A program made the position numbers and the translations under genes. Under the pieces are notes generated by a model that saw only the letters and a list, made by a program, of their open reading frames with translations, searched no databases and was not told the origin of the DNA. This document shows, in pieces, positions 1 through 53,121 of a stretch of DNA of 53,121 nt; the stretch's first letter is position 1; every line of letters begins with the position of its first letter. Source of the stretch: Halonatronum saccharophilum DSM 13868 (GTDB taxonomy: Bacteria > Bacillota > Halanaerobiia > Halobacteroidales > Halobacteroidaceae). Location of the stretch: the NCBI RefSeq assembly GCF_000517025.1, contig NZ_KI912091.1:255017-308137 (forward strand), given 5' to 3'.

Positions 1-107
1 GTAACAAAGTAATCGATGGAAGTATATTAAATAGCTTAGAGAGACTAGAGAACAAGCTTAAAAGTCTTGAAGTAAGTAAGTTAGGGGTGAAAACTAATGA
101 ATCTTAG
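1..107 (+). CDS. atpH: ATP synthase F1 subunit delta, 3' end only
   Basis: Partial gene entering from the left edge, read in the frame that begins at base 3 and stopping with TAG at 105-107. The visible C-terminus contains [13 protein letters not shown], which corresponds to the conserved end of the delta subunit (VIDGSVRGRLERL in E. coli). Delta is part of the peripheral stalk joining F1 to the membrane b subunits. The gene overlaps the start of atpA by 11 bases, which suggests translational coupling. Only about 34 residues are present, so the call rests on this short motif and on its position directly upstream of atpA. Confidence 0.85.
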
Positions 108-1626
108 AGCAGAAGAGATTAGCTCTATAATCAAAAAAGAGATTAAGAATTATGGTGTAGAGTTAGAGACTAAAGGTGTAGGTACTGTTCTTAATGTTGG
201 TGATGGTATCTCTAAAATTTATGGTTTAGAGGGAGCTATGGCCGGAGAGTTGTTAGAGTTTGATAGTGGTGTTTATGGTATGGCCTTAAACCTAGAAGAA
301 AATAGTATAGGTTGTGTTATCTTAGGTGATGAGTCTAAGATTGAAGAAGGAGATACTGTACATAGAACCAATGAGGTAGTTCAAGTACCAATTGGTGAAG
401 AGTTAAAAGGGCGTGTTGTTAATGCCTTAGGAGAACCTATTGATGGTAAAGGGCCAATCAATACTAAAGAAAGTCGTGCTGTTGAATCGGAAGCACCAGG
501 AATTGTAGCTCGTCAACCTGTAGAGGAACCTTTACAGACAGGTATAAAGGCTATAGATTCTATGGTTCCAATTGGAAAGGGCCAACGTGAGTTGATAATC
601 GGTGACCGTCAGACTGGTAAGACAGCTATTGGTATCGATACTATTATTAATCAAAAGGGTAAGGATGTTGCTTGTATTTATGTAGCAATTGGACAGAAGT
701 CTTCGACTGTTGCTCAAATTGTTAATAAGCTAGAGGAGAGTGGAGCTTTAGATTATACAACTGTAGTATCTGCATCAGCTAGTGATCCAGCTCCATTGCA
801 GTACTTAGCTCCTTATGCTGGTTGTGCAATTGGAGAAGGGTTTATGTATGATGGACAAGATGTTTTAGTAGTTTATGATGACCTATCAAGACATGCGGTT
901 GCTTATCGTGAAATGTCTTTATTATTGAGAAGACCACCAGGGCGTGAGGCTTATCCAGGTGATGTTTTCTACTTACACTCTAGATTACTAGAGAGAGCTG
1001 CTAAGTTAAATGACGATTTAGGTGCAGGTTCTTTAACAGCTCTACCTATAATCGAAACTCAAGCAGGAGATATCTCTGCTTATATTCCAACCAATGTAAT
1101 CTCTATTACTGATGGACAGATATTCTTAGAGAGTGAATTATTTTACTCTGGTGTAAGACCAGCAGTTAATGTAGGTTTATCGGTTTCTAGGGTAGGGGGT
1201 AATGCACAGATTAAAGCAATGAAATCTGTAGCGGGAACCTTAAAGTTGGATATGTCTCAGTATCGTGAACTTGAAGCCTTTGCTCAGTTTGGTTCTGATT
1301 TAGATGAATCAACGCAAAAGAAGTTGGCCCGTGGTGAAAGGGTTGTTGAGGTTTTAAAGCAAGGTGAGACTGAATTATTAGATGTTGAAGATCAAATCAT
1401 CATTATCTATGCAGTAACTAATGGTTATTTAGATGGTGTTGATATTGGAGATATAAAGAAATTTGAGAGAGAATTATTGAAGTTTATGAGAGACACCCAC
1501 CCAGAGGTAGGAGAAGAGATCGTTAAAGGTGGTAAGTTAACTGACGAGGTTGAAGAAGATCTAAAGAAAGCCCTGAAGGAATTTGTAGATGGGTTTGTAG
1601 GAACTAAGGATAATAATGAAAATTAA
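97..1626 (+). CDS. atpA: ATP synthase F1 subunit alpha
   Basis: The alpha subunit forms the non-catalytic nucleotide sites of the F1 hexamer on the cytoplasmic face. The protein has 509 residues, a normal length. The P-loop GDRQTGKT lies at residues 169-176, and the N-terminal beta-barrel region contains [11 protein letters not shown]. Downstream features of the family, such as the segment around [14 protein letters not shown], are intact. The ATG start overlaps the atpH stop and is preceded by a GGGGTG ribosome site. It is followed by atpG, atpD and atpC in the standard order, so it belongs to one operon. Confidence 0.98.
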
Positions 1627-1667
1627 TTTGATTTATTTTTTCTCTTAAAGGAAGTGGGGTGAGTTAA

Positions 1668-2522
1668 GTGGGTAGTATGAGAGATATAAAGCGGCAGATA
1701 GCCAGTACAGAGAGTACAAAAAAGATAACAAAAGCAATGAAGTTGGTTGCTGCTGCTAAGTTAAGAAAATCTCAAGAGAGGGCTGAAAGTGCCAAGCCCT
1801 TTTTTGAGAAGACTCGTGAGACTTTAGCCAATATCTCTGCAGCAACAGATAGGAGGCTACACCCTCTTTTAGAAGAGAGGGAGATAAAGAAGATTGGATA
1901 TATTATGATTACCGGTGATCGTGGTTTAGCCGGTGCTTACAATAATAGAATCATAAAAAAGGTAGAATCTAACATTGAGGAAAGTAGTGCTGAAAGTGCT
2001 CTAATTACCATTGGGAAGAAAGGTAGAGAGTATTTTAAAAGACTTGGAATCGAGATTCTATCAGAATATATGGATTTAGAAGATAACCCTCAATTTAGTA
2101 CTGCTGTAAATATTGCAGTTGAAGCTATTGAACTTTATAGAGAGGGGATTGTAGATGAAGTTCGCTTAGTATTTACTGAGTTTAATTCTGTTATAAGTCA
2201 AGAAGTAAAAGATGTGAAGTTGTTGCCTGTTCAAGTAGATGAGATAGAACCTGATAAAGAGGCTAATAATTATCTATATGAGCCATCAACTGGAGAAGTT
2301 TTAGATGCAGTATTGCCTCAATATGTAAAGAATATTATCTTTACGGCTTTACTTCAATCTAGAGCTAGTGAATTTGCTTCAAGAATGACAGCTATGGATT
2401 CAGCAACTGACAATGCAGAAGAGATGATTGAGAAGTTGACTTTATCCTACAATAGAGCCCGTCAAGCGGCAATCACACAAGAATTGTCAGAAATTGTTGG
2501 TGGTGCAGAAGCACTAGAATAG
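1668..2522 (+). CDS. atpG: ATP synthase F1 subunit gamma
   Basis: The gamma subunit is the central rotating shaft that couples proton or sodium flow to catalysis. The protein has 284 residues. The N-terminus MGSMRDIKRQIAS followed by KKITKAMKLVAAAKLR is the family signature, and the C-terminus has the matching helix (RASEFASRMTAMDSAT). A GTG start at 1668 is chosen over the ATG nine bases later because the GGGGTGA ribosome site is about 5 bases upstream of the GTG and because gamma subunits conserve the residues before SMRDI. It lies between atpA and atpD. Confidence 0.97.
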   Translation: MGSMRDIKRQIASTESTKKITKAMKLVAAAKLRKSQERAESAKPFFEKTRETLANISAATDRRLHPLLEEREIKKIGYIMITGDRGLAGAYNNRIIKKVESNIEESSAESALITIGKKGREYFKRLGIEILSEYMDLEDNPQFSTAVNIAVEAIELYREGIVDEVRLVFTEFNSVISQEVKDVKLLPVQVDEIEPDKEANNYLYEPSTGEVLDAVLPQYVKNIIFTALLQSRASEFASRMTAMDSATDNAEEMIEKLTLSYNRARQAAITQELSEIVGGAEALE

Positions 2523-2531
2523 GAAGTTTAA

Positions 2532-3971
<1,440 letters not shown>

Positions 3972-3973
3972 TC

Positions 3974-4381
3974 ATGTCTAAGATGAAGGTGAATGTTATA
4001 ACACCTGAGAAGGTTGTTTATGATAAAGAAGCTAGTATGATTGTTGTTCGTACTATTGATGGTAACCGTGGAATTATGCCTAACCATCAAGCTTTGGTTA
4101 CCGGTGTTGACATTGGTGAACTAAAGATTAAAGATGGAGAGGAAGAGAGTATTTTGGCCCTTAGTAAGGGCTATATGGAAGTAAGACCTCAGGAGGTTAA
4201 TATCTTAGTTGATACTGCTGAGTTCTCTCATGAGATTGATGAAGAGAGGGCCAAAGAAGCTAAAGATAGAGCTCAAGAGAGGTTGGCTAAGGGTAATGAA
4301 ATTAATCATAAGCGAGCTGAAATTGCTTTAAGAAAAGCAATTAATCGTTTAAAGGTTGGTAAAGGTAGAAATTTTGAGTAA
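3974..4381 (+). CDS. atpC: ATP synthase F1 subunit epsilon
   Basis: The epsilon subunit binds gamma and regulates ATPase activity. The protein has 135 residues, with the N-terminal beta sandwich (VNVITPEKVVYDKEA, GNRGIMPNHQALVTG, KGYMEVRPQEVNILVDTAE) and a C-terminal helical pair rich in Glu, Arg and Lys (EEERAKEA to ALRKAINRLKV). It is the last gene of the atp operon and runs straight into a terminator hairpin that begins at its stop codon. Confidence 0.96.
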   Translation: MSKMKVNVITPEKVVYDKEASMIVVRTIDGNRGIMPNHQALVTGVDIGELKIKDGEEESILALSKGYMEVRPQEVNILVDTAEFSHEIDEERAKEAKDRAQERLAKGNEINHKRAEIALRKAINRLKVGKGRNFE

Positions 4382-4408
4382 GGGGTATATATCCCTTGCT
4401 CTTTTTTT
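4380..4408 (+). terminator. Rho-independent terminator of the atp operon
   Basis: The stem AAGGG/CCCTT is extended by a self-complementary TATATA core and followed by GCTC and a run of seven T. It starts in the atpC stop codon and so closes the ATP synthase operon. Confidence 0.7.
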
Positions 4409-4451
4409 AAATGAAGTGGTTATTTTGACTATTAAGGAGTATAATAGTTTT

Positions 4452-4664
4452 AGAGCAATAATTGATAGTTGGGAATTGATAATTGATAGTGAAAAGCTTT
4501 TTTCATTTTTACGAATAGGCTGTTAAGTCTTAAAAAGATAACATAAATCGTAAATCAAGAGAATGAAGTAAGTTAAGCTATCTAGGATTAATAATTACAT
4601 TTAAATTATAGAGAGATTTTTATTATAGGTCTTAACTATCAATTGTCAGTTATCAATTTTAAAC
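4452..4664. repeat. Imperfect inverted-repeat element, about 200 bp
   Basis: The gap between the atp terminator and the next gene is about 300 bp and has no coding potential. Its left part carries AATTGATAGTTGGGAATTG followed by ATAATTGATAGTG; its right part carries CTTAACTATCAATTGTCAG followed by TTATCAATT. These arms are reverse complements over about 28 bases with a few mismatches, enclosing about 130 bp of AT-rich DNA. Similar TTGATAGTT/AACTATCAA words recur upstream of ilvC and leuC. It looks like a small non-coding repeat, MITE- or REP-like; no transposase is visible. Confidence 0.55.
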
Positions 4665-4684
4665 TAATCTCGGAGGTGTCTTGA

Positions 4685-5272
4685 TTGAAAGAAGATGACA
4701 TTCAGCAGGAAGCGATTAAATCTCAGGCTGGAAAGAGTGAGTTAGAGAGAAGTTTGGGCGCTGGAATTAATGGAGGTTTTGAGTTGAAAAAAGGTGAGAG
4801 AAATAGATTTCTAGGTGAATTTAGGGAGAGAGTATTAAAGGCTTTAACCTTAGAAGAAGTAGAAGAGCCTGGAACTTACCCTGAGGTCTTAGATGCTATT
4901 AAAGATAGTGATGCTAAGAAGCTTATTATTGATCGAAGGGTAGATATGGATGCAGCAAGAGAATATATCAATTTAGCCCGAAAAAACAATATTTCCTTTA
5001 AAAAAGTTAGTTCTCCAGATTTTAAAGGTGATACTGCTTTAGTTGTAGTTAGCGATAAAGCTATTCATCGTGATAATATATCTGTTAGTAAAGAAGATGA
5101 TGGGTTAGATGGTATAGGGATAAAAGAAGAAGTTATTAGGGCCAAAGGTGAAAAAATTTGTGATGAATGTTACGATTTAATTGAAGAAAATGCTCCAAAC
5201 AAGCTAAAAAACTATAAAAAAATGAGTTGGGTTGATAAGTTATTAGCAAAGAAGTGTCCGTGTGAGCAATAG
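4685..5272 (+). CDS. YueI-like protein (DUF1694 family)
   Basis: The protein has 195 residues and no signal peptide. The N-terminal motif LERSLGAGINGGFELKKGER followed by FLGEFRERVLKALTLEEV matches the YueI/DUF1694 family of Firmicutes, whose biochemical role is not established. The middle part (AKKLIIDRRVDMDAAREYIN) resembles a small alpha/beta fold. The C-terminus has a cysteine pair (CDECYDL) and a CPC motif, possibly a metal or redox site; that is inference. The TTG start at 4685 is chosen because GGAGGTG ends about 6 bases upstream and no better start is in frame. It sits between atpC and murA. Confidence 0.75.
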   Translation: MKEDDIQQEAIKSQAGKSELERSLGAGINGGFELKKGERNRFLGEFRERVLKALTLEEVEEPGTYPEVLDAIKDSDAKKLIIDRRVDMDAAREYINLARKNNISFKKVSSPDFKGDTALVVVSDKAIHRDNISVSKEDDGLDGIGIKEEVIRAKGEKICDECYDLIEENAPNKLKNYKKMSWVDKLLAKKCPCEQ

Positions 5273-5368
5273 TGGTATTTTAATGTAATTAATCATTTTA
5301 AGGAGGAACTTAAGGGTTAATCAAGAAGGTATTTAGTATCTTAGATTAATTCAAGTAGGGGGATATTA

Positions 5369-6619
5369 ATGGAAAAGTTGATAATAAAAGGTGGCAATAA
5401 ATTGGAAGGGAATATAGCGATAAGTGGGGCCAAAAATGCTGCCTTACCTATCGTTATGGCTAGTTTAATTGGTGAAGGGAGAAGTTTTTTAGATAATATA
5501 CCTAGACTTAGAGATATTGATAACTTGGTTAAAATATTAGAAGCATTAGGAGCTAAGGTAGATTATAAAGGTAATAGTTTAGATATAGATTCAGATTCTG
5601 TTAATCTTTTAGAGGTTCCTTATAAGTTGGCCCGGAAGATGAGAGCATCTTATTATGCATTAGGTGCTCTTTTAGCTAGATATGGACAAGCAGCAACTAC
5701 TTTACCTGGAGGTTGTGAGATAGGAAGTAGACCTATTGACTTACATTTAAAAGGATTTAAGGCTTTAGGGGCAGAGGTTACTATTGAACATGGCTTAGTT
5801 GAAATTAAAGGTGAAAATTTAAAAGGGGCAAAGATTTATCTAGACTATCCAAGTGTAGGAGCAACCTTGAACATTATGATGGCAGCAGTTAAAGCAGAAG
5901 GAAAGACTATTATTGAAAATAGTGCTAGAGAACCAGAAATTATTGATCTAGCAAACTATTTAAATGTAATGGGGGCTAAGGTTAAGGGTGCAGGAACAGA
6001 CATAATAAGAGTAGAGGGTGTTAAAAAGTTAAAAGGAACTGATTATACAATCATTCCAGATAGAATTGAGGCCGGAACTTATATGATGATGGCTGCTATA
6101 ACAGGGAGCAATCTATATATTGATAAAGTTTTAGTTGAGCATGTAAAGCCTTTAATAGCAAAGTTAAAAGAGATGGGTGTAGGGGTTGAAGAGGATATAG
6201 GCGGTGTTAGAGTAATTGGAAATAAAAATTTCAAATCAGTAGACGTTAAGACCTTGCCATATCCAGGTTTTCCTACAGATATGCAGGCTCAATTTATGGC
6301 TTTATTAACCCAAGCTAAGGGTAGCTCTATGGTTATTGAGACAGTATTTGAAAATAGATTTGGTCATGCAGATGAGCTAAAGCGAATGGGAGCAGATATT
6401 AAAATTGATGGTAGAACGGCTATGGTTAAATATACTCCTTTAAGTGCTGCTTCTGTTAAGGCTACAGATTTAAGAGCAGGTGCTGCTTTGATTTTAGCAG
6501 CTTTAGTTGCAGAAGGAGAGACTGAGATAAGGGATATCTACCATATTGAACGTGGTTATGAGGATATAGTCAATAAGTTACAAGGTGTTGGAGTCGACAT
6601 TAAGAAGGTCAGTGAGTAG
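5369..6619 (+). CDS. murA: UDP-N-acetylglucosamine 1-carboxyvinyltransferase
   Basis: MurA transfers enolpyruvate from phosphoenolpyruvate to UDP-GlcNAc, the first committed step of peptidoglycan synthesis, in the cytoplasm. The protein has 416 residues, typical of the family. It opens with MEKLIIKGGNKLEGNIAISG followed by AKNAALP. The catalytic loop LPGGCEIGSRPIDLHL has its cysteine at 116, equivalent to Cys115 of E. coli and the fosfomycin target. The position between the atp operon and spoIID matches the location of murAA in B. subtilis. Confidence 0.97.
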   Translation: MEKLIIKGGNKLEGNIAISGAKNAALPIVMASLIGEGRSFLDNIPRLRDIDNLVKILEALGAKVDYKGNSLDIDSDSVNLLEVPYKLARKMRASYYALGALLARYGQAATTLPGGCEIGSRPIDLHLKGFKALGAEVTIEHGLVEIKGENLKGAKIYLDYPSVGATLNIMMAAVKAEGKTIIENSAREPEIIDLANYLNVMGAKVKGAGTDIIRVEGVKKLKGTDYTIIPDRIEAGTYMMMAAITGSNLYIDKVLVEHVKPLIAKLKEMGVGVEEDIGGVRVIGNKNFKSVDVKTLPYPGFPTDMQAQFMALLTQAKGSSMVIETVFENRFGHADELKRMGADIKIDGRTAMVKYTPLSAASVKATDLRAGAALILAALVAEGETEIRDIYHIERGYEDIVNKLQGVGVDIKKVSE

Positions 6620-6743
6620 AGCAGTTTATAATTGACAGTTAAAAGCCGTGTACAATATACAATTAAGATCAAAGAATAGAGGTACCTTTGAAATTGGGAT
6701 TACACGAAGGGTTTATGGTTTTTATAAACCCTGAGGAATAGAG

Positions 6744-6772
6744 AGAAAGCACCCGCGAGGGTGCTTTCTTTA
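6744..6772 (+). terminator. Terminator after murA
   Basis: An 11-bp perfect stem, AGAAAGCACCC/GGGTGCTTTCT, closed by a GCGA tetraloop of the GNRA class. Only three T residues complete the stem end before TATATA, so the U-tract is short, but the hairpin is very stable for this genome. Confidence 0.75.
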
Positions 6773-6911
6773 TATAGTAGTAATATCTTGCTGCTATAAT
6801 TTACCTACTCTTAGTTAAAGACCTAAGCTTTTTAGCTGATGACTGAAAGATGACTGAAAGTTGATAGCTGTCCGCGATAATAATAAATCTATAGCTTTAT
6901 TATTATCAAGT

Positions 6912-6940
6912 AACATATCTTCTTTCTTTAGGCATAGTTA
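6912..6940 (+). promoter_or_regulatory. Possible sigma-E-type promoter of spoIID
   Basis: AACATATC (-35-like) and CATAGTTA (-10-like) are separated by about 13 bases, roughly resembling the mother-cell sigma-E consensus (KMATATT and CATACANT). spoIID belongs to the sigma-E regulon in Bacillus. The match is partial and the call rests mainly on context. Confidence 0.3.
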
Positions 6941-6968
6941 TTAATATGTATGTTTAAGGAGGAGGATA

Positions 6969-7874
6969 ATGAAGAAGGTAATCTTAAGTATTCTTAGTAT
7001 TAATTTAATCATTTTAATTATAGTTCCTTATTCTACTCTCAAAACTTTTAATTTATTTTTCAATTCTTCCCAAAGAATAGATATTTATAATGTAAAAACA
7101 GGGGAGATTATGGAATTGGATATAGAAGAATACTTAAAGGGAGTAGTTGCTGCAGAGATGCCTGCCTTATTTGAAATTGAAGCCTTGAAGGCACAATCGG
7201 TAGCAGCTAGAACCTATACTTTAAATAAAATGAGAAATAGTAGATTGACTACAGATAGTAATACTGATCAAGCTTGGGCTTCTCAAGAAGATTTACTCCA
7301 AAGATGGGGTCTTAGTGGATATTTGAATTATTGGCCAAAGATATCGGCAGCAGTAGAGGAGACTAAAGGCTGGGTATTGTTTTATAGAGGAGATTTTATT
7401 AATGCGGTATATCACTCTACTAGTGGAGACTATACAGAGCCAGCTCATAAGGTTTGGGGAAATAGAGTTTCTTATTTACAAAGTGTTGCAAGTGATTATG
7501 AGCAGGAGTCCCCCTATTATCAAAGAAATAGTAGGTTTTCAAGAGATGAAGTGGCAAATAAACTAGAGGTTAGTTTAAATGATCTATCTTTGATAGAGAT
7601 AAGTAAGAGGAGTTCTAGTGATAGAGTATTAGAGATGAGAGTTGGAGATGATATATTTTCAGGAAGAGAGATTAGAAGTAAGTTGGCCCTTCATTCAACA
7701 AACTTTAGTTTAAAAGAGGATGGAGAATATATAGTTTTTTCTACTTCTGGGTATGGTCATGGAGTAGGTATGAGCCAATATGGTGCTAACGGTATGGCAA
7801 GAAGAGGTTATGATTTTAAAGATATATTACAGCATTATTATACGGGAGTAACTTTAAAAGAGTATAACAATTAA
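6969..7874 (+). CDS. spoIID: Stage II sporulation protein D (peptidoglycan lytic transglycosylase)
   Basis: SpoIID cleaves peptidoglycan glycan strands during engulfment of the forespore, together with SpoIIM and SpoIIP, at the mother-cell membrane. The protein has 301 residues with an N-terminal signal anchor (residues about 4-22). The catalytic core motif VVAAEMPALFEIEALKAQ places the expected catalytic glutamate at residue 63. The C-terminal signature GYGHGVGMSQYGANGMARRG followed by YDF is fully conserved. The start follows an AAGGAGGAGG ribosome site. It precedes the spoIIQ-like gene and spoIIID, as in B. subtilis. Confidence 0.95.
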   Translation: MKKVILSILSINLIILIIVPYSTLKTFNLFFNSSQRIDIYNVKTGEIMELDIEEYLKGVVAAEMPALFEIEALKAQSVAARTYTLNKMRNSRLTTDSNTDQAWASQEDLLQRWGLSGYLNYWPKISAAVEETKGWVLFYRGDFINAVYHSTSGDYTEPAHKVWGNRVSYLQSVASDYEQESPYYQRNSRFSRDEVANKLEVSLNDLSLIEISKRSSSDRVLEMRVGDDIFSGREIRSKLALHSTNFSLKEDGEYIVFSTSGYGHGVGMSQYGANGMARRGYDFKDILQHYYTGVTLKEYNN

Positions 7875-7933
7875 TTAATTTAATGTATAAAATTATCACT
7901 TATGGATATTATAATTCTTGAGGTGAATAATTT

Positions 7934-8752
7934 ATGAAAAAAAGAAAAAAAGAAAAGAAAAAAAATGAAAGAAAGCTTCCGTTGTCTGTAATCTTAGATA
8001 AGAAAAAGGCTCAATTAAAGGATGAAATTAGGGAATTAAAGAAGTTAAATGGAGTTAAGTACATTGTGTTTTTTATCTTTTTTGTTGTTTTGGGGATGGC
8101 TTTTGCTTTATATAATCATAACTCAGCTTTAAAATTAGAAGAGATAGAAGAATATCATTTTCAAAGTACATCAAATGACACATATTATAGTGAAATTAAT
8201 TTAGATGATGATGATGTTTCTAACTATCGGTTAGATGTACAAGAGATAAAAGATGTAAGTGAAGTTAGAAGTGAGCCAGAAGAAGAAAAAGAAGTAACTC
8301 AAGAGAGTGAAGCGCTTAGAGTTAGTGCAAGAGTTGCTAGTGAACAGGAAATTATTAGTTTGTCTAATCCAGTAGAAGGTGAGTTGGCCCTTTTATGGAG
8401 AGAACCCTATAAAGATAGGATATTAGATGCTTGGAAATTTAATTCTGGAATAGATATAAAAGCATCGATTGGAACCAAAGTTAAGGCTGCCCAGAGGGGG
8501 TATGTTGAGGAATTAATAAATGATGATTATCGAGGGATGACAATTATAATTAAACATAATGATACTTATAAGACCTTATATAAAAATTTAAAGAGCAGTT
8601 ATATAGAGGAAGGAGAAGAGGTCTCTAAAGGGCAAGCTATAGGTGAAGTTGGAGATAGTGGGAGAAATGAGGATAATGTTTTTCACTTTGAGCTATTGAA
8701 GTTTGATGGGAATAATTACAATAATATTTCACCCCTTGATTATATTAAGTAA
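7934..8752 (+). CDS. spoIIQ: SpoIIQ-like membrane protein with degenerate M23 (LytM) domain
   Basis: The protein has 272 residues: a very basic cytoplasmic N-terminus (residues 1-40), one membrane segment (about 42-60), an acidic linker and a C-terminal LytM/M23 fold (about 150-272). SpoIIQ is the forespore partner of SpoIIIAH in the feeding channel. The usual zinc ligands are eroded: the first His of the HxGxD motif is Asn (FNSGIDI), and the HxH motif reads VFHFEL, with the first His replaced by Val. The domain is therefore probably not an active endopeptidase, as in Bacillus SpoIIQ. The position between spoIID and spoIIID supports the name more than the sequence alone does. Confidence 0.75.
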   Translation: MKKRKKEKKKNERKLPLSVILDKKKAQLKDEIRELKKLNGVKYIVFFIFFVVLGMAFALYNHNSALKLEEIEEYHFQSTSNDTYYSEINLDDDDVSNYRLDVQEIKDVSEVRSEPEEEKEVTQESEALRVSARVASEQEIISLSNPVEGELALLWREPYKDRILDAWKFNSGIDIKASIGTKVKAAQRGYVEELINDDYRGMTIIIKHNDTYKTLYKNLKSSYIEEGEEVSKGQAIGEVGDSGRNEDNVFHFELLKFDGNNYNNISPLDYIK

Positions 8753-8858
8753 TGTATCTTTATTAACTTTAAAAGTTTTAATAAAATATTTTTGTAATAC
8801 TCTCTTAATAATTGCATATATATTAACTAAGACTGCAATTATTAAGGGGGACAAGTTA

Positions 8859-9122
8859 ATGAAGGATTACATTTACAAAAGAGTGTTAGAGGTAGCAGAG
8901 TATATATACAATACTAAAGCAACAGTAAGGCAAGCAGCTAAGGTCTTTGGAGTTAGTAAGAGCACTATCCATAAAGATATAACCGACAGGTTGGAGAAAA
9001 TTGATAATGGACTAGCTCAAGATATAAAAGAAGTATTAGAGTATAATAAGGCAGAAAGACATGTTAGAGGAGGAGAGTCTACTAGGAGAAAGTATCTAAA
9101 AAGTAAGATATCCAATCAATGA
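8859..9122 (+). CDS. spoIIID: Sporulation transcriptional regulator SpoIIID
   Basis: A small DNA-binding regulator of mother-cell gene expression, 87 residues. The N-terminus MKDYIYKRVLEVAEYI and the helix-turn-helix RQAAKVFGVSKSTIHKDITD are characteristic of SpoIIID, followed by the basic tail HVRGGESTRRKYL. The ATG at 8859 is chosen because AAGGGGG lies 8 bases upstream and the protein then has the family length; an upstream start would overlap the spoIIQ-like gene. A strong terminator follows immediately, so the gene ends its transcript. Confidence 0.96.
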   Translation: MKDYIYKRVLEVAEYIYNTKATVRQAAKVFGVSKSTIHKDITDRLEKIDNGLAQDIKEVLEYNKAERHVRGGESTRRKYLKSKISNQ

Positions 9123-9155
9123 AAGAGAATGGCAACTATGCCATTCTCTTTTTTT
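9123..9155 (+). terminator. Terminator after spoIIID
   Basis: A perfect 11-bp stem AAGAGAATGGC/GCCATTCTCTT with a six-base loop (AACTAT), followed by T residues. It begins one base after the spoIIID stop and separates the sporulation genes from the flagellar operon. Confidence 0.92.
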
Positions 9156-9260
9156 ATTTATTTAAGTAATATAGAGGATTTTTTATCTCTATGTATAATT
9201 AAGATAAGTAAGGTCAGTTTTAAGAGGGAAATTTATTTATTTCATAAGGAGGTACTTCAT

Positions 9261-10001
9261 ATGATAAGAGGTCTATACATATCGGCATCTGGTATGAAAA
9301 ATTCAATGGAGAAGAACAATCTTATCTCTAATAATTTAGCAAATGTAAATACTAATGGATATAAAAGAGATATAGCTGTGGAAAGAACATTTGGTAGTCA
9401 ATTGATGCATAGGATTGATAATAATAAAACTAATGTTGGAGAAGTGGATTCAGGAGTATATATGGATGAAGTTGCTTTGGATCATAGTAGAGGTAATTTT
9501 AAAGAAACAGGGAATAGTTTTGATTGGGCCATAAGTGGAGAGGGTTTCTTTACAGTGGAAACTCCAGGAGGAGTAAGATATACTAGAAATGGAAATTTCA
9601 CATTAAATGAACAGCGTCAAGTTGTCACTCAAGATGGTTATTTAGTTAGAGGAGAAAATGGTATTTTGCAGGTTCCTGAAGGCGAGGAAGTAATGGTAAG
9701 TGGTAATAACTTAATGGTAGATGGAGCGATTATTGATCGCATTCAGGTGACTAGCTTTTCTAATAAATCTGCTTTATCAAAGGAAGGTAGTTCATTATTT
9801 AGAAGTGGTCCTGGAGTAGGTAATGTGTTTGTTGCTGCTGGGGAAGTTCAACAAGGTTATTTAGAAGGTTCTAATGTTAATGCAATTGAAGAGATGGTAA
9901 AGATGATTGAAAATAATAGAATTTATGAGTCAGACCAAAAAGCTATACAAGCTCAAGATGATACTTTAAGTAAGGCTGTTAATGAAGTAGGAAGGGTTTA
10001 A
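9261..10001 (+). CDS. flgF: Flagellar basal-body rod protein FlgF (FlhO-like)
   Basis: A proximal or distal rod component of the flagellar basal body, exported through the flagellar type III system. The protein has 246 residues. The rod-protein N-terminus MIRGLYISASGM and NLISNNLANVNTNGYKRD, and the C-terminal EGSNVNAIEEMVKMIENNRI, are hallmarks of the FlgF/FlgG family. The start at 9261 is fixed by AAGGAGG 8 bases upstream; an earlier in-frame start would fall in the spoIIID terminator. It is followed at 21 bases by flgG. In B. subtilis the equivalent pair flhO-flhP also lies just beyond spoIIID. Confidence 0.93.
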   Translation: MIRGLYISASGMKNSMEKNNLISNNLANVNTNGYKRDIAVERTFGSQLMHRIDNNKTNVGEVDSGVYMDEVALDHSRGNFKETGNSFDWAISGEGFFTVETPGGVRYTRNGNFTLNEQRQVVTQDGYLVRGENGILQVPEGEEVMVSGNNLMVDGAIIDRIQVTSFSNKSALSKEGSSLFRSGPGVGNVFVAAGEVQQGYLEGSNVNAIEEMVKMIENNRIYESDQKAIQAQDDTLSKAVNEVGRV

Positions 10002-10022
10002 AGAAAAAAAGGAGGAAGATAA

Positions 10023-10811
10023 ATGATTAGATCATTATGGAGTTCTGCATCAGGGATGAAGTCACAACAACTGAATATGGATACTATTTCAAATAATTTG
10101 GCGAATGTTAATACTAATGGTTTTAAAAAGAGTAGGGTAAGCTTTCAAGACCTTATGTATCAGACAATTCGTCAAGCTGGTACGCCAAATAATCAAGGTT
10201 CTGAGATTCCTACTGGAATTGAAGTTGGTCACGGTGTAAGGCCTTCAGCAACACAGAAATTATTCGGTCAAGGTAGTTTACAAAGTACAGAAAATCCTTT
10301 AGATTTAGCTATTACTGGAAATGGATTCTTTCAAGTTCTGTTACCAGATGGTACTAGTGGTTATACACGTGATGGTTCTTTTAGTTTAGATAGCAATGGA
10401 CAGATTGTAACAGCAGATGGTTATCTATTACAACCAGAGATTACAATTCCAGCAAATGCAACAGATATTATGATAAATGATGAAGGAGTTGTTGCTTTTT
10501 TAGAACCAGGTGCAGATCAACCTCAAGAGGCAGGACAGATAGAGCTTACGACCTTTGCTAATCCAGCAGGTTTAAAGAGTATGGGCCAAAATTTATTCCA
10601 ACCTACTGCAGCTTCTGGACAACCTATGTTTGGTATGCCTAACCAAGATGGTTATGGTGGTATATCACAGAGATTCCTAGAAGGTTCTAATGTACAGGTT
10701 GTAGAAGAGATGGTTGATATGATTGCAGCACAAAGGGCTTATGAAATTAATTCTAAGTCAATTCAAGCATCTGATGAGATGTTACAACAGGCTAACACTT
10801 TAAGAAGATAG
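10023..10811 (+). CDS. flgG: Flagellar distal rod protein FlgG
   Basis: FlgG forms the distal rod that spans the periplasm. The protein has 262 residues, the normal length for FlgG. The N-terminal rod motif MIRSLWSSASGMKSQQLNMD followed by TISNNLANVNTNGFKKS and the C-terminal EGSNVQVVEEMVDMIAAQRA (then YEINSKSIQ) are highly typical. The start follows an AAAGGAGGA ribosome site. In a diderm cell the rod must cross the outer membrane, consistent with the L- and P-ring genes that follow in the same operon. Confidence 0.96.
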   Translation: MIRSLWSSASGMKSQQLNMDTISNNLANVNTNGFKKSRVSFQDLMYQTIRQAGTPNNQGSEIPTGIEVGHGVRPSATQKLFGQGSLQSTENPLDLAITGNGFFQVLLPDGTSGYTRDGSFSLDSNGQIVTADGYLLQPEITIPANATDIMINDEGVVAFLEPGADQPQEAGQIELTTFANPAGLKSMGQNLFQPTAASGQPMFGMPNQDGYGGISQRFLEGSNVQVVEEMVDMIAAQRAYEINSKSIQASDEMLQQANTLRR

Positions 10812-10822
10812 GAGAATAATAG

Positions 10823-11791
10823 ATGAAGATTAGATTTTTAATAGGTTTTTTAATGATCTTGGTCTTATTTACAAATATCAATGTTCAGGCTATGGAGAGT
10901 AGTATTGATATTTCCAGACAAGTTAGGGTTAGATCTTTAGAGATAACGATAGGTGAGGTAGCCGAGATAGATGGTAGTGAAGAATTTAAAAGCAAAGTTA
11001 GTCAGATAAGCTTAGGTCAATCTCCATTACCAGGTTATCAAAGGACTATTTATAAAGATGCAGTTATCTCTGCTTTAAGAAGTAATGATATTAACCCCTC
11101 TAATATAAAACTTAATGTTCCTCATCAATTTAATGTAATAACTGAGTCAAGAGAGATATCTGTGGACTCTTTGATTGAAGTAGGGAGGGAGCATATTTAT
11201 GACTCTTTATCATATGATAAAGAGTCAATAAATATTGAGGTTTTGAACCCTCCATCGAATTTGGTTATACCTTATGGTGATATTTCTTTAGAGGTAGAAG
11301 GTTCTGTTGGTAGAAGTTTAATTGGTAGAAATACTATACCTATTAAGGTTATGATTGATGATAATGTATACAGGAGAATATATTTGCAATACAGAGTTAG
11401 TGTAGCAAAAGAGGTTTTAGTTGCTAGAGATAGAATAGAAAGAGGAACCAAATTAAGTGAAGGTCTTTTTGAAAGAAGTGAGGTCTTAATTGACTCTAAT
11501 AACAACCAATATCTTAGTCCAGATCAGGATTTATCAGGGCGGAGGATGCGAGTTTCTTTAGAATCAGGAAGACCTTTATTAGAGAGAATGGTTGAAATAC
11601 CACCTTTAGTTAATAGATGGAGTGATATAAGAATTATTGCTAGGGTTGGTGGCATAGAGATATCTACCACAGGTAGGGCACGTCAGTCAGGTCATCTTGG
11701 AGAGGTAATTCAAGTTCAAAATACTGATAGTGGAAATACTGTTGAAGGTAGGGTGGTTGGAGAGGATACAGTAGAAGTTCTTCTTAATTAA
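10823..11791 (+). CDS. flgA: Flagellar P-ring assembly chaperone FlgA
   Basis: FlgA is a periplasmic chaperone for P-ring formation. The protein has 322 residues, starting with a Sec signal peptide (MKIRFLIGFLMILVLFTN, probable cleavage after VQA near residue 23). The C-terminal half holds the SAF-type domain: VLVARDRIERGTKLSEGLFE, the Arg-Pro-Leu turn (ESGRPLLERMVEIPPLV) and the final beta hairpin ending in VQNTDSGNTVEGRVVGEDTV. It is longer than the enterobacterial protein, with an extra N-terminal domain. The neighbours flgG and flgH support the call. Confidence 0.9.
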   Translation: MKIRFLIGFLMILVLFTNINVQAMESSIDISRQVRVRSLEITIGEVAEIDGSEEFKSKVSQISLGQSPLPGYQRTIYKDAVISALRSNDINPSNIKLNVPHQFNVITESREISVDSLIEVGREHIYDSLSYDKESINIEVLNPPSNLVIPYGDISLEVEGSVGRSLIGRNTIPIKVMIDDNVYRRIYLQYRVSVAKEVLVARDRIERGTKLSEGLFERSEVLIDSNNNQYLSPDQDLSGRRMRVSLESGRPLLERMVEIPPLVNRWSDIRIIARVGGIEISTTGRARQSGHLGEVIQVQNTDSGNTVEGRVVGEDTVEVLLN

Positions 11792-11803
11792 AGGGGTGAA
11801 TGT

Positions 11804-12400
11804 ATGTTTAAAAGAGAAAGATTTTTCAAATTGTTATGTCCTGTAATCTTAATATTAACAGTTGTATGTATTGGAACAGGAGTAGGTGAAGCTACTTCAT
11901 TATGGAATGATTCAGGTTCTTTATTTTCAGATAACAAAGCTAATGATGTAGGAGATTTATTGACCATTATAATTACTGAAGACTCTACTGCTTCACAAGA
12001 AGCTACCACTGATTCATCTCAAGGGACTAATGTGAATGTAGGTGCTGGAAATGGAATACTAGACTTTATTACAGCATTTGGAGTTAATCAAGATGATAGT
12101 GTTAATGCTGCTGGATCTACTAGTAGAAGTTCTAGTCTTTCTGCTAGTGTAACAGTTCAAATAACTGAGGTGCTAGATAATGGTAATTTAATGGTTAGTG
12201 GAGAAAGAAGTATTAATGTTAATGATGAGACTCAAACTATAAAATTAACTGGTGTTGTTAGACCCCAAGATATTACTCCCCAAAATACTATAGATTCTAC
12301 TTATATTGCAGATGTAGATATTGAGTATCATGGGCAAGGGGTTGTTGGAGACAGACAGAGTCCTGGTATTATCACAAGAATACTTAATTGGTTCTTCTAG
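11804..12400 (+). CDS. flgH: Flagellar L-ring protein FlgH
   Basis: FlgH forms the L-ring around the rod in the outer membrane, so its presence implies a true outer membrane. The protein has 198 residues with an N-terminal signal sequence. The family core ANDVGDLLTIIITEDSTASQ, then ITEVLDNGNLMVSGERSINV and LTGVVRPQDITPQNTIDSTY are present. Unlike the proteobacterial protein, no lipobox is evident: the cysteine in TVVCIG lacks the small residue before it, and a signal peptidase I site near GEA is more likely. It stands between flgA and flgI. Confidence 0.95.
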   Translation: MFKRERFFKLLCPVILILTVVCIGTGVGEATSLWNDSGSLFSDNKANDVGDLLTIIITEDSTASQEATTDSSQGTNVNVGAGNGILDFITAFGVNQDDSVNAAGSTSRSSSLSASVTVQITEVLDNGNLMVSGERSINVNDETQTIKLTGVVRPQDITPQNTIDSTYIADVDIEYHGQGVVGDRQSPGIITRILNWFF

Positions 12401-12413
12401 AAAGAGGTGTAGT

Positions 12414-13562
12414 ATGAGACGAAGGAGAATATTTTTATCAACTATTTTATTTATAATTGTTTTTAGTGGGATTGTTATGGCGTTGGCCCCAAATCAAGAA
12501 GGCGCTGATGATCCTTTAGTTAGAATAAAGGATATAACTAGAATAAGGGGGGTTAGAAATAACCAACTTATTGGATATGGTATAGTAATTGGCCTTGATG
12601 GAACTGGTGACGGTAATAATAGTCAACTAACGGTACAATCAGTTGCTAATATGCTACAAAATTTTGGGACAGATATAAATCCAAATCAATTGAATTTAAA
12701 TAATGTAGCAGCGGTTATGGTGACTGCCGATTTACCTGCCTTTGCCCATACTGGTGATGAGATTGATGTTACTATATCATCTTTAGGGAGTGCTGATAGC
12801 TTACAAGGAGGAACTCTTCTAATGACTCCTTTACAAGGACCTGGAGGAAATGATGTCTATGCAGTTGCACAAGGTCCTGTTTCTATTGGAGGCTTTGCAG
12901 CGGGCCAAGGGGGAAATCAGGTTGCTCAAAATCATAGCACTGTAGGAAGGATTCCAAATGGTGCTTTAGTTGAGAAAGAGGTTCCAACAACCTTTACAAA
13001 TAATAGTGATAGTATAACTTTTGTTTTATCAAATGCTAACTTTGCAACTGCACAAAGAATTGCCGATGTGATCAATAACCGGTATGGCTATACACCTAGA
13101 GGAGAGCGATACGCAAAAGCTGTTGATGCTGGGCAAGTAGAAGTTAAGATTCCAGATTATTATAAAGAGAATGTAGTTCATTTTATCTCTAGTGTTGAAC
13201 AGTTATATGTAAGACCAGATACTGAGGCGAGAGTAGTGATAAATGAAAGAACAGGGACAATTGTAATGGGGCATAATGTTAGGATTTCTAGAGTGTCAGT
13301 TTCTCATGGTAACTTAACGGTAACTGTAGCTACTACAGAAGAGCCTGTTCAAGTTGGAGAAGATGAGATGGATATTGCTGAAAATGTTGATCTTGATGTA
13401 GATGAAGAAGAAGCAAGTTTAATGGTTCTTCCTAAAGGTGCAAGCATTGCTGATGTTGTAACAGGTTTAAATGCAGTTGGGGCTACTCCAAGGGATGTAA
13501 TTGCTATTTTACAAGCTATTAAAGAAGCCGGGGCATTACATGCCGATCTAAATATTATGTAA
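12414..13562 (+). CDS. flgI: Flagellar P-ring protein FlgI
   Basis: FlgI forms the periplasmic P-ring, bound to the peptidoglycan layer. The protein has 382 residues with a Sec signal peptide (RRRRIFLSTILFIIVFSGIV). Family blocks include RIKDITRIRGVRNNQLIGYG followed by LVIGLDGTGD-like residues, NVAAVMVTADLPAFAHTGDE, and the C-terminal LNAVGATPRDVIAILQAIKE followed by AGALHADLNIM. The ATG at 12414 is preceded by AAAGAGGTG and follows the flgH stop by 13 bases; an earlier in-frame start would lie inside flgH. Confidence 0.96.
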   Translation: MRRRRIFLSTILFIIVFSGIVMALAPNQEGADDPLVRIKDITRIRGVRNNQLIGYGIVIGLDGTGDGNNSQLTVQSVANMLQNFGTDINPNQLNLNNVAAVMVTADLPAFAHTGDEIDVTISSLGSADSLQGGTLLMTPLQGPGGNDVYAVAQGPVSIGGFAAGQGGNQVAQNHSTVGRIPNGALVEKEVPTTFTNNSDSITFVLSNANFATAQRIADVINNRYGYTPRGERYAKAVDAGQVEVKIPDYYKENVVHFISSVEQLYVRPDTEARVVINERTGTIVMGHNVRISRVSVSHGNLTVTVATTEEPVQVGEDEMDIAENVDLDVDEEEASLMVLPKGASIADVVTGLNAVGATPRDVIAILQAIKEAGALHADLNIM

Positions 13563-13568
13563 GGTGGG

Positions 13569-13928
13569 ATGAAGATGGAGATAAGACCAGATTTTTCTTT
13601 AGATAAACTAAATCTTAGTGGGAGTAATAAGAAGAAGGTTAAAAATGATTTTAAAAACATTTTAAATCAAGAGGTAGAAAAAGGTCAAAAGTCATCTTCA
13701 AAGGATGAAGATTTAAAGAAGGTTAGTCAAGAATTTGAGTCTATCTTTCTTAGTATGATGTTTAAACAGATGAGGGATGCAGGCTTTAAATCAGATCTAC
13801 TTGATAGCGGGTTAAGTCGTGAAGTGTTTGAAGATATGTATTATGATAAGGTGGCAGAAGAAGCTTCTAAACAAGGTGGATTGGGGATTGCCGAATTAGT
13901 TTATCAGCAACTTAGTAATAAAACATAG
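13569..13928 (+). CDS. flgJ: Rod-binding protein, FlgJ N-terminal domain only
   Basis: The protein has 119 residues. It matches the rod-binding domain of FlgJ: QEFESIFLSMMFKQMRDAGF followed by KSDLLDSGLSREVFEDMYYD and GLGIAELVYQQL. It lacks the C-terminal muramidase domain of gamma-proteobacterial FlgJ, which is common outside that group; a separate enzyme would then open the peptidoglycan for the rod. It begins 6 bases after flgI and ends the flagellar operon. Confidence 0.9.
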   Translation: MKMEIRPDFSLDKLNLSGSNKKKVKNDFKNILNQEVEKGQKSSSKDEDLKKVSQEFESIFLSMMFKQMRDAGFKSDLLDSGLSREVFEDMYYDKVAEEASKQGGLGIAELVYQQLSNKT

Positions 13929-13950
13929 TTCTTAGAACTATATTTTATAG
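13925..13950 (+). terminator. Possible weak terminator after flgJ
   Basis: A 6-bp stem ATAGTT/AACTAT with a CTTAG loop overlaps the flgJ stop codon and is followed by ATTTTATAG. The T-tract is poor, so termination may be partial. Confidence 0.35.
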
Positions 13951-14007
13951 TAAGATAGGTTAAACTAAATATTAGTAGTGCCTCATTAAAGAAGGGAAGG
14001 GATTTGA

Positions 14008-15873
14008 TTGCGAATAAGAGCAAAGTTGGTTGCTATATTGTTAATATCCTTAGCTTTATCTACTGGAGTTATTGCTAAAGAGGATATAAGTGCAGATTTT
14101 ATGCCCTTGTCTGATATAAGAACAGGGATGTCGGGAGTAGGAAAGACTGTTTTAAGGGGAAGAGATATTGAAGAATTTGATGTAGAGATAATAAGTGTGT
14201 TAGAAGAGGGGGATATGGGCCAAAGCTTGATCTTGATAAAGGCTAGTGGTGATCTTATAGATCAAAGTGGTGGTATTGCTTCAGGTATGAGTGGAAGTCC
14301 TATCTATGTAGATGATAAGTTAATTGGAGCAATAGGATATGGTTGGCAGATGACTGATCACAGAATAGGAATGGTAACTCCTATTGAGGATATGATGAAC
14401 CTTTTTGAAATGGATAATGATGAAAGAAAGGGTAAAAAGCTCGATTTAAAGATGCCTATAAGAGTAGGTGAAGAGAGTTATGATAGAGTTTATTTTGCTA
14501 AATCTTCTGAAAAAGTTGATGGTGAAGGTGTAATGGTTGCTAAGCCGGTCAATACCCCCTTGTTAGTAAGCGGATTAAGAGGAAGGGCCAAAGATAGGTT
14601 GGCTGAAGGTTTAGAAGGTTATGATATAGAAGCAGTAAGTGGTGGAGGGATTTATAAAGAAGAAGAAGGTGGAGAGCTAGAAGCTGGTAGTGCAGTTGCA
14701 GTCCAGCTTTTAAGAGGTGATATGAATATATCATCTATTGGAACATTAACTTATCGTGATGAGGATAACATTTTAGCCTTTGGCCATCCTTTCTTGTCTA
14801 AAGGTAATGCTAATTATCTTTTATCTGATGCTTATATTCACCAGATAATAAGCAGTATTAATATTCCTTTCAAGTTAGGTTCACCTGGGCAGTTACAGGG
14901 TGTTATAACTCAAGATAGAGGGGCAGGAATCTCAGGGAGAATAGGTCATTATCCTAATGTTATTCCTGTAGAGATTAATGTAAAGGATAAGGATTTAGGG
15001 AGAGAAGATAGGTATAATATACAAGTTATTCAAAATGAAGAGCTTATAGAGCCATTAATGGCTTCAGCAGTTTTACAGGCCATTGATACTACTTTAGATA
15101 GAGCTGGTTCAGGAACTGCCAAGGTTGAAATTGAGATTATGGCTAATAAAGTATCATCAAATATATTGAAAATAGAAAACCTATATTATAGCTCTAATGA
15201 TATTGCAGCTGTATCTTTATTTGATTTATTACAAGGGATAGGTATTTTAGTAAATAATCCTTTTGAGAAAGTAAATATGGCTGGAATTAAATTTAATATT
15301 GAAATTGAAGACAAAGTAAGTGTTGCTTTAATTGAAGAAATAAATGTTGATAAAAAAGAGGTTAGACCTGGGGAAAAGTTAGATGTAGAAGTAACTTTAA
15401 GGCCATATCGTAAAGAGCCGAAGACGGAAATAATTAGCATTGAAATACCAGAAGATGCTAGAGAAGGTGTTGCTAATCTTTATGTGTACAGTGGTCAAGA
15501 AGCTAATTTGAATAATTATTCTAATAATAATAATAAAGAGGTTAGCTCTAAAGCCAATAATATTAAGAGTTTAGAAGAATTGATTGATATCTATCAAAGT
15601 CAAAAGAAGAATAATCAGATAGTATTGGATTTAGTTTCAGCTTATTCTGCAACAGCTGATGTTATAGTAGAAGATGAAGGTAATTATGATGATTATGATT
15701 ATGATGATGAAAAAGGCCATAATTATACTGAGGGTTATGAAGAGGAAGATTATAAGAATGATTATGAGCAAAATTATAATCATAGCTATGAAAGTAATTT
15801 ACTTGAGAAGGTAGTGGATAGTGATTATATTGTAGATGGAGCATTAATGTTAGAGATTAAGATAGTGGAGTAA
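14008..15873 (+). CDS. Exported S55-type (SpoIVB-like) serine peptidase, permuted motif order
   Basis: The protein has 621 residues with a signal peptide (residues about 1-23). The block GIASGMSGSPIYVDDKLIGA carries the expected nucleophile Ser97 of S55 peptidases. A second block, NILAFGHPFLSKG with His260, then PFKLGSPGQLQGV and GAGISGRIGHYPN, matches the GH and PGEL regions of SpoIVB. In SpoIVB the GH block precedes the GMSGSP block; here the order is reversed, and no PDZ domain is obvious. A beta-rich region (about 430-520) and an Asp/Tyr/Asn-rich low-complexity stretch (about 559-596) follow. The start is a TTG after AAGGGAAGGGA. It lies just before tamB, so a role in envelope maturation is possible (inference). 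Confidence 0.7.
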   Translation: MRIRAKLVAILLISLALSTGVIAKEDISADFMPLSDIRTGMSGVGKTVLRGRDIEEFDVEIISVLEEGDMGQSLILIKASGDLIDQSGGIASGMSGSPIYVDDKLIGAIGYGWQMTDHRIGMVTPIEDMMNLFEMDNDERKGKKLDLKMPIRVGEESYDRVYFAKSSEKVDGEGVMVAKPVNTPLLVSGLRGRAKDRLAEGLEGYDIEAVSGGGIYKEEEGGELEAGSAVAVQLLRGDMNISSIGTLTYRDEDNILAFGHPFLSKGNANYLLSDAYIHQIISSINIPFKLGSPGQLQGVITQDRGAGISGRIGHYPNVIPVEINVKDKDLGREDRYNIQVIQNEELIEPLMASAVLQAIDTTLDRAGSGTAKVEIEIMANKVSSNILKIENLYYSSNDIAAVSLFDLLQGIGILVNNPFEKVNMAGIKFNIEIEDKVSVALIEEINVDKKEVRPGEKLDVEVTLRPYRKEPKTEIISIEIPEDAREGVANLYVYSGQEANLNNYSNNNNKEVSSKANNIKSLEELIDIYQSQKKNNQIVLDLVSAYSATADVIVEDEGNYDDYDYDDEKGHNYTEGYEEEDYKNDYEQNYNHSYESNLLEKVVDSDYIVDGALMLEIKIVE

Positions 15874-15915
15874 TTATTAGACTATATTAAATTATTATTT
15901 ACAATAGATAAATAA

Positions 15916-15965
15916 AAAAATCAAAAGAGGCTTTCTTACAAGAAGAAGCCTTCTTTTGATTTTTT
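15916..15965 (+). terminator. Terminator after the S55 peptidase gene
   Basis: The stem AATCAAAAGAGGCTT pairs with AAGCCTTCTTTTGATT with one bulged base. The loop is short and a run of T follows. The arms are flanked by A and T runs, so it could also work on the other strand. Confidence 0.85.
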
Positions 15966-16157
15966 GTACATATAAAGAGTAATAAGGAATAAAACTGTAG
16001 TATTATTATCTATTATTCTCTGACTTTATAGAGAGAAAGTAGTATATGGTAATATGTTTTATCTTTTTCAGTAAATAACTTACTATAGGTATTGCAAGTA
16101 TCGAAAAAATGTAATATTATTAAAGTAGTTTTTAGATTAGACTGGAGGATATGGATA

Positions 16158-19100
16158 ATGAAATTAGAGGTTTTACAGTCTAAAAAATTCATAATACTAA
16201 TTATTTTATTGGGGATATTCATAACAAGCATAGGGTTTTTGTATAATAATAGCAATCAATTATTAGAAAGAGTTAAAGAAAAAGTAATAGTCTCTTTGGA
16301 AAAAGAGATTGGAGCAGAAATAAAAGTAGAGAGTATTGATATAAGAGGGTTAAGAGGTTTAAGTTTTAAAAGTGTTGGGCTTCAAGATGATACTGGAAAT
16401 TCATTAATCCAAATAGATAAAGTTAATATAGATTATAGTTTCCTTGATATTTTGTCTAATACTTTAAACCCTTTAAATAGTATCAGAAGGGTCACCCTAG
16501 TAGAGCCAAAAACAAACATAGTTCAGGCAGATGAAGGGTGGAACTTTGACTTCTTAATTAAAGAGAAAGGTGGTCAAATTGACAGTCAATCTACTATGAA
16601 ATTCTCTCTTCCTATATATATTGAAGGTGGAGTTGTAAACCTTAAAGCCTTTAACATTGAAGAGAGTTTAGAGGAAGTTGAAGGATTTCTTCGAATAGGG
16701 AATAACGTTGGAGTAAATCTTAGAGGGAGAATAGAGTCAATAGTAGAAGACATTGCTATAGAGGGAATAATCAATGAGGGCGATTATAGAGGAACTTTAG
16801 ATTTTGATGAATTTTCAATAGATAGAGCTAAGAAAAATTGGGGGTTGAATTTTTTAGATGATATTGATATAGGAGGTAAGGTTGGAGGAGAAGTTAATTT
16901 TAAAGGTTTTGGAGATGATTTAACTAATTATTCTGGAACTGTAAGTATAAAGGATGCTAGATTTGATATCGGTGATATAGAGATAGAGGATGTTCAAGCT
17001 TCTTTAGGAATTAATCGATATGGTATTAGAGTAAACAACTTCTCTTTAAGATATTTAGAGGCTGGGTTAAACTTAAAGGGGGATATATTTGATTGGGATA
17101 ATCCTCAATTGAGCTTAGAATACCAAAGTTCTAATGCTTCATTAGAAGAGTTATCAAAAGAGTTAGCTTATAAAGTAAAAGGAGATCCTAAAATCCAAGG
17201 TCGGATAAGGGGGGGATTGACTAATCCTAACATTGAGACAAAAGTTAGCTTATCTGAAGGTGAGGTGGAAGGAGTCGCATTTAAAGACTTGAAAACTACC
17301 TTTTATTATCAAGATAAAATTTTAAATTTGGATAATCTGTCCTTTGAGATTGGTGATGGAAGAGTAGATAGTAGTGGGACAGTATCTTTTGAAGAAGGTC
17401 TAAACTATATTCTACCTGTTAATATAGAAGGGGTAGATATATCGAAGTTAGATTTACCAATTTCTTTAGAAGAAGAAGGGATTATAGATGGTGATTTTAT
17501 AATTTCTGGAAATGGTATTGATTTAAAGGATATTAATATGTTAGGCTCAGCATCTTTTCGGGATGGATCTATTAAAGGCTATAACTTTAATAAACTAGAG
17601 ACAAATCTATGGTTAAATAATGCTAAGGTCTTTTTAAATTATACTAGATTAGATTCTCCTTATGGGAAAATTAATTTAGATGGATTGGTTGATTTAGAAG
17701 GAGAGTTGAATTTAACGATAGATGGCAGGGGTATAGATTTAAATAAAGTTTCTTCTAAGCAGGATATTGATGATATAAAAGGAATTATGGAATTTAGAGG
17801 TGAGATAAGAGGTGAATTAAACTCACCTAAGCTATACAGCAGTCTGAATATAGATGATTTGATATATTCTTCTTATTCTCTAGGTGAAGTAAAGGGTGAA
17901 GCATCTTATTTAGATAATAAGTTAGAGTTGATCAACTTCAACTTGCCTAGATTTACAGCTTCTATAAACGGGCCAATTTATTTAAGCCAAGGAAAGGCTG
18001 ATATAATTTTAGAAACTGATGAGTTAGAGGGAGATAAGCTGATAGAAATGATAGATATAGATCTGCCTTTGATGGGAAATATCCAAGGTAGAGCAATGTT
18101 AACCGAGCTTTATCCAAATCTAGGTCTTAGTGGTGAAGTTTATATAACTGAGGGAAGTATCTATGAACAGAATTTTGATAGTGCTAATCTTAAATTTAGT
18201 TATAGTAATGATGAATTTGTGATCGAAGATTCTATGGTTGAGTATAAAGATAGTAGTATTAAAGGCAGAGGTGATTTTATCGACCAGAGTTTAGATTTAT
18301 ATTTGGATACAGAAGGTTTTGATTTGGTAAATATTGATTATCAATTTGAAGGAATAAAGTTAGAAGGTTTAATTGAAGGTAAAGGAAGGATTTACGGGCC
18401 AATAAATGCTCTAAAGGTTGATTCTAAGGTGAATAGTTCTGATATAAGTTATAACGGTAATAAGTTAGGCGTGGTAAAAGGTAGGCTAAACTATGTCAAT
18501 TCCAAATTATATATTAGAGAATTACTTGTCTCTGATGAAGATAATAGTTATAATTTAAGGAGTAGTTTAGATTTAGAAAGAGAGAAGATAGATAGTTTGG
18601 TTTTGAGGGTAGACAGAGGTTCTTTATCTTATATTGATAGATTTACAGATCAAAATTTAAGCTTGCCTTATAACTTCAGTGGAATGATTATAGCTTCTGG
18701 ATCTATGTTTGAGCCGGATATCAATTTAGACTTAGGAATCTTTAGTTCTAAGGGTGAAGTGATAAATTTAGAAGGGAGTTATGACTTTGCTGAGGGATTA
18801 GATTTAGATCTTTTTGCAAGAAATATTGATCTAGCAAACTTCAATGATTTAAATCTTCTTCCTTATGACCTTAAAGGTAGAGTTGATATAACTGCTCCTA
18901 TCTCAGGACCAATTGACAAATTAGATATATCTGCTAAATTAAAGGTTACAGATGGAGGTGTTGGCCCATTACAATTTGAAGGATTAGAGGGTAAATTAGA
19001 TTTGACTAATGGAAATAATTTAGAAATTGACCAGATTATGAATATTAAAGCGGGAAATAATCTAACTGTTCAAGGAAATATCCCAGTAGATGATAGAGAA

Positions 19101-20360
19101 GAATTTGATCTATCAATTAATTTAAAAGATGGCAACTTAAGCTTGCTACCGACATTCTTCCCTGAAATGGATTTTGCAAGAGGAAGAGGAAGTGTTAATA
19201 TAGAAGTAGGTGGAACTTTAGAAAAACCTCAAATAGAAGGGGGGCTTAAAGTTGAATCTGGAAGATTATCTTATAATTTACTTCATAGAGAGATAAATAA
19301 TTTAAAGTTAGAACTAGAGCTTATGGGTGATAGAATTAAGTTTAAAGAGGCTAAAGGAAGATATGGTGAAGATGGTCAATTTGAAGTAAAAGGTGAGATC
19401 ACCTTAGATGGATTCACTCCTGATCAGTATGATTTGAGTTTTTCAGGTAATAGCTTGGCCTTTGAACATGGATTTTGGCAAGGTAAAAATGATATAGAAG
19501 GTAGAATAATAGATTCCTTTAGAACGCCTCTCATTAAAGGTGATGTTTTAGTCTATGACACTCATTTAGATATTTCCTTTGATTGGCCACTTGAAGATCC
19601 AATAGAAGATCCATTTTTTGTACCAAGGTTAGATTTAAATGCAGTGCCAGGAAGGAATGTGAGCTTAGGAAATAATAATATAGATATTCATATACAAAAT
19701 GGAAGGTTAAACCTTCGCTTTGATGAACAGTTGGAATTAAATGGTAGGGTTGAATCTGATAGTGGAGAGTTTAATTATTATAATACTAAGTTTAATCTAG
19801 ATAAAGGGGTAGCTAACTTTAGAAGGGATAGCCTGATTCCGGGATTACAACTTAGTGCGAGCACTACCATTCAAGGGACAGATATTTATTTGGATTTAAC
19901 AGGAAGTGAAGAACCCTTTGATCTTACTTTAACATCTAATCCACCTTTGACAGAAGAGGAGATAATTATATTATTAACTCGACAAGGTGGTATAGGGGAG
20001 CTTCTAGATAGAAACTATGAAGAGGCATTTAGAAGTGAGATGTGGAGAATGATAGATACAAGTATACAAAATGAGTTGATATCAAGGGTAGAGAGGTCCT
20101 TTGAAAGATCTTTAGATCTCGATGAAGTTAGAATCAAATCTGTTTTGAGTAATGAGATAAGTATAGAAGTAGGTAAGTTTGTTTGGGAGAATTTGATGTT
20201 GAAGTATGCCCATACTTTTGGTATTGAGGAAGAATTATCCCTTGGTTTTGAGTATCATTTAAATCGTGGGATTAAGGGCTTTGATTCATTGAGGTTTGAT
20301 GGTCAGTATGACAATCTAGGGGATTATCACCTTAATTTAGAAGCCACTCTTCCTTTTTAA
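16158..20360 (+). CDS. tamB: TamB-like translocation and assembly module protein (DUF490)
   Basis: The protein has 1400 residues. It has one N-terminal membrane anchor (residues about 10-28) and then a very long series of beta-strand repeats typical of AsmA/TamB proteins. These form a hydrophobic groove bridging the inner and outer membranes and are linked to outer-membrane protein insertion and phospholipid transport. The C-terminal DUF490 signature is clear: LSASTTIQGTDIYLDLTGSE, then SNPPLTEEEIIILLTRQGG. The ATG at 16158 is chosen because GGAGG lies 9 bases upstream and the membrane anchor then begins at once. It is followed at 49 bases by bamA, a pairing common in diderm bacteria. Confidence 0.93.
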   Translation: MKLEVLQSKKFIILIILLGIFITSIGFLYNNSNQLLERVKEKVIVSLEKEIGAEIKVESIDIRGLRGLSFKSVGLQDDTGNSLIQIDKVNIDYSFLDILSNTLNPLNSIRRVTLVEPKTNIVQADEGWNFDFLIKEKGGQIDSQSTMKFSLPIYIEGGVVNLKAFNIEESLEEVEGFLRIGNNVGVNLRGRIESIVEDIAIEGIINEGDYRGTLDFDEFSIDRAKKNWGLNFLDDIDIGGKVGGEVNFKGFGDDLTNYSGTVSIKDARFDIGDIEIEDVQASLGINRYGIRVNNFSLRYLEAGLNLKGDIFDWDNPQLSLEYQSSNASLEELSKELAYKVKGDPKIQGRIRGGLTNPNIETKVSLSEGEVEGVAFKDLKTTFYYQDKILNLDNLSFEIGDGRVDSSGTVSFEEGLNYILPVNIEGVDISKLDLPISLEEEGIIDGDFIISGNGIDLKDINMLGSASFRDGSIKGYNFNKLETNLWLNNAKVFLNYTRLDSPYGKINLDGLVDLEGELNLTIDGRGIDLNKVSSKQDIDDIKGIMEFRGEIRGELNSPKLYSSLNIDDLIYSSYSLGEVKGEASYLDNKLELINFNLPRFTASINGPIYLSQGKADIILETDELEGDKLIEMIDIDLPLMGNIQGRAMLTELYPNLGLSGEVYITEGSIYEQNFDSANLKFSYSNDEFVIEDSMVEYKDSSIKGRGDFIDQSLDLYLDTEGFDLVNIDYQFEGIKLEGLIEGKGRIYGPINALKVDSKVNSSDISYNGNKLGVVKGRLNYVNSKLYIRELLVSDEDNSYNLRSSLDLEREKIDSLVLRVDRGSLSYIDRFTDQNLSLPYNFSGMIIASGSMFEPDINLDLGIFSSKGEVINLEGSYDFAEGLDLDLFARNIDLANFNDLNLLPYDLKGRVDITAPISGPIDKLDISAKLKVTDGGVGPLQFEGLEGKLDLTNGNNLEIDQIMNIKAGNNLTVQGNIPVDDREEFDLSINLKDGNLSLLPTFFPEMDFARGRGSVNIEVGGTLEKPQIEGGLKVESGRLSYNLLHREINNLKLELELMGDRIKFKEAKGRYGEDGQFEVKGEITLDGFTPDQYDLSFSGNSLAFEHGFWQGKNDIEGRIIDSFRTPLIKGDVLVYDTHLDISFDWPLEDPIEDPFFVPRLDLNAVPGRNVSLGNNNIDIHIQNGRLNLRFDEQLELNGRVESDSGEFNYYNTKFNLDKGVANFRRDSLIPGLQLSASTTIQGTDIYLDLTGSEEPFDLTLTSNPPLTEEEIIILLTRQGGIGELLDRNYEEAFRSEMWRMIDTSIQNELISRVERSFERSLDLDEVRIKSVLSNEISIEVGKFVWENLMLKYAHTFGIEEELSLGFEYHLNRGIKGFDSLRFDGQYDNLGDYHLNLEATLPF

Positions 20361-20409
20361 AGACCGCTAACAAAGCAATAAAATATAATTATCTAGGGAG
20401 GATTTATTA

Positions 20410-22086
20410 ATGGAAAAGAAATTAGTAGTATTTATATTAACCTTTGCTTTAATAGTATCTAGTGCTACATTGGTTTTTGCCAATGTATCTAGCGAAAATT
20501 TAATAACTGGAATTAGCGTAACTGGAAATAGTGAGGTCAGTGATGAAGAAATCTTAGAAAGGGTAAGCACTGAAATTGGAGATTCTATATCTAATGAACA
20601 GTTACAAGAGGATATGCACTCTATTTTTGATATAGGTTATTTCTTTGATTTACAAGTCCTCTTCCAAAATCATAAAGGTGGAGTAATGTTGATCTTTGAA
20701 GTTATTGAAAACCCAATCTTATCAGATATTGAGGTTGTAGGAAATGATCATATTTCTGATGATGTGATTAGAGATTTAATCTCTTTAAGTCCTGGTGAAC
20801 TTTTAAATATTAATGAGTTAGATAAAGATACAAATGCTATAAATGAGTATTATCAAGAAAAAGGGTATGCTTTAGCAAAAGTAGTTGATATCACTTTAGT
20901 TGAAGATGATAAGTTAAAGATTACTATTGATGAAGGTAGAATAAATAACATCTTATTAAGTGGTAATGAAGAGACTAGGGATTATGTGATTAAAAGAGAA
21001 CTTTCAATGGAAGAAGGAGAACCTTTTAATATCGACAAGATGTGGAGGGATTTACGAAGAATTCATAACTTAGGTTTCTTTGAAGATGTTAGACCAAGTT
21101 TTGAACCTGTAAAAGGAGATCAGCAAGCAATTGATCTTGTTATTGAAGTTGTAGAAGGAAAGACTGGAACCTTTAGTGTTGGTGGTGGATATAGTTCACA
21201 ATCTGGTTTAACAGGTTTAATCAATCTTGAGAAGGATAACTTCCGTGGTCGTGGTCAAAACATTAAGTTGAATTGGCAGTTTGGTAGTAAAAATACTACC
21301 TACGAAGTTGGTTTCTATGAGCCTTGGTTATTTGGACATGAGACTAGCTTAGGATTTAATATTTATAATAAGCAGACAACTGAAGTTGATGATACTAAGA
21401 CTGATACAAAGGGTGGAGATATTACTATAGGACGACCAATTACAGATGATATTAAGGGGTATTTAAGGTTGAATTATGATAAGACTAGTGAAGATGGTGA
21501 AGAAGCAGAGAATACTAGAAGCTTATCTTTTACCACAATTAGGGACACAAGAGATAATATCTTTAACCCGCGTGAAGGTGGGCGTCAACAGTTCTCTATA
21601 GAAAAAGCAGGTTTTGGTGGAGATACAAACTTTAATAAGTATTATGCAGATTTTAGACATTATTTGCCTTCTAGAGACAATAATAGTTGGGCCTTTAGGT
21701 TCAAGGTTGGGGGAAGTAGTGGAGAATTAAATAAGCATAATCATAAAAGATATACTTTAGGTGGGTTAGATGAGATTAGAGGATATAAAAGTGGTGATAT
21801 AGAGGATGCTGTAAGTGAAGGGTTTAGAGGAGATTCTATCTTAGTAGCAAATCTAGAGTATCGTTTTGATATTGTAGATAATCTAATGGGTGTTGCCTTT
21901 GTTGATGCAGGAAGAACCTTTGAGTATAATAGACCAACAAGAGATAAATTAAGTGACTTAAATTATTCGGCGGGTATAGGAGCTAGATTTAATACTCCAA
22001 TCGGTCAGTTAGGTCTAGATTATGGATTTAAAGAGTTTGGTTTAAGAGATGGTAGATTTAGCTTTAGAATAGGTAATACTTTCTAG
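20410..22086 (+). CDS. bamA: Outer-membrane assembly protein BamA (Omp85 family)
   Basis: BamA inserts beta-barrel proteins into the outer membrane. The protein has 558 residues, shorter than the roughly 800 of E. coli because it has about three POTRA domains (residues about 28-98, 100-172, 174-252) in place of five. The signal peptide ends near VFA. The barrel starts around residue 255 (GTFSVGGGYSSQSGLTGLIN). The conserved L6-loop motif appears as GGLDEIRGYKSGD (VRGY type). The chain ends in RIGNTF, with the terminal Phe expected of outer-membrane barrels. It lies between tamB and the ompH-like genes. TamA is a possible alternative name, since both are Omp85 proteins. Confidence 0.92.
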   Translation: MEKKLVVFILTFALIVSSATLVFANVSSENLITGISVTGNSEVSDEEILERVSTEIGDSISNEQLQEDMHSIFDIGYFFDLQVLFQNHKGGVMLIFEVIENPILSDIEVVGNDHISDDVIRDLISLSPGELLNINELDKDTNAINEYYQEKGYALAKVVDITLVEDDKLKITIDEGRINNILLSGNEETRDYVIKRELSMEEGEPFNIDKMWRDLRRIHNLGFFEDVRPSFEPVKGDQQAIDLVIEVVEGKTGTFSVGGGYSSQSGLTGLINLEKDNFRGRGQNIKLNWQFGSKNTTYEVGFYEPWLFGHETSLGFNIYNKQTTEVDDTKTDTKGGDITIGRPITDDIKGYLRLNYDKTSEDGEEAENTRSLSFTTIRDTRDNIFNPREGGRQQFSIEKAGFGGDTNFNKYYADFRHYLPSRDNNSWAFRFKVGGSSGELNKHNHKRYTLGGLDEIRGYKSGDIEDAVSEGFRGDSILVANLEYRFDIVDNLMGVAFVDAGRTFEYNRPTRDKLSDLNYSAGIGARFNTPIGQLGLDYGFKEFGLRDGRFSFRIGNTF

Positions 22087-22101
22087 GAAGGGGATAATAA
22101 G

Positions 22102-22554
22102 ATGAAGAGGTTATTTTTAGTTTTTATCATTTTTAGTGTCTTTGTAGGGGTTTTAGCTGTTAATAGTTCAGTTAGAGCTCAAGAAGAGGGGAGAAGTCAG
22201 ATCGCTTATGTAGATATGGAAGCATTATTTATTAATCATCCAGACAAGTCTTCTGCTGAAGAGCAATTAAATGCAGAAGCACAATGGCTACAAAGTCAGT
22301 TAGAAGAAAAAGCAGTTGATATGACAAAAGAAGAGAGACAAGTATTATTACAAAGCTATCAAGAGAAGTTGAATAGAATTGAGCAAGAGTTGGTGTCGGA
22401 AGTAATGGAAAATATTAATGGCCTGATTAGAGAGGTTGCTCAAGAAAGAGGAATTAGCGTTGTAGTAGACAAGGCTACTGTAATTTATGGTGGTGTTGAT
22501 TTAACTGATGAGGTATTATCAGTAGTTAATGAAGAGATAGACGGTCTTGAATAA
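22102..22554 (+). CDS. OmpH/Skp-family periplasmic chaperone 1
   Basis: The protein has 150 residues with a signal peptide (MKRLFLVFIIFSVFVGVLAV; cleavage probably after VRA). The mature chain begins with SQIAYVDMEALFINHP, the usual opening strand of Skp proteins, followed by a Gln/Glu/Lys-rich helical arm (residues about 55-105). It closes with the Skp C-terminal strand motif ISVVVDKATVIYGGVDLTDE. Skp holds unfolded outer-membrane proteins in the periplasm for BamA, and the gene starts 16 bases after bamA. The first of three tandem family members. Confidence 0.9.
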   Translation: MKRLFLVFIIFSVFVGVLAVNSSVRAQEEGRSQIAYVDMEALFINHPDKSSAEEQLNAEAQWLQSQLEEKAVDMTKEERQVLLQSYQEKLNRIEQELVSEVMENINGLIREVAQERGISVVVDKATVIYGGVDLTDEVLSVVNEEIDGLE

Positions 22555-22584
22555 TTTAGTTTTAAGAATAGGTGTATAATGTTA

Positions 22585-22679
22585 AAGCTATGAGTTTTAG
22601 TGTCAGTCTTCAGTAATCCTTTTATTATATAGGGGTTTAACTGAGGACTGACTTCTAATAACTTATAGTCATACTTTTA
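22585..22679. repeat. Imperfect inverted repeat between two ompH-like genes
   Basis: The left arm AAGCTATGAGTTTTAGTGTC followed by AGTCTTCAGT pairs with the right arm ACTGAGGACTGACTTCTAAT followed by AACTTATAGTC over about 30 positions with a few mismatches. The loop is about 30 bases. There is no clear T-tract. It resembles the other short-word inverted repeats of this window more than a terminator, although it could attenuate transcription. Confidence 0.55.
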
Positions 22680-22703
22680 ACTTAGAAAGTGGGTGTTTGT
22701 TAG

Positions 22704-23843
22704 GTGTCTCGAAAAAAATTTTTTCTAGTTTCTTTCTCTATTGTATTGATTATAGGGGTATTGTCCTTTGCTTTGGTCAAAGGAGAAGTAAGAGACGAGA
22801 GGCCTAAAAGAATAGAGGAGAACAGCATTGGAGTTATTGACTTTGAAGAGATAAAAGCCAATCATAATTTGAATAGTCAGATTAGGCATCTAGAAGAAAG
22901 AATTGCTAATCATAGATTAACTCATAATAATGAGATTGAGAACTTGGTTAAGACACAAGAAAATATTGATAAGCATTTAGGAAGCTTTAATGAACAATTA
23001 GAGAGAAGATTGGAGTTATTACAAGAAAGAGCTGTGGAAGGTATTAAGTTTAGAAGAGAAGAGATGGAGAAAGAATTGATTGAATATCATAGTTCTTTAG
23101 AAGAGGATATGGTTGAGGATTTAATGGAGTTTAAAAATGGATTAATAGAAGAGATGGAAAAAGAAGTTGGTGAAGTAAGGGCCAACTTTAATTCTGAGCT
23201 TAAAAAGTATAAGGCTGAGGTTAATCGTAAGTATAATTCTGATATTATTAATTTAAGAATGAGAACTAATCAATCTCACTTATCAGATGAAGAGAGAGAA
23301 AAGGCTGAAGTTAAATTAGAAGAGCTAATGGGAGAGAGAGAAAGAGAGATAATTGAGATAGAGGATTATTATGATAATAAATTAGAAAAGATTATTACTG
23401 AAAAAGAAGAGGTTTTTGAAGGTGAATTGCTTAAGTATAGAGAAAGTTTAGAAAGAGAGTTCAAAGAAACTCTCTTAGAGAAAGAAAGAACTTTAGAAGA
23501 AGAATTATCAGCTTATATTAATGCTGAGGAGAAAAGGTTAGAAGAAGAAATGAAAGAGAAGGAAAGAGAGTTAAGAGCTGAAATTGAGGGTAATTTAATC
23601 GATTCTCAAGATAGGTTAGTGAAAAGAGCTAAATCTAAGGTTAGAGGTTTAGAGGTTGAAATTGAAAGGTTAGAGAAACAAATTTTAAACCTACGGAATA
23701 ATAAAATAAATGATATTGATAAAATTATTGAAGAAATTGCTAAAGAGAAAGGTATTGACCTAGTTATAAATAATTATGTAGATAATATTGATGGAAATAA
23801 TATAACTAAAGATATTATAAAAGAGATAAATATAGAGAGGTGA
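22704..23843 (+). CDS. OmpH/Skp-like protein with a very long coiled coil
   Basis: The protein has 379 residues, more than twice the usual Skp length. The N-terminus has a signal sequence or anchor (KKFFLVSFSIVLIIGVLSFA). NSIGVIDFEEIKANHNL corresponds to the Skp opening strand, and EIAKEKGIDLVINNYVDNID to the closing strand. Between them lies a Glu/Lys/Arg-rich coiled coil of about 290 residues. The ends mark it as an OmpH-family member with a greatly extended arm, possibly reaching across a wide periplasm; that is inference. The GTG start follows a GAAAGTGGGTG ribosome site. The stop overlaps the start region of the next gene. Confidence 0.75.
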   Translation: MSRKKFFLVSFSIVLIIGVLSFALVKGEVRDERPKRIEENSIGVIDFEEIKANHNLNSQIRHLEERIANHRLTHNNEIENLVKTQENIDKHLGSFNEQLERRLELLQERAVEGIKFRREEMEKELIEYHSSLEEDMVEDLMEFKNGLIEEMEKEVGEVRANFNSELKKYKAEVNRKYNSDIINLRMRTNQSHLSDEEREKAEVKLEELMGEREREIIEIEDYYDNKLEKIITEKEEVFEGELLKYRESLEREFKETLLEKERTLEEELSAYINAEEKRLEEEMKEKERELRAEIEGNLIDSQDRLVKRAKSKVRGLEVEIERLEKQILNLRNNKINDIDKIIEEIAKEKGIDLVINNYVDNIDGNNITKDIIKEINIER

Positions 23844-23848
23844 GTCTA

Positions 23849-24292
23849 GTGAAAAAGTTGGTTTTAATATCTAGTTTAATTTTAATAATGGCTGTTTTTG
23901 TAGTAGGATGTACTCAGGAAGCAGAGGTTGAAGTTAGAACAGAAGTTGAGGATATTAAAGTTGCTGTAGTAGATCAAGATAGAATCTGGACAGAAAGTGA
24001 TAGAGCTAAAGAATATCAAGAAGAATTAAATAAGAAGATAAGAGAAGTTCAAAGTAGATATGAAGAAGAAGTAGAAGGATTAAATGAAGGTGACACGATA
24101 TTAAAACATCAGGAAGCTTACGGAGAGATAAATGAATTGAGAGAAGAATTGAGAGTCCAGTTTAGCCAGGAGGTTGCAGATGCAGTATCATCAATCTCTC
24201 AAGGTGAAGGCTTTGACATTGTTTTAGATAAGGAAGATGTTAGATATGGTGGTATAGATATTACAGATATGGTTATTGAAAGTTTAAACTAA
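23849..24292 (+). CDS. OmpH/Skp-like lipoprotein
   Basis: The protein has 147 residues. The signal peptide ends in a lipobox (FVVGC), so the protein is probably a lipoprotein. The mature part has the Skp pattern: IKVAVVDQDRIWTES, a charged helical arm (about 50-110), then GFDIVLDKEDVRYGGIDITD. The GTG at 23849 is preferred over a GTG nine bases earlier because AGAGGTGA then lies about 5 bases upstream and the chain starts MKKLVLISS. It is the third consecutive OmpH-like gene. A membrane-tethered Skp is unusual; partner and membrane side are unknown. Confidence 0.8.
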   Translation: MKKLVLISSLILIMAVFVVGCTQEAEVEVRTEVEDIKVAVVDQDRIWTESDRAKEYQEELNKKIREVQSRYEEEVEGLNEGDTILKHQEAYGEINELREELRVQFSQEVADAVSSISQGEGFDIVLDKEDVRYGGIDITDMVIESLN

Positions 24293-24299
24293 ATTAATG

Positions 24300-24335
24300 A
24301 ATAATATCAGTCTTTTTAAGGCTGATATTATTTTT
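24300..24335 (+). terminator. Terminator after the ompH-like genes
   Basis: A perfect 11-bp stem AATAATATCAG/CTGATATTATT with a loop containing TCTTTTTAAG, followed by T residues. It separates the bamA-ompH group from lpxD. Confidence 0.88.
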
Positions 24336-24455
24336 ACATAGCTTTCTCTATTAAATTTAATTATTTAGTGAATACTAAAATAACAGTGAATTGAGATTTT
24401 AGCTATTAAATACTATGTGTTATTTATTATTTGCAATATCAAGGGAGGAGAAATT

Positions 24456-25499
24456 GTGGTTAAGACTTTAAGGGAATTAAGTGAATTTGTTGAGGGTGAA
24501 TTGATTGGCCCTGATGATATAGAGATAAAAGGGGTTGGAGGTGCTGATAATGCAACAGAGCATCAGATTACCTTTGCTTTAGATGAATCATTTTATAATC
24601 AAGCGTTAAAGAAAGCTGCTGCCGTTATAGTGTCTTCTGAATTAATAGAGGACAAGAAGGAAAAAGAGAAGCCATTAATTATTGTAGATAATCCTAGGTT
24701 TGCTTTTGCTAAAATTGCAAAGATTTTTATTCCTCAGCCTTACCTTTCACCAGGGATTGATAATTTAGCTAAGGTATCACAAGAAGCTAAAATAGGAGAA
24801 GGAGTATCTATTCATAGTGGTGTTGTTATAGAAAAAGGCGCAGTAGTTGGGGAGAATGTTATATTGGCCCCGGGTGTTTATGTTGGGCGTAATGTAGAGG
24901 TAGGGGAAGGAAGCATTATTCATCCTAATGTAGTATTAGAGTATGATACTAAGTTAGGTAAAAGGGTTGAAGTTAATGCTGGAGCAGTTATTGGAGCTCA
25001 AGGGTATGGCTTTGAAAAAGGGCCTAATGGATATATTAAAGTACCTCAATTTGGTAATGTAGTGATTGAAGATGATGTAGAGATAGGGGCCAACGTGACT
25101 ATTGATCGTGGGGCTACTGGATCTACTTTAATAAAAAGGGGCACTAAGATTGATAATCTTGTTCATATTGCACATAATGTAGAGGTAGGAGAAGAGTCGT
25201 TAATAATTGCTCAAGTTGGTATCGCTGGAAGTGCTAAGGTTGGTAATAGAGTTACTTTAGCTGGAAAGGCTGGAGTAGTAGGTCATTTAAGTATAGGAGA
25301 TGATACAACAGTTGGTGCTTATAGTGCTGTTACAAATGACATAGAAGGAGGCACCTTTGTTTCTGGCTATCCAGCTCATAATCATAGAGATGAGCGGAGA
25401 ATAAAGGCTGCTAGAAAGAAACTGCCCCAAACTATCAAAAAGATAAGAAGGCTTGAAAACAGGTTAGAAAATTTAGAGAATAAGGTTAAGGGGGAATAG
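24456..25499 (+). CDS. lpxD: UDP-3-O-acylglucosamine N-acyltransferase
   Basis: LpxD adds the N-linked hydroxyacyl chain to UDP-3-O-acyl-glucosamine in lipid A synthesis, so this organism probably makes lipopolysaccharide. The protein has 347 residues: an N-terminal uridine-binding domain ([17 protein letters not shown]), a left-handed parallel beta helix of hexapeptide repeats (about residues 95-310), and a C-terminal helix. The catalytic histidine lies in [12 protein letters not shown], at residue 240. The GTG at 24456 follows AAGGGAGGAG; upstream in-frame codons have no ribosome site. The other lpx genes are not in this window. Confidence 0.94.
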
Positions 25500-25501
25500 A
25501 T

Positions 25502-26122
25502 GTGAAGAGGTTAATATTTGCATTGATTATTGTCTTAGTGATAGTTCCTACAGCTCTAGCAGGAGAATTTGGTGATAATGGATTGATTGAAGGGCCAACT
25601 GCTGATATTTTATATTCTGGTGAGTTTAACTTACATTATCAAAGAGTAGGTAATGGAGATCTAATATTGATGGAGTATGGTCTTAGAGAAGGGGTGCAGA
25701 TAGGGGCTAGAATTGCTTTGAATAACAATACTAAATTAGAGCCTACTTTAAAGGTAACTTTACTAGATGAGGATGGGGGTTATAAGCCTGAATTGGCTTT
25801 TGGTCTTGTTGATGATAGTTTATATTTGGTTGGTAGTAAGGCAACTCCTTATTATGGTATAAGAGGACATCTTGGGATAATAGATAGGAATAAATCTTTA
25901 AGTGAGCAGTTTTTTGTAGGAGCTACGAAAGTTCTAAATCCAGTTACTATATCTACAACTAGTAATAGTTATAGTATTCCTAGAACTACAATAATAGCAG
26001 AATATAATAAGGGTTTAAATCTTGGAGCTAAATTTAATTTTAACCCGCATATTTCAGCAAATATAGGAGTTAAAGATTTAGAAGACTTTACTTTTGGTGT
26101 AGGGTTTAAGAATTATTTTTAG
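25502..26122 (+). CDS. Small predicted outer-membrane beta-barrel (YjbH-like)
   Basis: The protein has 206 residues with a clear signal peptide (MKRLIFALIIVLVIVPTALA). The mature chain has alternating hydrophobic strands with glycines. GLIEGPTADILYSGEFNLHY resembles the start of YjbH/YbjH-type outer-membrane proteins. It ends GVGFKNYF, with a terminal Phe, as expected for a BamA substrate. The GTG start lies 2 bases after the lpxD stop, so the two are co-translated. The function is unknown; the barrel assignment is from strand pattern and context only. Confidence 0.55.
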   Translation: MKRLIFALIIVLVIVPTALAGEFGDNGLIEGPTADILYSGEFNLHYQRVGNGDLILMEYGLREGVQIGARIALNNNTKLEPTLKVTLLDEDGGYKPELAFGLVDDSLYLVGSKATPYYGIRGHLGIIDRNKSLSEQFFVGATKVLNPVTISTTSNSYSIPRTTIIAEYNKGLNLGAKFNFNPHISANIGVKDLEDFTFGVGFKNYF

Positions 26123-26123
26123 T

Positions 26124-26173
26124 AAAATTAATCGTCTAGAGAGATAATATTATCTCTCTAGACGATTAATTTT
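26124..26173. terminator. 50-bp perfect palindrome, probable strong terminator
   Basis: Two 25-base arms (AAAATTAATCGTCTAGAGAG followed by ATAAT, and its exact reverse complement) meet with no spacer, followed by TTTTAAAAAT. It starts 2 bases after the stop of the barrel gene. In RNA it would form a long hairpin with U residues after it. The symmetry would allow termination in both directions. Confidence 0.85.
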
Positions 26174-26183
26174 TAAAAATCTC

Positions 26184-26212
26184 TTGACAATAGATAAGAA
26201 GTTTCGTATACT
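26184..26212 (+). promoter_or_regulatory. Sigma-A promoter upstream of the first T-box
   Basis: TTGACA (26184-26189) and TATACT (26207-26212) are separated by 17 bases, close to the vegetative consensus. Transcription would begin near 26219 and enter the partial T-box element. Confidence 0.8.
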
Positions 26213-26234
26213 AATTATTAAATAAATATTAATT

Positions 26235-26350
26235 AAATGTCGTGATAGGGAATGAAATGATCTCTTTGATTACAGAGAGTCGGATTAGCTGAGAACCGAC
26301 ATCTAAAGCATTATTTCTCTCACCCTTGAACTGTAAAGGTGAAAATTAAT
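26235..26350 (+). promoter_or_regulatory. Partial T-box leader (Stem I) without antiterminator
   Basis: ACAGAGAGTCGGATTAGCTG followed by AGAACCGAC matches the distal part of T-box Stem I (AG bulge and GNTG-type loop). AGGG at the base can pair with CCCT. The segment ending in CTCTCACCCT contains CTC followed by a purine, a fitting Leu specifier. However, no GGGTGG-type T-box sequence or terminator follows: the element runs directly into a second promoter at 26371. It is either a remnant or a tRNA-sensing stem used differently. Confidence 0.6.
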
Positions 26351-26370
26351 CAACTTCCTTCAAAAAATTC

Positions 26371-26399
26371 TTGACAAGGTAATCTGAATAGATTATACT
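26371..26399 (+). promoter_or_regulatory. Sigma-A promoter of the ilv-leu operon
   Basis: TTGACA (26371-26376) and TATACT (26394-26399) with a 17-base spacer. It lies directly upstream of the complete T-box leader and is the most likely main promoter of the operon. Confidence 0.85.
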
Positions 26400-26405
26400 T
26401 ATTAT

Positions 26406-26735
26406 AAAGAATTAAAGAAGAATAAAGGTGATGAAAGGGCAAGTAAATAATATTATACTATAAAGCGAACTGGGTTTGGTGTGAGCCAGGATAGTATAAT
26501 TTATTGAAAATCTCCCCGGAGCTGCAAGCTGAAAGTTGATAAGGAGTAAGCTTTGCCGGATAGAACAGCATCCGTTATCATATGCTGGAGTATGGACTAT
26601 ACTTTTATTAGGGTATAGAAGTACTTGCTGAGACCTTTATTGTAAGATAAAGGTAAAGATAGGGTGGTACCACGTGAGTAAGACCTCTCGTCCCAATTAA
26701 TGGAGTTAGTCTGTTGATTGAGATGAGGGGTTTTT
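26406..26735 (+). promoter_or_regulatory. T-box riboswitch of the ilv-leu operon
   Basis: A complete T-box leader. Stem I includes ATTATACTAT/ATAGTATAAT and the distal GCGAACTGGGTTTGGTGTGA region. The AAGTA/GAAA pair corresponds to the specifier-loop S-turn. The specifier reads ATC (Ile) if three C pair with GGG at the base, or CTC (Leu) one base-pair register later; both fit the operon. The T-box sequence AGGGTGGTACCACG is at 26661-26674 (bulge TGGT, discriminator A). The terminator follows at 26683-26735. Uncharged cognate tRNA should favour antitermination. Confidence 0.93.
26683..26735 (+). terminator. T-box-controlled terminator
   Basis: ACCTCTCGTCCC pairs with GAGATGAGGGGT using two G-T pairs and one mismatch, followed by five T. 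The 5' arm overlaps the region needed for the antiterminator. Confidence 0.85.
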
Positions 26736-27174
26736 CTATTATCAATAATAAAATTAGTAGAGTAACAGTAGTAGATTTTTTAGAAGAAGAGTAGTTAGAA
26801 AATATAGTAGAGTATAATGTATAAGTAGTTTGCTAGAGTAGTTTAGTAACAATATATAACTTTTATGTTGTTAGTATATAGAGGTTCAGTAGTATTGTTA
26901 ATTAATATAATTTTTAAGCTGAAGTCTGAAAGCTAATAACTAAGCAAAATTGAGTAGTAGAGTAGTTAGGAGAAAAATAGGATAGATAACCTAGGGGTAA
27001 GTATATCTAAATTAGGCTAGGTCTATCTATATTTAAACTCTGAGCTATTTTAAGCCAGAGTTTTTATTTTTTTAAAAAGATTAGTGTAAGGATTTTAGTT
27101 TATAACTAGAGTTTAAAGCTTAATAGCTAATAGCAAGTTAAGAGGAGTTAAGTAATAAGGGAGGAGTGAGTAGA
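26736..27174 (+). other. Second half of the ilvB leader
   Basis: About 440 bases without a gene between the T-box terminator and ilvB. The first part is rich in TAGTAGAGTA-like words (26757-26850). ATAGATAACCTAG (about 26983-26995) can pair with CTAGGTCTATCTAT (about 27019-27032), and a terminator-like hairpin follows. Short-word repeats (AAAGCTAATAACTAAG, TTAATAGCTAATAGC) flank this part. No leader peptide with a run of Leu, Ile or Val codons was found. Confidence 0.5.
27035..27073 (+). terminator. Additional terminator-like hairpin upstream of ilvB
   Basis: AAACTCTG and GCT pair with AGC and CAGAGTTT around one bulged A, followed by TTATTTTTTT. It lies 100 bases before ilvB inside the transcribed leader, so it must be bypassed or regulated for the operon to be expressed. 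Confidence 0.7.
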
Positions 27175-28908
27175 GTGGGAAAACTAACTGGAGCTGAGAT
27201 TTTTATAGAATCTTTGTATCATGAGAAGGTAGAAACCATATTTGGTTATCCAGGTGGAGCAGTATTGCCGATTTATAATGTATTATATGATGCTAAATTT
27301 GAACATATTATGCCCCACCATGAACAAGGGGGGATTCATGCAGCAGATGGATATGCGCGTTCAACAGGTAAGGTGGGTGTTTGTATAGCTACTTCTGGAC
27401 CTGGAGGGACTAATTTGGTAACAGGATTGGCAACAGCTTATATGGACTCTGTACCTATTGTTGCTTTTACTGGGCAGGTTCCTAGATCTATGTTAGGAAC
27501 AGATGCCTTTCAAGAGGCTGATATTACAGGGATTACAACACCTATTACTAAGCATAATTATCTGGTACAGGATGTTAAAGATCTAGGTAGAATAATTAAG
27601 GAGGCTTTTCATATTGCCAGCACTGGAAGACCTGGTCCAGTACTTATAGATATACCAAAGGATGTGTTGTTAGAAAAGTGTGAATTTTTGTATCCCAAAG
27701 AGCTTAATCTTCCAGGATATAGTCCTAATTATAATGGACATAGCATGCAGATTAAGGAAGCAGCCAAGGCTATTAATGAAGCTCAAAAGCCGGTAATATA
27801 CTCTGGAGGTGGAGTGATAATCTCTGGAGCAAGTGATTATTTACGTCAATTGGCTAAAAAGGGATCTATACCTGTAACGACTACTTTAACAGGTCTTGGC
27901 GCTTTTGATGAGAGAGATGATTTAAGTTTAGGAATGTTAGGAATGCATGGGACAACAGAAGCTAATTTAGCTGTATCTAATGCAGATCTCTTAATAGCAA
28001 TTGGGTCTCGTTTTGATGACAGAGTTACAGGTAAGTTGGAGAAATTTGCTGCTGAGGCTAAAGTTATTCATATAGATATTGATCCTGCTGAGGTTGGAAA
28101 GAGAGTAGAGATAGATATTCCAATTGTGGGAGATGTAAGAAGAATTCTTGAAAAGTTAAACCCTTTAGTAGAGGATAGAAGTAGAGAAGATTGGTCTAAG
28201 CAGATAGACAATTGGCGTAAGCTTGATGATACAGAGGTGATTGAGAAGAAGAAGTTATCTCCAAAGCAGATTATTGAAAATATCTCTGATTTAACTCAAG
28301 GAGATGCTTTGATTACTACTGAAGTGGGCCAACACCAGATGTGGTCAGCTCAGTTCTACCAATATACCAAACCACGAAGCTTTATGACCTCTGGAGGTTT
28401 AGGGACTATGGGCTATGGTTTTCCTGCTGCTATAGGAGTTCAAGTTGGTAATAAAGATAAGAATGTTTTTGCTCTAGCAGGAGATGGGAGTTTTCAAATG
28501 AACTCTCAAGAGTTAGCTACTGTAGCTAAGAACAAATTGCCGATAAATATTATAATCTTTAATAATGGTTATTTAGGAATGGTTAGACAATGGCAGGAGA
28601 TGTTCTATGAACGCAGGTATTCATCGGTCTGTTTGAAAAAACAAGATGATTGTCCTCCAGGATGTTCTTCGCCAGGAGATCACTGTCCAATTATGATTCC
28701 TGACTTTGTAAAGTTAGCTGGTGCTTATGGGATCAAGGCTAAAAGAGTTAGCAAGAAGGAAGATGTAAGGTCAGCATTGGAGTGGGCAATTAACAGTCCA
28801 GAGCCTATACTGTTGGACTTTATTATTGAAGAAGAAGAGAATGTGTTCCCGATGGTACCTCCAGGAGGTAGTTTAGACAAGATGGTCTTGAAGGGGGATG
28901 TAGAATGA
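27175..28908 (+). CDS. ilvB: Acetolactate synthase, large (catalytic) subunit
   Basis: The enzyme condenses pyruvate with pyruvate or 2-oxobutyrate, the first common step of valine, leucine and isoleucine synthesis; it uses TPP, FAD and Mg. The protein has 577 residues. TPP-domain motifs: FGYPGGAVLPIYN near the N-terminus, with the conserved Glu in PHHEQGGIHAADGYAR, and GDGSFQMNSQEL with IIFNNGYLGMVRQWQ near the C-terminus. The GTG at 27175 gives MGKLTGAEIF and sits 10 bases after GGGAGG; a GTG nine bases earlier would have almost no spacing. An insert with four cysteines (KKQDDCPPGCSSPGDHCP) near residue 490 is unusual. The gene overlaps ilvN by 4 bases. Confidence 0.96.
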   Translation: MGKLTGAEIFIESLYHEKVETIFGYPGGAVLPIYNVLYDAKFEHIMPHHEQGGIHAADGYARSTGKVGVCIATSGPGGTNLVTGLATAYMDSVPIVAFTGQVPRSMLGTDAFQEADITGITTPITKHNYLVQDVKDLGRIIKEAFHIASTGRPGPVLIDIPKDVLLEKCEFLYPKELNLPGYSPNYNGHSMQIKEAAKAINEAQKPVIYSGGGVIISGASDYLRQLAKKGSIPVTTTLTGLGAFDERDDLSLGMLGMHGTTEANLAVSNADLLIAIGSRFDDRVTGKLEKFAAEAKVIHIDIDPAEVGKRVEIDIPIVGDVRRILEKLNPLVEDRSREDWSKQIDNWRKLDDTEVIEKKKLSPKQIIENISDLTQGDALITTEVGQHQMWSAQFYQYTKPRSFMTSGGLGTMGYGFPAAIGVQVGNKDKNVFALAGDGSFQMNSQELATVAKNKLPINIIIFNNGYLGMVRQWQEMFYERRYSSVCLKKQDDCPPGCSSPGDHCPIMIPDFVKLAGAYGIKAKRVSKKEDVRSALEWAINSPEPILLDFIIEEEENVFPMVPPGGSLDKMVLKGDVE

Positions 28909-29384
28909 AACATACAGTTTCTGTCTTAGTAGCTAATGAGTCTGGTGTTTTGGCTAGGATTGCAAGTTTGTTCAGTAGGCGTGGCTTTAATATTGAGAGT
29001 TTATCTGTTGGTAAGACTCAAGATGATCATATATCTAGAATCACTATAGTGGTAGAGGGTGATAATAAGGTATTGGAGCAGCTTACCAAACAGTTAAATA
29101 AATTGATTGTTGTTCATAAGATTAGTGATCTAACCAATGAAGAGGTCGTAAGTAGAGGGTTGGCCTTAATCAAAGTTACAGCCACTGCTGCCACTAGATC
29201 TGAGATTATGCAGATAGTAGATATCTTTAGAGGTAAGATTGTAGATGTAAGTAGTAATTCGATAATGGTAGAGATTACTGGAACTGAAGAGAAGGTTAAT
29301 GCTATTGAGGATCTGTTAAGGCCTTTTGGTATTAAAGAGTTGGTTAGGACTGGTAAGATTGCTATGGCGAGAGGGCGTAAGTAA
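28905..29384 (+). CDS. ilvN: Acetolactate synthase, small (regulatory) subunit
   Basis: The protein has 159 residues. The N-terminal ACT domain (HTVSVLVANESGVLARIASL followed by FSRRGFNIESL) binds valine and confers feedback control in the family; the C-terminal domain contains LIKVTATAATRSEIMQIVDI. The ATG overlaps the ilvB stop (ATGA), which suits equimolar synthesis of the two subunits. The name ilvH would be equally valid. Confidence 0.95.
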   Translation: MKHTVSVLVANESGVLARIASLFSRRGFNIESLSVGKTQDDHISRITIVVEGDNKVLEQLTKQLNKLIVVHKISDLTNEEVVSRGLALIKVTATAATRSEIMQIVDIFRGKIVDVSSNSIMVEITGTEEKVNAIEDLLRPFGIKELVRTGKIAMARGRK

Positions 29385-29407
29385 TTAAGAATTAAAAACA
29401 AAGTGAT

Positions 29408-29505
29408 TTTTAGTTAGTTGATAGTTTTGGAATTTTATATAATAAAAATAATTCTAACTATTAACTATATACTATAAATTATAAATTATAAATTAAAACA
29501 AAATG
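29408..29505. repeat. Inverted repeat upstream of ilvC
   Basis: TTAGTTAGTTGATAGTT (29410-29426) is the near reverse complement of AACTATTAACTAT (29456-29468). After it come short direct words (ACTATAAATTATAAATTATA). It occupies most of the ilvN-ilvC gap. No T-tract is present, so termination is unlikely. Confidence 0.5.
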
Positions 29506-29520
29506 AGGAGATGAGTAGAA

Positions 29521-30510
29521 ATGGTAAAGATGTATTATAATGAAGATGCTAATTTGGAAAATTTAGAAGGAAAGACTGTAGCGGTTATTGGTTATGGAAG
29601 TCAAGGGCATGCTCAAGCGCAGAATATGAGAGATTCTGGTATAAATGTTGTTGTTGCTGAATTAGAAGGTACTAAAAACTATGAACAAGCCAAAAATGAT
29701 GGTTTTGAGCCTAAAGATGCTGCAGAGGCAGCTAAGGAAGCAGATGTAATCCAGATATTACTTCCTGATGAGGTGCAAAAGGCTGTTTATTATAATGCTG
29801 TTGAGCCTAATTTAGAAGCAGGGAATGCTCTTGTATTCTCGCATGGTTTCAATATTCACTTTGGTCAGATTGTTCCTCCAGCTAATGTTGATGTTTATAT
29901 GGTTGCTCCTAAGGGACCAGGACATTTGGTAAGAAGAGTTTATACAGAAGGGTTTGGTGTTCCAGCATTAATTGCAATCTATCAAGATGCGACTGGAAAT
30001 GCTAAGGACTTAGCTTTGGCCCATGCTAAAGGTGTAGGTGGAACTAGAGCTGGTGTAATCGAAACTACTTTCAAAGAAGAAACAGAAACTGATTTATTTG
30101 GTGAGCAAGCTGTATTATGTGGTGGAACTTCTGAGCTTGTTAGAGCAGGATTTGAAACTCTAGTAGAGGCAGGTTATCAACCTGAGATTGCTTACTTTGA
30201 GTGTTTACATGAGCTTAAGCTTATTGTTGATCTTATGTATGAAGGTGGTATTGCTACTATGAGAGATTCTATCTCTGGTACTGCTGAATATGGAGACTTA
30301 ATTGCAGGTAAGCAAGTAATTAATGATAAGTCTCGTGAGGCTATGAAAGAGTTATTAACAAATATTCAAACTGGAGAGTTTGCTAAGCAATGGCTACTTG
30401 AGAACCAAGTTGGTCGTCCAGCTTACTTAAAGAGAAAAGAAATTGATGCTAACCACCAAATTGAAAAGGTTGGAGAAGTATTAAGAAGTAAGATGAATTA
30501 TTTAGACTAG
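29521..30510 (+). CDS. ilvC: Ketol-acid reductoisomerase (class I), possibly NADH-preferring
   Basis: It converts acetolactate or acetohydroxybutyrate to the dihydroxy acid, using Mg and a nicotinamide cofactor. The protein has 329 residues, a class I length. The Rossmann motif is GYGSQGH (24-30), and the catalytic C-terminal domain contains [14 protein letters not shown] and SGTAEYGD. The cofactor loop after strand beta-2 reads [15 protein letters not shown] (43-57). Where NADPH enzymes have LRxGSxSW, this one has Leu48, Glu47, Glu49, Thr51 and Asn53, losing the Arg and a Ser that bind the 2'-phosphate. NADH use is therefore plausible (inference). Confidence 0.96.
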
Positions 30511-30650
30511 GAATGAGTAATGAGTGATGAGTGATGAGTAATGAGTAATGAGCTATGAGTAATGAGCTAAAAGGTAGATCTAAAGTTCTTATTATTAGAT
30601 TTTGAAGTTAGCTCACGGCACATAGCTCACAGCTCATAGCTAACTATTTA
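30511..30650. repeat. ATGAGTA short tandem repeats with an inverted partner
   Basis: Between ilvC and leuA, a 7-base unit (ATGAGTA, with ATGAGTG and ATGAGCT variants) is repeated about eight times (30513-30570). The right part (30607-30645), TTAGCTCACGGCACATAGCT followed by CACAGCTCATAGC, is an imperfect reverse complement of it, so the whole can fold into a long imperfect hairpin. It has no coding potential and no spacer pattern of the CRISPR type. Confidence 0.65.
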
Positions 30651-30668
30651 ATTCGGAGGTGAATGAAG

Positions 30669-32174
30669 ATGGGAATTAAGATCTTTGATACTACTTTGCG
30701 TGATGGGGAGCAATCTCCTGGTGTGAGTTTGAGTGTCAAAGAGAAGTTGGAGATAGCCAAGCAATTGGCTAAGCTTAAGGTGGATGTGATTGAGGCTGGT
30801 TTTCCAATCGCTTCTCCAGGTGACTTTGAAGCGGTAAGAAGTATAGCTCAAGAGATAGAAGGTCCAGTAATTGCTGGGTTGGCTAGAGCTACCAAAAAGG
30901 ATATTGATAGGGCTTGGGAGGCATTAAAGGTTGCAACTAAGCCAAGGATTCACACCTTTATAGCTACTTCTGAGGTTCATATGAAGTATAAGTTAAAAGC
31001 TTCTCCAAAAGAGGTCTTAGATAGAGCAGTTAAAGCCGTTAAATGGGCTAAGAGTTATACAAATGATGTAGAGTTTTCTGCTGAAGATGCATTTAGAAGT
31101 GATAAGGATTTCTTATGCGAGATCTTTGAAGCGGTGATTGATGCTGGAGCAACTACGATTAATATTCCAGATACTGTTGGTTATGCTACTCCAGTAGAGT
31201 TTGGTGGACTTATAGGATATATAAAGAAAAATGTACCTAATATTGATAAAGCAGTAATCAGTGTTCATTGTCATAATGACCTAGGTTTGGCTGTAGCTAA
31301 CTCTCTTGCTGCTATTGAAAATGGTGCCCAACAGATTGAATGTGCCGTTAATGGAATAGGTGAGAGGGCTGGGAATACAGCTTTAGAAGAGGTTGCTTTG
31401 ACTCTTAACACCCGTTATGATTACTTTGATATAGATACGGATCTTAATTTAAAGGAAATTGCTAAGACTAGTCGTTTGGTTAGTCATTTGACTGGGATGG
31501 ATATTCAGCCTAATAAGGCGGTCGTTGGAAAGAATGCCTTTGCTCATGAGTCTGGAATTCATCAAGATGGAGTAATCAAAGAGAGAACTACTTATGAGAT
31601 AATGGATGCAACTACTATTGGATTAAAGGAGAATAAGATCGTTCTAGGAAAGCATTCAGGTCGTCATGCTTTTAAGGAGAAGTTAAAGGAGTTAGGTTAC
31701 CAGTTGGCCCAAGAAGAGTTAGATTCAGCTTTTAAACGCTTTAAAGAAGTAGCTGATAAGAAGAAGGAGATTAGTAGCTTTGATCTAGAGGCTATTATGG
31801 AAGATGAGATCAGTCAAGTTCCTGAGCTTTATCAGATTAAGTTACTTCAAGTAACAAGTAGTGCTGATATAGCAACAGCTACTATGCAGATGGTAGTAGA
31901 TGGAAAGGTAGTTAATGAGTCTGCTTGTTCAGAGGGTGGTCCTGTAGATGCTATCTATGATACTATGAATAGAATTACCGGTTTAGATTGTAAGTTGGTT
32001 AATTATAAGATTGATTCAGTGACTGAGGGTAAGGATGCTTTAGGAGAGGTAATAGTTAAACTAGAGCATAATGGAGAACTCTTTATTGGTCGAGGAATCA
32101 GTACTGATGTAATTGAAGCCAGTGCGAAGGCTTACAATAACGCAATAAATAAAATACTTGCTAGTGGGAATTAG
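30669..32174 (+). CDS. leuA: 2-isopropylmalate synthase
   Basis: LeuA condenses acetyl-CoA with 2-oxoisovalerate, the first step of the leucine branch. The protein has 501 residues. The TIM barrel starts [20 protein letters not shown] (metal Asp in TLRDGEQ), with the [16 protein letters not shown] metal-binding motif and GIGERAGN. The C-terminal regulatory domain (about 385-501), the site of leucine feedback in the family, is complete. The ATG at 30669 is preferred to the one two codons earlier because GGAGGT is then 8-9 bases upstream. Confidence 0.96.
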
Positions 32175-32245
32175 AATTAGTTGATAAATGAATAATTTTA
32201 TCTTTTAATGATTTAGGTTTTAACTATCAATTATCAATTCGCAAC
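32175..32245. repeat. Short inverted-repeat words upstream of leuC
   Basis: AATTAGTTGATAAATG on the left and AACTATCAATTATCAATT on the right are partly complementary and use the same words as the element after atpC. A shorter, weaker member of the same kind of element. Confidence 0.4.
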
Positions 32246-32267
32246 TATAAATGAGGAGGAAAATATT

Positions 32268-33527
32268 ATGGGAATGACTATGGTAGAAAAGATTTTAGCT
32301 GCTCATTCTGGTAAGGATAAGGTAAAGCCAGGTGAGTTGGTTAATGCTAAGTTGGATATGGTTTTAGGAAATGATGTTACAACTCCTGTAGCAGTTAAGG
32401 AGTTTGCTAAGATTGGTTTAGATAAGGTTTTTGATAAAGAAAGAGTTGCTATAGTTCCAGATCACTTTGCACCAAATAAGGATATAAATTCTGCAGAGCA
32501 ATGTAAGATGATCAGGGAATTTGCTCATGAAAAGGAGATAAAGAATTATTTTGAAATAGGAGATATGGGTATAGAACATTGTCTATTACCTGAAAAAGGT
32601 TTAGCATTACCGGGAGATATTATAATCGGTGCTGACTCTCATACTTGTACTTATGGTGCTTTAGGTGCTTTGGCAACTGGTGTTGGAAGTACAGACATGG
32701 CAGCAGGAATGGCAACTGGAGAAGCTTGGTTTAAGGTTCCAGAGACTATTAAGTTTGTTTATAATGGTGAGCTACAAAAGTGGGTTAGTGGTAAGGATCT
32801 AATCCTTTATACTATTGGAGATATCGGTGTAGATGGAGCTTTATACAAGTCTATGGAGTTTACAGGAGAGGTTATTGAGAATTTCTCTATGGATAATAGA
32901 TTTACTATGTCTAATATGGCTATCGAAGCTGGTGGAAAGTGTGGATTAATTGAGCCAGATCAGACTACTTTAGAGTATGTTAAAGATAGAGCTCAAAGAG
33001 AATATACAGTCTATAAGAGTGATGAGGATGCTGACTACTCTCAGGTTATTGAGTATGATGTAAGTAAGATAGAGCCTCAGGTTGCATTCCCACACTTGCC
33101 TGAAAATACAAAGGGAATAAGTGAGGTTGGAGATATTAAAATTGACCAATCTGTAATTGGTTCTTGTACCAATGGAAGAATAGAAGATCTTAGAGTAGCA
33201 GCAGAGGTATTAAAGGGTAAGAAGAGGGCACCTCATGTTAGGTTAATCATCTTCCCAGGTACTCAAGAGATTTATCGTCAAGCTATGCATGAAGGTTTAG
33301 TCGATATCTTCTTAGATGCAGGTGCAGCAGTTAGTACACCAACTTGTGGTCCTTGTTTAGGTGGACATATGGGTATTCTTGCTAAAGGAGAGAGAGCAAT
33401 TGCTACCACCAACCGTAACTTTGTTGGTAGAATGGGTCATCCAGAGAGTGAAGTTTATCTTTCTAACCCAGCAATAGCAGCAGCTTCAGCAGTAGCAGGT
33501 AAAATAGTCAGTCCTGAGGAGGTCTAG
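32268..33527 (+). CDS. leuC: 3-isopropylmalate dehydratase, large subunit
   Basis: With LeuD it isomerises 2- to 3-isopropylmalate through a 4Fe-4S cluster. The protein has 419 residues. The cluster ligands are visible: Cys300 in [11 protein letters not shown], and Cys360 and Cys363 in [14 protein letters not shown]. The active-site segment [14 protein letters not shown] is intact. This is the shorter archaeal or clostridial type of LeuC. The start follows GAGGAGGAA. It is separated from leuD by an unusual tandem repeat that begins at its stop codon. Confidence 0.96.
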
Positions 33528-33772
33528 AATTCTTCATGTCTTTTGATGAAGAATTCTGACCACGAAGGGTTCGCAGAACCCGTAGGGGCTAAGGCTCAAA
33601 TCAAAGATTAGAGTTGAAATTATTAATGTGAATTATCAGGATATCAAAGGAGATTTTAGAATTTTTCATGTCTTTTGATGAAGAATTCTGACCACGAAGG
33701 GTTGGCAGAACCCGTAGGGACTAAGGTTTAAATCAAAAACTAGAGTTAAAATTATTGTTATAAATTAGTGAA
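33526..33772. repeat. Two-copy 132-bp tandem repeat between leuC and leuD
   Basis: Copy 1 starts in the leuC stop codon (33526) and copy 2 at 33658. Each holds a hairpin of 12-bp arms (AGAATTCTTCAT/ATGAAGAATTCT, 8-base loop; perfect in copy 1), then CACGAAGGGTT with a second hairpin (GGGTTC-GCA-GAACCC in copy 1), and a tail like CAAATCAAAGATTAGAGTTG. The copies differ at scattered positions, so the duplication is not very recent. Neither hairpin has a T-tract. They could act as mRNA processing or stability elements between leuC and leuD. Confidence 0.8.
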
Positions 33773-33796
33773 ATAGTAGAGGGGGAAAGATCAAAT

Positions 33797-34294
33797 ATGG
33801 ATATAAAGGGTAAAGTATGGAAGTATGGTAGTGATGTTGATACAGATGTAATTATTCCAGCTCGTTATTTGAACACATCTGTTCCTAAGGAGTTAGCAAA
33901 GCATTGTATGGAGGATATAGATGAGAACTTTGTGGATAATGTAAATGATGGAGATTTAATTGTAGCAGAGGATAACTTTGGTTGTGGTAGTTCAAGAGAG
34001 CATGCGCCATTAGCTATTAAAGCCGCAGGTGTATCTTGTGTTATCGCTAATTCTTTTGCAAGGATCTTTTATCGTAACTCTATTAATATTGGGCTACCAA
34101 TTTTGGAGTGTCCAGAAGCTGTAGCAGGAATTGAGACTGGTGATGAGGTAGAGGTTGACGTTGATTCTGGAGTCATTAAGAATTTAACTAAGGGCCAAGA
34201 ATACCAAGCAGCAGCTTTCCCAGAGTTTATGCAAGAGTTAATAGATGCAGGCGGATTGGTTAATTACGTGAAGAAGAAGGTAGGAACGGCGTAA
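33797..34294 (+). CDS. leuD: 3-isopropylmalate dehydratase, small subunit
   Basis: LeuD is the swivelling partner of LeuC. The protein has 165 residues, the short form that pairs with the short LeuC type. Conserved parts are [40 protein letters not shown] and [20 protein letters not shown]. The ribosome site is an AGGGGGA 12 bases upstream. It follows the tandem repeat and precedes leuB. Confidence 0.96.
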
Positions 34295-34337
34295 GAGCAG
34301 TGTACACTATATCTTAATACAGAAGAGGTGGTTGATT

Positions 34338-35390
34338 ATGAAGAAGAAGATTGCAATTATTGGTGGAGATGGTATTGGCCCTGAGGTTACTAAGCAGGGA
34401 GTTAAGGTTTTAGAGAAATTAGATCATATCAGTGGTTTGAGCTTTGAATTTGAAGAGTTTTCTTTAGGGGCAGATCATTATCTAGAAACAGGAGAGCTTG
34501 TTACTGATGAAGTTAAGGCTGACTTGGCTGATTTTGATGCTATATATTTGGGAGCTGTAGGAGACCCTAGAGTAAAACCTGGTATTTTAGAACATGGTAT
34601 TCTTTTAGATCTACGTTTCTCCTTTGACCAGTATATTAATCTACGCCCAATTAAGTTATTGGATGAGAAGTATACTCCACTAAAGGGTAAAGGGCCAAAG
34701 GATATTGATATGGTAATCGTTCGTGAAAATACTGAAGGTCTATATTCTGGAGTAGGTGGATTCTTAAAGAAGGGTACTAAAGATGAAGTAGCAACTCAGG
34801 AGATGATTAACACTTATAAGGGTGTTGAGAGGGTTATCCGTTATGCTTATGAGTATGCACAAAAGAGAAATAAAGAGAATAAGCTAACTTTATGTGATAA
34901 GAGTAATGTACTTACTTATGCTCATGATCTATGGCAGAGAGTATTTAAAGAAGTAGGAAAAGACTTTAATAGTGTACAACAACATCATATGTTAGTCGAT
35001 GCTATTACTATGAAGATGGTAAGAAACCCTGAAATATTTGATGTAGTAGTTACTGGTAATATGTTTGGTGATATTATTACTGACTTGGGAGCTGAGATCC
35101 AAGGAGGAATGGGTATGGCAGTATCAGGAAATGTAAATCCTAATGGCGTATCTATGTTTGAGCCTGTACATGGTTCTGCTCCAGATATTGCGGGCCAAAA
35201 TAAGGCAAACCCATTGGCTGCTTTATTGGCTGCTTCTATGATGGTTGAGGTCTTAGGAAGCCCTAAGGAAGCTGCTAAGATAGATAAGGCCATTAATCTT
35301 TCTTTAGAGAAGGGCCAAACTACTGTCGATATGGGCGGTAAGTTAAGTACTGATGAAGTAGGAGATTATATCTGTAGTGTTTTAGGATAG
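34338..35390 (+). CDS. leuB: 3-isopropylmalate dehydrogenase
   Basis: LeuB oxidises and decarboxylates 3-isopropylmalate with NAD. The protein has 350 residues. IAIIGGDGIGPEVTKQG opens the chain; the substrate-phase motif RENTEGLYSGVGGF and the metal-binding signature (VTGNMFGDIITDLGAEIQGG followed by MGMA) are intact, as is EPVHGSAPDIAG. The sequence belongs to the group that also includes tartrate and isocitrate dehydrogenase-like enzymes, but the position among the leu genes decides the call. The ATG at 34338 is preferred over a TTG six bases earlier that overlaps the ribosome site AGAGGTGG. Confidence 0.94.
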   Translation: MKKKIAIIGGDGIGPEVTKQGVKVLEKLDHISGLSFEFEEFSLGADHYLETGELVTDEVKADLADFDAIYLGAVGDPRVKPGILEHGILLDLRFSFDQYINLRPIKLLDEKYTPLKGKGPKDIDMVIVRENTEGLYSGVGGFLKKGTKDEVATQEMINTYKGVERVIRYAYEYAQKRNKENKLTLCDKSNVLTYAHDLWQRVFKEVGKDFNSVQQHHMLVDAITMKMVRNPEIFDVVVTGNMFGDIITDLGAEIQGGMGMAVSGNVNPNGVSMFEPVHGSAPDIAGQNKANPLAALLAASMMVEVLGSPKEAAKIDKAINLSLEKGQTTVDMGGKLSTDEVGDYICSVLG

Positions 35391-35402
35391 GTGGTGAATT
35401 AA

Positions 35403-36965
35403 ATGCTAAAGGTTTATGATACTACCTTGCGTGATGGAAGCCAGCGGGAGGGTATCTCTTATTCAACTGAGGATAAATTAAATATTACTAAGAGATTAGA
35501 TGAATTGGGAATTCATTATATTGAAGGGGGCTGGCCTGGATCCAATCCCAAGGATATAGAGTACTTTCAAAGGGTAAAGGAGTTAGAGTTGAAGAAGGCT
35601 AAGGTTGCAGCCTTTGGTAGTACAAGAAGGGCCAATGTTTTACCCCAAGATGATAAGAACCTCCAAGCCATTCTAGAATCAGGGGTGGAGGTTGCTACAA
35701 TCTTTGGGAAGGCCTGGGATCTTCATGTAACTGATGCTATCAAAACTACTCTTGAGGAGAACTTAGCTATGATAGAGTCCTCAATCTCTTTTTTAAAGGA
35801 GAAGGGTTTAGAGGTTAACTTCGATGCTGAGCACTTCTTTGATGGTTACAACTCTAATCCTGACTATGCCTTAAAGGCTCTAAAAGCTGCTCAAAGAGGT
35901 AGAGCAGATGCTATAGTACTTTGTGATACCAATGGTGGAACTATGCCCTTTAAGGTAAAAGAGATAGTAGAGCGTGCCAAAGAAGAGGTAGATACTCCTT
36001 TAGGTATTCATGCTCATAATGATGGAGATGTAGCAGTAGCTAATTCTTTGGCTGCTTATGAAGGTGGAGTCCAGCATATACAAGGAACTATCAATGGTTA
36101 TGGTGAGAGGTGTGGAAATGCCAATCTATCATCAATAATCCCAAACCTTAAGCTTAAATATGGTGAGGATTTAATTAGTGATGAAGAGTTGGCTAAGTTG
36201 ACAGAGGTCTCTCGTTATGTAAGTGAGGTGGCCAATCTATTACCACCAAGCCATAATCCTTATGTAGGTGATAGTGCCTTTGCCCATAAGGGTGGTATTC
36301 ATGTTAGTGCTATCTTGAGAAATGCTAAGACTTATGAACACGTTGCCCCTGAGCTAGTAGGTAATAAACAGAGAGTCTTAGTATCTGAATTATCTGGTAA
36401 GAGTAACCTTGTCTATAAAGCGCAAGAGTTAGGTATAGATATAGATGAAGAGACGGCTGATTTGAGAAAAGTTTTAGATAAAATTAAGGAGCTAGAGCAT
36501 CAGGGTTATCAATTTGAAGGTGCAGAAGCCTCTTTTGAATTGATGGTGGAGAAGGCTCTAGGAAGCTATCAGAAGTTATTTGACCTAGATGGAGTTAGAA
36601 TAATAACTGAAAAGACTGACGAGATCAATCCTATATCTGAGGCTACTATCAAGGTCAGAGTTAAGGGTGAACGAGTTCATATAGCTGCCGAAGGCGATGG
36701 ACCTGTCAATGCCCTTGACTCAGCCTTGAGAAAAGCTTTGGTCGACTTTTACCCTCAATTAGAGAAGATCAAGCTTATAGATTATAAGGTAAGGGTCTTA
36801 GAAGGTAAAGATGGAACTGCCGCTAAGGTAAGGGTGCTTATCGAGTCCACCGATGGTCATAGTACCTGGGGAACTGTTGGCGCTTCTACCAATATAATCG
36901 AAGCCAGTTGGCAGGCTCTAGTGGATAGCATAGAGTATGGTATAAAGTTAAAAGATACGAATTAA
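35403..36965 (+). CDS. cimA: Citramalate synthase
   Basis: CimA condenses pyruvate and acetyl-CoA to (R)-citramalate, which LeuC, LeuD and LeuB turn into 2-oxobutyrate, allowing isoleucine synthesis without threonine dehydratase. The protein has 520 residues. It belongs to the LeuA superfamily ([50 protein letters not shown]). The segment [13 protein letters not shown] and overall pattern mark the CimA group (TIGR00977 type). A C-terminal regulatory domain is present. The gene starts 12 bases after leuB and shares its LeuCDB enzymes. It is the last gene of the operon. Confidence 0.92.
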
Positions 36966-36997
36966 AAATAAAAATTTAACTTCTATAACAGAAAGGT

Positions 36998-37070
36998 AAC
37001 TCACACGGAGAGTTTTTTGGCTTGTAAAAACTTGTAGGGATAGCATAGAGTATGGTATTAAATTAAAACA
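36998..37070 (+). repeat. Duplicated 3' end of cimA in the downstream spacer
   Basis: GGATAGCATAGAGTATGGTA followed by TTAAATTAAAA (37038-37068) nearly repeats the cimA C-terminal coding segment at 36923-36953, an offset of 115 bases. A weak hairpin with a T-run (AACTC/GAGTT, 36998-37018) lies between the copies. It suggests a tandem duplication or recombination that left a scar after the operon. Confidence 0.7.
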
Positions 37071-37100
37071 AGAAATTATATATTTTTTATTGTTTATATG

Positions 37101-37152
37101 AACAAATAGTATAAGAGCTACTGATTAATCAGTAGCTCTTATACTATTTGTT
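37101..37152. terminator. 52-bp perfect palindrome between convergent genes
   Basis: Two 26-base arms (AACAAATAGTATAAGAGCTA followed by CTGATT, and its exact complement) meet with no spacer. It lies between cimA (plus) and the NTF2-like gene (minus), which converge, so it is well placed to terminate both. There is a T-rich stretch on each side but no long T-tract. Confidence 0.8.
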
Positions 37153-37167
37153 AGATATCTCTAATTA

Positions 37168-37569
37168 TTAATCTTCAATATCATCTATAATTATCTTAAT
37201 GATGTACCATTTATCATTAAGATTTTTTAGTTCATAAGTAAATATAAATTCTTGTATTTCACGTGTTTTGCCTGGATCTTTTACATCATGAATTTGTTTT
37301 CCTGTAATTTTGATATGTTGATTAGGGATTAAAATTGAAATATCTTGATCTATATAGTCTATATTATACAATTCCAGCCCATTATCAAATTCATGTTCAA
37401 AGATTTTAATAAAATCATCTCTATTGTTTACAATTTCTTCATCTTTTTCTATACATCGAAAACCATCTTCCCATAATATAGTTTTCATACTAGTAAAATC
37501 AGCTGATTTTAATGCATTTAAAAATTCAGCAATCTTGATTTCAACAACATTATTTTTTTGGTCATTCAT
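37168..37569 (-). CDS. NTF2/SnoaL-like small protein
   Basis: The protein has 133 residues and no signal peptide. The pattern of an N-terminal helix (EIKIAEFLNALKSADFTSMK), a short helix after it (RDDFIKIFEHEF) and four strands, ending in ELKNLNDKWYIIKIIIDD, fits the cone-shaped NTF2-like fold of SnoaL and DUF4440 proteins. These include small enzymes and ligand-binding proteins, so no activity can be named. A GGAGGT ribosome site precedes the start on the minus strand. It is transcribed divergently from the NRPS gene and could be functionally linked to it, but no direct evidence supports that. Confidence 0.5.
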   Translation of the reverse strand: MNDQKNNVVEIKIAEFLNALKSADFTSMKTILWEDGFRCIEKDEEIVNNRDDFIKIFEHEFDNGLELYNIDYIDQDISILIPNQHIKITGKQIHDVKDPGKTREIQEFIFTYELKNLNDKWYIIKIIIDDIED

Positions 37570-37838
37570 AATATTACCTCCAATTATTAATTAATAGTAT
37601 AAGGCGGATTTAAATAGATAAAAAGTATAATTTAATATACTTAGGTATAGCATTCTACAATAAAGAATTATATTCCTGCATAAAAAATAAGATATATTTT
37701 TTATAATAAAAAGGAGGTATTTTATAGTAAAAATGAGAAATATATTACTGACGACAGTAAAAATATAACATACTTTAGTTATAACCGCTATATTTTATAA
37801 TTTAAATCAAAATAGCAACTATTAGGAGGGGTAGTAAA
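37570..37838. other. Divergent intergenic region upstream of the NRPS
   Basis: About 270 bp, very AT-rich. It holds a small stem TTACTG-ACGA-CAGTAA (37745-37760) and a ribosome-site-like AAGGAGG (37711-37717) that is not followed by a real gene; the nearest ATG (37733) opens only 11 codons. No clear sigma-A promoter was recognised for either gene. The true NRPS ribosome site is AGGAGGGG at about 37823-37830. Confidence 0.4.
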
Positions 37839-40800
37839 ATGGATCAAAGCGAGAGAATCTTAGATAATGAAAGGGATAGGTTGATTTATGAATTTAATAA
37901 TACTGCAACTTGCTTTCCAAAGAATAAAACTTTACAAGAAATCTTTGAAAAGCAGGTTTTTAAGCATCGAGATGAAATAGCTGTAAAATTAGAAGATCAA
38001 GAACTAACGTATTCTCAATTAAATGAAAGGGCCAACCAATTAGCTAGAAGTTTAAGGGAAAAAGGGGTAAAAGTAGGTCAAGTTGTAGGGTTGATGGTAG
38101 AGCGATCTTTAGATATGATGGTTGGAATTTGGGCAATTATAAAGTCAGGAGCAACTTATTTGCCAATAGAACCAAATTATCCAAGAGAGAGAATAGAGTA
38201 TATGTTAGAGGATAGTAAAGCTAAGGTGATATTAGGGCATATTAATTTAATAAATAAGCTAGAATATGGTGGGAAAATCATAGATATAACTGAAAAAAAC
38301 CTTTATAAGGGAGATAAAGCTAATTTAGAGAACTTAAATAGCCCTAATGATATTGTTTATATAATTTATACATCTGGGACTACAGGAAGACCTAAGGGTA
38401 TTTTGACTACGCATTATAATATCAGTAGAGTAGTTAAAAATACTAATTATATTAATATTAATTCTAACGATAGGATACTGCAATTATCTAATTATGCTTT
38501 TGATGGTTCTACTTTTGATATTTATGGGGCATTTTTAAATGGTGCTAAGCTAGTAATGATAACTCAGGATAAGTTATTAGAGGTAGATAAGTTAGCTAAA
38601 CTAATAAAGAGAGAAAAAATTACAATTTTCTTTGTAACAACAGCATTATTTAATATTTTAGCAGATAATCATTTAAAGCAATTAAAAGGTGTTAGGAAAA
38701 TATTATTTGGTGGCGAGAGAATATCTGTACCTCATGCTAGAAAAGCCTTAGATTATTTGGGTAAAGACAAATTAATCCATGTTTATGGGCCAACCGAAAC
38801 TACAGTTTATGCTACTTATTATTATATTAATGAAATTGATAAAGAAGCAGATAACATACCAATTGGAAGTCCTATAGCAAATACAGAGGTTTATATTTTA
38901 GATGAAAACAATAAATCACAACCAATTGGAGTACCAGGAGAGTTATGTATAGCAGGTGATGGTTTAGCTAAAGGATATTTAAATAGACCAGAAAAGACAG
39001 CTGAGGTTTTTGTTGATAATACTTTTTCTGAGGGGAAGATGTATCGTACAGGGGATTTAGTAAAGATGTTAGATGATGGAAATATAGAGTTTATAGGAAG
39101 AATAGATCATCAGGTTAAAATTCGGGGCTTTAGAATAGAGTTAGGTGAGATACAGAGTAAATTATTAGAATACTTTGCTATTAAAGAAGCCATAATTATA
39201 GCTAAAGGAGAAAAAGGAAGTGTAGATTATTTATGTGCATATATAACTGGGAATAGAGATCTTACAGTAGCGGAGTTAAGGAAATTTTTATCTAAAGATT
39301 TACCTGATTATATGGTTCCTTCTTATTTTATTCAGTTAGATAAGATGCCACTAACCCAAAATGGTAAAATAGATCGTAATAAGCTGCCAGAGCCTGATGG
39401 TACTTTAAATACAGGTGTAAAATATTTAGCTCCAGAGAGTGAAATAGAGAAAAAATTAATTAGAATCTGTGAAAGTATATTACGGGTAAAAAAAATAGGT
39501 ATGAATGATGACCTTCTTGCTTTAGGTGGAGATTCATTAAAATTAATCAGTCTTGCTAATAAAATTTATAAAGAAATGAGTATAAAGGTCTCTTTAAAAG
39601 AAATAATAGCAAGAACAAAGTTAAAAGAACTTGTTGAATATCTAGAAAATACTGAAATAAATAGTACTTTTGCAATTGATGATGTGGAGAAAAGAGACTA
39701 TTATCCACTATCTTCAGCCCAAGAGAGGATAATGTTAGAAACTGAGTTTGATCAGTCTAGTACAAGTTATAATGAGCCTTTTGGTATATTAATAGAAGGT
39801 AAAGTTGATATTAATAAATTAGAATTAATTTTTAAAAAATTGATTAAGAGGCATGAATCTTTAAGAACAGGTTTTGAGGTTATTAATGGAGAATTTGTTC
39901 AAAAGATTTATCAAGAAGTTCCTTTCGAGATTAAATATATGGAAAAAGCAGAAAGTGAGATTGATAATATTTTAGAAGAATTAGGAAAGGTCTTTGATTT
40001 AAGTAACCCCCCATTATTGAGAGTAAATTTGGTTAAGGTAGGAGAGGACAAGTATTACCTTTTAATTGTTTTACATCATATTATAATGGATGGTGCTTCT
40101 TTAGATATTATGGTAGAAGAGATGAAAAAATTATATGAAGGTGATGAGCTTCTTGCTTTAAATAAAACTTATAAAGATTATGCTGTATGGCAAAGAGAAC
40201 AGCTTTCTAATGCTGAAGTAATAGAAAAGCAAAAAAAATATTGGCTAGATGAGTTTAGTGGTCAGTTGCCTGTTCTTAATTTACCAACTGATTATTCAAG
40301 ACCAAAGTTTAAAAGTTATAATGGTGAAAATATTACCTTTTATCTTGATAAGGAGACAAGTGATAAGTTAAATCGATTGGTAAGTGATAATAACACAACT
40401 TTGTATATGGGATTATTTGCAGCATATAATACTTTGTTGCATAAATATACAGGTCAAGAGGATATTATAATAGGTTCTCCAATGTTTGGTAGACCTCATA
40501 TTGATTTAGAGAATATATTTGGTATGTTTGTAAATACTATTGCTTTAAGAAGTTATCCAGAGGGAGATAAGAGTTTTGAAGATTTTTTAAAGGAAGCAAA
40601 GGAGAAGGTATTACAAGCCTATGAAAACTTAGATTATCAGTTAGCAGATTTAGTTGATAATTTAGATATTAAAAGAGATACAAGTAGGCACCCACTCTTT
40701 GATGTAGCATTTGTATTACAGAATATAAATTTAGATAAGGTTAGATTTGGTGATTTAGAGGTTACACCTATTGACTTTAGGTATAATAATGCTAAAGCTG

Positions 40801-43800
40801 ATATTCTTTTAGAAGCGATAGAAACAGATAAGGGAATTAAATTTGATTTACAGTATTGTACTGATTTATTTAAGAAAGAGACTATAGAGAGATTTTCTAA
40901 GCATTTTATTAATATCATCAAAGAGGTTGTAGAGAAGCCAGAAATTAAGTTATCAGAGATTGAAATGATATCTAAAGATGAAGAGGAAGAACTATTAATT
41001 GAATTTAATGATACATCAGTAGAATATCCAAAGGAAAAAACGATTCATCAAATATTTGAGGAGCAAGTAGAGAAGAGGACAAATGATATAGCTATCATAT
41101 TTGAGGGTCAAGAATTAACATATGAAGAATTAAATCAAAAAGCTAACCAATTAGCGAGATTGTTAAGAAAGAGTGGAGTAAAGGCTGATGATTTGGTAGG
41201 AATAATGTTAGAAGAATCCTTAGAGATGATAATTAGTATTATTGCAGTTATCAAAGCAGGTGGAGCCTATGTACCAATTGATCCTAATTATCCTAGAGAT
41301 CGAATTGACTATATCTTAAAGGATAGTAAGATGGATATTTTATTGACAAGTAGCAATTTAATAAATGAAGTTGAATTTACTAAAAATAAGATTTGTGTAG
41401 ATGATAAAGACATATATCAAGGAGATAATAATAATCTTGAAAATATCAATAAACCAAGTGATTTAGCTTATATAATCTATACATCGGGAACTACAGGTAA
41501 ACCTAAAGGTGTAATGGTAGAACATAAAAATGTAGTTAGGTTATTATTTAATGAAAAATTCCAATTTGATTTTAATAGTAGTGATACTTGGACTATGTTT
41601 CATTCATACTGTTTTGACTTTTCAGTATGGGAGATGTATGGTGCCTTATTATATGGTGCTAAGTTGATTTTAATCCCTAAAACATTAGCAAGAAATACTA
41701 ATAAGTTTAGGAGATTATTGCAAGAATATCAGGTGACAGTTTTAAATCAGACTCCATCGGCTTTTTATAATTTAATTAGTGAAGAGTTAATTTGTGGAGA
41801 TGAGAGGTTGAATTTAAAATATATAATATTTGGAGGTGAAGCATTAAATCCATTTAAGTTAAAGGAATGGAAAGAGAAGTACCCAGAGACTAAACTTATC
41901 AATATGTATGGAATTACAGAAACAACAGTTCATGTTACCTTCAAAGAGATAACAATAAGGGAGATAGAATCAGGTGTAAGTAATATAGGAAAAGCAATTC
42001 CAACTTTAACTACTTATATTATGAATAGCAATATGAAGTTACAACCTGTAGGAGTACCAGGAGAATTATGTGTTGGTGGTGAGGGAGTAACAAGGGGTTA
42101 TTTAAATAGAGAAGAATTAACAGAGGATAAATTTGTAGTTAATCCATACAAGCCAGAAGAGAGGCTTTATAGATCAGGAGATTTAGCTAGATTATTGTCT
42201 AATGGTGATATGGAGTACCTTGGAAGAATAGATCATCAAGTTAAGATTAGGGGTTTTAGAATTGAATTAGGAGAGATAGAGTCAGCTTTATTAAAGCATC
42301 AAAAGGTTAAAGAAGTTGTAGTATTAGCTAAGGAATTTGCTTCTGGTGATAAGCGTTTAGTTTCTTATATTGTAACTAATAAAGAAAGTAAGTTGAATGT
42401 TAAAGAAATTCGTTCTTATTTATATAAGAAGATACCAGCTTATATGATTCCATCATATTTTATTCAATTAGATGAAATGCCTCTCAATCATAATGGTAAA
42501 GTTGATAGAAAATCATTACCAGAACCTAATTTAGAAGTAGATATAGGGGTAGAGTATGTTGGCCCTCGTACTGAATTAGAAAGTAAGTTAGTGGATATCT
42601 GGAAAAAAATATTGAAATCAGATAAAATAGGAATAAAAGATAACTTTTTAGATTTAGGCGGGAGTTCATTGTCGGTGATACAAATGATGCAGATGATTCA
42701 ATTAGAGTGTCAGGTATTAATTCCTATAGGGGAGATTTATTCTACACCAACAATTGAAGAGTTGGCAGATAAGATTGAACAGATAAAAGCAAAAGGTTTA
42801 GAAGAAGTAATGTCCGCTTTAGGTGAAGTTGCAGCTTATTCAGAGGAATCTTCAGATGATATTTTGATAGAAGAGTATAATTTAGCTGACTTTAGTCGAT
42901 TATCTGTCACTAGGCTTAAGCCAGAAAATATATTATTAGCAGGCTCTACAGGTTTTTTAGGTTCTCATATATTAAGGGATCTTATAATTGAAACTGATGC
43001 AACTATATATTGTTTATTAAGGGAAAATAATAATAATAATTGTGAACTTAGATTAAAGAAGCGACTAAATTTTTATTTTGGTGAGAAGCTAGATAAATAT
43101 TTAGGTAATAGAATTATTGGTGTTAAAGGAGATTTAACGGAAGATAATTTAGGAATTGAAGATAATCTATATCAAGAATTAGCAAATAAGGTTGATACAG
43201 TTATTAATTCTGCCGCAGATGTAAGACATTATGGAAAGTATGAACAGTTTGAAAATATTAATGTTTTTGGTACTCAAAGGTTAGTGGATTTTTGTTTAAC
43301 ATCTAAAGAGAAGACCTTTCACCATACCTCAACTATAAGTATTGTTGGTGAAGGGGGAAGAAAAGGGAAGTTTAAAGAAAGTGATTATAATATTGGGCAG
43401 AATTTTATGACCGATGTATATAGTAAAAGTAAATTTGAAGCAGAAAGGGTTGTTTATAAGGCTAGAATTAGAGGATTAAAAGCTTCAATTTATAGAATTG
43501 GTTTATTGGTTGGAAGACATCAAGATGGACATTTTCAAGAGAATATTGTTGAAAATAGATTTTATAATAATACTAAAGGTTTAATTTGTCTTAGTAAAGC
43601 ACCAAGTGCTTATATGGATTATAAAAGTGATTTTACAGCAGTAGATAAATGTAGTGAAGCTATGGTTAGCTTGATCTTATGGAAAGAGTCTATAGGATAT
43701 AACTTTCATATGATGAATGCTAATTTAATTCCAATGCGAAAGTTTATTGCTGGGATTAATAAAGCAGGCTATCTGATTGAAGAGGTAAGTAATCAAGAAT

Positions 43801-44039
43801 TTTATGATTTAATCTCTAATAGGATAAAGAATTTTGATTTTGAAAGAGAGTTAAGTACATTATTTAATGATTTAGCAGCTGGAGTTCATAATTTTATCGA
43901 AGAGAATACTCAAGAAAAGATGGATACAGAGTTTACGGTAAAAGCATTGGAGAGGGTAGGTTTTGTTTGGCCAGAAATTGATTTAGAATTTATAAAAAGG
44001 ATTTTGAAATATTGTAATGAGATAGGATATATTAATTAG
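37839..44039 (+). CDS. Dimodular nonribosomal peptide synthetase A-T-C-A-T-R, predicted Ile-Thr
   Basis: The protein has 2066 residues. Domains: A1 (about 28-515), carrier T1 (about 530-605, Ser566 in GGDSL), C (about 620-1045, HHIIMDG at 746-752), A2 (about 1070-1560), T2 (about 1575-1650, Ser1610 in GGSSL) and a terminal reductase R (about 1690-2066; GSTGFLG at 1702-1708, Tyr1861 and Lys1865). Specificity residues of A1 (222, 223, 226, 265, 289, 291, 315, 323, 324, 510) read DGFFLGVVYK, the classical Ile code. Those of A2 (1260, 1261, 1264, 1303, 1330, 1332, 1356, 1364, 1365, 1554) read DFWNIGMVHK, the classical Thr code. No epimerase or starter C domain is present. The release domain should give an Ile-Thr aldehyde, likely cyclising to a pyrazinone as with AusA (aureusimines). 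No phosphopantetheinyl transferase lies nearby. Confidence 0.93.
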   Translation: MDQSERILDNERDRLIYEFNNTATCFPKNKTLQEIFEKQVFKHRDEIAVKLEDQELTYSQLNERANQLARSLREKGVKVGQVVGLMVERSLDMMVGIWAIIKSGATYLPIEPNYPRERIEYMLEDSKAKVILGHINLINKLEYGGKIIDITEKNLYKGDKANLENLNSPNDIVYIIYTSGTTGRPKGILTTHYNISRVVKNTNYININSNDRILQLSNYAFDGSTFDIYGAFLNGAKLVMITQDKLLEVDKLAKLIKREKITIFFVTTALFNILADNHLKQLKGVRKILFGGERISVPHARKALDYLGKDKLIHVYGPTETTVYATYYYINEIDKEADNIPIGSPIANTEVYILDENNKSQPIGVPGELCIAGDGLAKGYLNRPEKTAEVFVDNTFSEGKMYRTGDLVKMLDDGNIEFIGRIDHQVKIRGFRIELGEIQSKLLEYFAIKEAIIIAKGEKGSVDYLCAYITGNRDLTVAELRKFLSKDLPDYMVPSYFIQLDKMPLTQNGKIDRNKLPEPDGTLNTGVKYLAPESEIEKKLIRICESILRVKKIGMNDDLLALGGDSLKLISLANKIYKEMSIKVSLKEIIARTKLKELVEYLENTEINSTFAIDDVEKRDYYPLSSAQERIMLETEFDQSSTSYNEPFGILIEGKVDINKLELIFKKLIKRHESLRTGFEVINGEFVQKIYQEVPFEIKYMEKAESEIDNILEELGKVFDLSNPPLLRVNLVKVGEDKYYLLIVLHHIIMDGASLDIMVEEMKKLYEGDELLALNKTYKDYAVWQREQLSNAEVIEKQKKYWLDEFSGQLPVLNLPTDYSRPKFKSYNGENITFYLDKETSDKLNRLVSDNNTTLYMGLFAAYNTLLHKYTGQEDIIIGSPMFGRPHIDLENIFGMFVNTIALRSYPEGDKSFEDFLKEAKEKVLQAYENLDYQLADLVDNLDIKRDTSRHPLFDVAFVLQNINLDKVRFGDLEVTPIDFRYNNAKADILLEAIETDKGIKFDLQYCTDLFKKETIERFSKHFINIIKEVVEKPEIKLSEIEMISKDEEEELLIEFNDTSVEYPKEKTIHQIFEEQVEKRTNDIAIIFEGQELTYEELNQKANQLARLLRKSGVKADDLVGIMLEESLEMIISIIAVIKAGGAYVPIDPNYPRDRIDYILKDSKMDILLTSSNLINEVEFTKNKICVDDKDIYQGDNNNLENINKPSDLAYIIYTSGTTGKPKGVMVEHKNVVRLLFNEKFQFDFNSSDTWTMFHSYCFDFSVWEMYGALLYGAKLILIPKTLARNTNKFRRLLQEYQVTVLNQTPSAFYNLISEELICGDERLNLKYIIFGGEALNPFKLKEWKEKYPETKLINMYGITETTVHVTFKEITIREIESGVSNIGKAIPTLTTYIMNSNMKLQPVGVPGELCVGGEGVTRGYLNREELTEDKFVVNPYKPEERLYRSGDLARLLSNGDMEYLGRIDHQVKIRGFRIELGEIESALLKHQKVKEVVVLAKEFASGDKRLVSYIVTNKESKLNVKEIRSYLYKKIPAYMIPSYFIQLDEMPLNHNGKVDRKSLPEPNLEVDIGVEYVGPRTELESKLVDIWKKILKSDKIGIKDNFLDLGGSSLSVIQMMQMIQLECQVLIPIGEIYSTPTIEELADKIEQIKAKGLEEVMSALGEVAAYSEESSDDILIEEYNLADFSRLSVTRLKPENILLAGSTGFLGSHILRDLIIETDATIYCLLRENNNNNCELRLKKRLNFYFGEKLDKYLGNRIIGVKGDLTEDNLGIEDNLYQELANKVDTVINSAADVRHYGKYEQFENINVFGTQRLVDFCLTSKEKTFHHTSTISIVGEGGRKGKFKESDYNIGQNFMTDVYSKSKFEAERVVYKARIRGLKASIYRIGLLVGRHQDGHFQENIVENRFYNNTKGLICLSKAPSAYMDYKSDFTAVDKCSEAMVSLILWKESIGYNFHMMNANLIPMRKFIAGINKAGYLIEEVSNQEFYDLISNRIKNFDFERELSTLFNDLAAGVHNFIEENTQEKMDTEFTVKALERVGFVWPEIDLEFIKRILKYCNEIGYIN

Positions 44040-44048
44040 ATAAAGATA

Positions 44049-44094
44049 ATAAAAGAGCCAATGTTGAGTTTAAACTCAACATTGGCTCTTTTAT
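44049..44094. terminator. 46-bp perfect palindrome after the NRPS
   Basis: Two 23-base arms (ATAAAAGAGCCAATGTTGAG followed by TTT, and its exact complement) with no spacer, and A/T runs at both ends. It lies between the NRPS gene and the convergent minus-strand gene and should end transcription from both sides. Confidence 0.88.
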
Positions 44095-44107
44095 AGTACT
44101 ATGTTAA

Positions 44108-44470
44108 TTATAAAGAATCAAGATAATCTTCTGCTTCAGCTTTGTTTGCAAAGATATTATTCTTTAAATCTTTAAGTGTTCTTTTTAGTTGCATCTTGGC
44201 AAGTGATGATTTAGACATAATTGTCCCTACGCCTTTAATACCTTTCTTTAACATAGCTTGTCTTCCTTCATTGAAGATAGCGTCTACTTCTTTAGAATGA
44301 ACAGGGTCAGATGATACATCCAGACAGACAGTAAAATTCGGTTTAGCCTTATTAATTATTGGTTTTAATTCTTCGAGATATTCCTTTGCTTCTGGAGTTT
44401 TTAAACTGTCTTTAAAAGTAATATAAATTCGATTTTTAACTCCATTGTACTTAATATCATAATTTTTCAT
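44108..44470 (-). CDS. Small STAS-like protein downstream of the chemoreceptor
   Basis: The protein has 120 residues, without signal peptide or membrane segment. The beta-alpha pattern NRIYITFKDSLKTPEAKEYL, then FTVCLDVSSDPVHSKEVDAI and KGVGTIMSKSSLAKMQLKR is reminiscent of STAS/SpoIIAA-like folds, where a helix follows the central strand. No anti-sigma-antagonist phosphorylation motif is certain. It lies 50 bases after the chemoreceptor on the same strand, so it is probably under the same riboswitch. The function is unknown. Confidence 0.45.
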   Translation of the reverse strand: MKNYDIKYNGVKNRIYITFKDSLKTPEAKEYLEELKPIINKAKPNFTVCLDVSSDPVHSKEVDAIFNEGRQAMLKKGIKGVGTIMSKSSLAKMQLKRTLKDLKNNIFANKAEAEDYLDSL

Positions 44471-44520
44471 TTTAAATTCCCCCTTGTTATTTTTAATTTG
44501 TTTAAAAAGTTTAAATCTAT

Positions 44521-45684
44521 TTAAGATTTAAACTTTTCTATTGATGTATATAAGTTTTCTAAAGTATCAGACATATAAGTTGTAGAATCTAAGACCTCAT
44601 CCATAATTAATTTAATTCCATCAGTCATATTAGCAATTTCATCGCTTCCTGCAGCTAGTTCTTCTGTGGCAGCTGCTGATTGCTGAATTTGAGAAGTATT
44701 ATCTTGAATTGCTTTTAGTATATTACTGAAATTGCTATCAAGCTGTTTAATAATGGACTCTCCTTTTAGTGCTTCATCTCTTCCATTATTAGTTGCCTTT
44801 AGAGCTTGGCTAGTTTCTAATTTTATATCATTAATTAGGTTAGTTATCTTGCCTGTTGCACCAGTAGTTTCTTCAGCTAATTGTCTGATTTCATCAGCTA
44901 CAACAGCAAATCCTCTTCCATGTTCTCCTGCTCTAGCAGCTTCAATTGCTGCATTTAATGCTAATAGGTTTGTTTGATTTGCTATATTAGTAATAAGGTC
45001 TGCAATTTGATTTATTTGAACAGTTTTTTGATTGAGTTGTTCCATATGTGTTGCTGAATTCTCTGCTACTAATTTAATGTTTTCTATCTGTTTAATAGCT
45101 GTTTCAATATCCTTTTTACCATCTTGAGCAACTTGATTTGTATGCTCAGAGAAAGCACTAACCTCTTGATTACTAGCAGAAATCTCTTCTATACCACTAG
45201 ATATATTGTGGATAGTATCAATAGTTTGGGCGATTATTGAATTTCCTTCAGTAGATGCTTCTTTTAATAATTGAGCTGTCTCTTCAATATCTTCTGTTTC
45301 TTGAATTACTTCATTTAGATTATCTTGTAGATTTAAGATTAGTTTATTAAATGTGATATTTAAGTTATTAATATCAGAATCTTCAATTTTTAATTCTGTT
45401 AATTTTTTATCTTCATCAATAAATGTTTTTATAGTTGCTTTTAAATTAGTTATTGGTTTTACTAAATCCTGAATAAACCAACAGATTATGGCTACTAATA
45501 TTAGGTGTGTTAAAATTACTACGGCTATTATTTGAATTATTGTTTTAGTTGTTATTTCTTCTATAAAATTAGTTGTTACTAATAAAAAAGCAATAGATAT
45601 CAGAAGTAGTATTAATAAGTTTATTTTAATAAAAGCTTTATTTTTTAAAATAAATTTAAAGTGATTTTTTAAAAAAATTTTCAA
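44521..45684 (-). CDS. Methyl-accepting chemotaxis protein without a sensor domain
   Basis: The protein has 387 residues. Two membrane helices (about 21-39 and 47-69) are separated by only a few residues, so there is no extracytoplasmic ligand domain. A HAMP-like linker ([14 protein letters not shown]) follows, then the signalling coiled coil with the conserved hairpin tip [20 protein letters not shown] followed by [20 protein letters not shown]. The start is TTG, 7 bases after GGAGGTG. A cyclic-di-GMP riboswitch with its terminator lies directly upstream. It may sense a membrane or cytoplasmic signal. Confidence 0.9.
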
Positions 45685-45716
45685 GTATATTCACCTCCTT
45701 TATTTAATTATTTATA

Positions 45717-45762
45717 CCATTACTAAAAACCATAGTGTTGCCACTATGGTTTTTAGTAATGG
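45717..45762 (-). terminator. Expression-platform hairpin of the c-di-GMP riboswitch
   Basis: Twenty-one-base arms (CCATTACTAAAAACCATAGT, plus G, and its complement) with a four-base loop. Read on the minus strand, the inner part CCATAGTG/CACTATGG is followed by TTTTT, a terminator form, while the outer bases overlap the end of the aptamer. It could switch with aptamer folding. Confidence 0.8.
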
Positions 45763-45840
45763 CAACCTGGCAATCATAGATATTATATCTGTAGACCCAA
45801 TGGCTTTGCGTCCATACCTTTCGATATGTTTGCCTTTAAA
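45758..45840 (-). promoter_or_regulatory. Cyclic-di-GMP-I (GEMM) riboswitch
   Basis: On the minus strand the sequence contains AAAGGCAAAC, then GGACGCAAAGCC, then GGGTCTAC, and ends ATTGCCAGGTTGCC. These are the conserved blocks of the GEMM-I aptamer in the right order: the P1 strand, the GGACGCAAAGCC core and the tetraloop-receptor GCCAGGTTGCC. It lies upstream of the chemoreceptor and STAS-like genes and next to a terminator hairpin, so c-di-GMP should control their transcription. Confidence 0.92.
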
Positions 45841-46049
45841 TTTTTAATTGATTATTTTTAATGATATCGACTCGAATCGACATTTAGTTGTTGAAAAAAA
45901 GTAAGATGTAATAGGAAAATGTCGCCTATTATCTCTATTATAGCTATAATTTTTAAAAAAATCAAATAATAATATTAAAAATATATAGGTATTGTAGTTT
46001 TAGTTTGATAATCTAGAAATGTAGTTATATAATTTAAGGAGGTGGTAAA
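45841..46049. other. Intergenic region between the riboswitch and the decarboxylase remnant
   Basis: About 210 bases, AT-rich. Besides the possible minus-strand promoter it contains TCGACTCGAATCGACA, a short CG-containing symmetric motif, and TGTCGCC at about 45919. A good ribosome site (AAGGAGGTGG, about 46036-46045) precedes the broken gene that follows. Nothing else was recognised. Confidence 0.4.
45864..45886 (-). promoter_or_regulatory. Possible motility-type promoter for the riboswitch transcript
   Basis: On the minus strand GTCGATAT resembles the sigma-D (sigma-28) -10 element GCCGATAT. TAAA lies upstream but with 11 bases between, shorter than the usual 14-16. The implied start near 45857 is about 20 bases before the aptamer. 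Confidence 0.3.
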
Positions 46050-46760
46050 ATTTACAATGTAAAAAAAGGATTAAATGGAAAACTAAAAGAACTATTTTTA
46101 AGTACTGATGGTAATCAAAAGATTAGGGATAAGTTTTTAGGCTATTTAGAAGATTTGAATTGTATTATTGATAATCGTAAAGAAGAGAATAAAGCCTCCT
46201 TAAAAGGAGATAGCAGCAGAGATTATAGTCAAGCTATAAAAGAGGCTGTTATCCCTCAAAAGGGGATGGGGATTGAGAGTTTATTAGAAGAGATGGATTT
46301 TTTAGTGGCTGGCCATCTTTATTACAATGAAAACTTTATGTTAAATGCTTTGGCCCCAGCTAGTATTCCAAGCCTTTTAGGGTTTATGACTGCTGGATTA
46401 CTTAGCTGTAATGCTATTTGGGATGTGGCTTCACCTGCATAGGCAGAGGCTGAAATAAAGTCAGTTGCTATGATGGCTAGAATCTTTGGCTATAATCCTA
46501 AAAAGGCTGGTGGATATTTTACCTATGGTGGACAAGGTGGTATATTTAATGCTTTAAGAATAGGGGTGGAAAAGGTGCACCTAAGACTAATATAAAAGGT
46601 GTAAGTGGTGATACATATGCTATCTGTTCTGCTAGGGCTCATTTCTCTTTAAAGAAGGCTGTAGAGAATGGGATAGGAAAGAATAAGGTTATTTTAGTTA
46701 AGGCAAGCAGTGATAGCAGTATAAATATCAAAGGTTTTGAAGGAGAGTCTTTGAAGTTGA
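46050..46760 (+). pseudogene. Broken PLP-dependent (group II) decarboxylase
   Basis: Translating in order gives YNVKKGLNGKLKELFLSTDG, then HLYYNENFMLNALAPASIPS, AGGYFTYGGQGGIFNALRIG and DTYAICSARAHFSLKKAVEN. These parts resemble the N-terminal half of group II pyridoxal-phosphate decarboxylases (glutamate/tyrosine decarboxylase superfamily), including the glycine-rich cofactor loop and the conserved His. Damage: the ribosome site leads to ATT instead of ATG, an in-frame TAG at 46440-46442, a frameshift near 46572, and loss of the 3' half, including the PLP lysine, before the LysR gene. Family membership is moderately sure; the substrate is unknown. Confidence 0.75.
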
Positions 46761-46784
46761 AATTGCATATAGATAGAAAATTAA

Positions 46785-47708
46785 TTATTTACAGAATATA
46801 CTTTCATTCTGGATTGTTAAGTAGGTTATGAATTTATTGATTATATTTGGGTTTTCAATCTTCTTTTTATATATTAAATTAAGGTCTATTTCTAAGTTTT
46901 CTAGGTATTCTTCCTTTAAATTAAGTAGTTCAATCTCGCCTTGGTGAAGTTCTTTCTTTACTGCTGAATAACTTAAGAGTGATATACCCAGATTAGCTTC
47001 TACAGCAGATTTTATTGCAGTTATGCTCCCCATCTCTGCTTTAATATTCAAATCTCCAATCTTCAAATTATTATCTTCTAGAAATTCATTGAATTTACGT
47101 CTTATATTAAAATCATCATTAAGGAGTATTAGAGGTAGTCTTTTTAATTTGGATATAGATATTTCTTTCTGATAATTTTTGTAACTAGAGGTTATAAAGC
47201 ATAAGCTATCAGTCATAATCTTCTTACTTGTCAAATCAAGTCCTTTTGGTATACTATCTTCGATAAATCCAATATCCACTTCTCCTTTAGAGACCTTATC
47301 TGTTATATTTTGACTATTATCAACTTTCAAATCAATGTTTACCTTGGGGTGTTTATCCTTAAAGGTCCAAATAGCACAAGGGATTAAGTAATCACCAGGG
47401 GTTATACTTGCTCCTATTTTCAGACTGAGATCTTTGAGGTTAAGAGAGTTATCGATCTCTAATTCTAGTTCACTATGGAGGTTTAGTATCTTTTTTGCGT
47501 ATTGGTAGACGATTTCTCCTCTTGAAGTTAGTTTAACCCCTTGGTTACTTCTTTGAAATAGTTTGGTACCATAGTAATCTTCCATAGATTGAATATGTTT
47601 ACTGATAGCTGGCTGGCTTAAGTATAATAGTTTAGCAGCCTTAGAGAAGCTCTTAACTCTAGTTACAGTAATAAAGACTTCAAATTGATATATCTTAATG
47701 TGAATCAT
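46785..47708 (-). CDS. LysR-family transcriptional regulator
   Basis: The protein has 307 residues. The N-terminal winged helix-turn-helix (YQFEVFITVTRVKSFSKAAK followed by LLYLSQPAISKHIQSMEDYY) is typical. The C-terminal periplasmic-binding-like effector domain spans residues about 90-295. It is transcribed away from the sulfur-transport genes with 153 bases between starts, so by the usual LysR arrangement it probably regulates them. That region contains short AT-rich symmetric stretches but no certain LysR box was defined. The downstream end abuts the decarboxylase remnant. Confidence 0.92.
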   Translation of the reverse strand: MIHIKIYQFEVFITVTRVKSFSKAAKLLYLSQPAISKHIQSMEDYYGTKLFQRSNQGVKLTSRGEIVYQYAKKILNLHSELELEIDNSLNLKDLSLKIGASITPGDYLIPCAIWTFKDKHPKVNIDLKVDNSQNITDKVSKGEVDIGFIEDSIPKGLDLTSKKIMTDSLCFITSSYKNYQKEISISKLKRLPLILLNDDFNIRRKFNEFLEDNNLKIGDLNIKAEMGSITAIKSAVEANLGISLLSYSAVKKELHQGEIELLNLKEEYLENLEIDLNLIYKKKIENPNIINKFITYLTIQNESIFCK

Positions 47709-47861
47709 CTCCTTTGCTTGTAGAGGTGTTTTAAGTATGATAAAATATAATCAACTTCTTTGCTTTTATAGACTTATTATTTACCTGTTGTCTCTATTAA
47801 ATCAGAGGAATTTTATTTTTGCAAGGATTTAATCTTAAAATATTAGAAAGAAGGGGTCTAG

Positions 47862-48467
47862 ATGAAAAGTTTCGGTATTGATTCTTGGGATAAAGGGCTA
47901 CTTCTTTTATGTATTATGGCTTTATTTATATTTATTTTTAATACAGAGATTAGTATAGTGTTATTATTAGGGTTAGCAGTTGGGTTTGTTATACAAAGGA
48001 GTAACTTCTGTTTCTCTAATGGGATAATGAACTTCTTTTTATTTAAGGATACTAAATTGATAAAAGCAATAATAATTCTAATCGGGATATCTACGTTAGG
48101 CTTTAGTATTTATCAATATAGTCTAGCATCGGGTTTAAGTGAAAGTTCTTTAAATATATCTCCTTTTGGGTTATATACGGTTATCGGTGGTTTAATATTT
48201 GGAATTGGAATGGCTTTGGCTGGTGGATGTGCTAGTGGGATATTAGTAAGAATAGGTGAAGGTTCTAGTGTATTTATTATAGCTTTAATAGGTTTAATTA
48301 TAGGTAGTAATTTAGGTTTTCAGCATTTGAGTTGGTGGCAAGAAAGATTTGGTAGAGAGGCTGCTTTCTTTCCTATTAGTTTTGGTTGGATTGGAGCTAT
48401 GGTAATACAATTTTCTATATTATTTATAGCTTATTATATTTTAAATGACTTAGATAAGCAACAGTAG
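47862..48467 (+). CDS. YeeE/YedE-family sulfur-compound transporter, first part
   Basis: The protein has 201 residues with about five membrane segments. FVIQRSNFCFSNGIMNFFLF and GIGMALAGGCASGILVRIGE carry the conserved Cys-containing motifs of the YeeE/YedE (DUF395) family; YeeE imports thiosulfate. The length is about half of the full transporter, and a second YeeE/YedE gene lies 260 bases downstream, so the two may form one transporter. The GTCTAGATG start follows GAAGGGG. Divergent from the LysR gene. Confidence 0.88.
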   Translation: MKSFGIDSWDKGLLLLCIMALFIFIFNTEISIVLLLGLAVGFVIQRSNFCFSNGIMNFFLFKDTKLIKAIIILIGISTLGFSIYQYSLASGLSESSLNISPFGLYTVIGGLIFGIGMALAGGCASGILVRIGEGSSVFIIALIGLIIGSNLGFQHLSWWQERFGREAAFFPISFGWIGAMVIQFSILFIAYYILNDLDKQQ

Positions 48468-48482
48468 AGAGGGGGAGATAGG

Positions 48483-48707
48483 GTGAAGGAGATAAGGTTA
48501 GACTTAGTTGGAGAGATTTGCCCGATTCCTTTATTGAAGGTTAGAGAGAGGCTTTCTAAGCTAAAAAAGGGCCAAAGGTTAATTATCTTAACTGATCAGA
48601 CGGTGGCTATTAGAAATATTATGGATTTATTAGAAGAAAAGGGTTATGATTTTGAGGTTGAAGAGCCTAAGTTAGGTATTTGGCAGATTGATGCAGTTAA
48701 AGGATAG
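48483..48707 (+). CDS. TusA-like sulfurtransferase
   Basis: The protein has 74 residues and is cytoplasmic. The motif GEICPIPLLKVRERL carries the CPxP active cysteine of the TusA/SirA/YedF family, which accepts and passes on persulfide sulfur. The GTG start follows AGGGGGAGA. It lies between two YeeE/YedE genes, so it likely takes sulfur from the imported compound, as proposed for TusA-like TsuB with TsuA. Confidence 0.92.
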   Translation: MKEIRLDLVGEICPIPLLKVRERLSKLKKGQRLIILTDQTVAIRNIMDLLEEKGYDFEVEEPKLGIWQIDAVKG

Positions 48708-48726
48708 GGTTAGAAAGGGTGGGTAG

Positions 48727-49164
48727 ATGAAATTATCTACTAAGAAGTCTGTATTAACAAGTCGGTGGTCATATTGGGTAGGGGCTCTATTGTTGGCTCT
48801 TTTAAATATTAGTATACTCTTCTTCACAGAAGATTTTTGGGGAATAACAGAATCCTTTATACTACTAAACTTTAGCTTTTCTAAGGGATTGGTATTAAAT
48901 CTAGGAGTTATCCTAGGTTCCTTTATATCTATTTATTTAGTTGGTGGATTTAGGCTACGAGGTATATCTAAAGGGAAAAGATCTATTTATATTTTCTGTG
49001 GTGGTATCTTAATGGGCTATGGTGCTAGAATAGCAGGTGGTTGTAATATAGGAGCTATGGTCAATGGCACCTCATCTCTTTCGATGCATGGATGGTTTTT
49101 TCTGATTTCGACCTTTTTGGGTGTTAAAATTGGAACAATTCTTATAAAAAAGTTCATATATTGA
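48727..49164 (+). CDS. YeeE/YedE-family sulfur-compound transporter, second part
   Basis: The protein has 145 residues with about four membrane segments. GYGARIAGGCNIGAMVNGTS is the GGC motif of the family and corresponds to the second half of YeeE. With the first part upstream it would give a roughly nine-helix transporter split into two chains. The start follows AAAGGGTGGG. It is the last gene of this transcript. Confidence 0.85.
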   Translation: MKLSTKKSVLTSRWSYWVGALLLALLNISILFFTEDFWGITESFILLNFSFSKGLVLNLGVILGSFISIYLVGGFRLRGISKGKRSIYIFCGGILMGYGARIAGGCNIGAMVNGTSSLSMHGWFFLISTFLGVKIGTILIKKFIY

Positions 49165-49165
49165 T

Positions 49166-49210
49166 AAATTATAGTCCCATATACCTTTTGGTTATGGGGC
49201 TATAATTTTT
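49166..49210 (+). terminator. Terminator after the sulfur-transport genes
   Basis: AAATTATAGTCCCATA pairs with TATGGGGCTATAATTT with one G-T pair, loop of about nine bases, followed by T residues. Confidence 0.85.
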
Positions 49211-49248
49211 AGGAATAGCAAAGTGATAGGAAAGAGGTGTTGGCCCTA

Positions 49249-49338
49249 GAAGTTAGTTATTAAGAGAGTAATACTTTTTATTTTAGGTTGTGAAAGTTTG
49301 GACATTCACACCCTATACTAATTAATAACTAATAACAA
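49249..49338. repeat. Inverted repeat before the Tat substrate gene
   Basis: GAAGTTAGTTATTAA and TTAATAACTAATAAC are near reverse complements about 60 bases apart. The spacer includes TTGTGAA...TTCACACC, a small nested stem. It uses the same CTAATAACT-type words as other intergenic elements here. Confidence 0.5.
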
Positions 49339-49353
49339 GTGGAGGTGCCTAAT

Positions 49354-50025
49354 ATGGTAGAGAAAAGAGATAACTTAAATAATGAAAAGAACAACATTTC
49401 TAGAAGAGGATTTTTAGTTGGAGCAGGAGGTTTTGCCCTTGGAGCAGTTACAACTGGGATGGGGTTAAATTTATTAAAGTTTGATAAGAAACAAGAGGTA
49501 TCAGTTTCTCAAAGACCTGAAGTACCAGTTGAATATAAGAGATTAGATTCTGAAGAGTTAAGAAGAAGAGGGTATGAAGAGTACTCTAATGGTGGGTGTA
49601 TGTATGGGGCTGTTGCAGCTTTAGTTAAGGCTACAGAGGAGAAGACAGGTCAATCTACTGCTTTACCTTTAGGTATGTTTAGATATGGTGGTGGTGGAGT
49701 TGCAGGAAGCGGAAGTTTATGTGGTTCTTTAAATGGTGCTGCTGCTTTTATTAATTTGGTTTCTGAAGATCATAATAGAATAATAAATGAATTATTGGAT
49801 TGGTATAAGGAGTATCAATTCCCAAATCAAAAGCATGATGCTTATGCTGATTTTACTGGTCAGGTTCAAACTGTAGCTCACTCTAATTTGTGTTCAGATT
49901 CAGTTATGAAATGGGTAGAAGAGAGTGGCTATTATTTTGGAAGTCCAGAGCAGAGAAACCGTTGTGCTAAGCTTACTGGAGATGTAGCGGCTAAGACAGT
50001 TGAATTGCTAAATAAGAATTTATAG
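49354..50025 (+). CDS. Tat-exported C_GCAxxG_C_C-type cysteine protein
   Basis: The protein has 223 residues. The N-terminus has a twin-arginine signal (SRRGFLVGAGGFALG, Arg17 and Arg18). The mature part has four spaced cysteines (82, 123, 180, 204) in GGCMYGAVAAL, GSGSLCGSLNGAA, NLCSDSV and RNRCAKLTGDVAAKTVELL, the pattern of C_GCAxxG_C_C-type redox proteins related to split-Soret proteins. Export by Tat suggests a folded, cofactor-containing protein. The ATG at 49354 is preferred to an upstream GTG because GGAGGTG then lies 6 bases before it. It is followed by tatA and tatC. Confidence 0.82.
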   Translation: MVEKRDNLNNEKNNISRRGFLVGAGGFALGAVTTGMGLNLLKFDKKQEVSVSQRPEVPVEYKRLDSEELRRRGYEEYSNGGCMYGAVAALVKATEEKTGQSTALPLGMFRYGGGGVAGSGSLCGSLNGAAAFINLVSEDHNRIINELLDWYKEYQFPNQKHDAYADFTGQVQTVAHSNLCSDSVMKWVEESGYYFGSPEQRNRCAKLTGDVAAKTVELLNKNL

Positions 50026-50058
50026 AAGATAATTAGCAGATTAAAGGGAGGTGCATCT

Positions 50059-50223
50059 ATGTTTGGTTTAGGACCTACAGAGTTAATCTTAATTTTAGTA
50101 ATTGCCTTAGTAATCTTTGGTCCAAGTAAATTACCTGAGATTGGCAAGTCTATTGGAGATGGGATTAGAGAATTTAAAAAAGCAACTGATATAAACTCTA
50201 AGAATGAAGATAAAAAGGATTAG
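50059..50223 (+). CDS. tatA: Sec-independent translocase protein TatA
   Basis: A short gene of 54 residues: [20 protein letters not shown] followed by [20 protein letters not shown]. It has one membrane helix, the FGP hinge and an amphipathic helix, all diagnostic of TatA/TatE. TatA oligomers form the transport path for folded proteins. AGGGAGGTG is 6 bases upstream. It lies between its probable substrate gene and tatC. Confidence 0.96.
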
Positions 50224-50256
50224 ATATAGATATTTGATATAGAAGGTGGGATATTA

Positions 50257-50949
50257 ATGTCTAATTTGGAGATGAATTTAGTAGGTCATTTAACAGAGCT
50301 TAGAAGAAGGGTTTTAATATCCCTTATTTCTACAGCTTTATTAGCAATAGTAGGGTATATGAGAGCTACAGAGATAATTGAAGTTTTAGCTAGTTTAACA
50401 GAAGGTGAATTGATCTACTTAACTCCAACAGAGGCCTTCTTTACTGAGATCAAGATTGCTTTTATCGTTGGTCTATTATTGGCGTTACCTATAATACTTT
50501 ATCAATTCTGGGCTTTCGTTATTCCAGCACTTAAAGGGGAAGAGAAGAAGTATATCAAAGTCTTAGTACCATTATCTTATATCTTCTTCATACTTGGTGT
50601 AGCCTTTGCTTATTTTATAGTGTTACCTTTTGGAGTCAGATTTTTTTTAGGATTTAGTAATGATAGTTTAAAGGCGATGTTTTCTTTGAGTAATTATATA
50701 TCCTTTATAATTAGTTTGCTAATCCCCTTTGGATTGGTCTTTGAACTTCCTTTGTTGGTAATATTATTAGTGAAACTTAAATTAATCACTCATAGGTTCT
50801 TAACTAAAAATAGAAGATATGTTATTGTCTTGATCTTTATTTTTGGAGTTTTATTGACTCCCCCGGATATAGTATCGCAGACGATGATTGCTTTGCCTTT
50901 GATTTTCTTATACGAGGTTAGTATTATAATTGCTAGAATTATAGATTAG
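50257..50949 (+). CDS. tatC: Sec-independent translocase protein TatC
   Basis: The protein has 230 residues and six predicted membrane helices. The N-terminal LVGHLTELRRRVLISLI is the TatC signature that recognises twin-arginine signals, followed by YLTPTEAFFTEIKIAFIVGL and QFWAFVIPALKGEEKKY. With TatA it makes a minimal TatAC system; no tatB is seen, as is usual in Firmicutes. The gene begins 33 bases after tatA. Confidence 0.97.
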   Translation: MSNLEMNLVGHLTELRRRVLISLISTALLAIVGYMRATEIIEVLASLTEGELIYLTPTEAFFTEIKIAFIVGLLLALPIILYQFWAFVIPALKGEEKKYIKVLVPLSYIFFILGVAFAYFIVLPFGVRFFLGFSNDSLKAMFSLSNYISFIISLLIPFGLVFELPLLVILLVKLKLITHRFLTKNRRYVIVLIFIFGVLLTPPDIVSQTMIALPLIFLYEVSIIIARIID

Positions 50950-50976
50950 ATTAAAAATTAGGGAGGAATAATTAAA

Positions 50977-51312
50977 ATGAAAAAATTTATTGTAATAGGT
51001 GCAATATTTTTATTGGCTTTAGCTTTGATTGGTTGTAGAGCAGAAGAGGCTTCTTTTGAGGATGGAATTTATCTAGGTAGTGGAAGAGGTCATCAAGGTG
51101 ATATTGAGGTTGAAGTGGTTGTTGGTGATGGAAGTATCAGTGAGGTTAATGTTTTATCTCATAATGATACTGCAGGTATAGCTGATGGTGCTATCGAGGG
51201 AATATCTGATGCTATCATTGAAGGGCAATCAGTTGAGGTTGATGCAGTTAGTGGTGCTACAAATACAAGTAATGGAATAATAGATGCAGTTAAAGATGCA
51301 TTAGCTAAGTAA
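50977..51312 (+). CDS. FMN-binding domain lipoprotein
   Basis: The protein has 111 residues. The lipobox ALIGC ends the signal peptide (Cys20). The mature part is an FMN-binding domain: GIYLGSGRGHQGDIEVEVVV and VDAVSGATNTSNGI. The segment DAVSGAT (89-95) fits the consensus for covalent FMN attachment by ApbE, with Thr95 as acceptor. It could pass electrons on the outer face of the membrane, perhaps to the Tat-exported cysteine protein upstream (inference). The downstream terminator has been split by an insertion sequence. Confidence 0.88.
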   Translation: MKKFIVIGAIFLLALALIGCRAEEASFEDGIYLGSGRGHQGDIEVEVVVGDGSISEVNVLSHNDTAGIADGAIEGISDAIIEGQSVEVDAVSGATNTSNGIIDAVKDALAK

Positions 51313-51418
51313 ATATTCAGGGCCAACGTTGCTATTTTTTATAGTGATGTAATCTTCCCCCTATTTGTTAGACAGTGAGTTAAGGTGTATAATAAAGTTA
51401 TTCAAAGGGGGAATACAC

Positions 51419-51721
51419 ATGAGCAAACCTAAAATAAAACGTGATGAACAATTTAAACGTGATGCTGTTGAATTAAGTCTTAAATCTGATAAAAATTGTA
51501 AAGATATTGCTGAAGATTTAGGTGTTAGTTATAATGCACTAATTAGATGGCGTAAAGAGTATAGAGACAAGGGTAATTTAGCTTTCCCAGGCAATGGTAA
51601 ACAAAATCTTTCTCCTGAAGAACAAGAGATTATAAAACTAAAAAAAGAACTAAAAATTGCAAAAGAAGAACGCGACATTTTAAAAAAGGCGGTAAGCATC
51701 TTCTCGAAGAAACCACAGTAA
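51419..51721 (+). CDS. IS3-family transposase OrfA
   Basis: The protein has 100 residues. A helix-turn-helix ([20 protein letters not shown]) binds the IS ends, and a leucine-zipper-like helix ([20 protein letters not shown]) allows dimer formation. AAGGGGG precedes the ATG. Near its end is A-AAA-AAG (51682-51688), a typical -1 slippery site. Slippage continues into orfB ([14 protein letters not shown]) to make the OrfAB transposase. Confidence 0.92.
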
Positions 51722-52596
51722 AATATGGTTTTATCCGAGATCACAGCAATGAATTTGCTGTGGAGAGGATGTGTAAAGTTTTAGAAGTATCTCGGTCAGG
51801 ATATTACAAATGGTTAAAAAGAAAACCAAGTAAAAGAGAAGAAGAAAATGAAACTTTAAAATTTAAGGTAGCTCAAATATATTGGCAGAGCCGTGGGACT
51901 TATGGTAGCCCTAGAATCTACAAACAGCTTAAGAAAGAAGGCATTATATGCAATAAAAAACGAGTAGAAAGATTAATGAAAGTATTAGGATTAAAAGCTA
52001 TACAAAAGCGTAAATTCAAAAGTTACAACAAATTCTAATCATAACCTGCCAATAAAAAGATAATATTCTTAACCGAGAATTTTGATGTATCTCAAAAAAA
52101 TAAAGTCTGGGTCTCAGACATCACATATATTCCTACTCAGGAAGGTTGGCTTTACCTTGCTGTCATAATAGATCTATATTCTCGTAAAGTTGTTGGTTGG
52201 TCAATGGATAGCACAATGAAAAAGAATCTTGTAATAAATGCTCTTAATATGGCTCTAAACAATCGCCAAGTCTCAAGAGGACTTATATTTCATTCAGATC
52301 GAGGAAGTCAGTACGCTAGTATAGAATTTCAAGAACTATTAATTGAAAATGGATTTAAATCATCAATGAGTCGTAAGGGTAATTGCTGGGATAATGCAGT
52401 GTCAGAAAGCTTTTTTGGAACATTGAAAACAGAATTAATTCATCATAATAACTATATAACAAGAGCTCAAGCAAGAAGAGATATATTTGAATATATTGAA
52501 GTCTTTTACAATAGATTTAGAATGCACTCGACTTTAAATTATAAAAGTCCAGAAAAATACGAAAACGAGAGAAAAGCCACTAAACTTAGTGTCTAA
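51688..52596 (+). pseudogene. IS3-family transposase OrfB, disrupted
   Basis: The integrase catalytic domain has all three acidic residues: [17 protein letters not shown] and [14 protein letters not shown]. However, between about 52028 and 52056 the reading frame is lost: TAA at 52036 and 52042 interrupt it, while the expected NSNHNLPIK segment lies in the neighbouring frame, and the original frame resumes at ILTEN-like residues before [13 protein letters not shown]. Two small compensating indels explain this. Sequencing error cannot be excluded. Confidence 0.8.
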
Positions 52597-52747
52597 TTTA
52601 ATGGGGGAACCTCAATGTTGGCCCTTCTCTTATCAAATTTAAGTTTTAGTTTCATGTTAGTCATTGGTCTTTAATATTATATAAAGAGGAATATACTATT
52701 ATTTTTTTCGAATACACCTTATCTTAGATTAAAAAGAGGAGGCATCT

Positions 52748-53080
52748 ATGGAAGGCTTAGTGATATCATTAAGTGAATATATATCGTATTTTGCACAGTT
52801 ATTTGCAATCTTTACAATTGCAAATGGGATCACAAGCGTTTTTGGAATGTATGTGAAGGCTATCTTTAGTAATGAAGACTTTATTGATGTTATGAAAAGA
52901 AGTAGGGCCAAGTTAGGCTATTCTTTTTCTGTTGGGTTAGGAATCTTAATTGGTTCAAGTATCTTAAGAAGTGTAGTTGCTCCTACCTGGACTGACATAG
53001 GTCAACTAGCTGCCATTATAGCCATTAGAACAGCATTGAATTACTTTTTAACAAAAGATATGGGGGTAGCATTAGATTGA
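52748..53080 (+). CDS. DUF1622 family membrane protein
   Basis: The protein has 110 residues and about three membrane helices (residues about 10-35, 55-75 and 80-103). KLGYSFSVGLGILIGSSILR, then VVAPTWTDIGQLAAIIAIRT and ALNYFL match DUF1622, a family of small membrane proteins of unknown function. AAAAGAGGAGG precedes the ATG. It stands alone after the insertion sequence and is the last gene in the window. Confidence 0.8.
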   Translation: MEGLVISLSEYISYFAQLFAIFTIANGITSVFGMYVKAIFSNEDFIDVMKRSRAKLGYSFSVGLGILIGSSILRSVVAPTWTDIGQLAAIIAIRTALNYFLTKDMGVALD

Positions 53081-53121
53081 TGATATTTAATTTTTCCTAA
53101 GTTGAAAAAATATAAGAAGAT

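Follow-up and report, generated by a model that had tools for sequence, protein, structure and literature searches.

The locus considered here lies in a 53,121-nucleotide stretch of the genome of Halonatronum saccharophilum DSM 13868 (the window, to which all coordinates refer unless a contig is named). It raises two questions: what a compact nonribosomal peptide synthetase (NRPS) makes in such an organism, and whether the genes around it take part. The host order is anaerobic and halophilic, which agrees with the anaerobic halophile assumed as the source in the preliminary description. Synthetases for pyrazinones and dipeptide aldehydes have been described from staphylococci, anaerobes of the gut and myxobacteria. 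Among the open-access papers found, none reports an Ile-Thr product of this class or such a synthetase from Halanaerobiales.

The NRPS gene (37839-44039, plus strand) is a single uninterrupted frame of 2066 aa with an ATG start and the ribosome-binding sequence AGGAGGGG a few bases 5' of it. Two AMP-binding, two AMP-binding_C, two PP-binding, one Condensation and one NAD_binding_4 domain are detected by Pfam, with E-values as low as 1e-189, and they follow one another on one polypeptide in the order A-T-C-A-T-R that had been proposed. On the plus strand these are A1 (37929-39383), T1 (39429-39638, with the carrier serine motif LGGDSLK at aa 562), C (39693-40997, with HHIIMDG at aa 746), A2 (41034-42518), T2 (42585-42770, with the carrier serine motif LGGSSLS at aa 1606) and the terminal thioester reductase domain R (42819-44036), in which GSTGFLG (aa 1702), the T of HTSTIS (aa 1829) and the YxxxK motif YSKSK (aa 1861) are recognized. 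The catalytic residues described as intact, namely both carrier serines, HHIIMDG, GSTGFLG and YSKSK, are all present. The C domain is presumably of the LCL type, and Pfam finds no epimerase domain in the protein. There is no N-terminal C domain, so that module 1 has a free N-terminus.

The specificity codes, derived anew from aligned A domains, were exactly those read earlier, DGFFLGVVYK (Ile) in A1 and DFWNIGMVHK (Thr) in A2. The first is the code of the bacitracin Ile domain (PMC2866473) and the second that of the Thr domain of DhbF (PMC4169593); the A domains nearest to A2 (52-59% identity) have an identical Thr code. A1 is predicted to select Ile and A2 Thr, with Val or Leu at A1 and Ser at A2 also compatible. 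A Sfp-type phosphopantetheinyl transferase (PPTase), whose absence from the genome had been named as refuting the prediction, was found at L039:8036-8719, on a contig other than that of the NRPS (227 aa; Pfam AASDHPPT_N and ACPS). It could primarily serve another A-T protein of the genome (L038).

The domains, codes and motifs, conservation in a second genus, the PPTase and the AusA-type precedent together argue for a dipeptide-aldehyde or pyrazinone synthetase. Judged from sequence, an aldehyde or pyrazinone is a fair expectation for the product, and it is likely that an Ile-Thr-aldehyde is made and goes on to a cyclic imine. The route from R domain through aldehyde to cyclic imine has been described for AusA-type enzymes (PMC12153313; PMC10979478). 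In the proposed mechanism the Sfp-type transferase would 4'-phosphopantetheinylate the carriers, A1 would load L-Ile and A2 L-Thr, and C would form Ile-Thr on T2. By analogy with other R domains, reductive release would yield Ile-Thr-aldehyde, and its free amine would presumably attack the aldehyde to close the ring as the cyclic imine, a dihydropyrazinone (C10H18N2O2). With Thr in second place, two routes to an aromatic ring can be drawn. Oxidation would give 3-sec-butyl-6-(1-hydroxyethyl)pyrazin-2(1H)-one (C10H16N2O2), the hydroxyethyl pyrazinone of the preliminary description, though the oxidation needed is awkward in an anaerobe. The alternative, absent from that description, is that the Thr hydroxyl would be lost as water, with no oxidant, to give 3-sec-butyl-6-ethylpyrazin-2(1H)-one (C10H16N2O). 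Aromatization by loss of water through the Thr hydroxyl, perhaps with the help of an NTF2-like protein encoded next to the NRPS, is a new and speculative idea.

The enzyme had been called stand-alone. This proved wrong, because the NRPS belongs to a four-gene block common to two genera. The block has the same make-up in the window genome and in a genome of another genus of the same family (G011). An NTF2/SnoaL-like gene points away from the NRPS on one side; on the other, a STAS-fold gene converges with it, and next comes the gene for a chemoreceptor, which is preceded by a c-di-GMP-I riboswitch. The 269 bp (37570-37838) that separate the NRPS from the divergent SnoaL-like gene hold the NRPS ribosome-binding site; no clear conserved operator was found in them when the window genome was compared with G011. 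Where the NRPS and STAS genes converge, a terminator scan detects a 20-bp inverted repeat (44049-44094), reported on the minus strand, that is likely a terminator and, since it is symmetrical, possibly a bidirectional one. Upstream of the block are the branched-chain amino acid genes ilvBNC-leuACDB-cimA (27166-36965, plus strand), preceded by a T-box leader (26422-26698); G011 has this operon as well, a few genes away from its block. As neighbours these genes bear on Ile supply, but they are not counted among the pathway genes.

The SnoaL/NTF2-like protein (37168-37569, minus strand, 133 aa) matches PF13474 with an E-value of 2.6e-8 and 34.7 bits (cut-off 22). An AlphaFold2 model based on two sequences (mean pLDDT 75; of the five models one was good) is assigned an NTF2 fold by Foldseek, with E-values down to 5e-7; the matches include a putative ketosteroid isomerase, a putative dehydratase, LinA and the phenazine protein PhzB2. 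The protein is a candidate cyclase, dehydratase or isomerase within a fold that is functionally very diverse, and would be the best candidate catalyst for cyclization and/or dehydration of the dipeptide aldehyde; such a role is speculative, as is the dehydration step itself. A literature search found no paper linking SnoaL proteins to pyrazinones. The sole SnoaL match at the level of the phylum (G328, E 7.6e-4) was discarded; it lies inside an unrelated ABC-transporter reading frame.

The STAS/SpoIIAA-fold protein (44108-44470, minus strand, 120 aa) has no Pfam match; its top Foldseek matches are RsbV, SpoIIAA and DUF3478, and the block copy in G011 is 77% identical. The chemoreceptor (MCP; 44521-45684, minus strand, 387 aa) has an MCPsignal domain (PF00015) and, by hydropathy, two adjacent membrane helices and no extracytoplasmic sensor domain. 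Upstream of these MCP-STAS genes is the c-di-GMP-I riboswitch aptamer (45758-45844, minus strand), which scores 77.6 bits with the RF01051 covariance model (gathering threshold 35). It is the only one found in the window genome, and a counterpart of 80.8 bits occupies the same place in G011. No paper describing a c-di-GMP riboswitch and MCP with an NRPS was found in the literature search. These neighbours are the only new hint of signalling, and a signalling role, as suggested earlier, is conceivable; the link between product and chemoreceptor is speculative. An anaerobe-adapted pathway can be imagined in which loss of water from Thr, via the NTF2-like protein, replaces oxidation by O2 and 3-sec-butyl-6-ethylpyrazinone is the extracellular signal for the c-di-GMP-regulated chemoreceptor, but this is a long shot.

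It is quite possible, though the balance leans the other way, that the MCP, STAS and SnoaL-like genes are unrelated to the NRPS and share with it only a variable spot inherited from a common ancestor. The MCP-STAS pair faces the NRPS as a unit apart, under a riboswitch of its own and with a likely terminator between the two. What lies between CdaA and the FAH-like gene varies, and G006 and G010 have different inserts there. The block and cimA are placed alike in the two genomes, with the block to the same side, and part of the synteny is therefore explained by common ancestry. Paralogs of the STAS protein occur without an NRPS in G011 and in its congener G012; they adjoin genes other than MCPs, and the notion that the protein always accompanies an MCP was rejected. 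Against independence, the order and orientation of the four genes are the same in two genera despite different outer flanks on both sides, and in G012 the entire block is missing between the same flanking genes. Moreover, the SnoaL-like gene is present in both NRPS carriers and in none of the 11 non-carriers in the order, and the N-terminal type of the chemoreceptor occurs only in the window genome and G011 among the 13 genomes.

For the product, it is possible but unlikely that activity resides in the Ile-Thr-aldehyde itself, linear or hydrated, and that it inhibits proteases in the way suggested for dipeptide aldehydes of gut clostridia. The aldehyde form of phevalin is reported, in work cited in PMC12153313, to be protease-inhibitory in anaerobic gut species, and oxidation to the pyrazinone is disfavoured anaerobically. 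However, the block has no protease, inhibitor-resistance or export gene and carries the c-di-GMP-regulated chemoreceptor and STAS protein instead. R domains are also capable of double reduction to an alcohol. A four-electron reduction giving linear Ile-threoninol, with release of the myxochelin or peptaibol type, is distinctly improbable here. The C-A-T-R half matches the MxcG model over its full length, yet far below its cut-off, and one of the solved reductases nearest to the R domain comes from MxaA. The nearest architecture, A-T-C-A-T-R in which the N-terminal amine is free, is linked to aldehyde and pyrazinone products, and the free amine can trap the aldehyde intramolecularly ahead of a second reduction. 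The cyclic imine derived from Ile-Thr-aldehyde is preferred to either of these products.

The NRPS is carried by only two of the 13 genomes of the order. The G011 ortholog is 78% identical across aa 3-2065 with both specificity codes unchanged, and the large domains are 76-82% identical (80.5% for A1), roughly as conserved as cimA (80%) between these two genomes, which argues for purifying selection on the whole enzyme and rules out a chance or decayed gene. That the NRPS is a non-functional relic, a fragment of a larger synthetase, is scarcely credible: the G011 ortholog does keep some 240 aa of a truncated C domain at its N-terminus, where the window gene has none, and the G+C content of the gene is low (29.7%), but the motifs are all intact, identity is uniform between the genera, and the start and ribosome-binding site are consistent. 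No C-domain remnant was found in the 269 bp upstream of the NRPS; the strongest candidate, 22 aa long with E 0.003, was the protein's own start. Scans of genome contigs with the single protein and with an R-domain alignment found no close relative; the second recovered two C-A-T-R proteins from gut/rumen MAGs (31-34%).

What pyrazinones do in nature is still termed elusive (PMC12153313). If the reading given here is correct, one synthetase, one candidate finishing enzyme and one PPTase would form a small complete system for oxygen-free ring formation, and the locus would allow the role of pyrazinone-type rings in motility or c-di-GMP circuits to be probed.

Several known systems resemble parts of this locus. 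PhzB, ketosteroid isomerase and LinA have the fold predicted for the 133-aa neighbour, a candidate enzyme that is about 8-19% identical to PhzB and other NTF2-like proteins. The autoinducers DPO and AI-3, like the predicted product, have a small pyrazine-type ring from Thr; they are formed without an NRPS, by way of threonine dehydrogenase and aminoacetone. Among solved reductases the T-R didomain 6vtj, presumably of archaeal Methanobrevibacter origin, is nearest (177 bits, compared with 136 for MxaA and 93 for AusA, 4f6c); the remainder of its synthetase and its product may differ. Clostridial-type C-A-T-C-A-T-R and C-A-T-R synthetases (G027, G144, G117, G190, L083, L084) share reductive release, with R domains at most 40% identical to that of the window, and have different codes. 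G027, G144 and G117 have an additional N-terminal C domain and an adjacent PPTase. In quick trees of the C and R domains, a phylogeny proposed earlier, neither domain forms one clade with G027/G144. The C domain groups with Bacillus/Paenibacillus-like NRPSs (branch name inferred), with the C-A-T-R proteins on other branches as well, and the R tree is long-branched and its deep placement unsure.

The closest parallel is AusA, the aureusimine/phevalin synthetase of Staphylococcus, with which the preliminary description compared the enzyme. The likeness holds for architecture and is not supported for descent. The score with the AusA equivalog model NF047350 is 1564 bits (curated cut-off 2500), about 350-390 N-terminal model positions, comparable to the extra C fragment in G011, are unmatched, and the R domain, a distant relative of the one in AusA, is nearer to 6vtj. 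None of the 398 phylum genomes searched has a protein above the AusA cut-off, and the trees therefore contain no AusA. A2 takes Tyr, Phe or Leu in AusA and is predicted to take Thr here; the PPTase (ausB in Staphylococcus) is not next to the window NRPS but adjoins the block in G011; and the SnoaL/STAS/MCP block is additional. Orthology is not supported by scores or trees, but the enzyme would work like AusA, as both are one-protein A-T-C-A-T-R synthetases with a free amino terminus, reductive release and a branched aliphatic residue in the product.

The NRPS gene (37839-44039, forward strand) is an intact reading frame of 2066 amino acids, and the preliminary description of it is sound and precisely read. 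Its Pfam domain order bears out the proposed A-T-C-A-T-R architecture, with two AMP-binding, two AMP-binding_C and two PP-binding domains, a Condensation domain (aa 619-1053) and a NAD_binding_4 domain (aa 1700-1942). The A3 cores are YTSGTTGRPKG and YTSGTTGKPKG. The catalytic residues described as intact were all found: the carrier serines lie within LGGDSLK and LGGSSLS, the C domain has HHIIMDG, and the R domain has GSTGFLG, HTSTIS and YSKSK. A-domain alignment recovered both ten-residue codes as first read. That of A1, DGFFLGVVYK, is the code given for the Ile domain of bacitracin synthetase (PMC2866473); that of A2, DFWNIGMVHK, has been described as identical to DhbF2, with Thr predicted (PMC4169593). 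The best relatives of A1 have near-identical aliphatic codes, and the Thr code also occurs in those of A2 (52-59% identity). The predicted substrates are Ile, then Thr.

Judged from sequence, the assembly line is complete, with two modules, a reductase and a phosphopantetheinyl transferase (PPTase) in the 2.88 Mb genome. The Sfp-type transferase for which a search had been suggested is present at L039:8036-8719, unlinked to the NRPS. One protein of AcpS length is encoded in each genome of the order. Only the host, G011, G012 (of the same genus as G011) and G002 have a second PPTase, of the Sfp type (228-230 aa frame), and in G011 it adjoins the NRPS block. The host enzyme is 47% identical to that of G011 and 63% to that of G002, which makes joint inheritance with the block unlikely. 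The host also has a second NRPS-like locus, L038:10289-16866 (G000:C6), with an A-T protein (985 aa, weak BtrH_N-like C-terminal domain), a stand-alone BtrH_N-like paralog (387 aa), a 353-aa protein and an MFS exporter.

Beyond the first reading, the NRPS belongs to a conserved gene block that also encodes an NTF2-like protein and a chemoreceptor under predicted c-di-GMP riboswitch control. The gene order common to the host and G011 is a divergent SnoaL-like gene, the NRPS, and convergent STAS-like and MCP (chemoreceptor) genes. The block is on the same side of cimA in the same relative orientation, directly adjacent in the window and separated from it by a few genes in G011. By AlphaFold2 and Foldseek, the 120-aa STAS-like protein falls among STAS anti-sigma-factor antagonists and the 133-aa SnoaL-like protein among NTF2-like proteins; matches of the latter include LinA, PhzB2, a putative dehydratase and a putative ketosteroid isomerase. 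Within the order the SnoaL-like gene occurs only alongside the NRPS, and no credible relative was found in the phylum sample. The MCP N-terminal type (two helices without a sensor domain) is likewise restricted to these two genomes of the order, both of which have numerous ordinary MCPs. STAS-like paralogs in G011 and G012 adjoin other genes. In G012 a gap of about 95 bp, free of genes, separates the CdaA gene from the FAH-like gene. This junction is a variable insertion site in the family (L060:5134-5230, L035:6797-18501), empty in G012 and occupied by the NRPS block in G011, by an MCP and a binding protein in G006, and by a sodium symporter-like gene in G010.

Between the c-di-GMP-I riboswitch (45758-45844, reverse strand, 77.6 bits) and the MCP start on the same strand lie 73 bp. 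No second copy was detected in the host genome; elsewhere in the order the number per genome reaches ten. G011 carries a riboswitch of this class at the equivalent position (80.8 bits). A perfect 20-bp hairpin lies between the convergent NRPS and STAS genes. With this hairpin and its own riboswitch, the MCP-STAS unit is probably transcribed separately from the NRPS, and homology indicates c-di-GMP control for the MCP unit only. Gene context hints at possible functional ties among the block genes. It is a real possibility that the SnoaL-like, STAS and MCP neighbours are unrelated to the NRPS, since shared ancestry can explain part of the synteny and the MCP-STAS unit is under its own control.

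Elsewhere in the window, the gene for a LysR regulator that scores just below the cut-off of a selenium-metabolism-associated model lies divergent to one for a YedE/YeeE-type transporter of sulfur or selenium (46785-48467). The cluster at 14008-25499 (TamB-like, 1422 aa; BamA-like, 558 aa; Skp/OmpH-like; LpxD-like) comprises outer-membrane assembly genes, presumably as expected for a diderm Firmicute.

There is precedent for reductive release of an aldehyde that forms a cyclic imine and is oxidised to a pyrazinone (PMC10979478, PMC12153313). By analogy, the Ile-Thr dipeptide would be released as an aldehyde and close to a cyclic imine, which may then be oxidised to a pyrazinone. A second, hypothetical route is newly proposed here. 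With Thr at position 2, C6-H is alpha and the side-chain hydroxyl beta to the imine, so that water could be eliminated; tautomerisation would then yield an aromatic 6-ethyl pyrazinone with the redox state unchanged. Such redox-neutral aromatisation would be well suited to anaerobic life, and the NTF2-like protein would be a candidate acid-base catalyst for the dehydration. That the aldehyde itself is active, as a protease inhibitor, seems rather unlikely, and four-electron release to Ile-threoninol is more doubtful still. No described product for the Ile and Thr pair was found in the open-access literature.

The source is indeed an anaerobic halophile; its order is that of Acetohalobium arabaticum, Halanaerobiales (PMC3035264). 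The NRPS was detected in 2 of 13 genomes of this order, the host and G011, which belongs to another genus of the same family. The G011 ortholog is 78% identical over its full length (A1 80.5, C 76, A2 77.8, R 81.9%) with both codes unchanged. At its N-terminus it keeps a truncated C domain (about 240 aa), unlike the window NRPS, which begins directly before A1. The nearby ilv/leu/cimA genes are 80 (cimA) to 89% identical; a T-box leader precedes this operon (26422-26698, forward strand), as in G011. The rate of NRPS evolution is almost as low as that of these housekeeping genes, and sequence conservation therefore indicates that the gene is under selection. Because conservation is uniform, the view that the NRPS is a relic is disfavoured. 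No further close relative was found across 398 genomes of the phylum, where R-ending proteins are 32-39% identical, or in two scans of a genome collection that may omit records very near the host, where matches are 31-34%.

Against the AusA equivalog model NF047350 the NRPS scores 1564 (cut-off 2500). Its R domain matches 6vtj (177 bits) and MxaA (136) better than AusA (93); deep branching of the R domain is unsure in a quick tree. In a similarly quick tree, from which AusA's own C domain is absent, the C domain clusters with synthetases (families f28, f84 and f126) from lipopeptide-type carriers with large genomes, apart from C-A-T-R proteins and from those of G027 and G144, two genomes of the wider sample. 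Orthology with AusA is not supported on the available tests, and the A-T-C-A-T-R architecture may therefore have more than one origin. C-A-T-C-A-T-R synthetases of other Bacillota-like genomes (L102:3469-12116, L103:4155-12775, L101:2760-11230) have an adjoining PPTase gene, an AusAB-like arrangement; the codes in G027 and G144 are DAMFSGLI(L/I)K and DVLTNGGIGK. Compared with known dipeptide-aldehyde and pyrazinone synthetases, the Halonatronum enzyme would work alike but differ in its predicted substrate pair, Ile and Thr.
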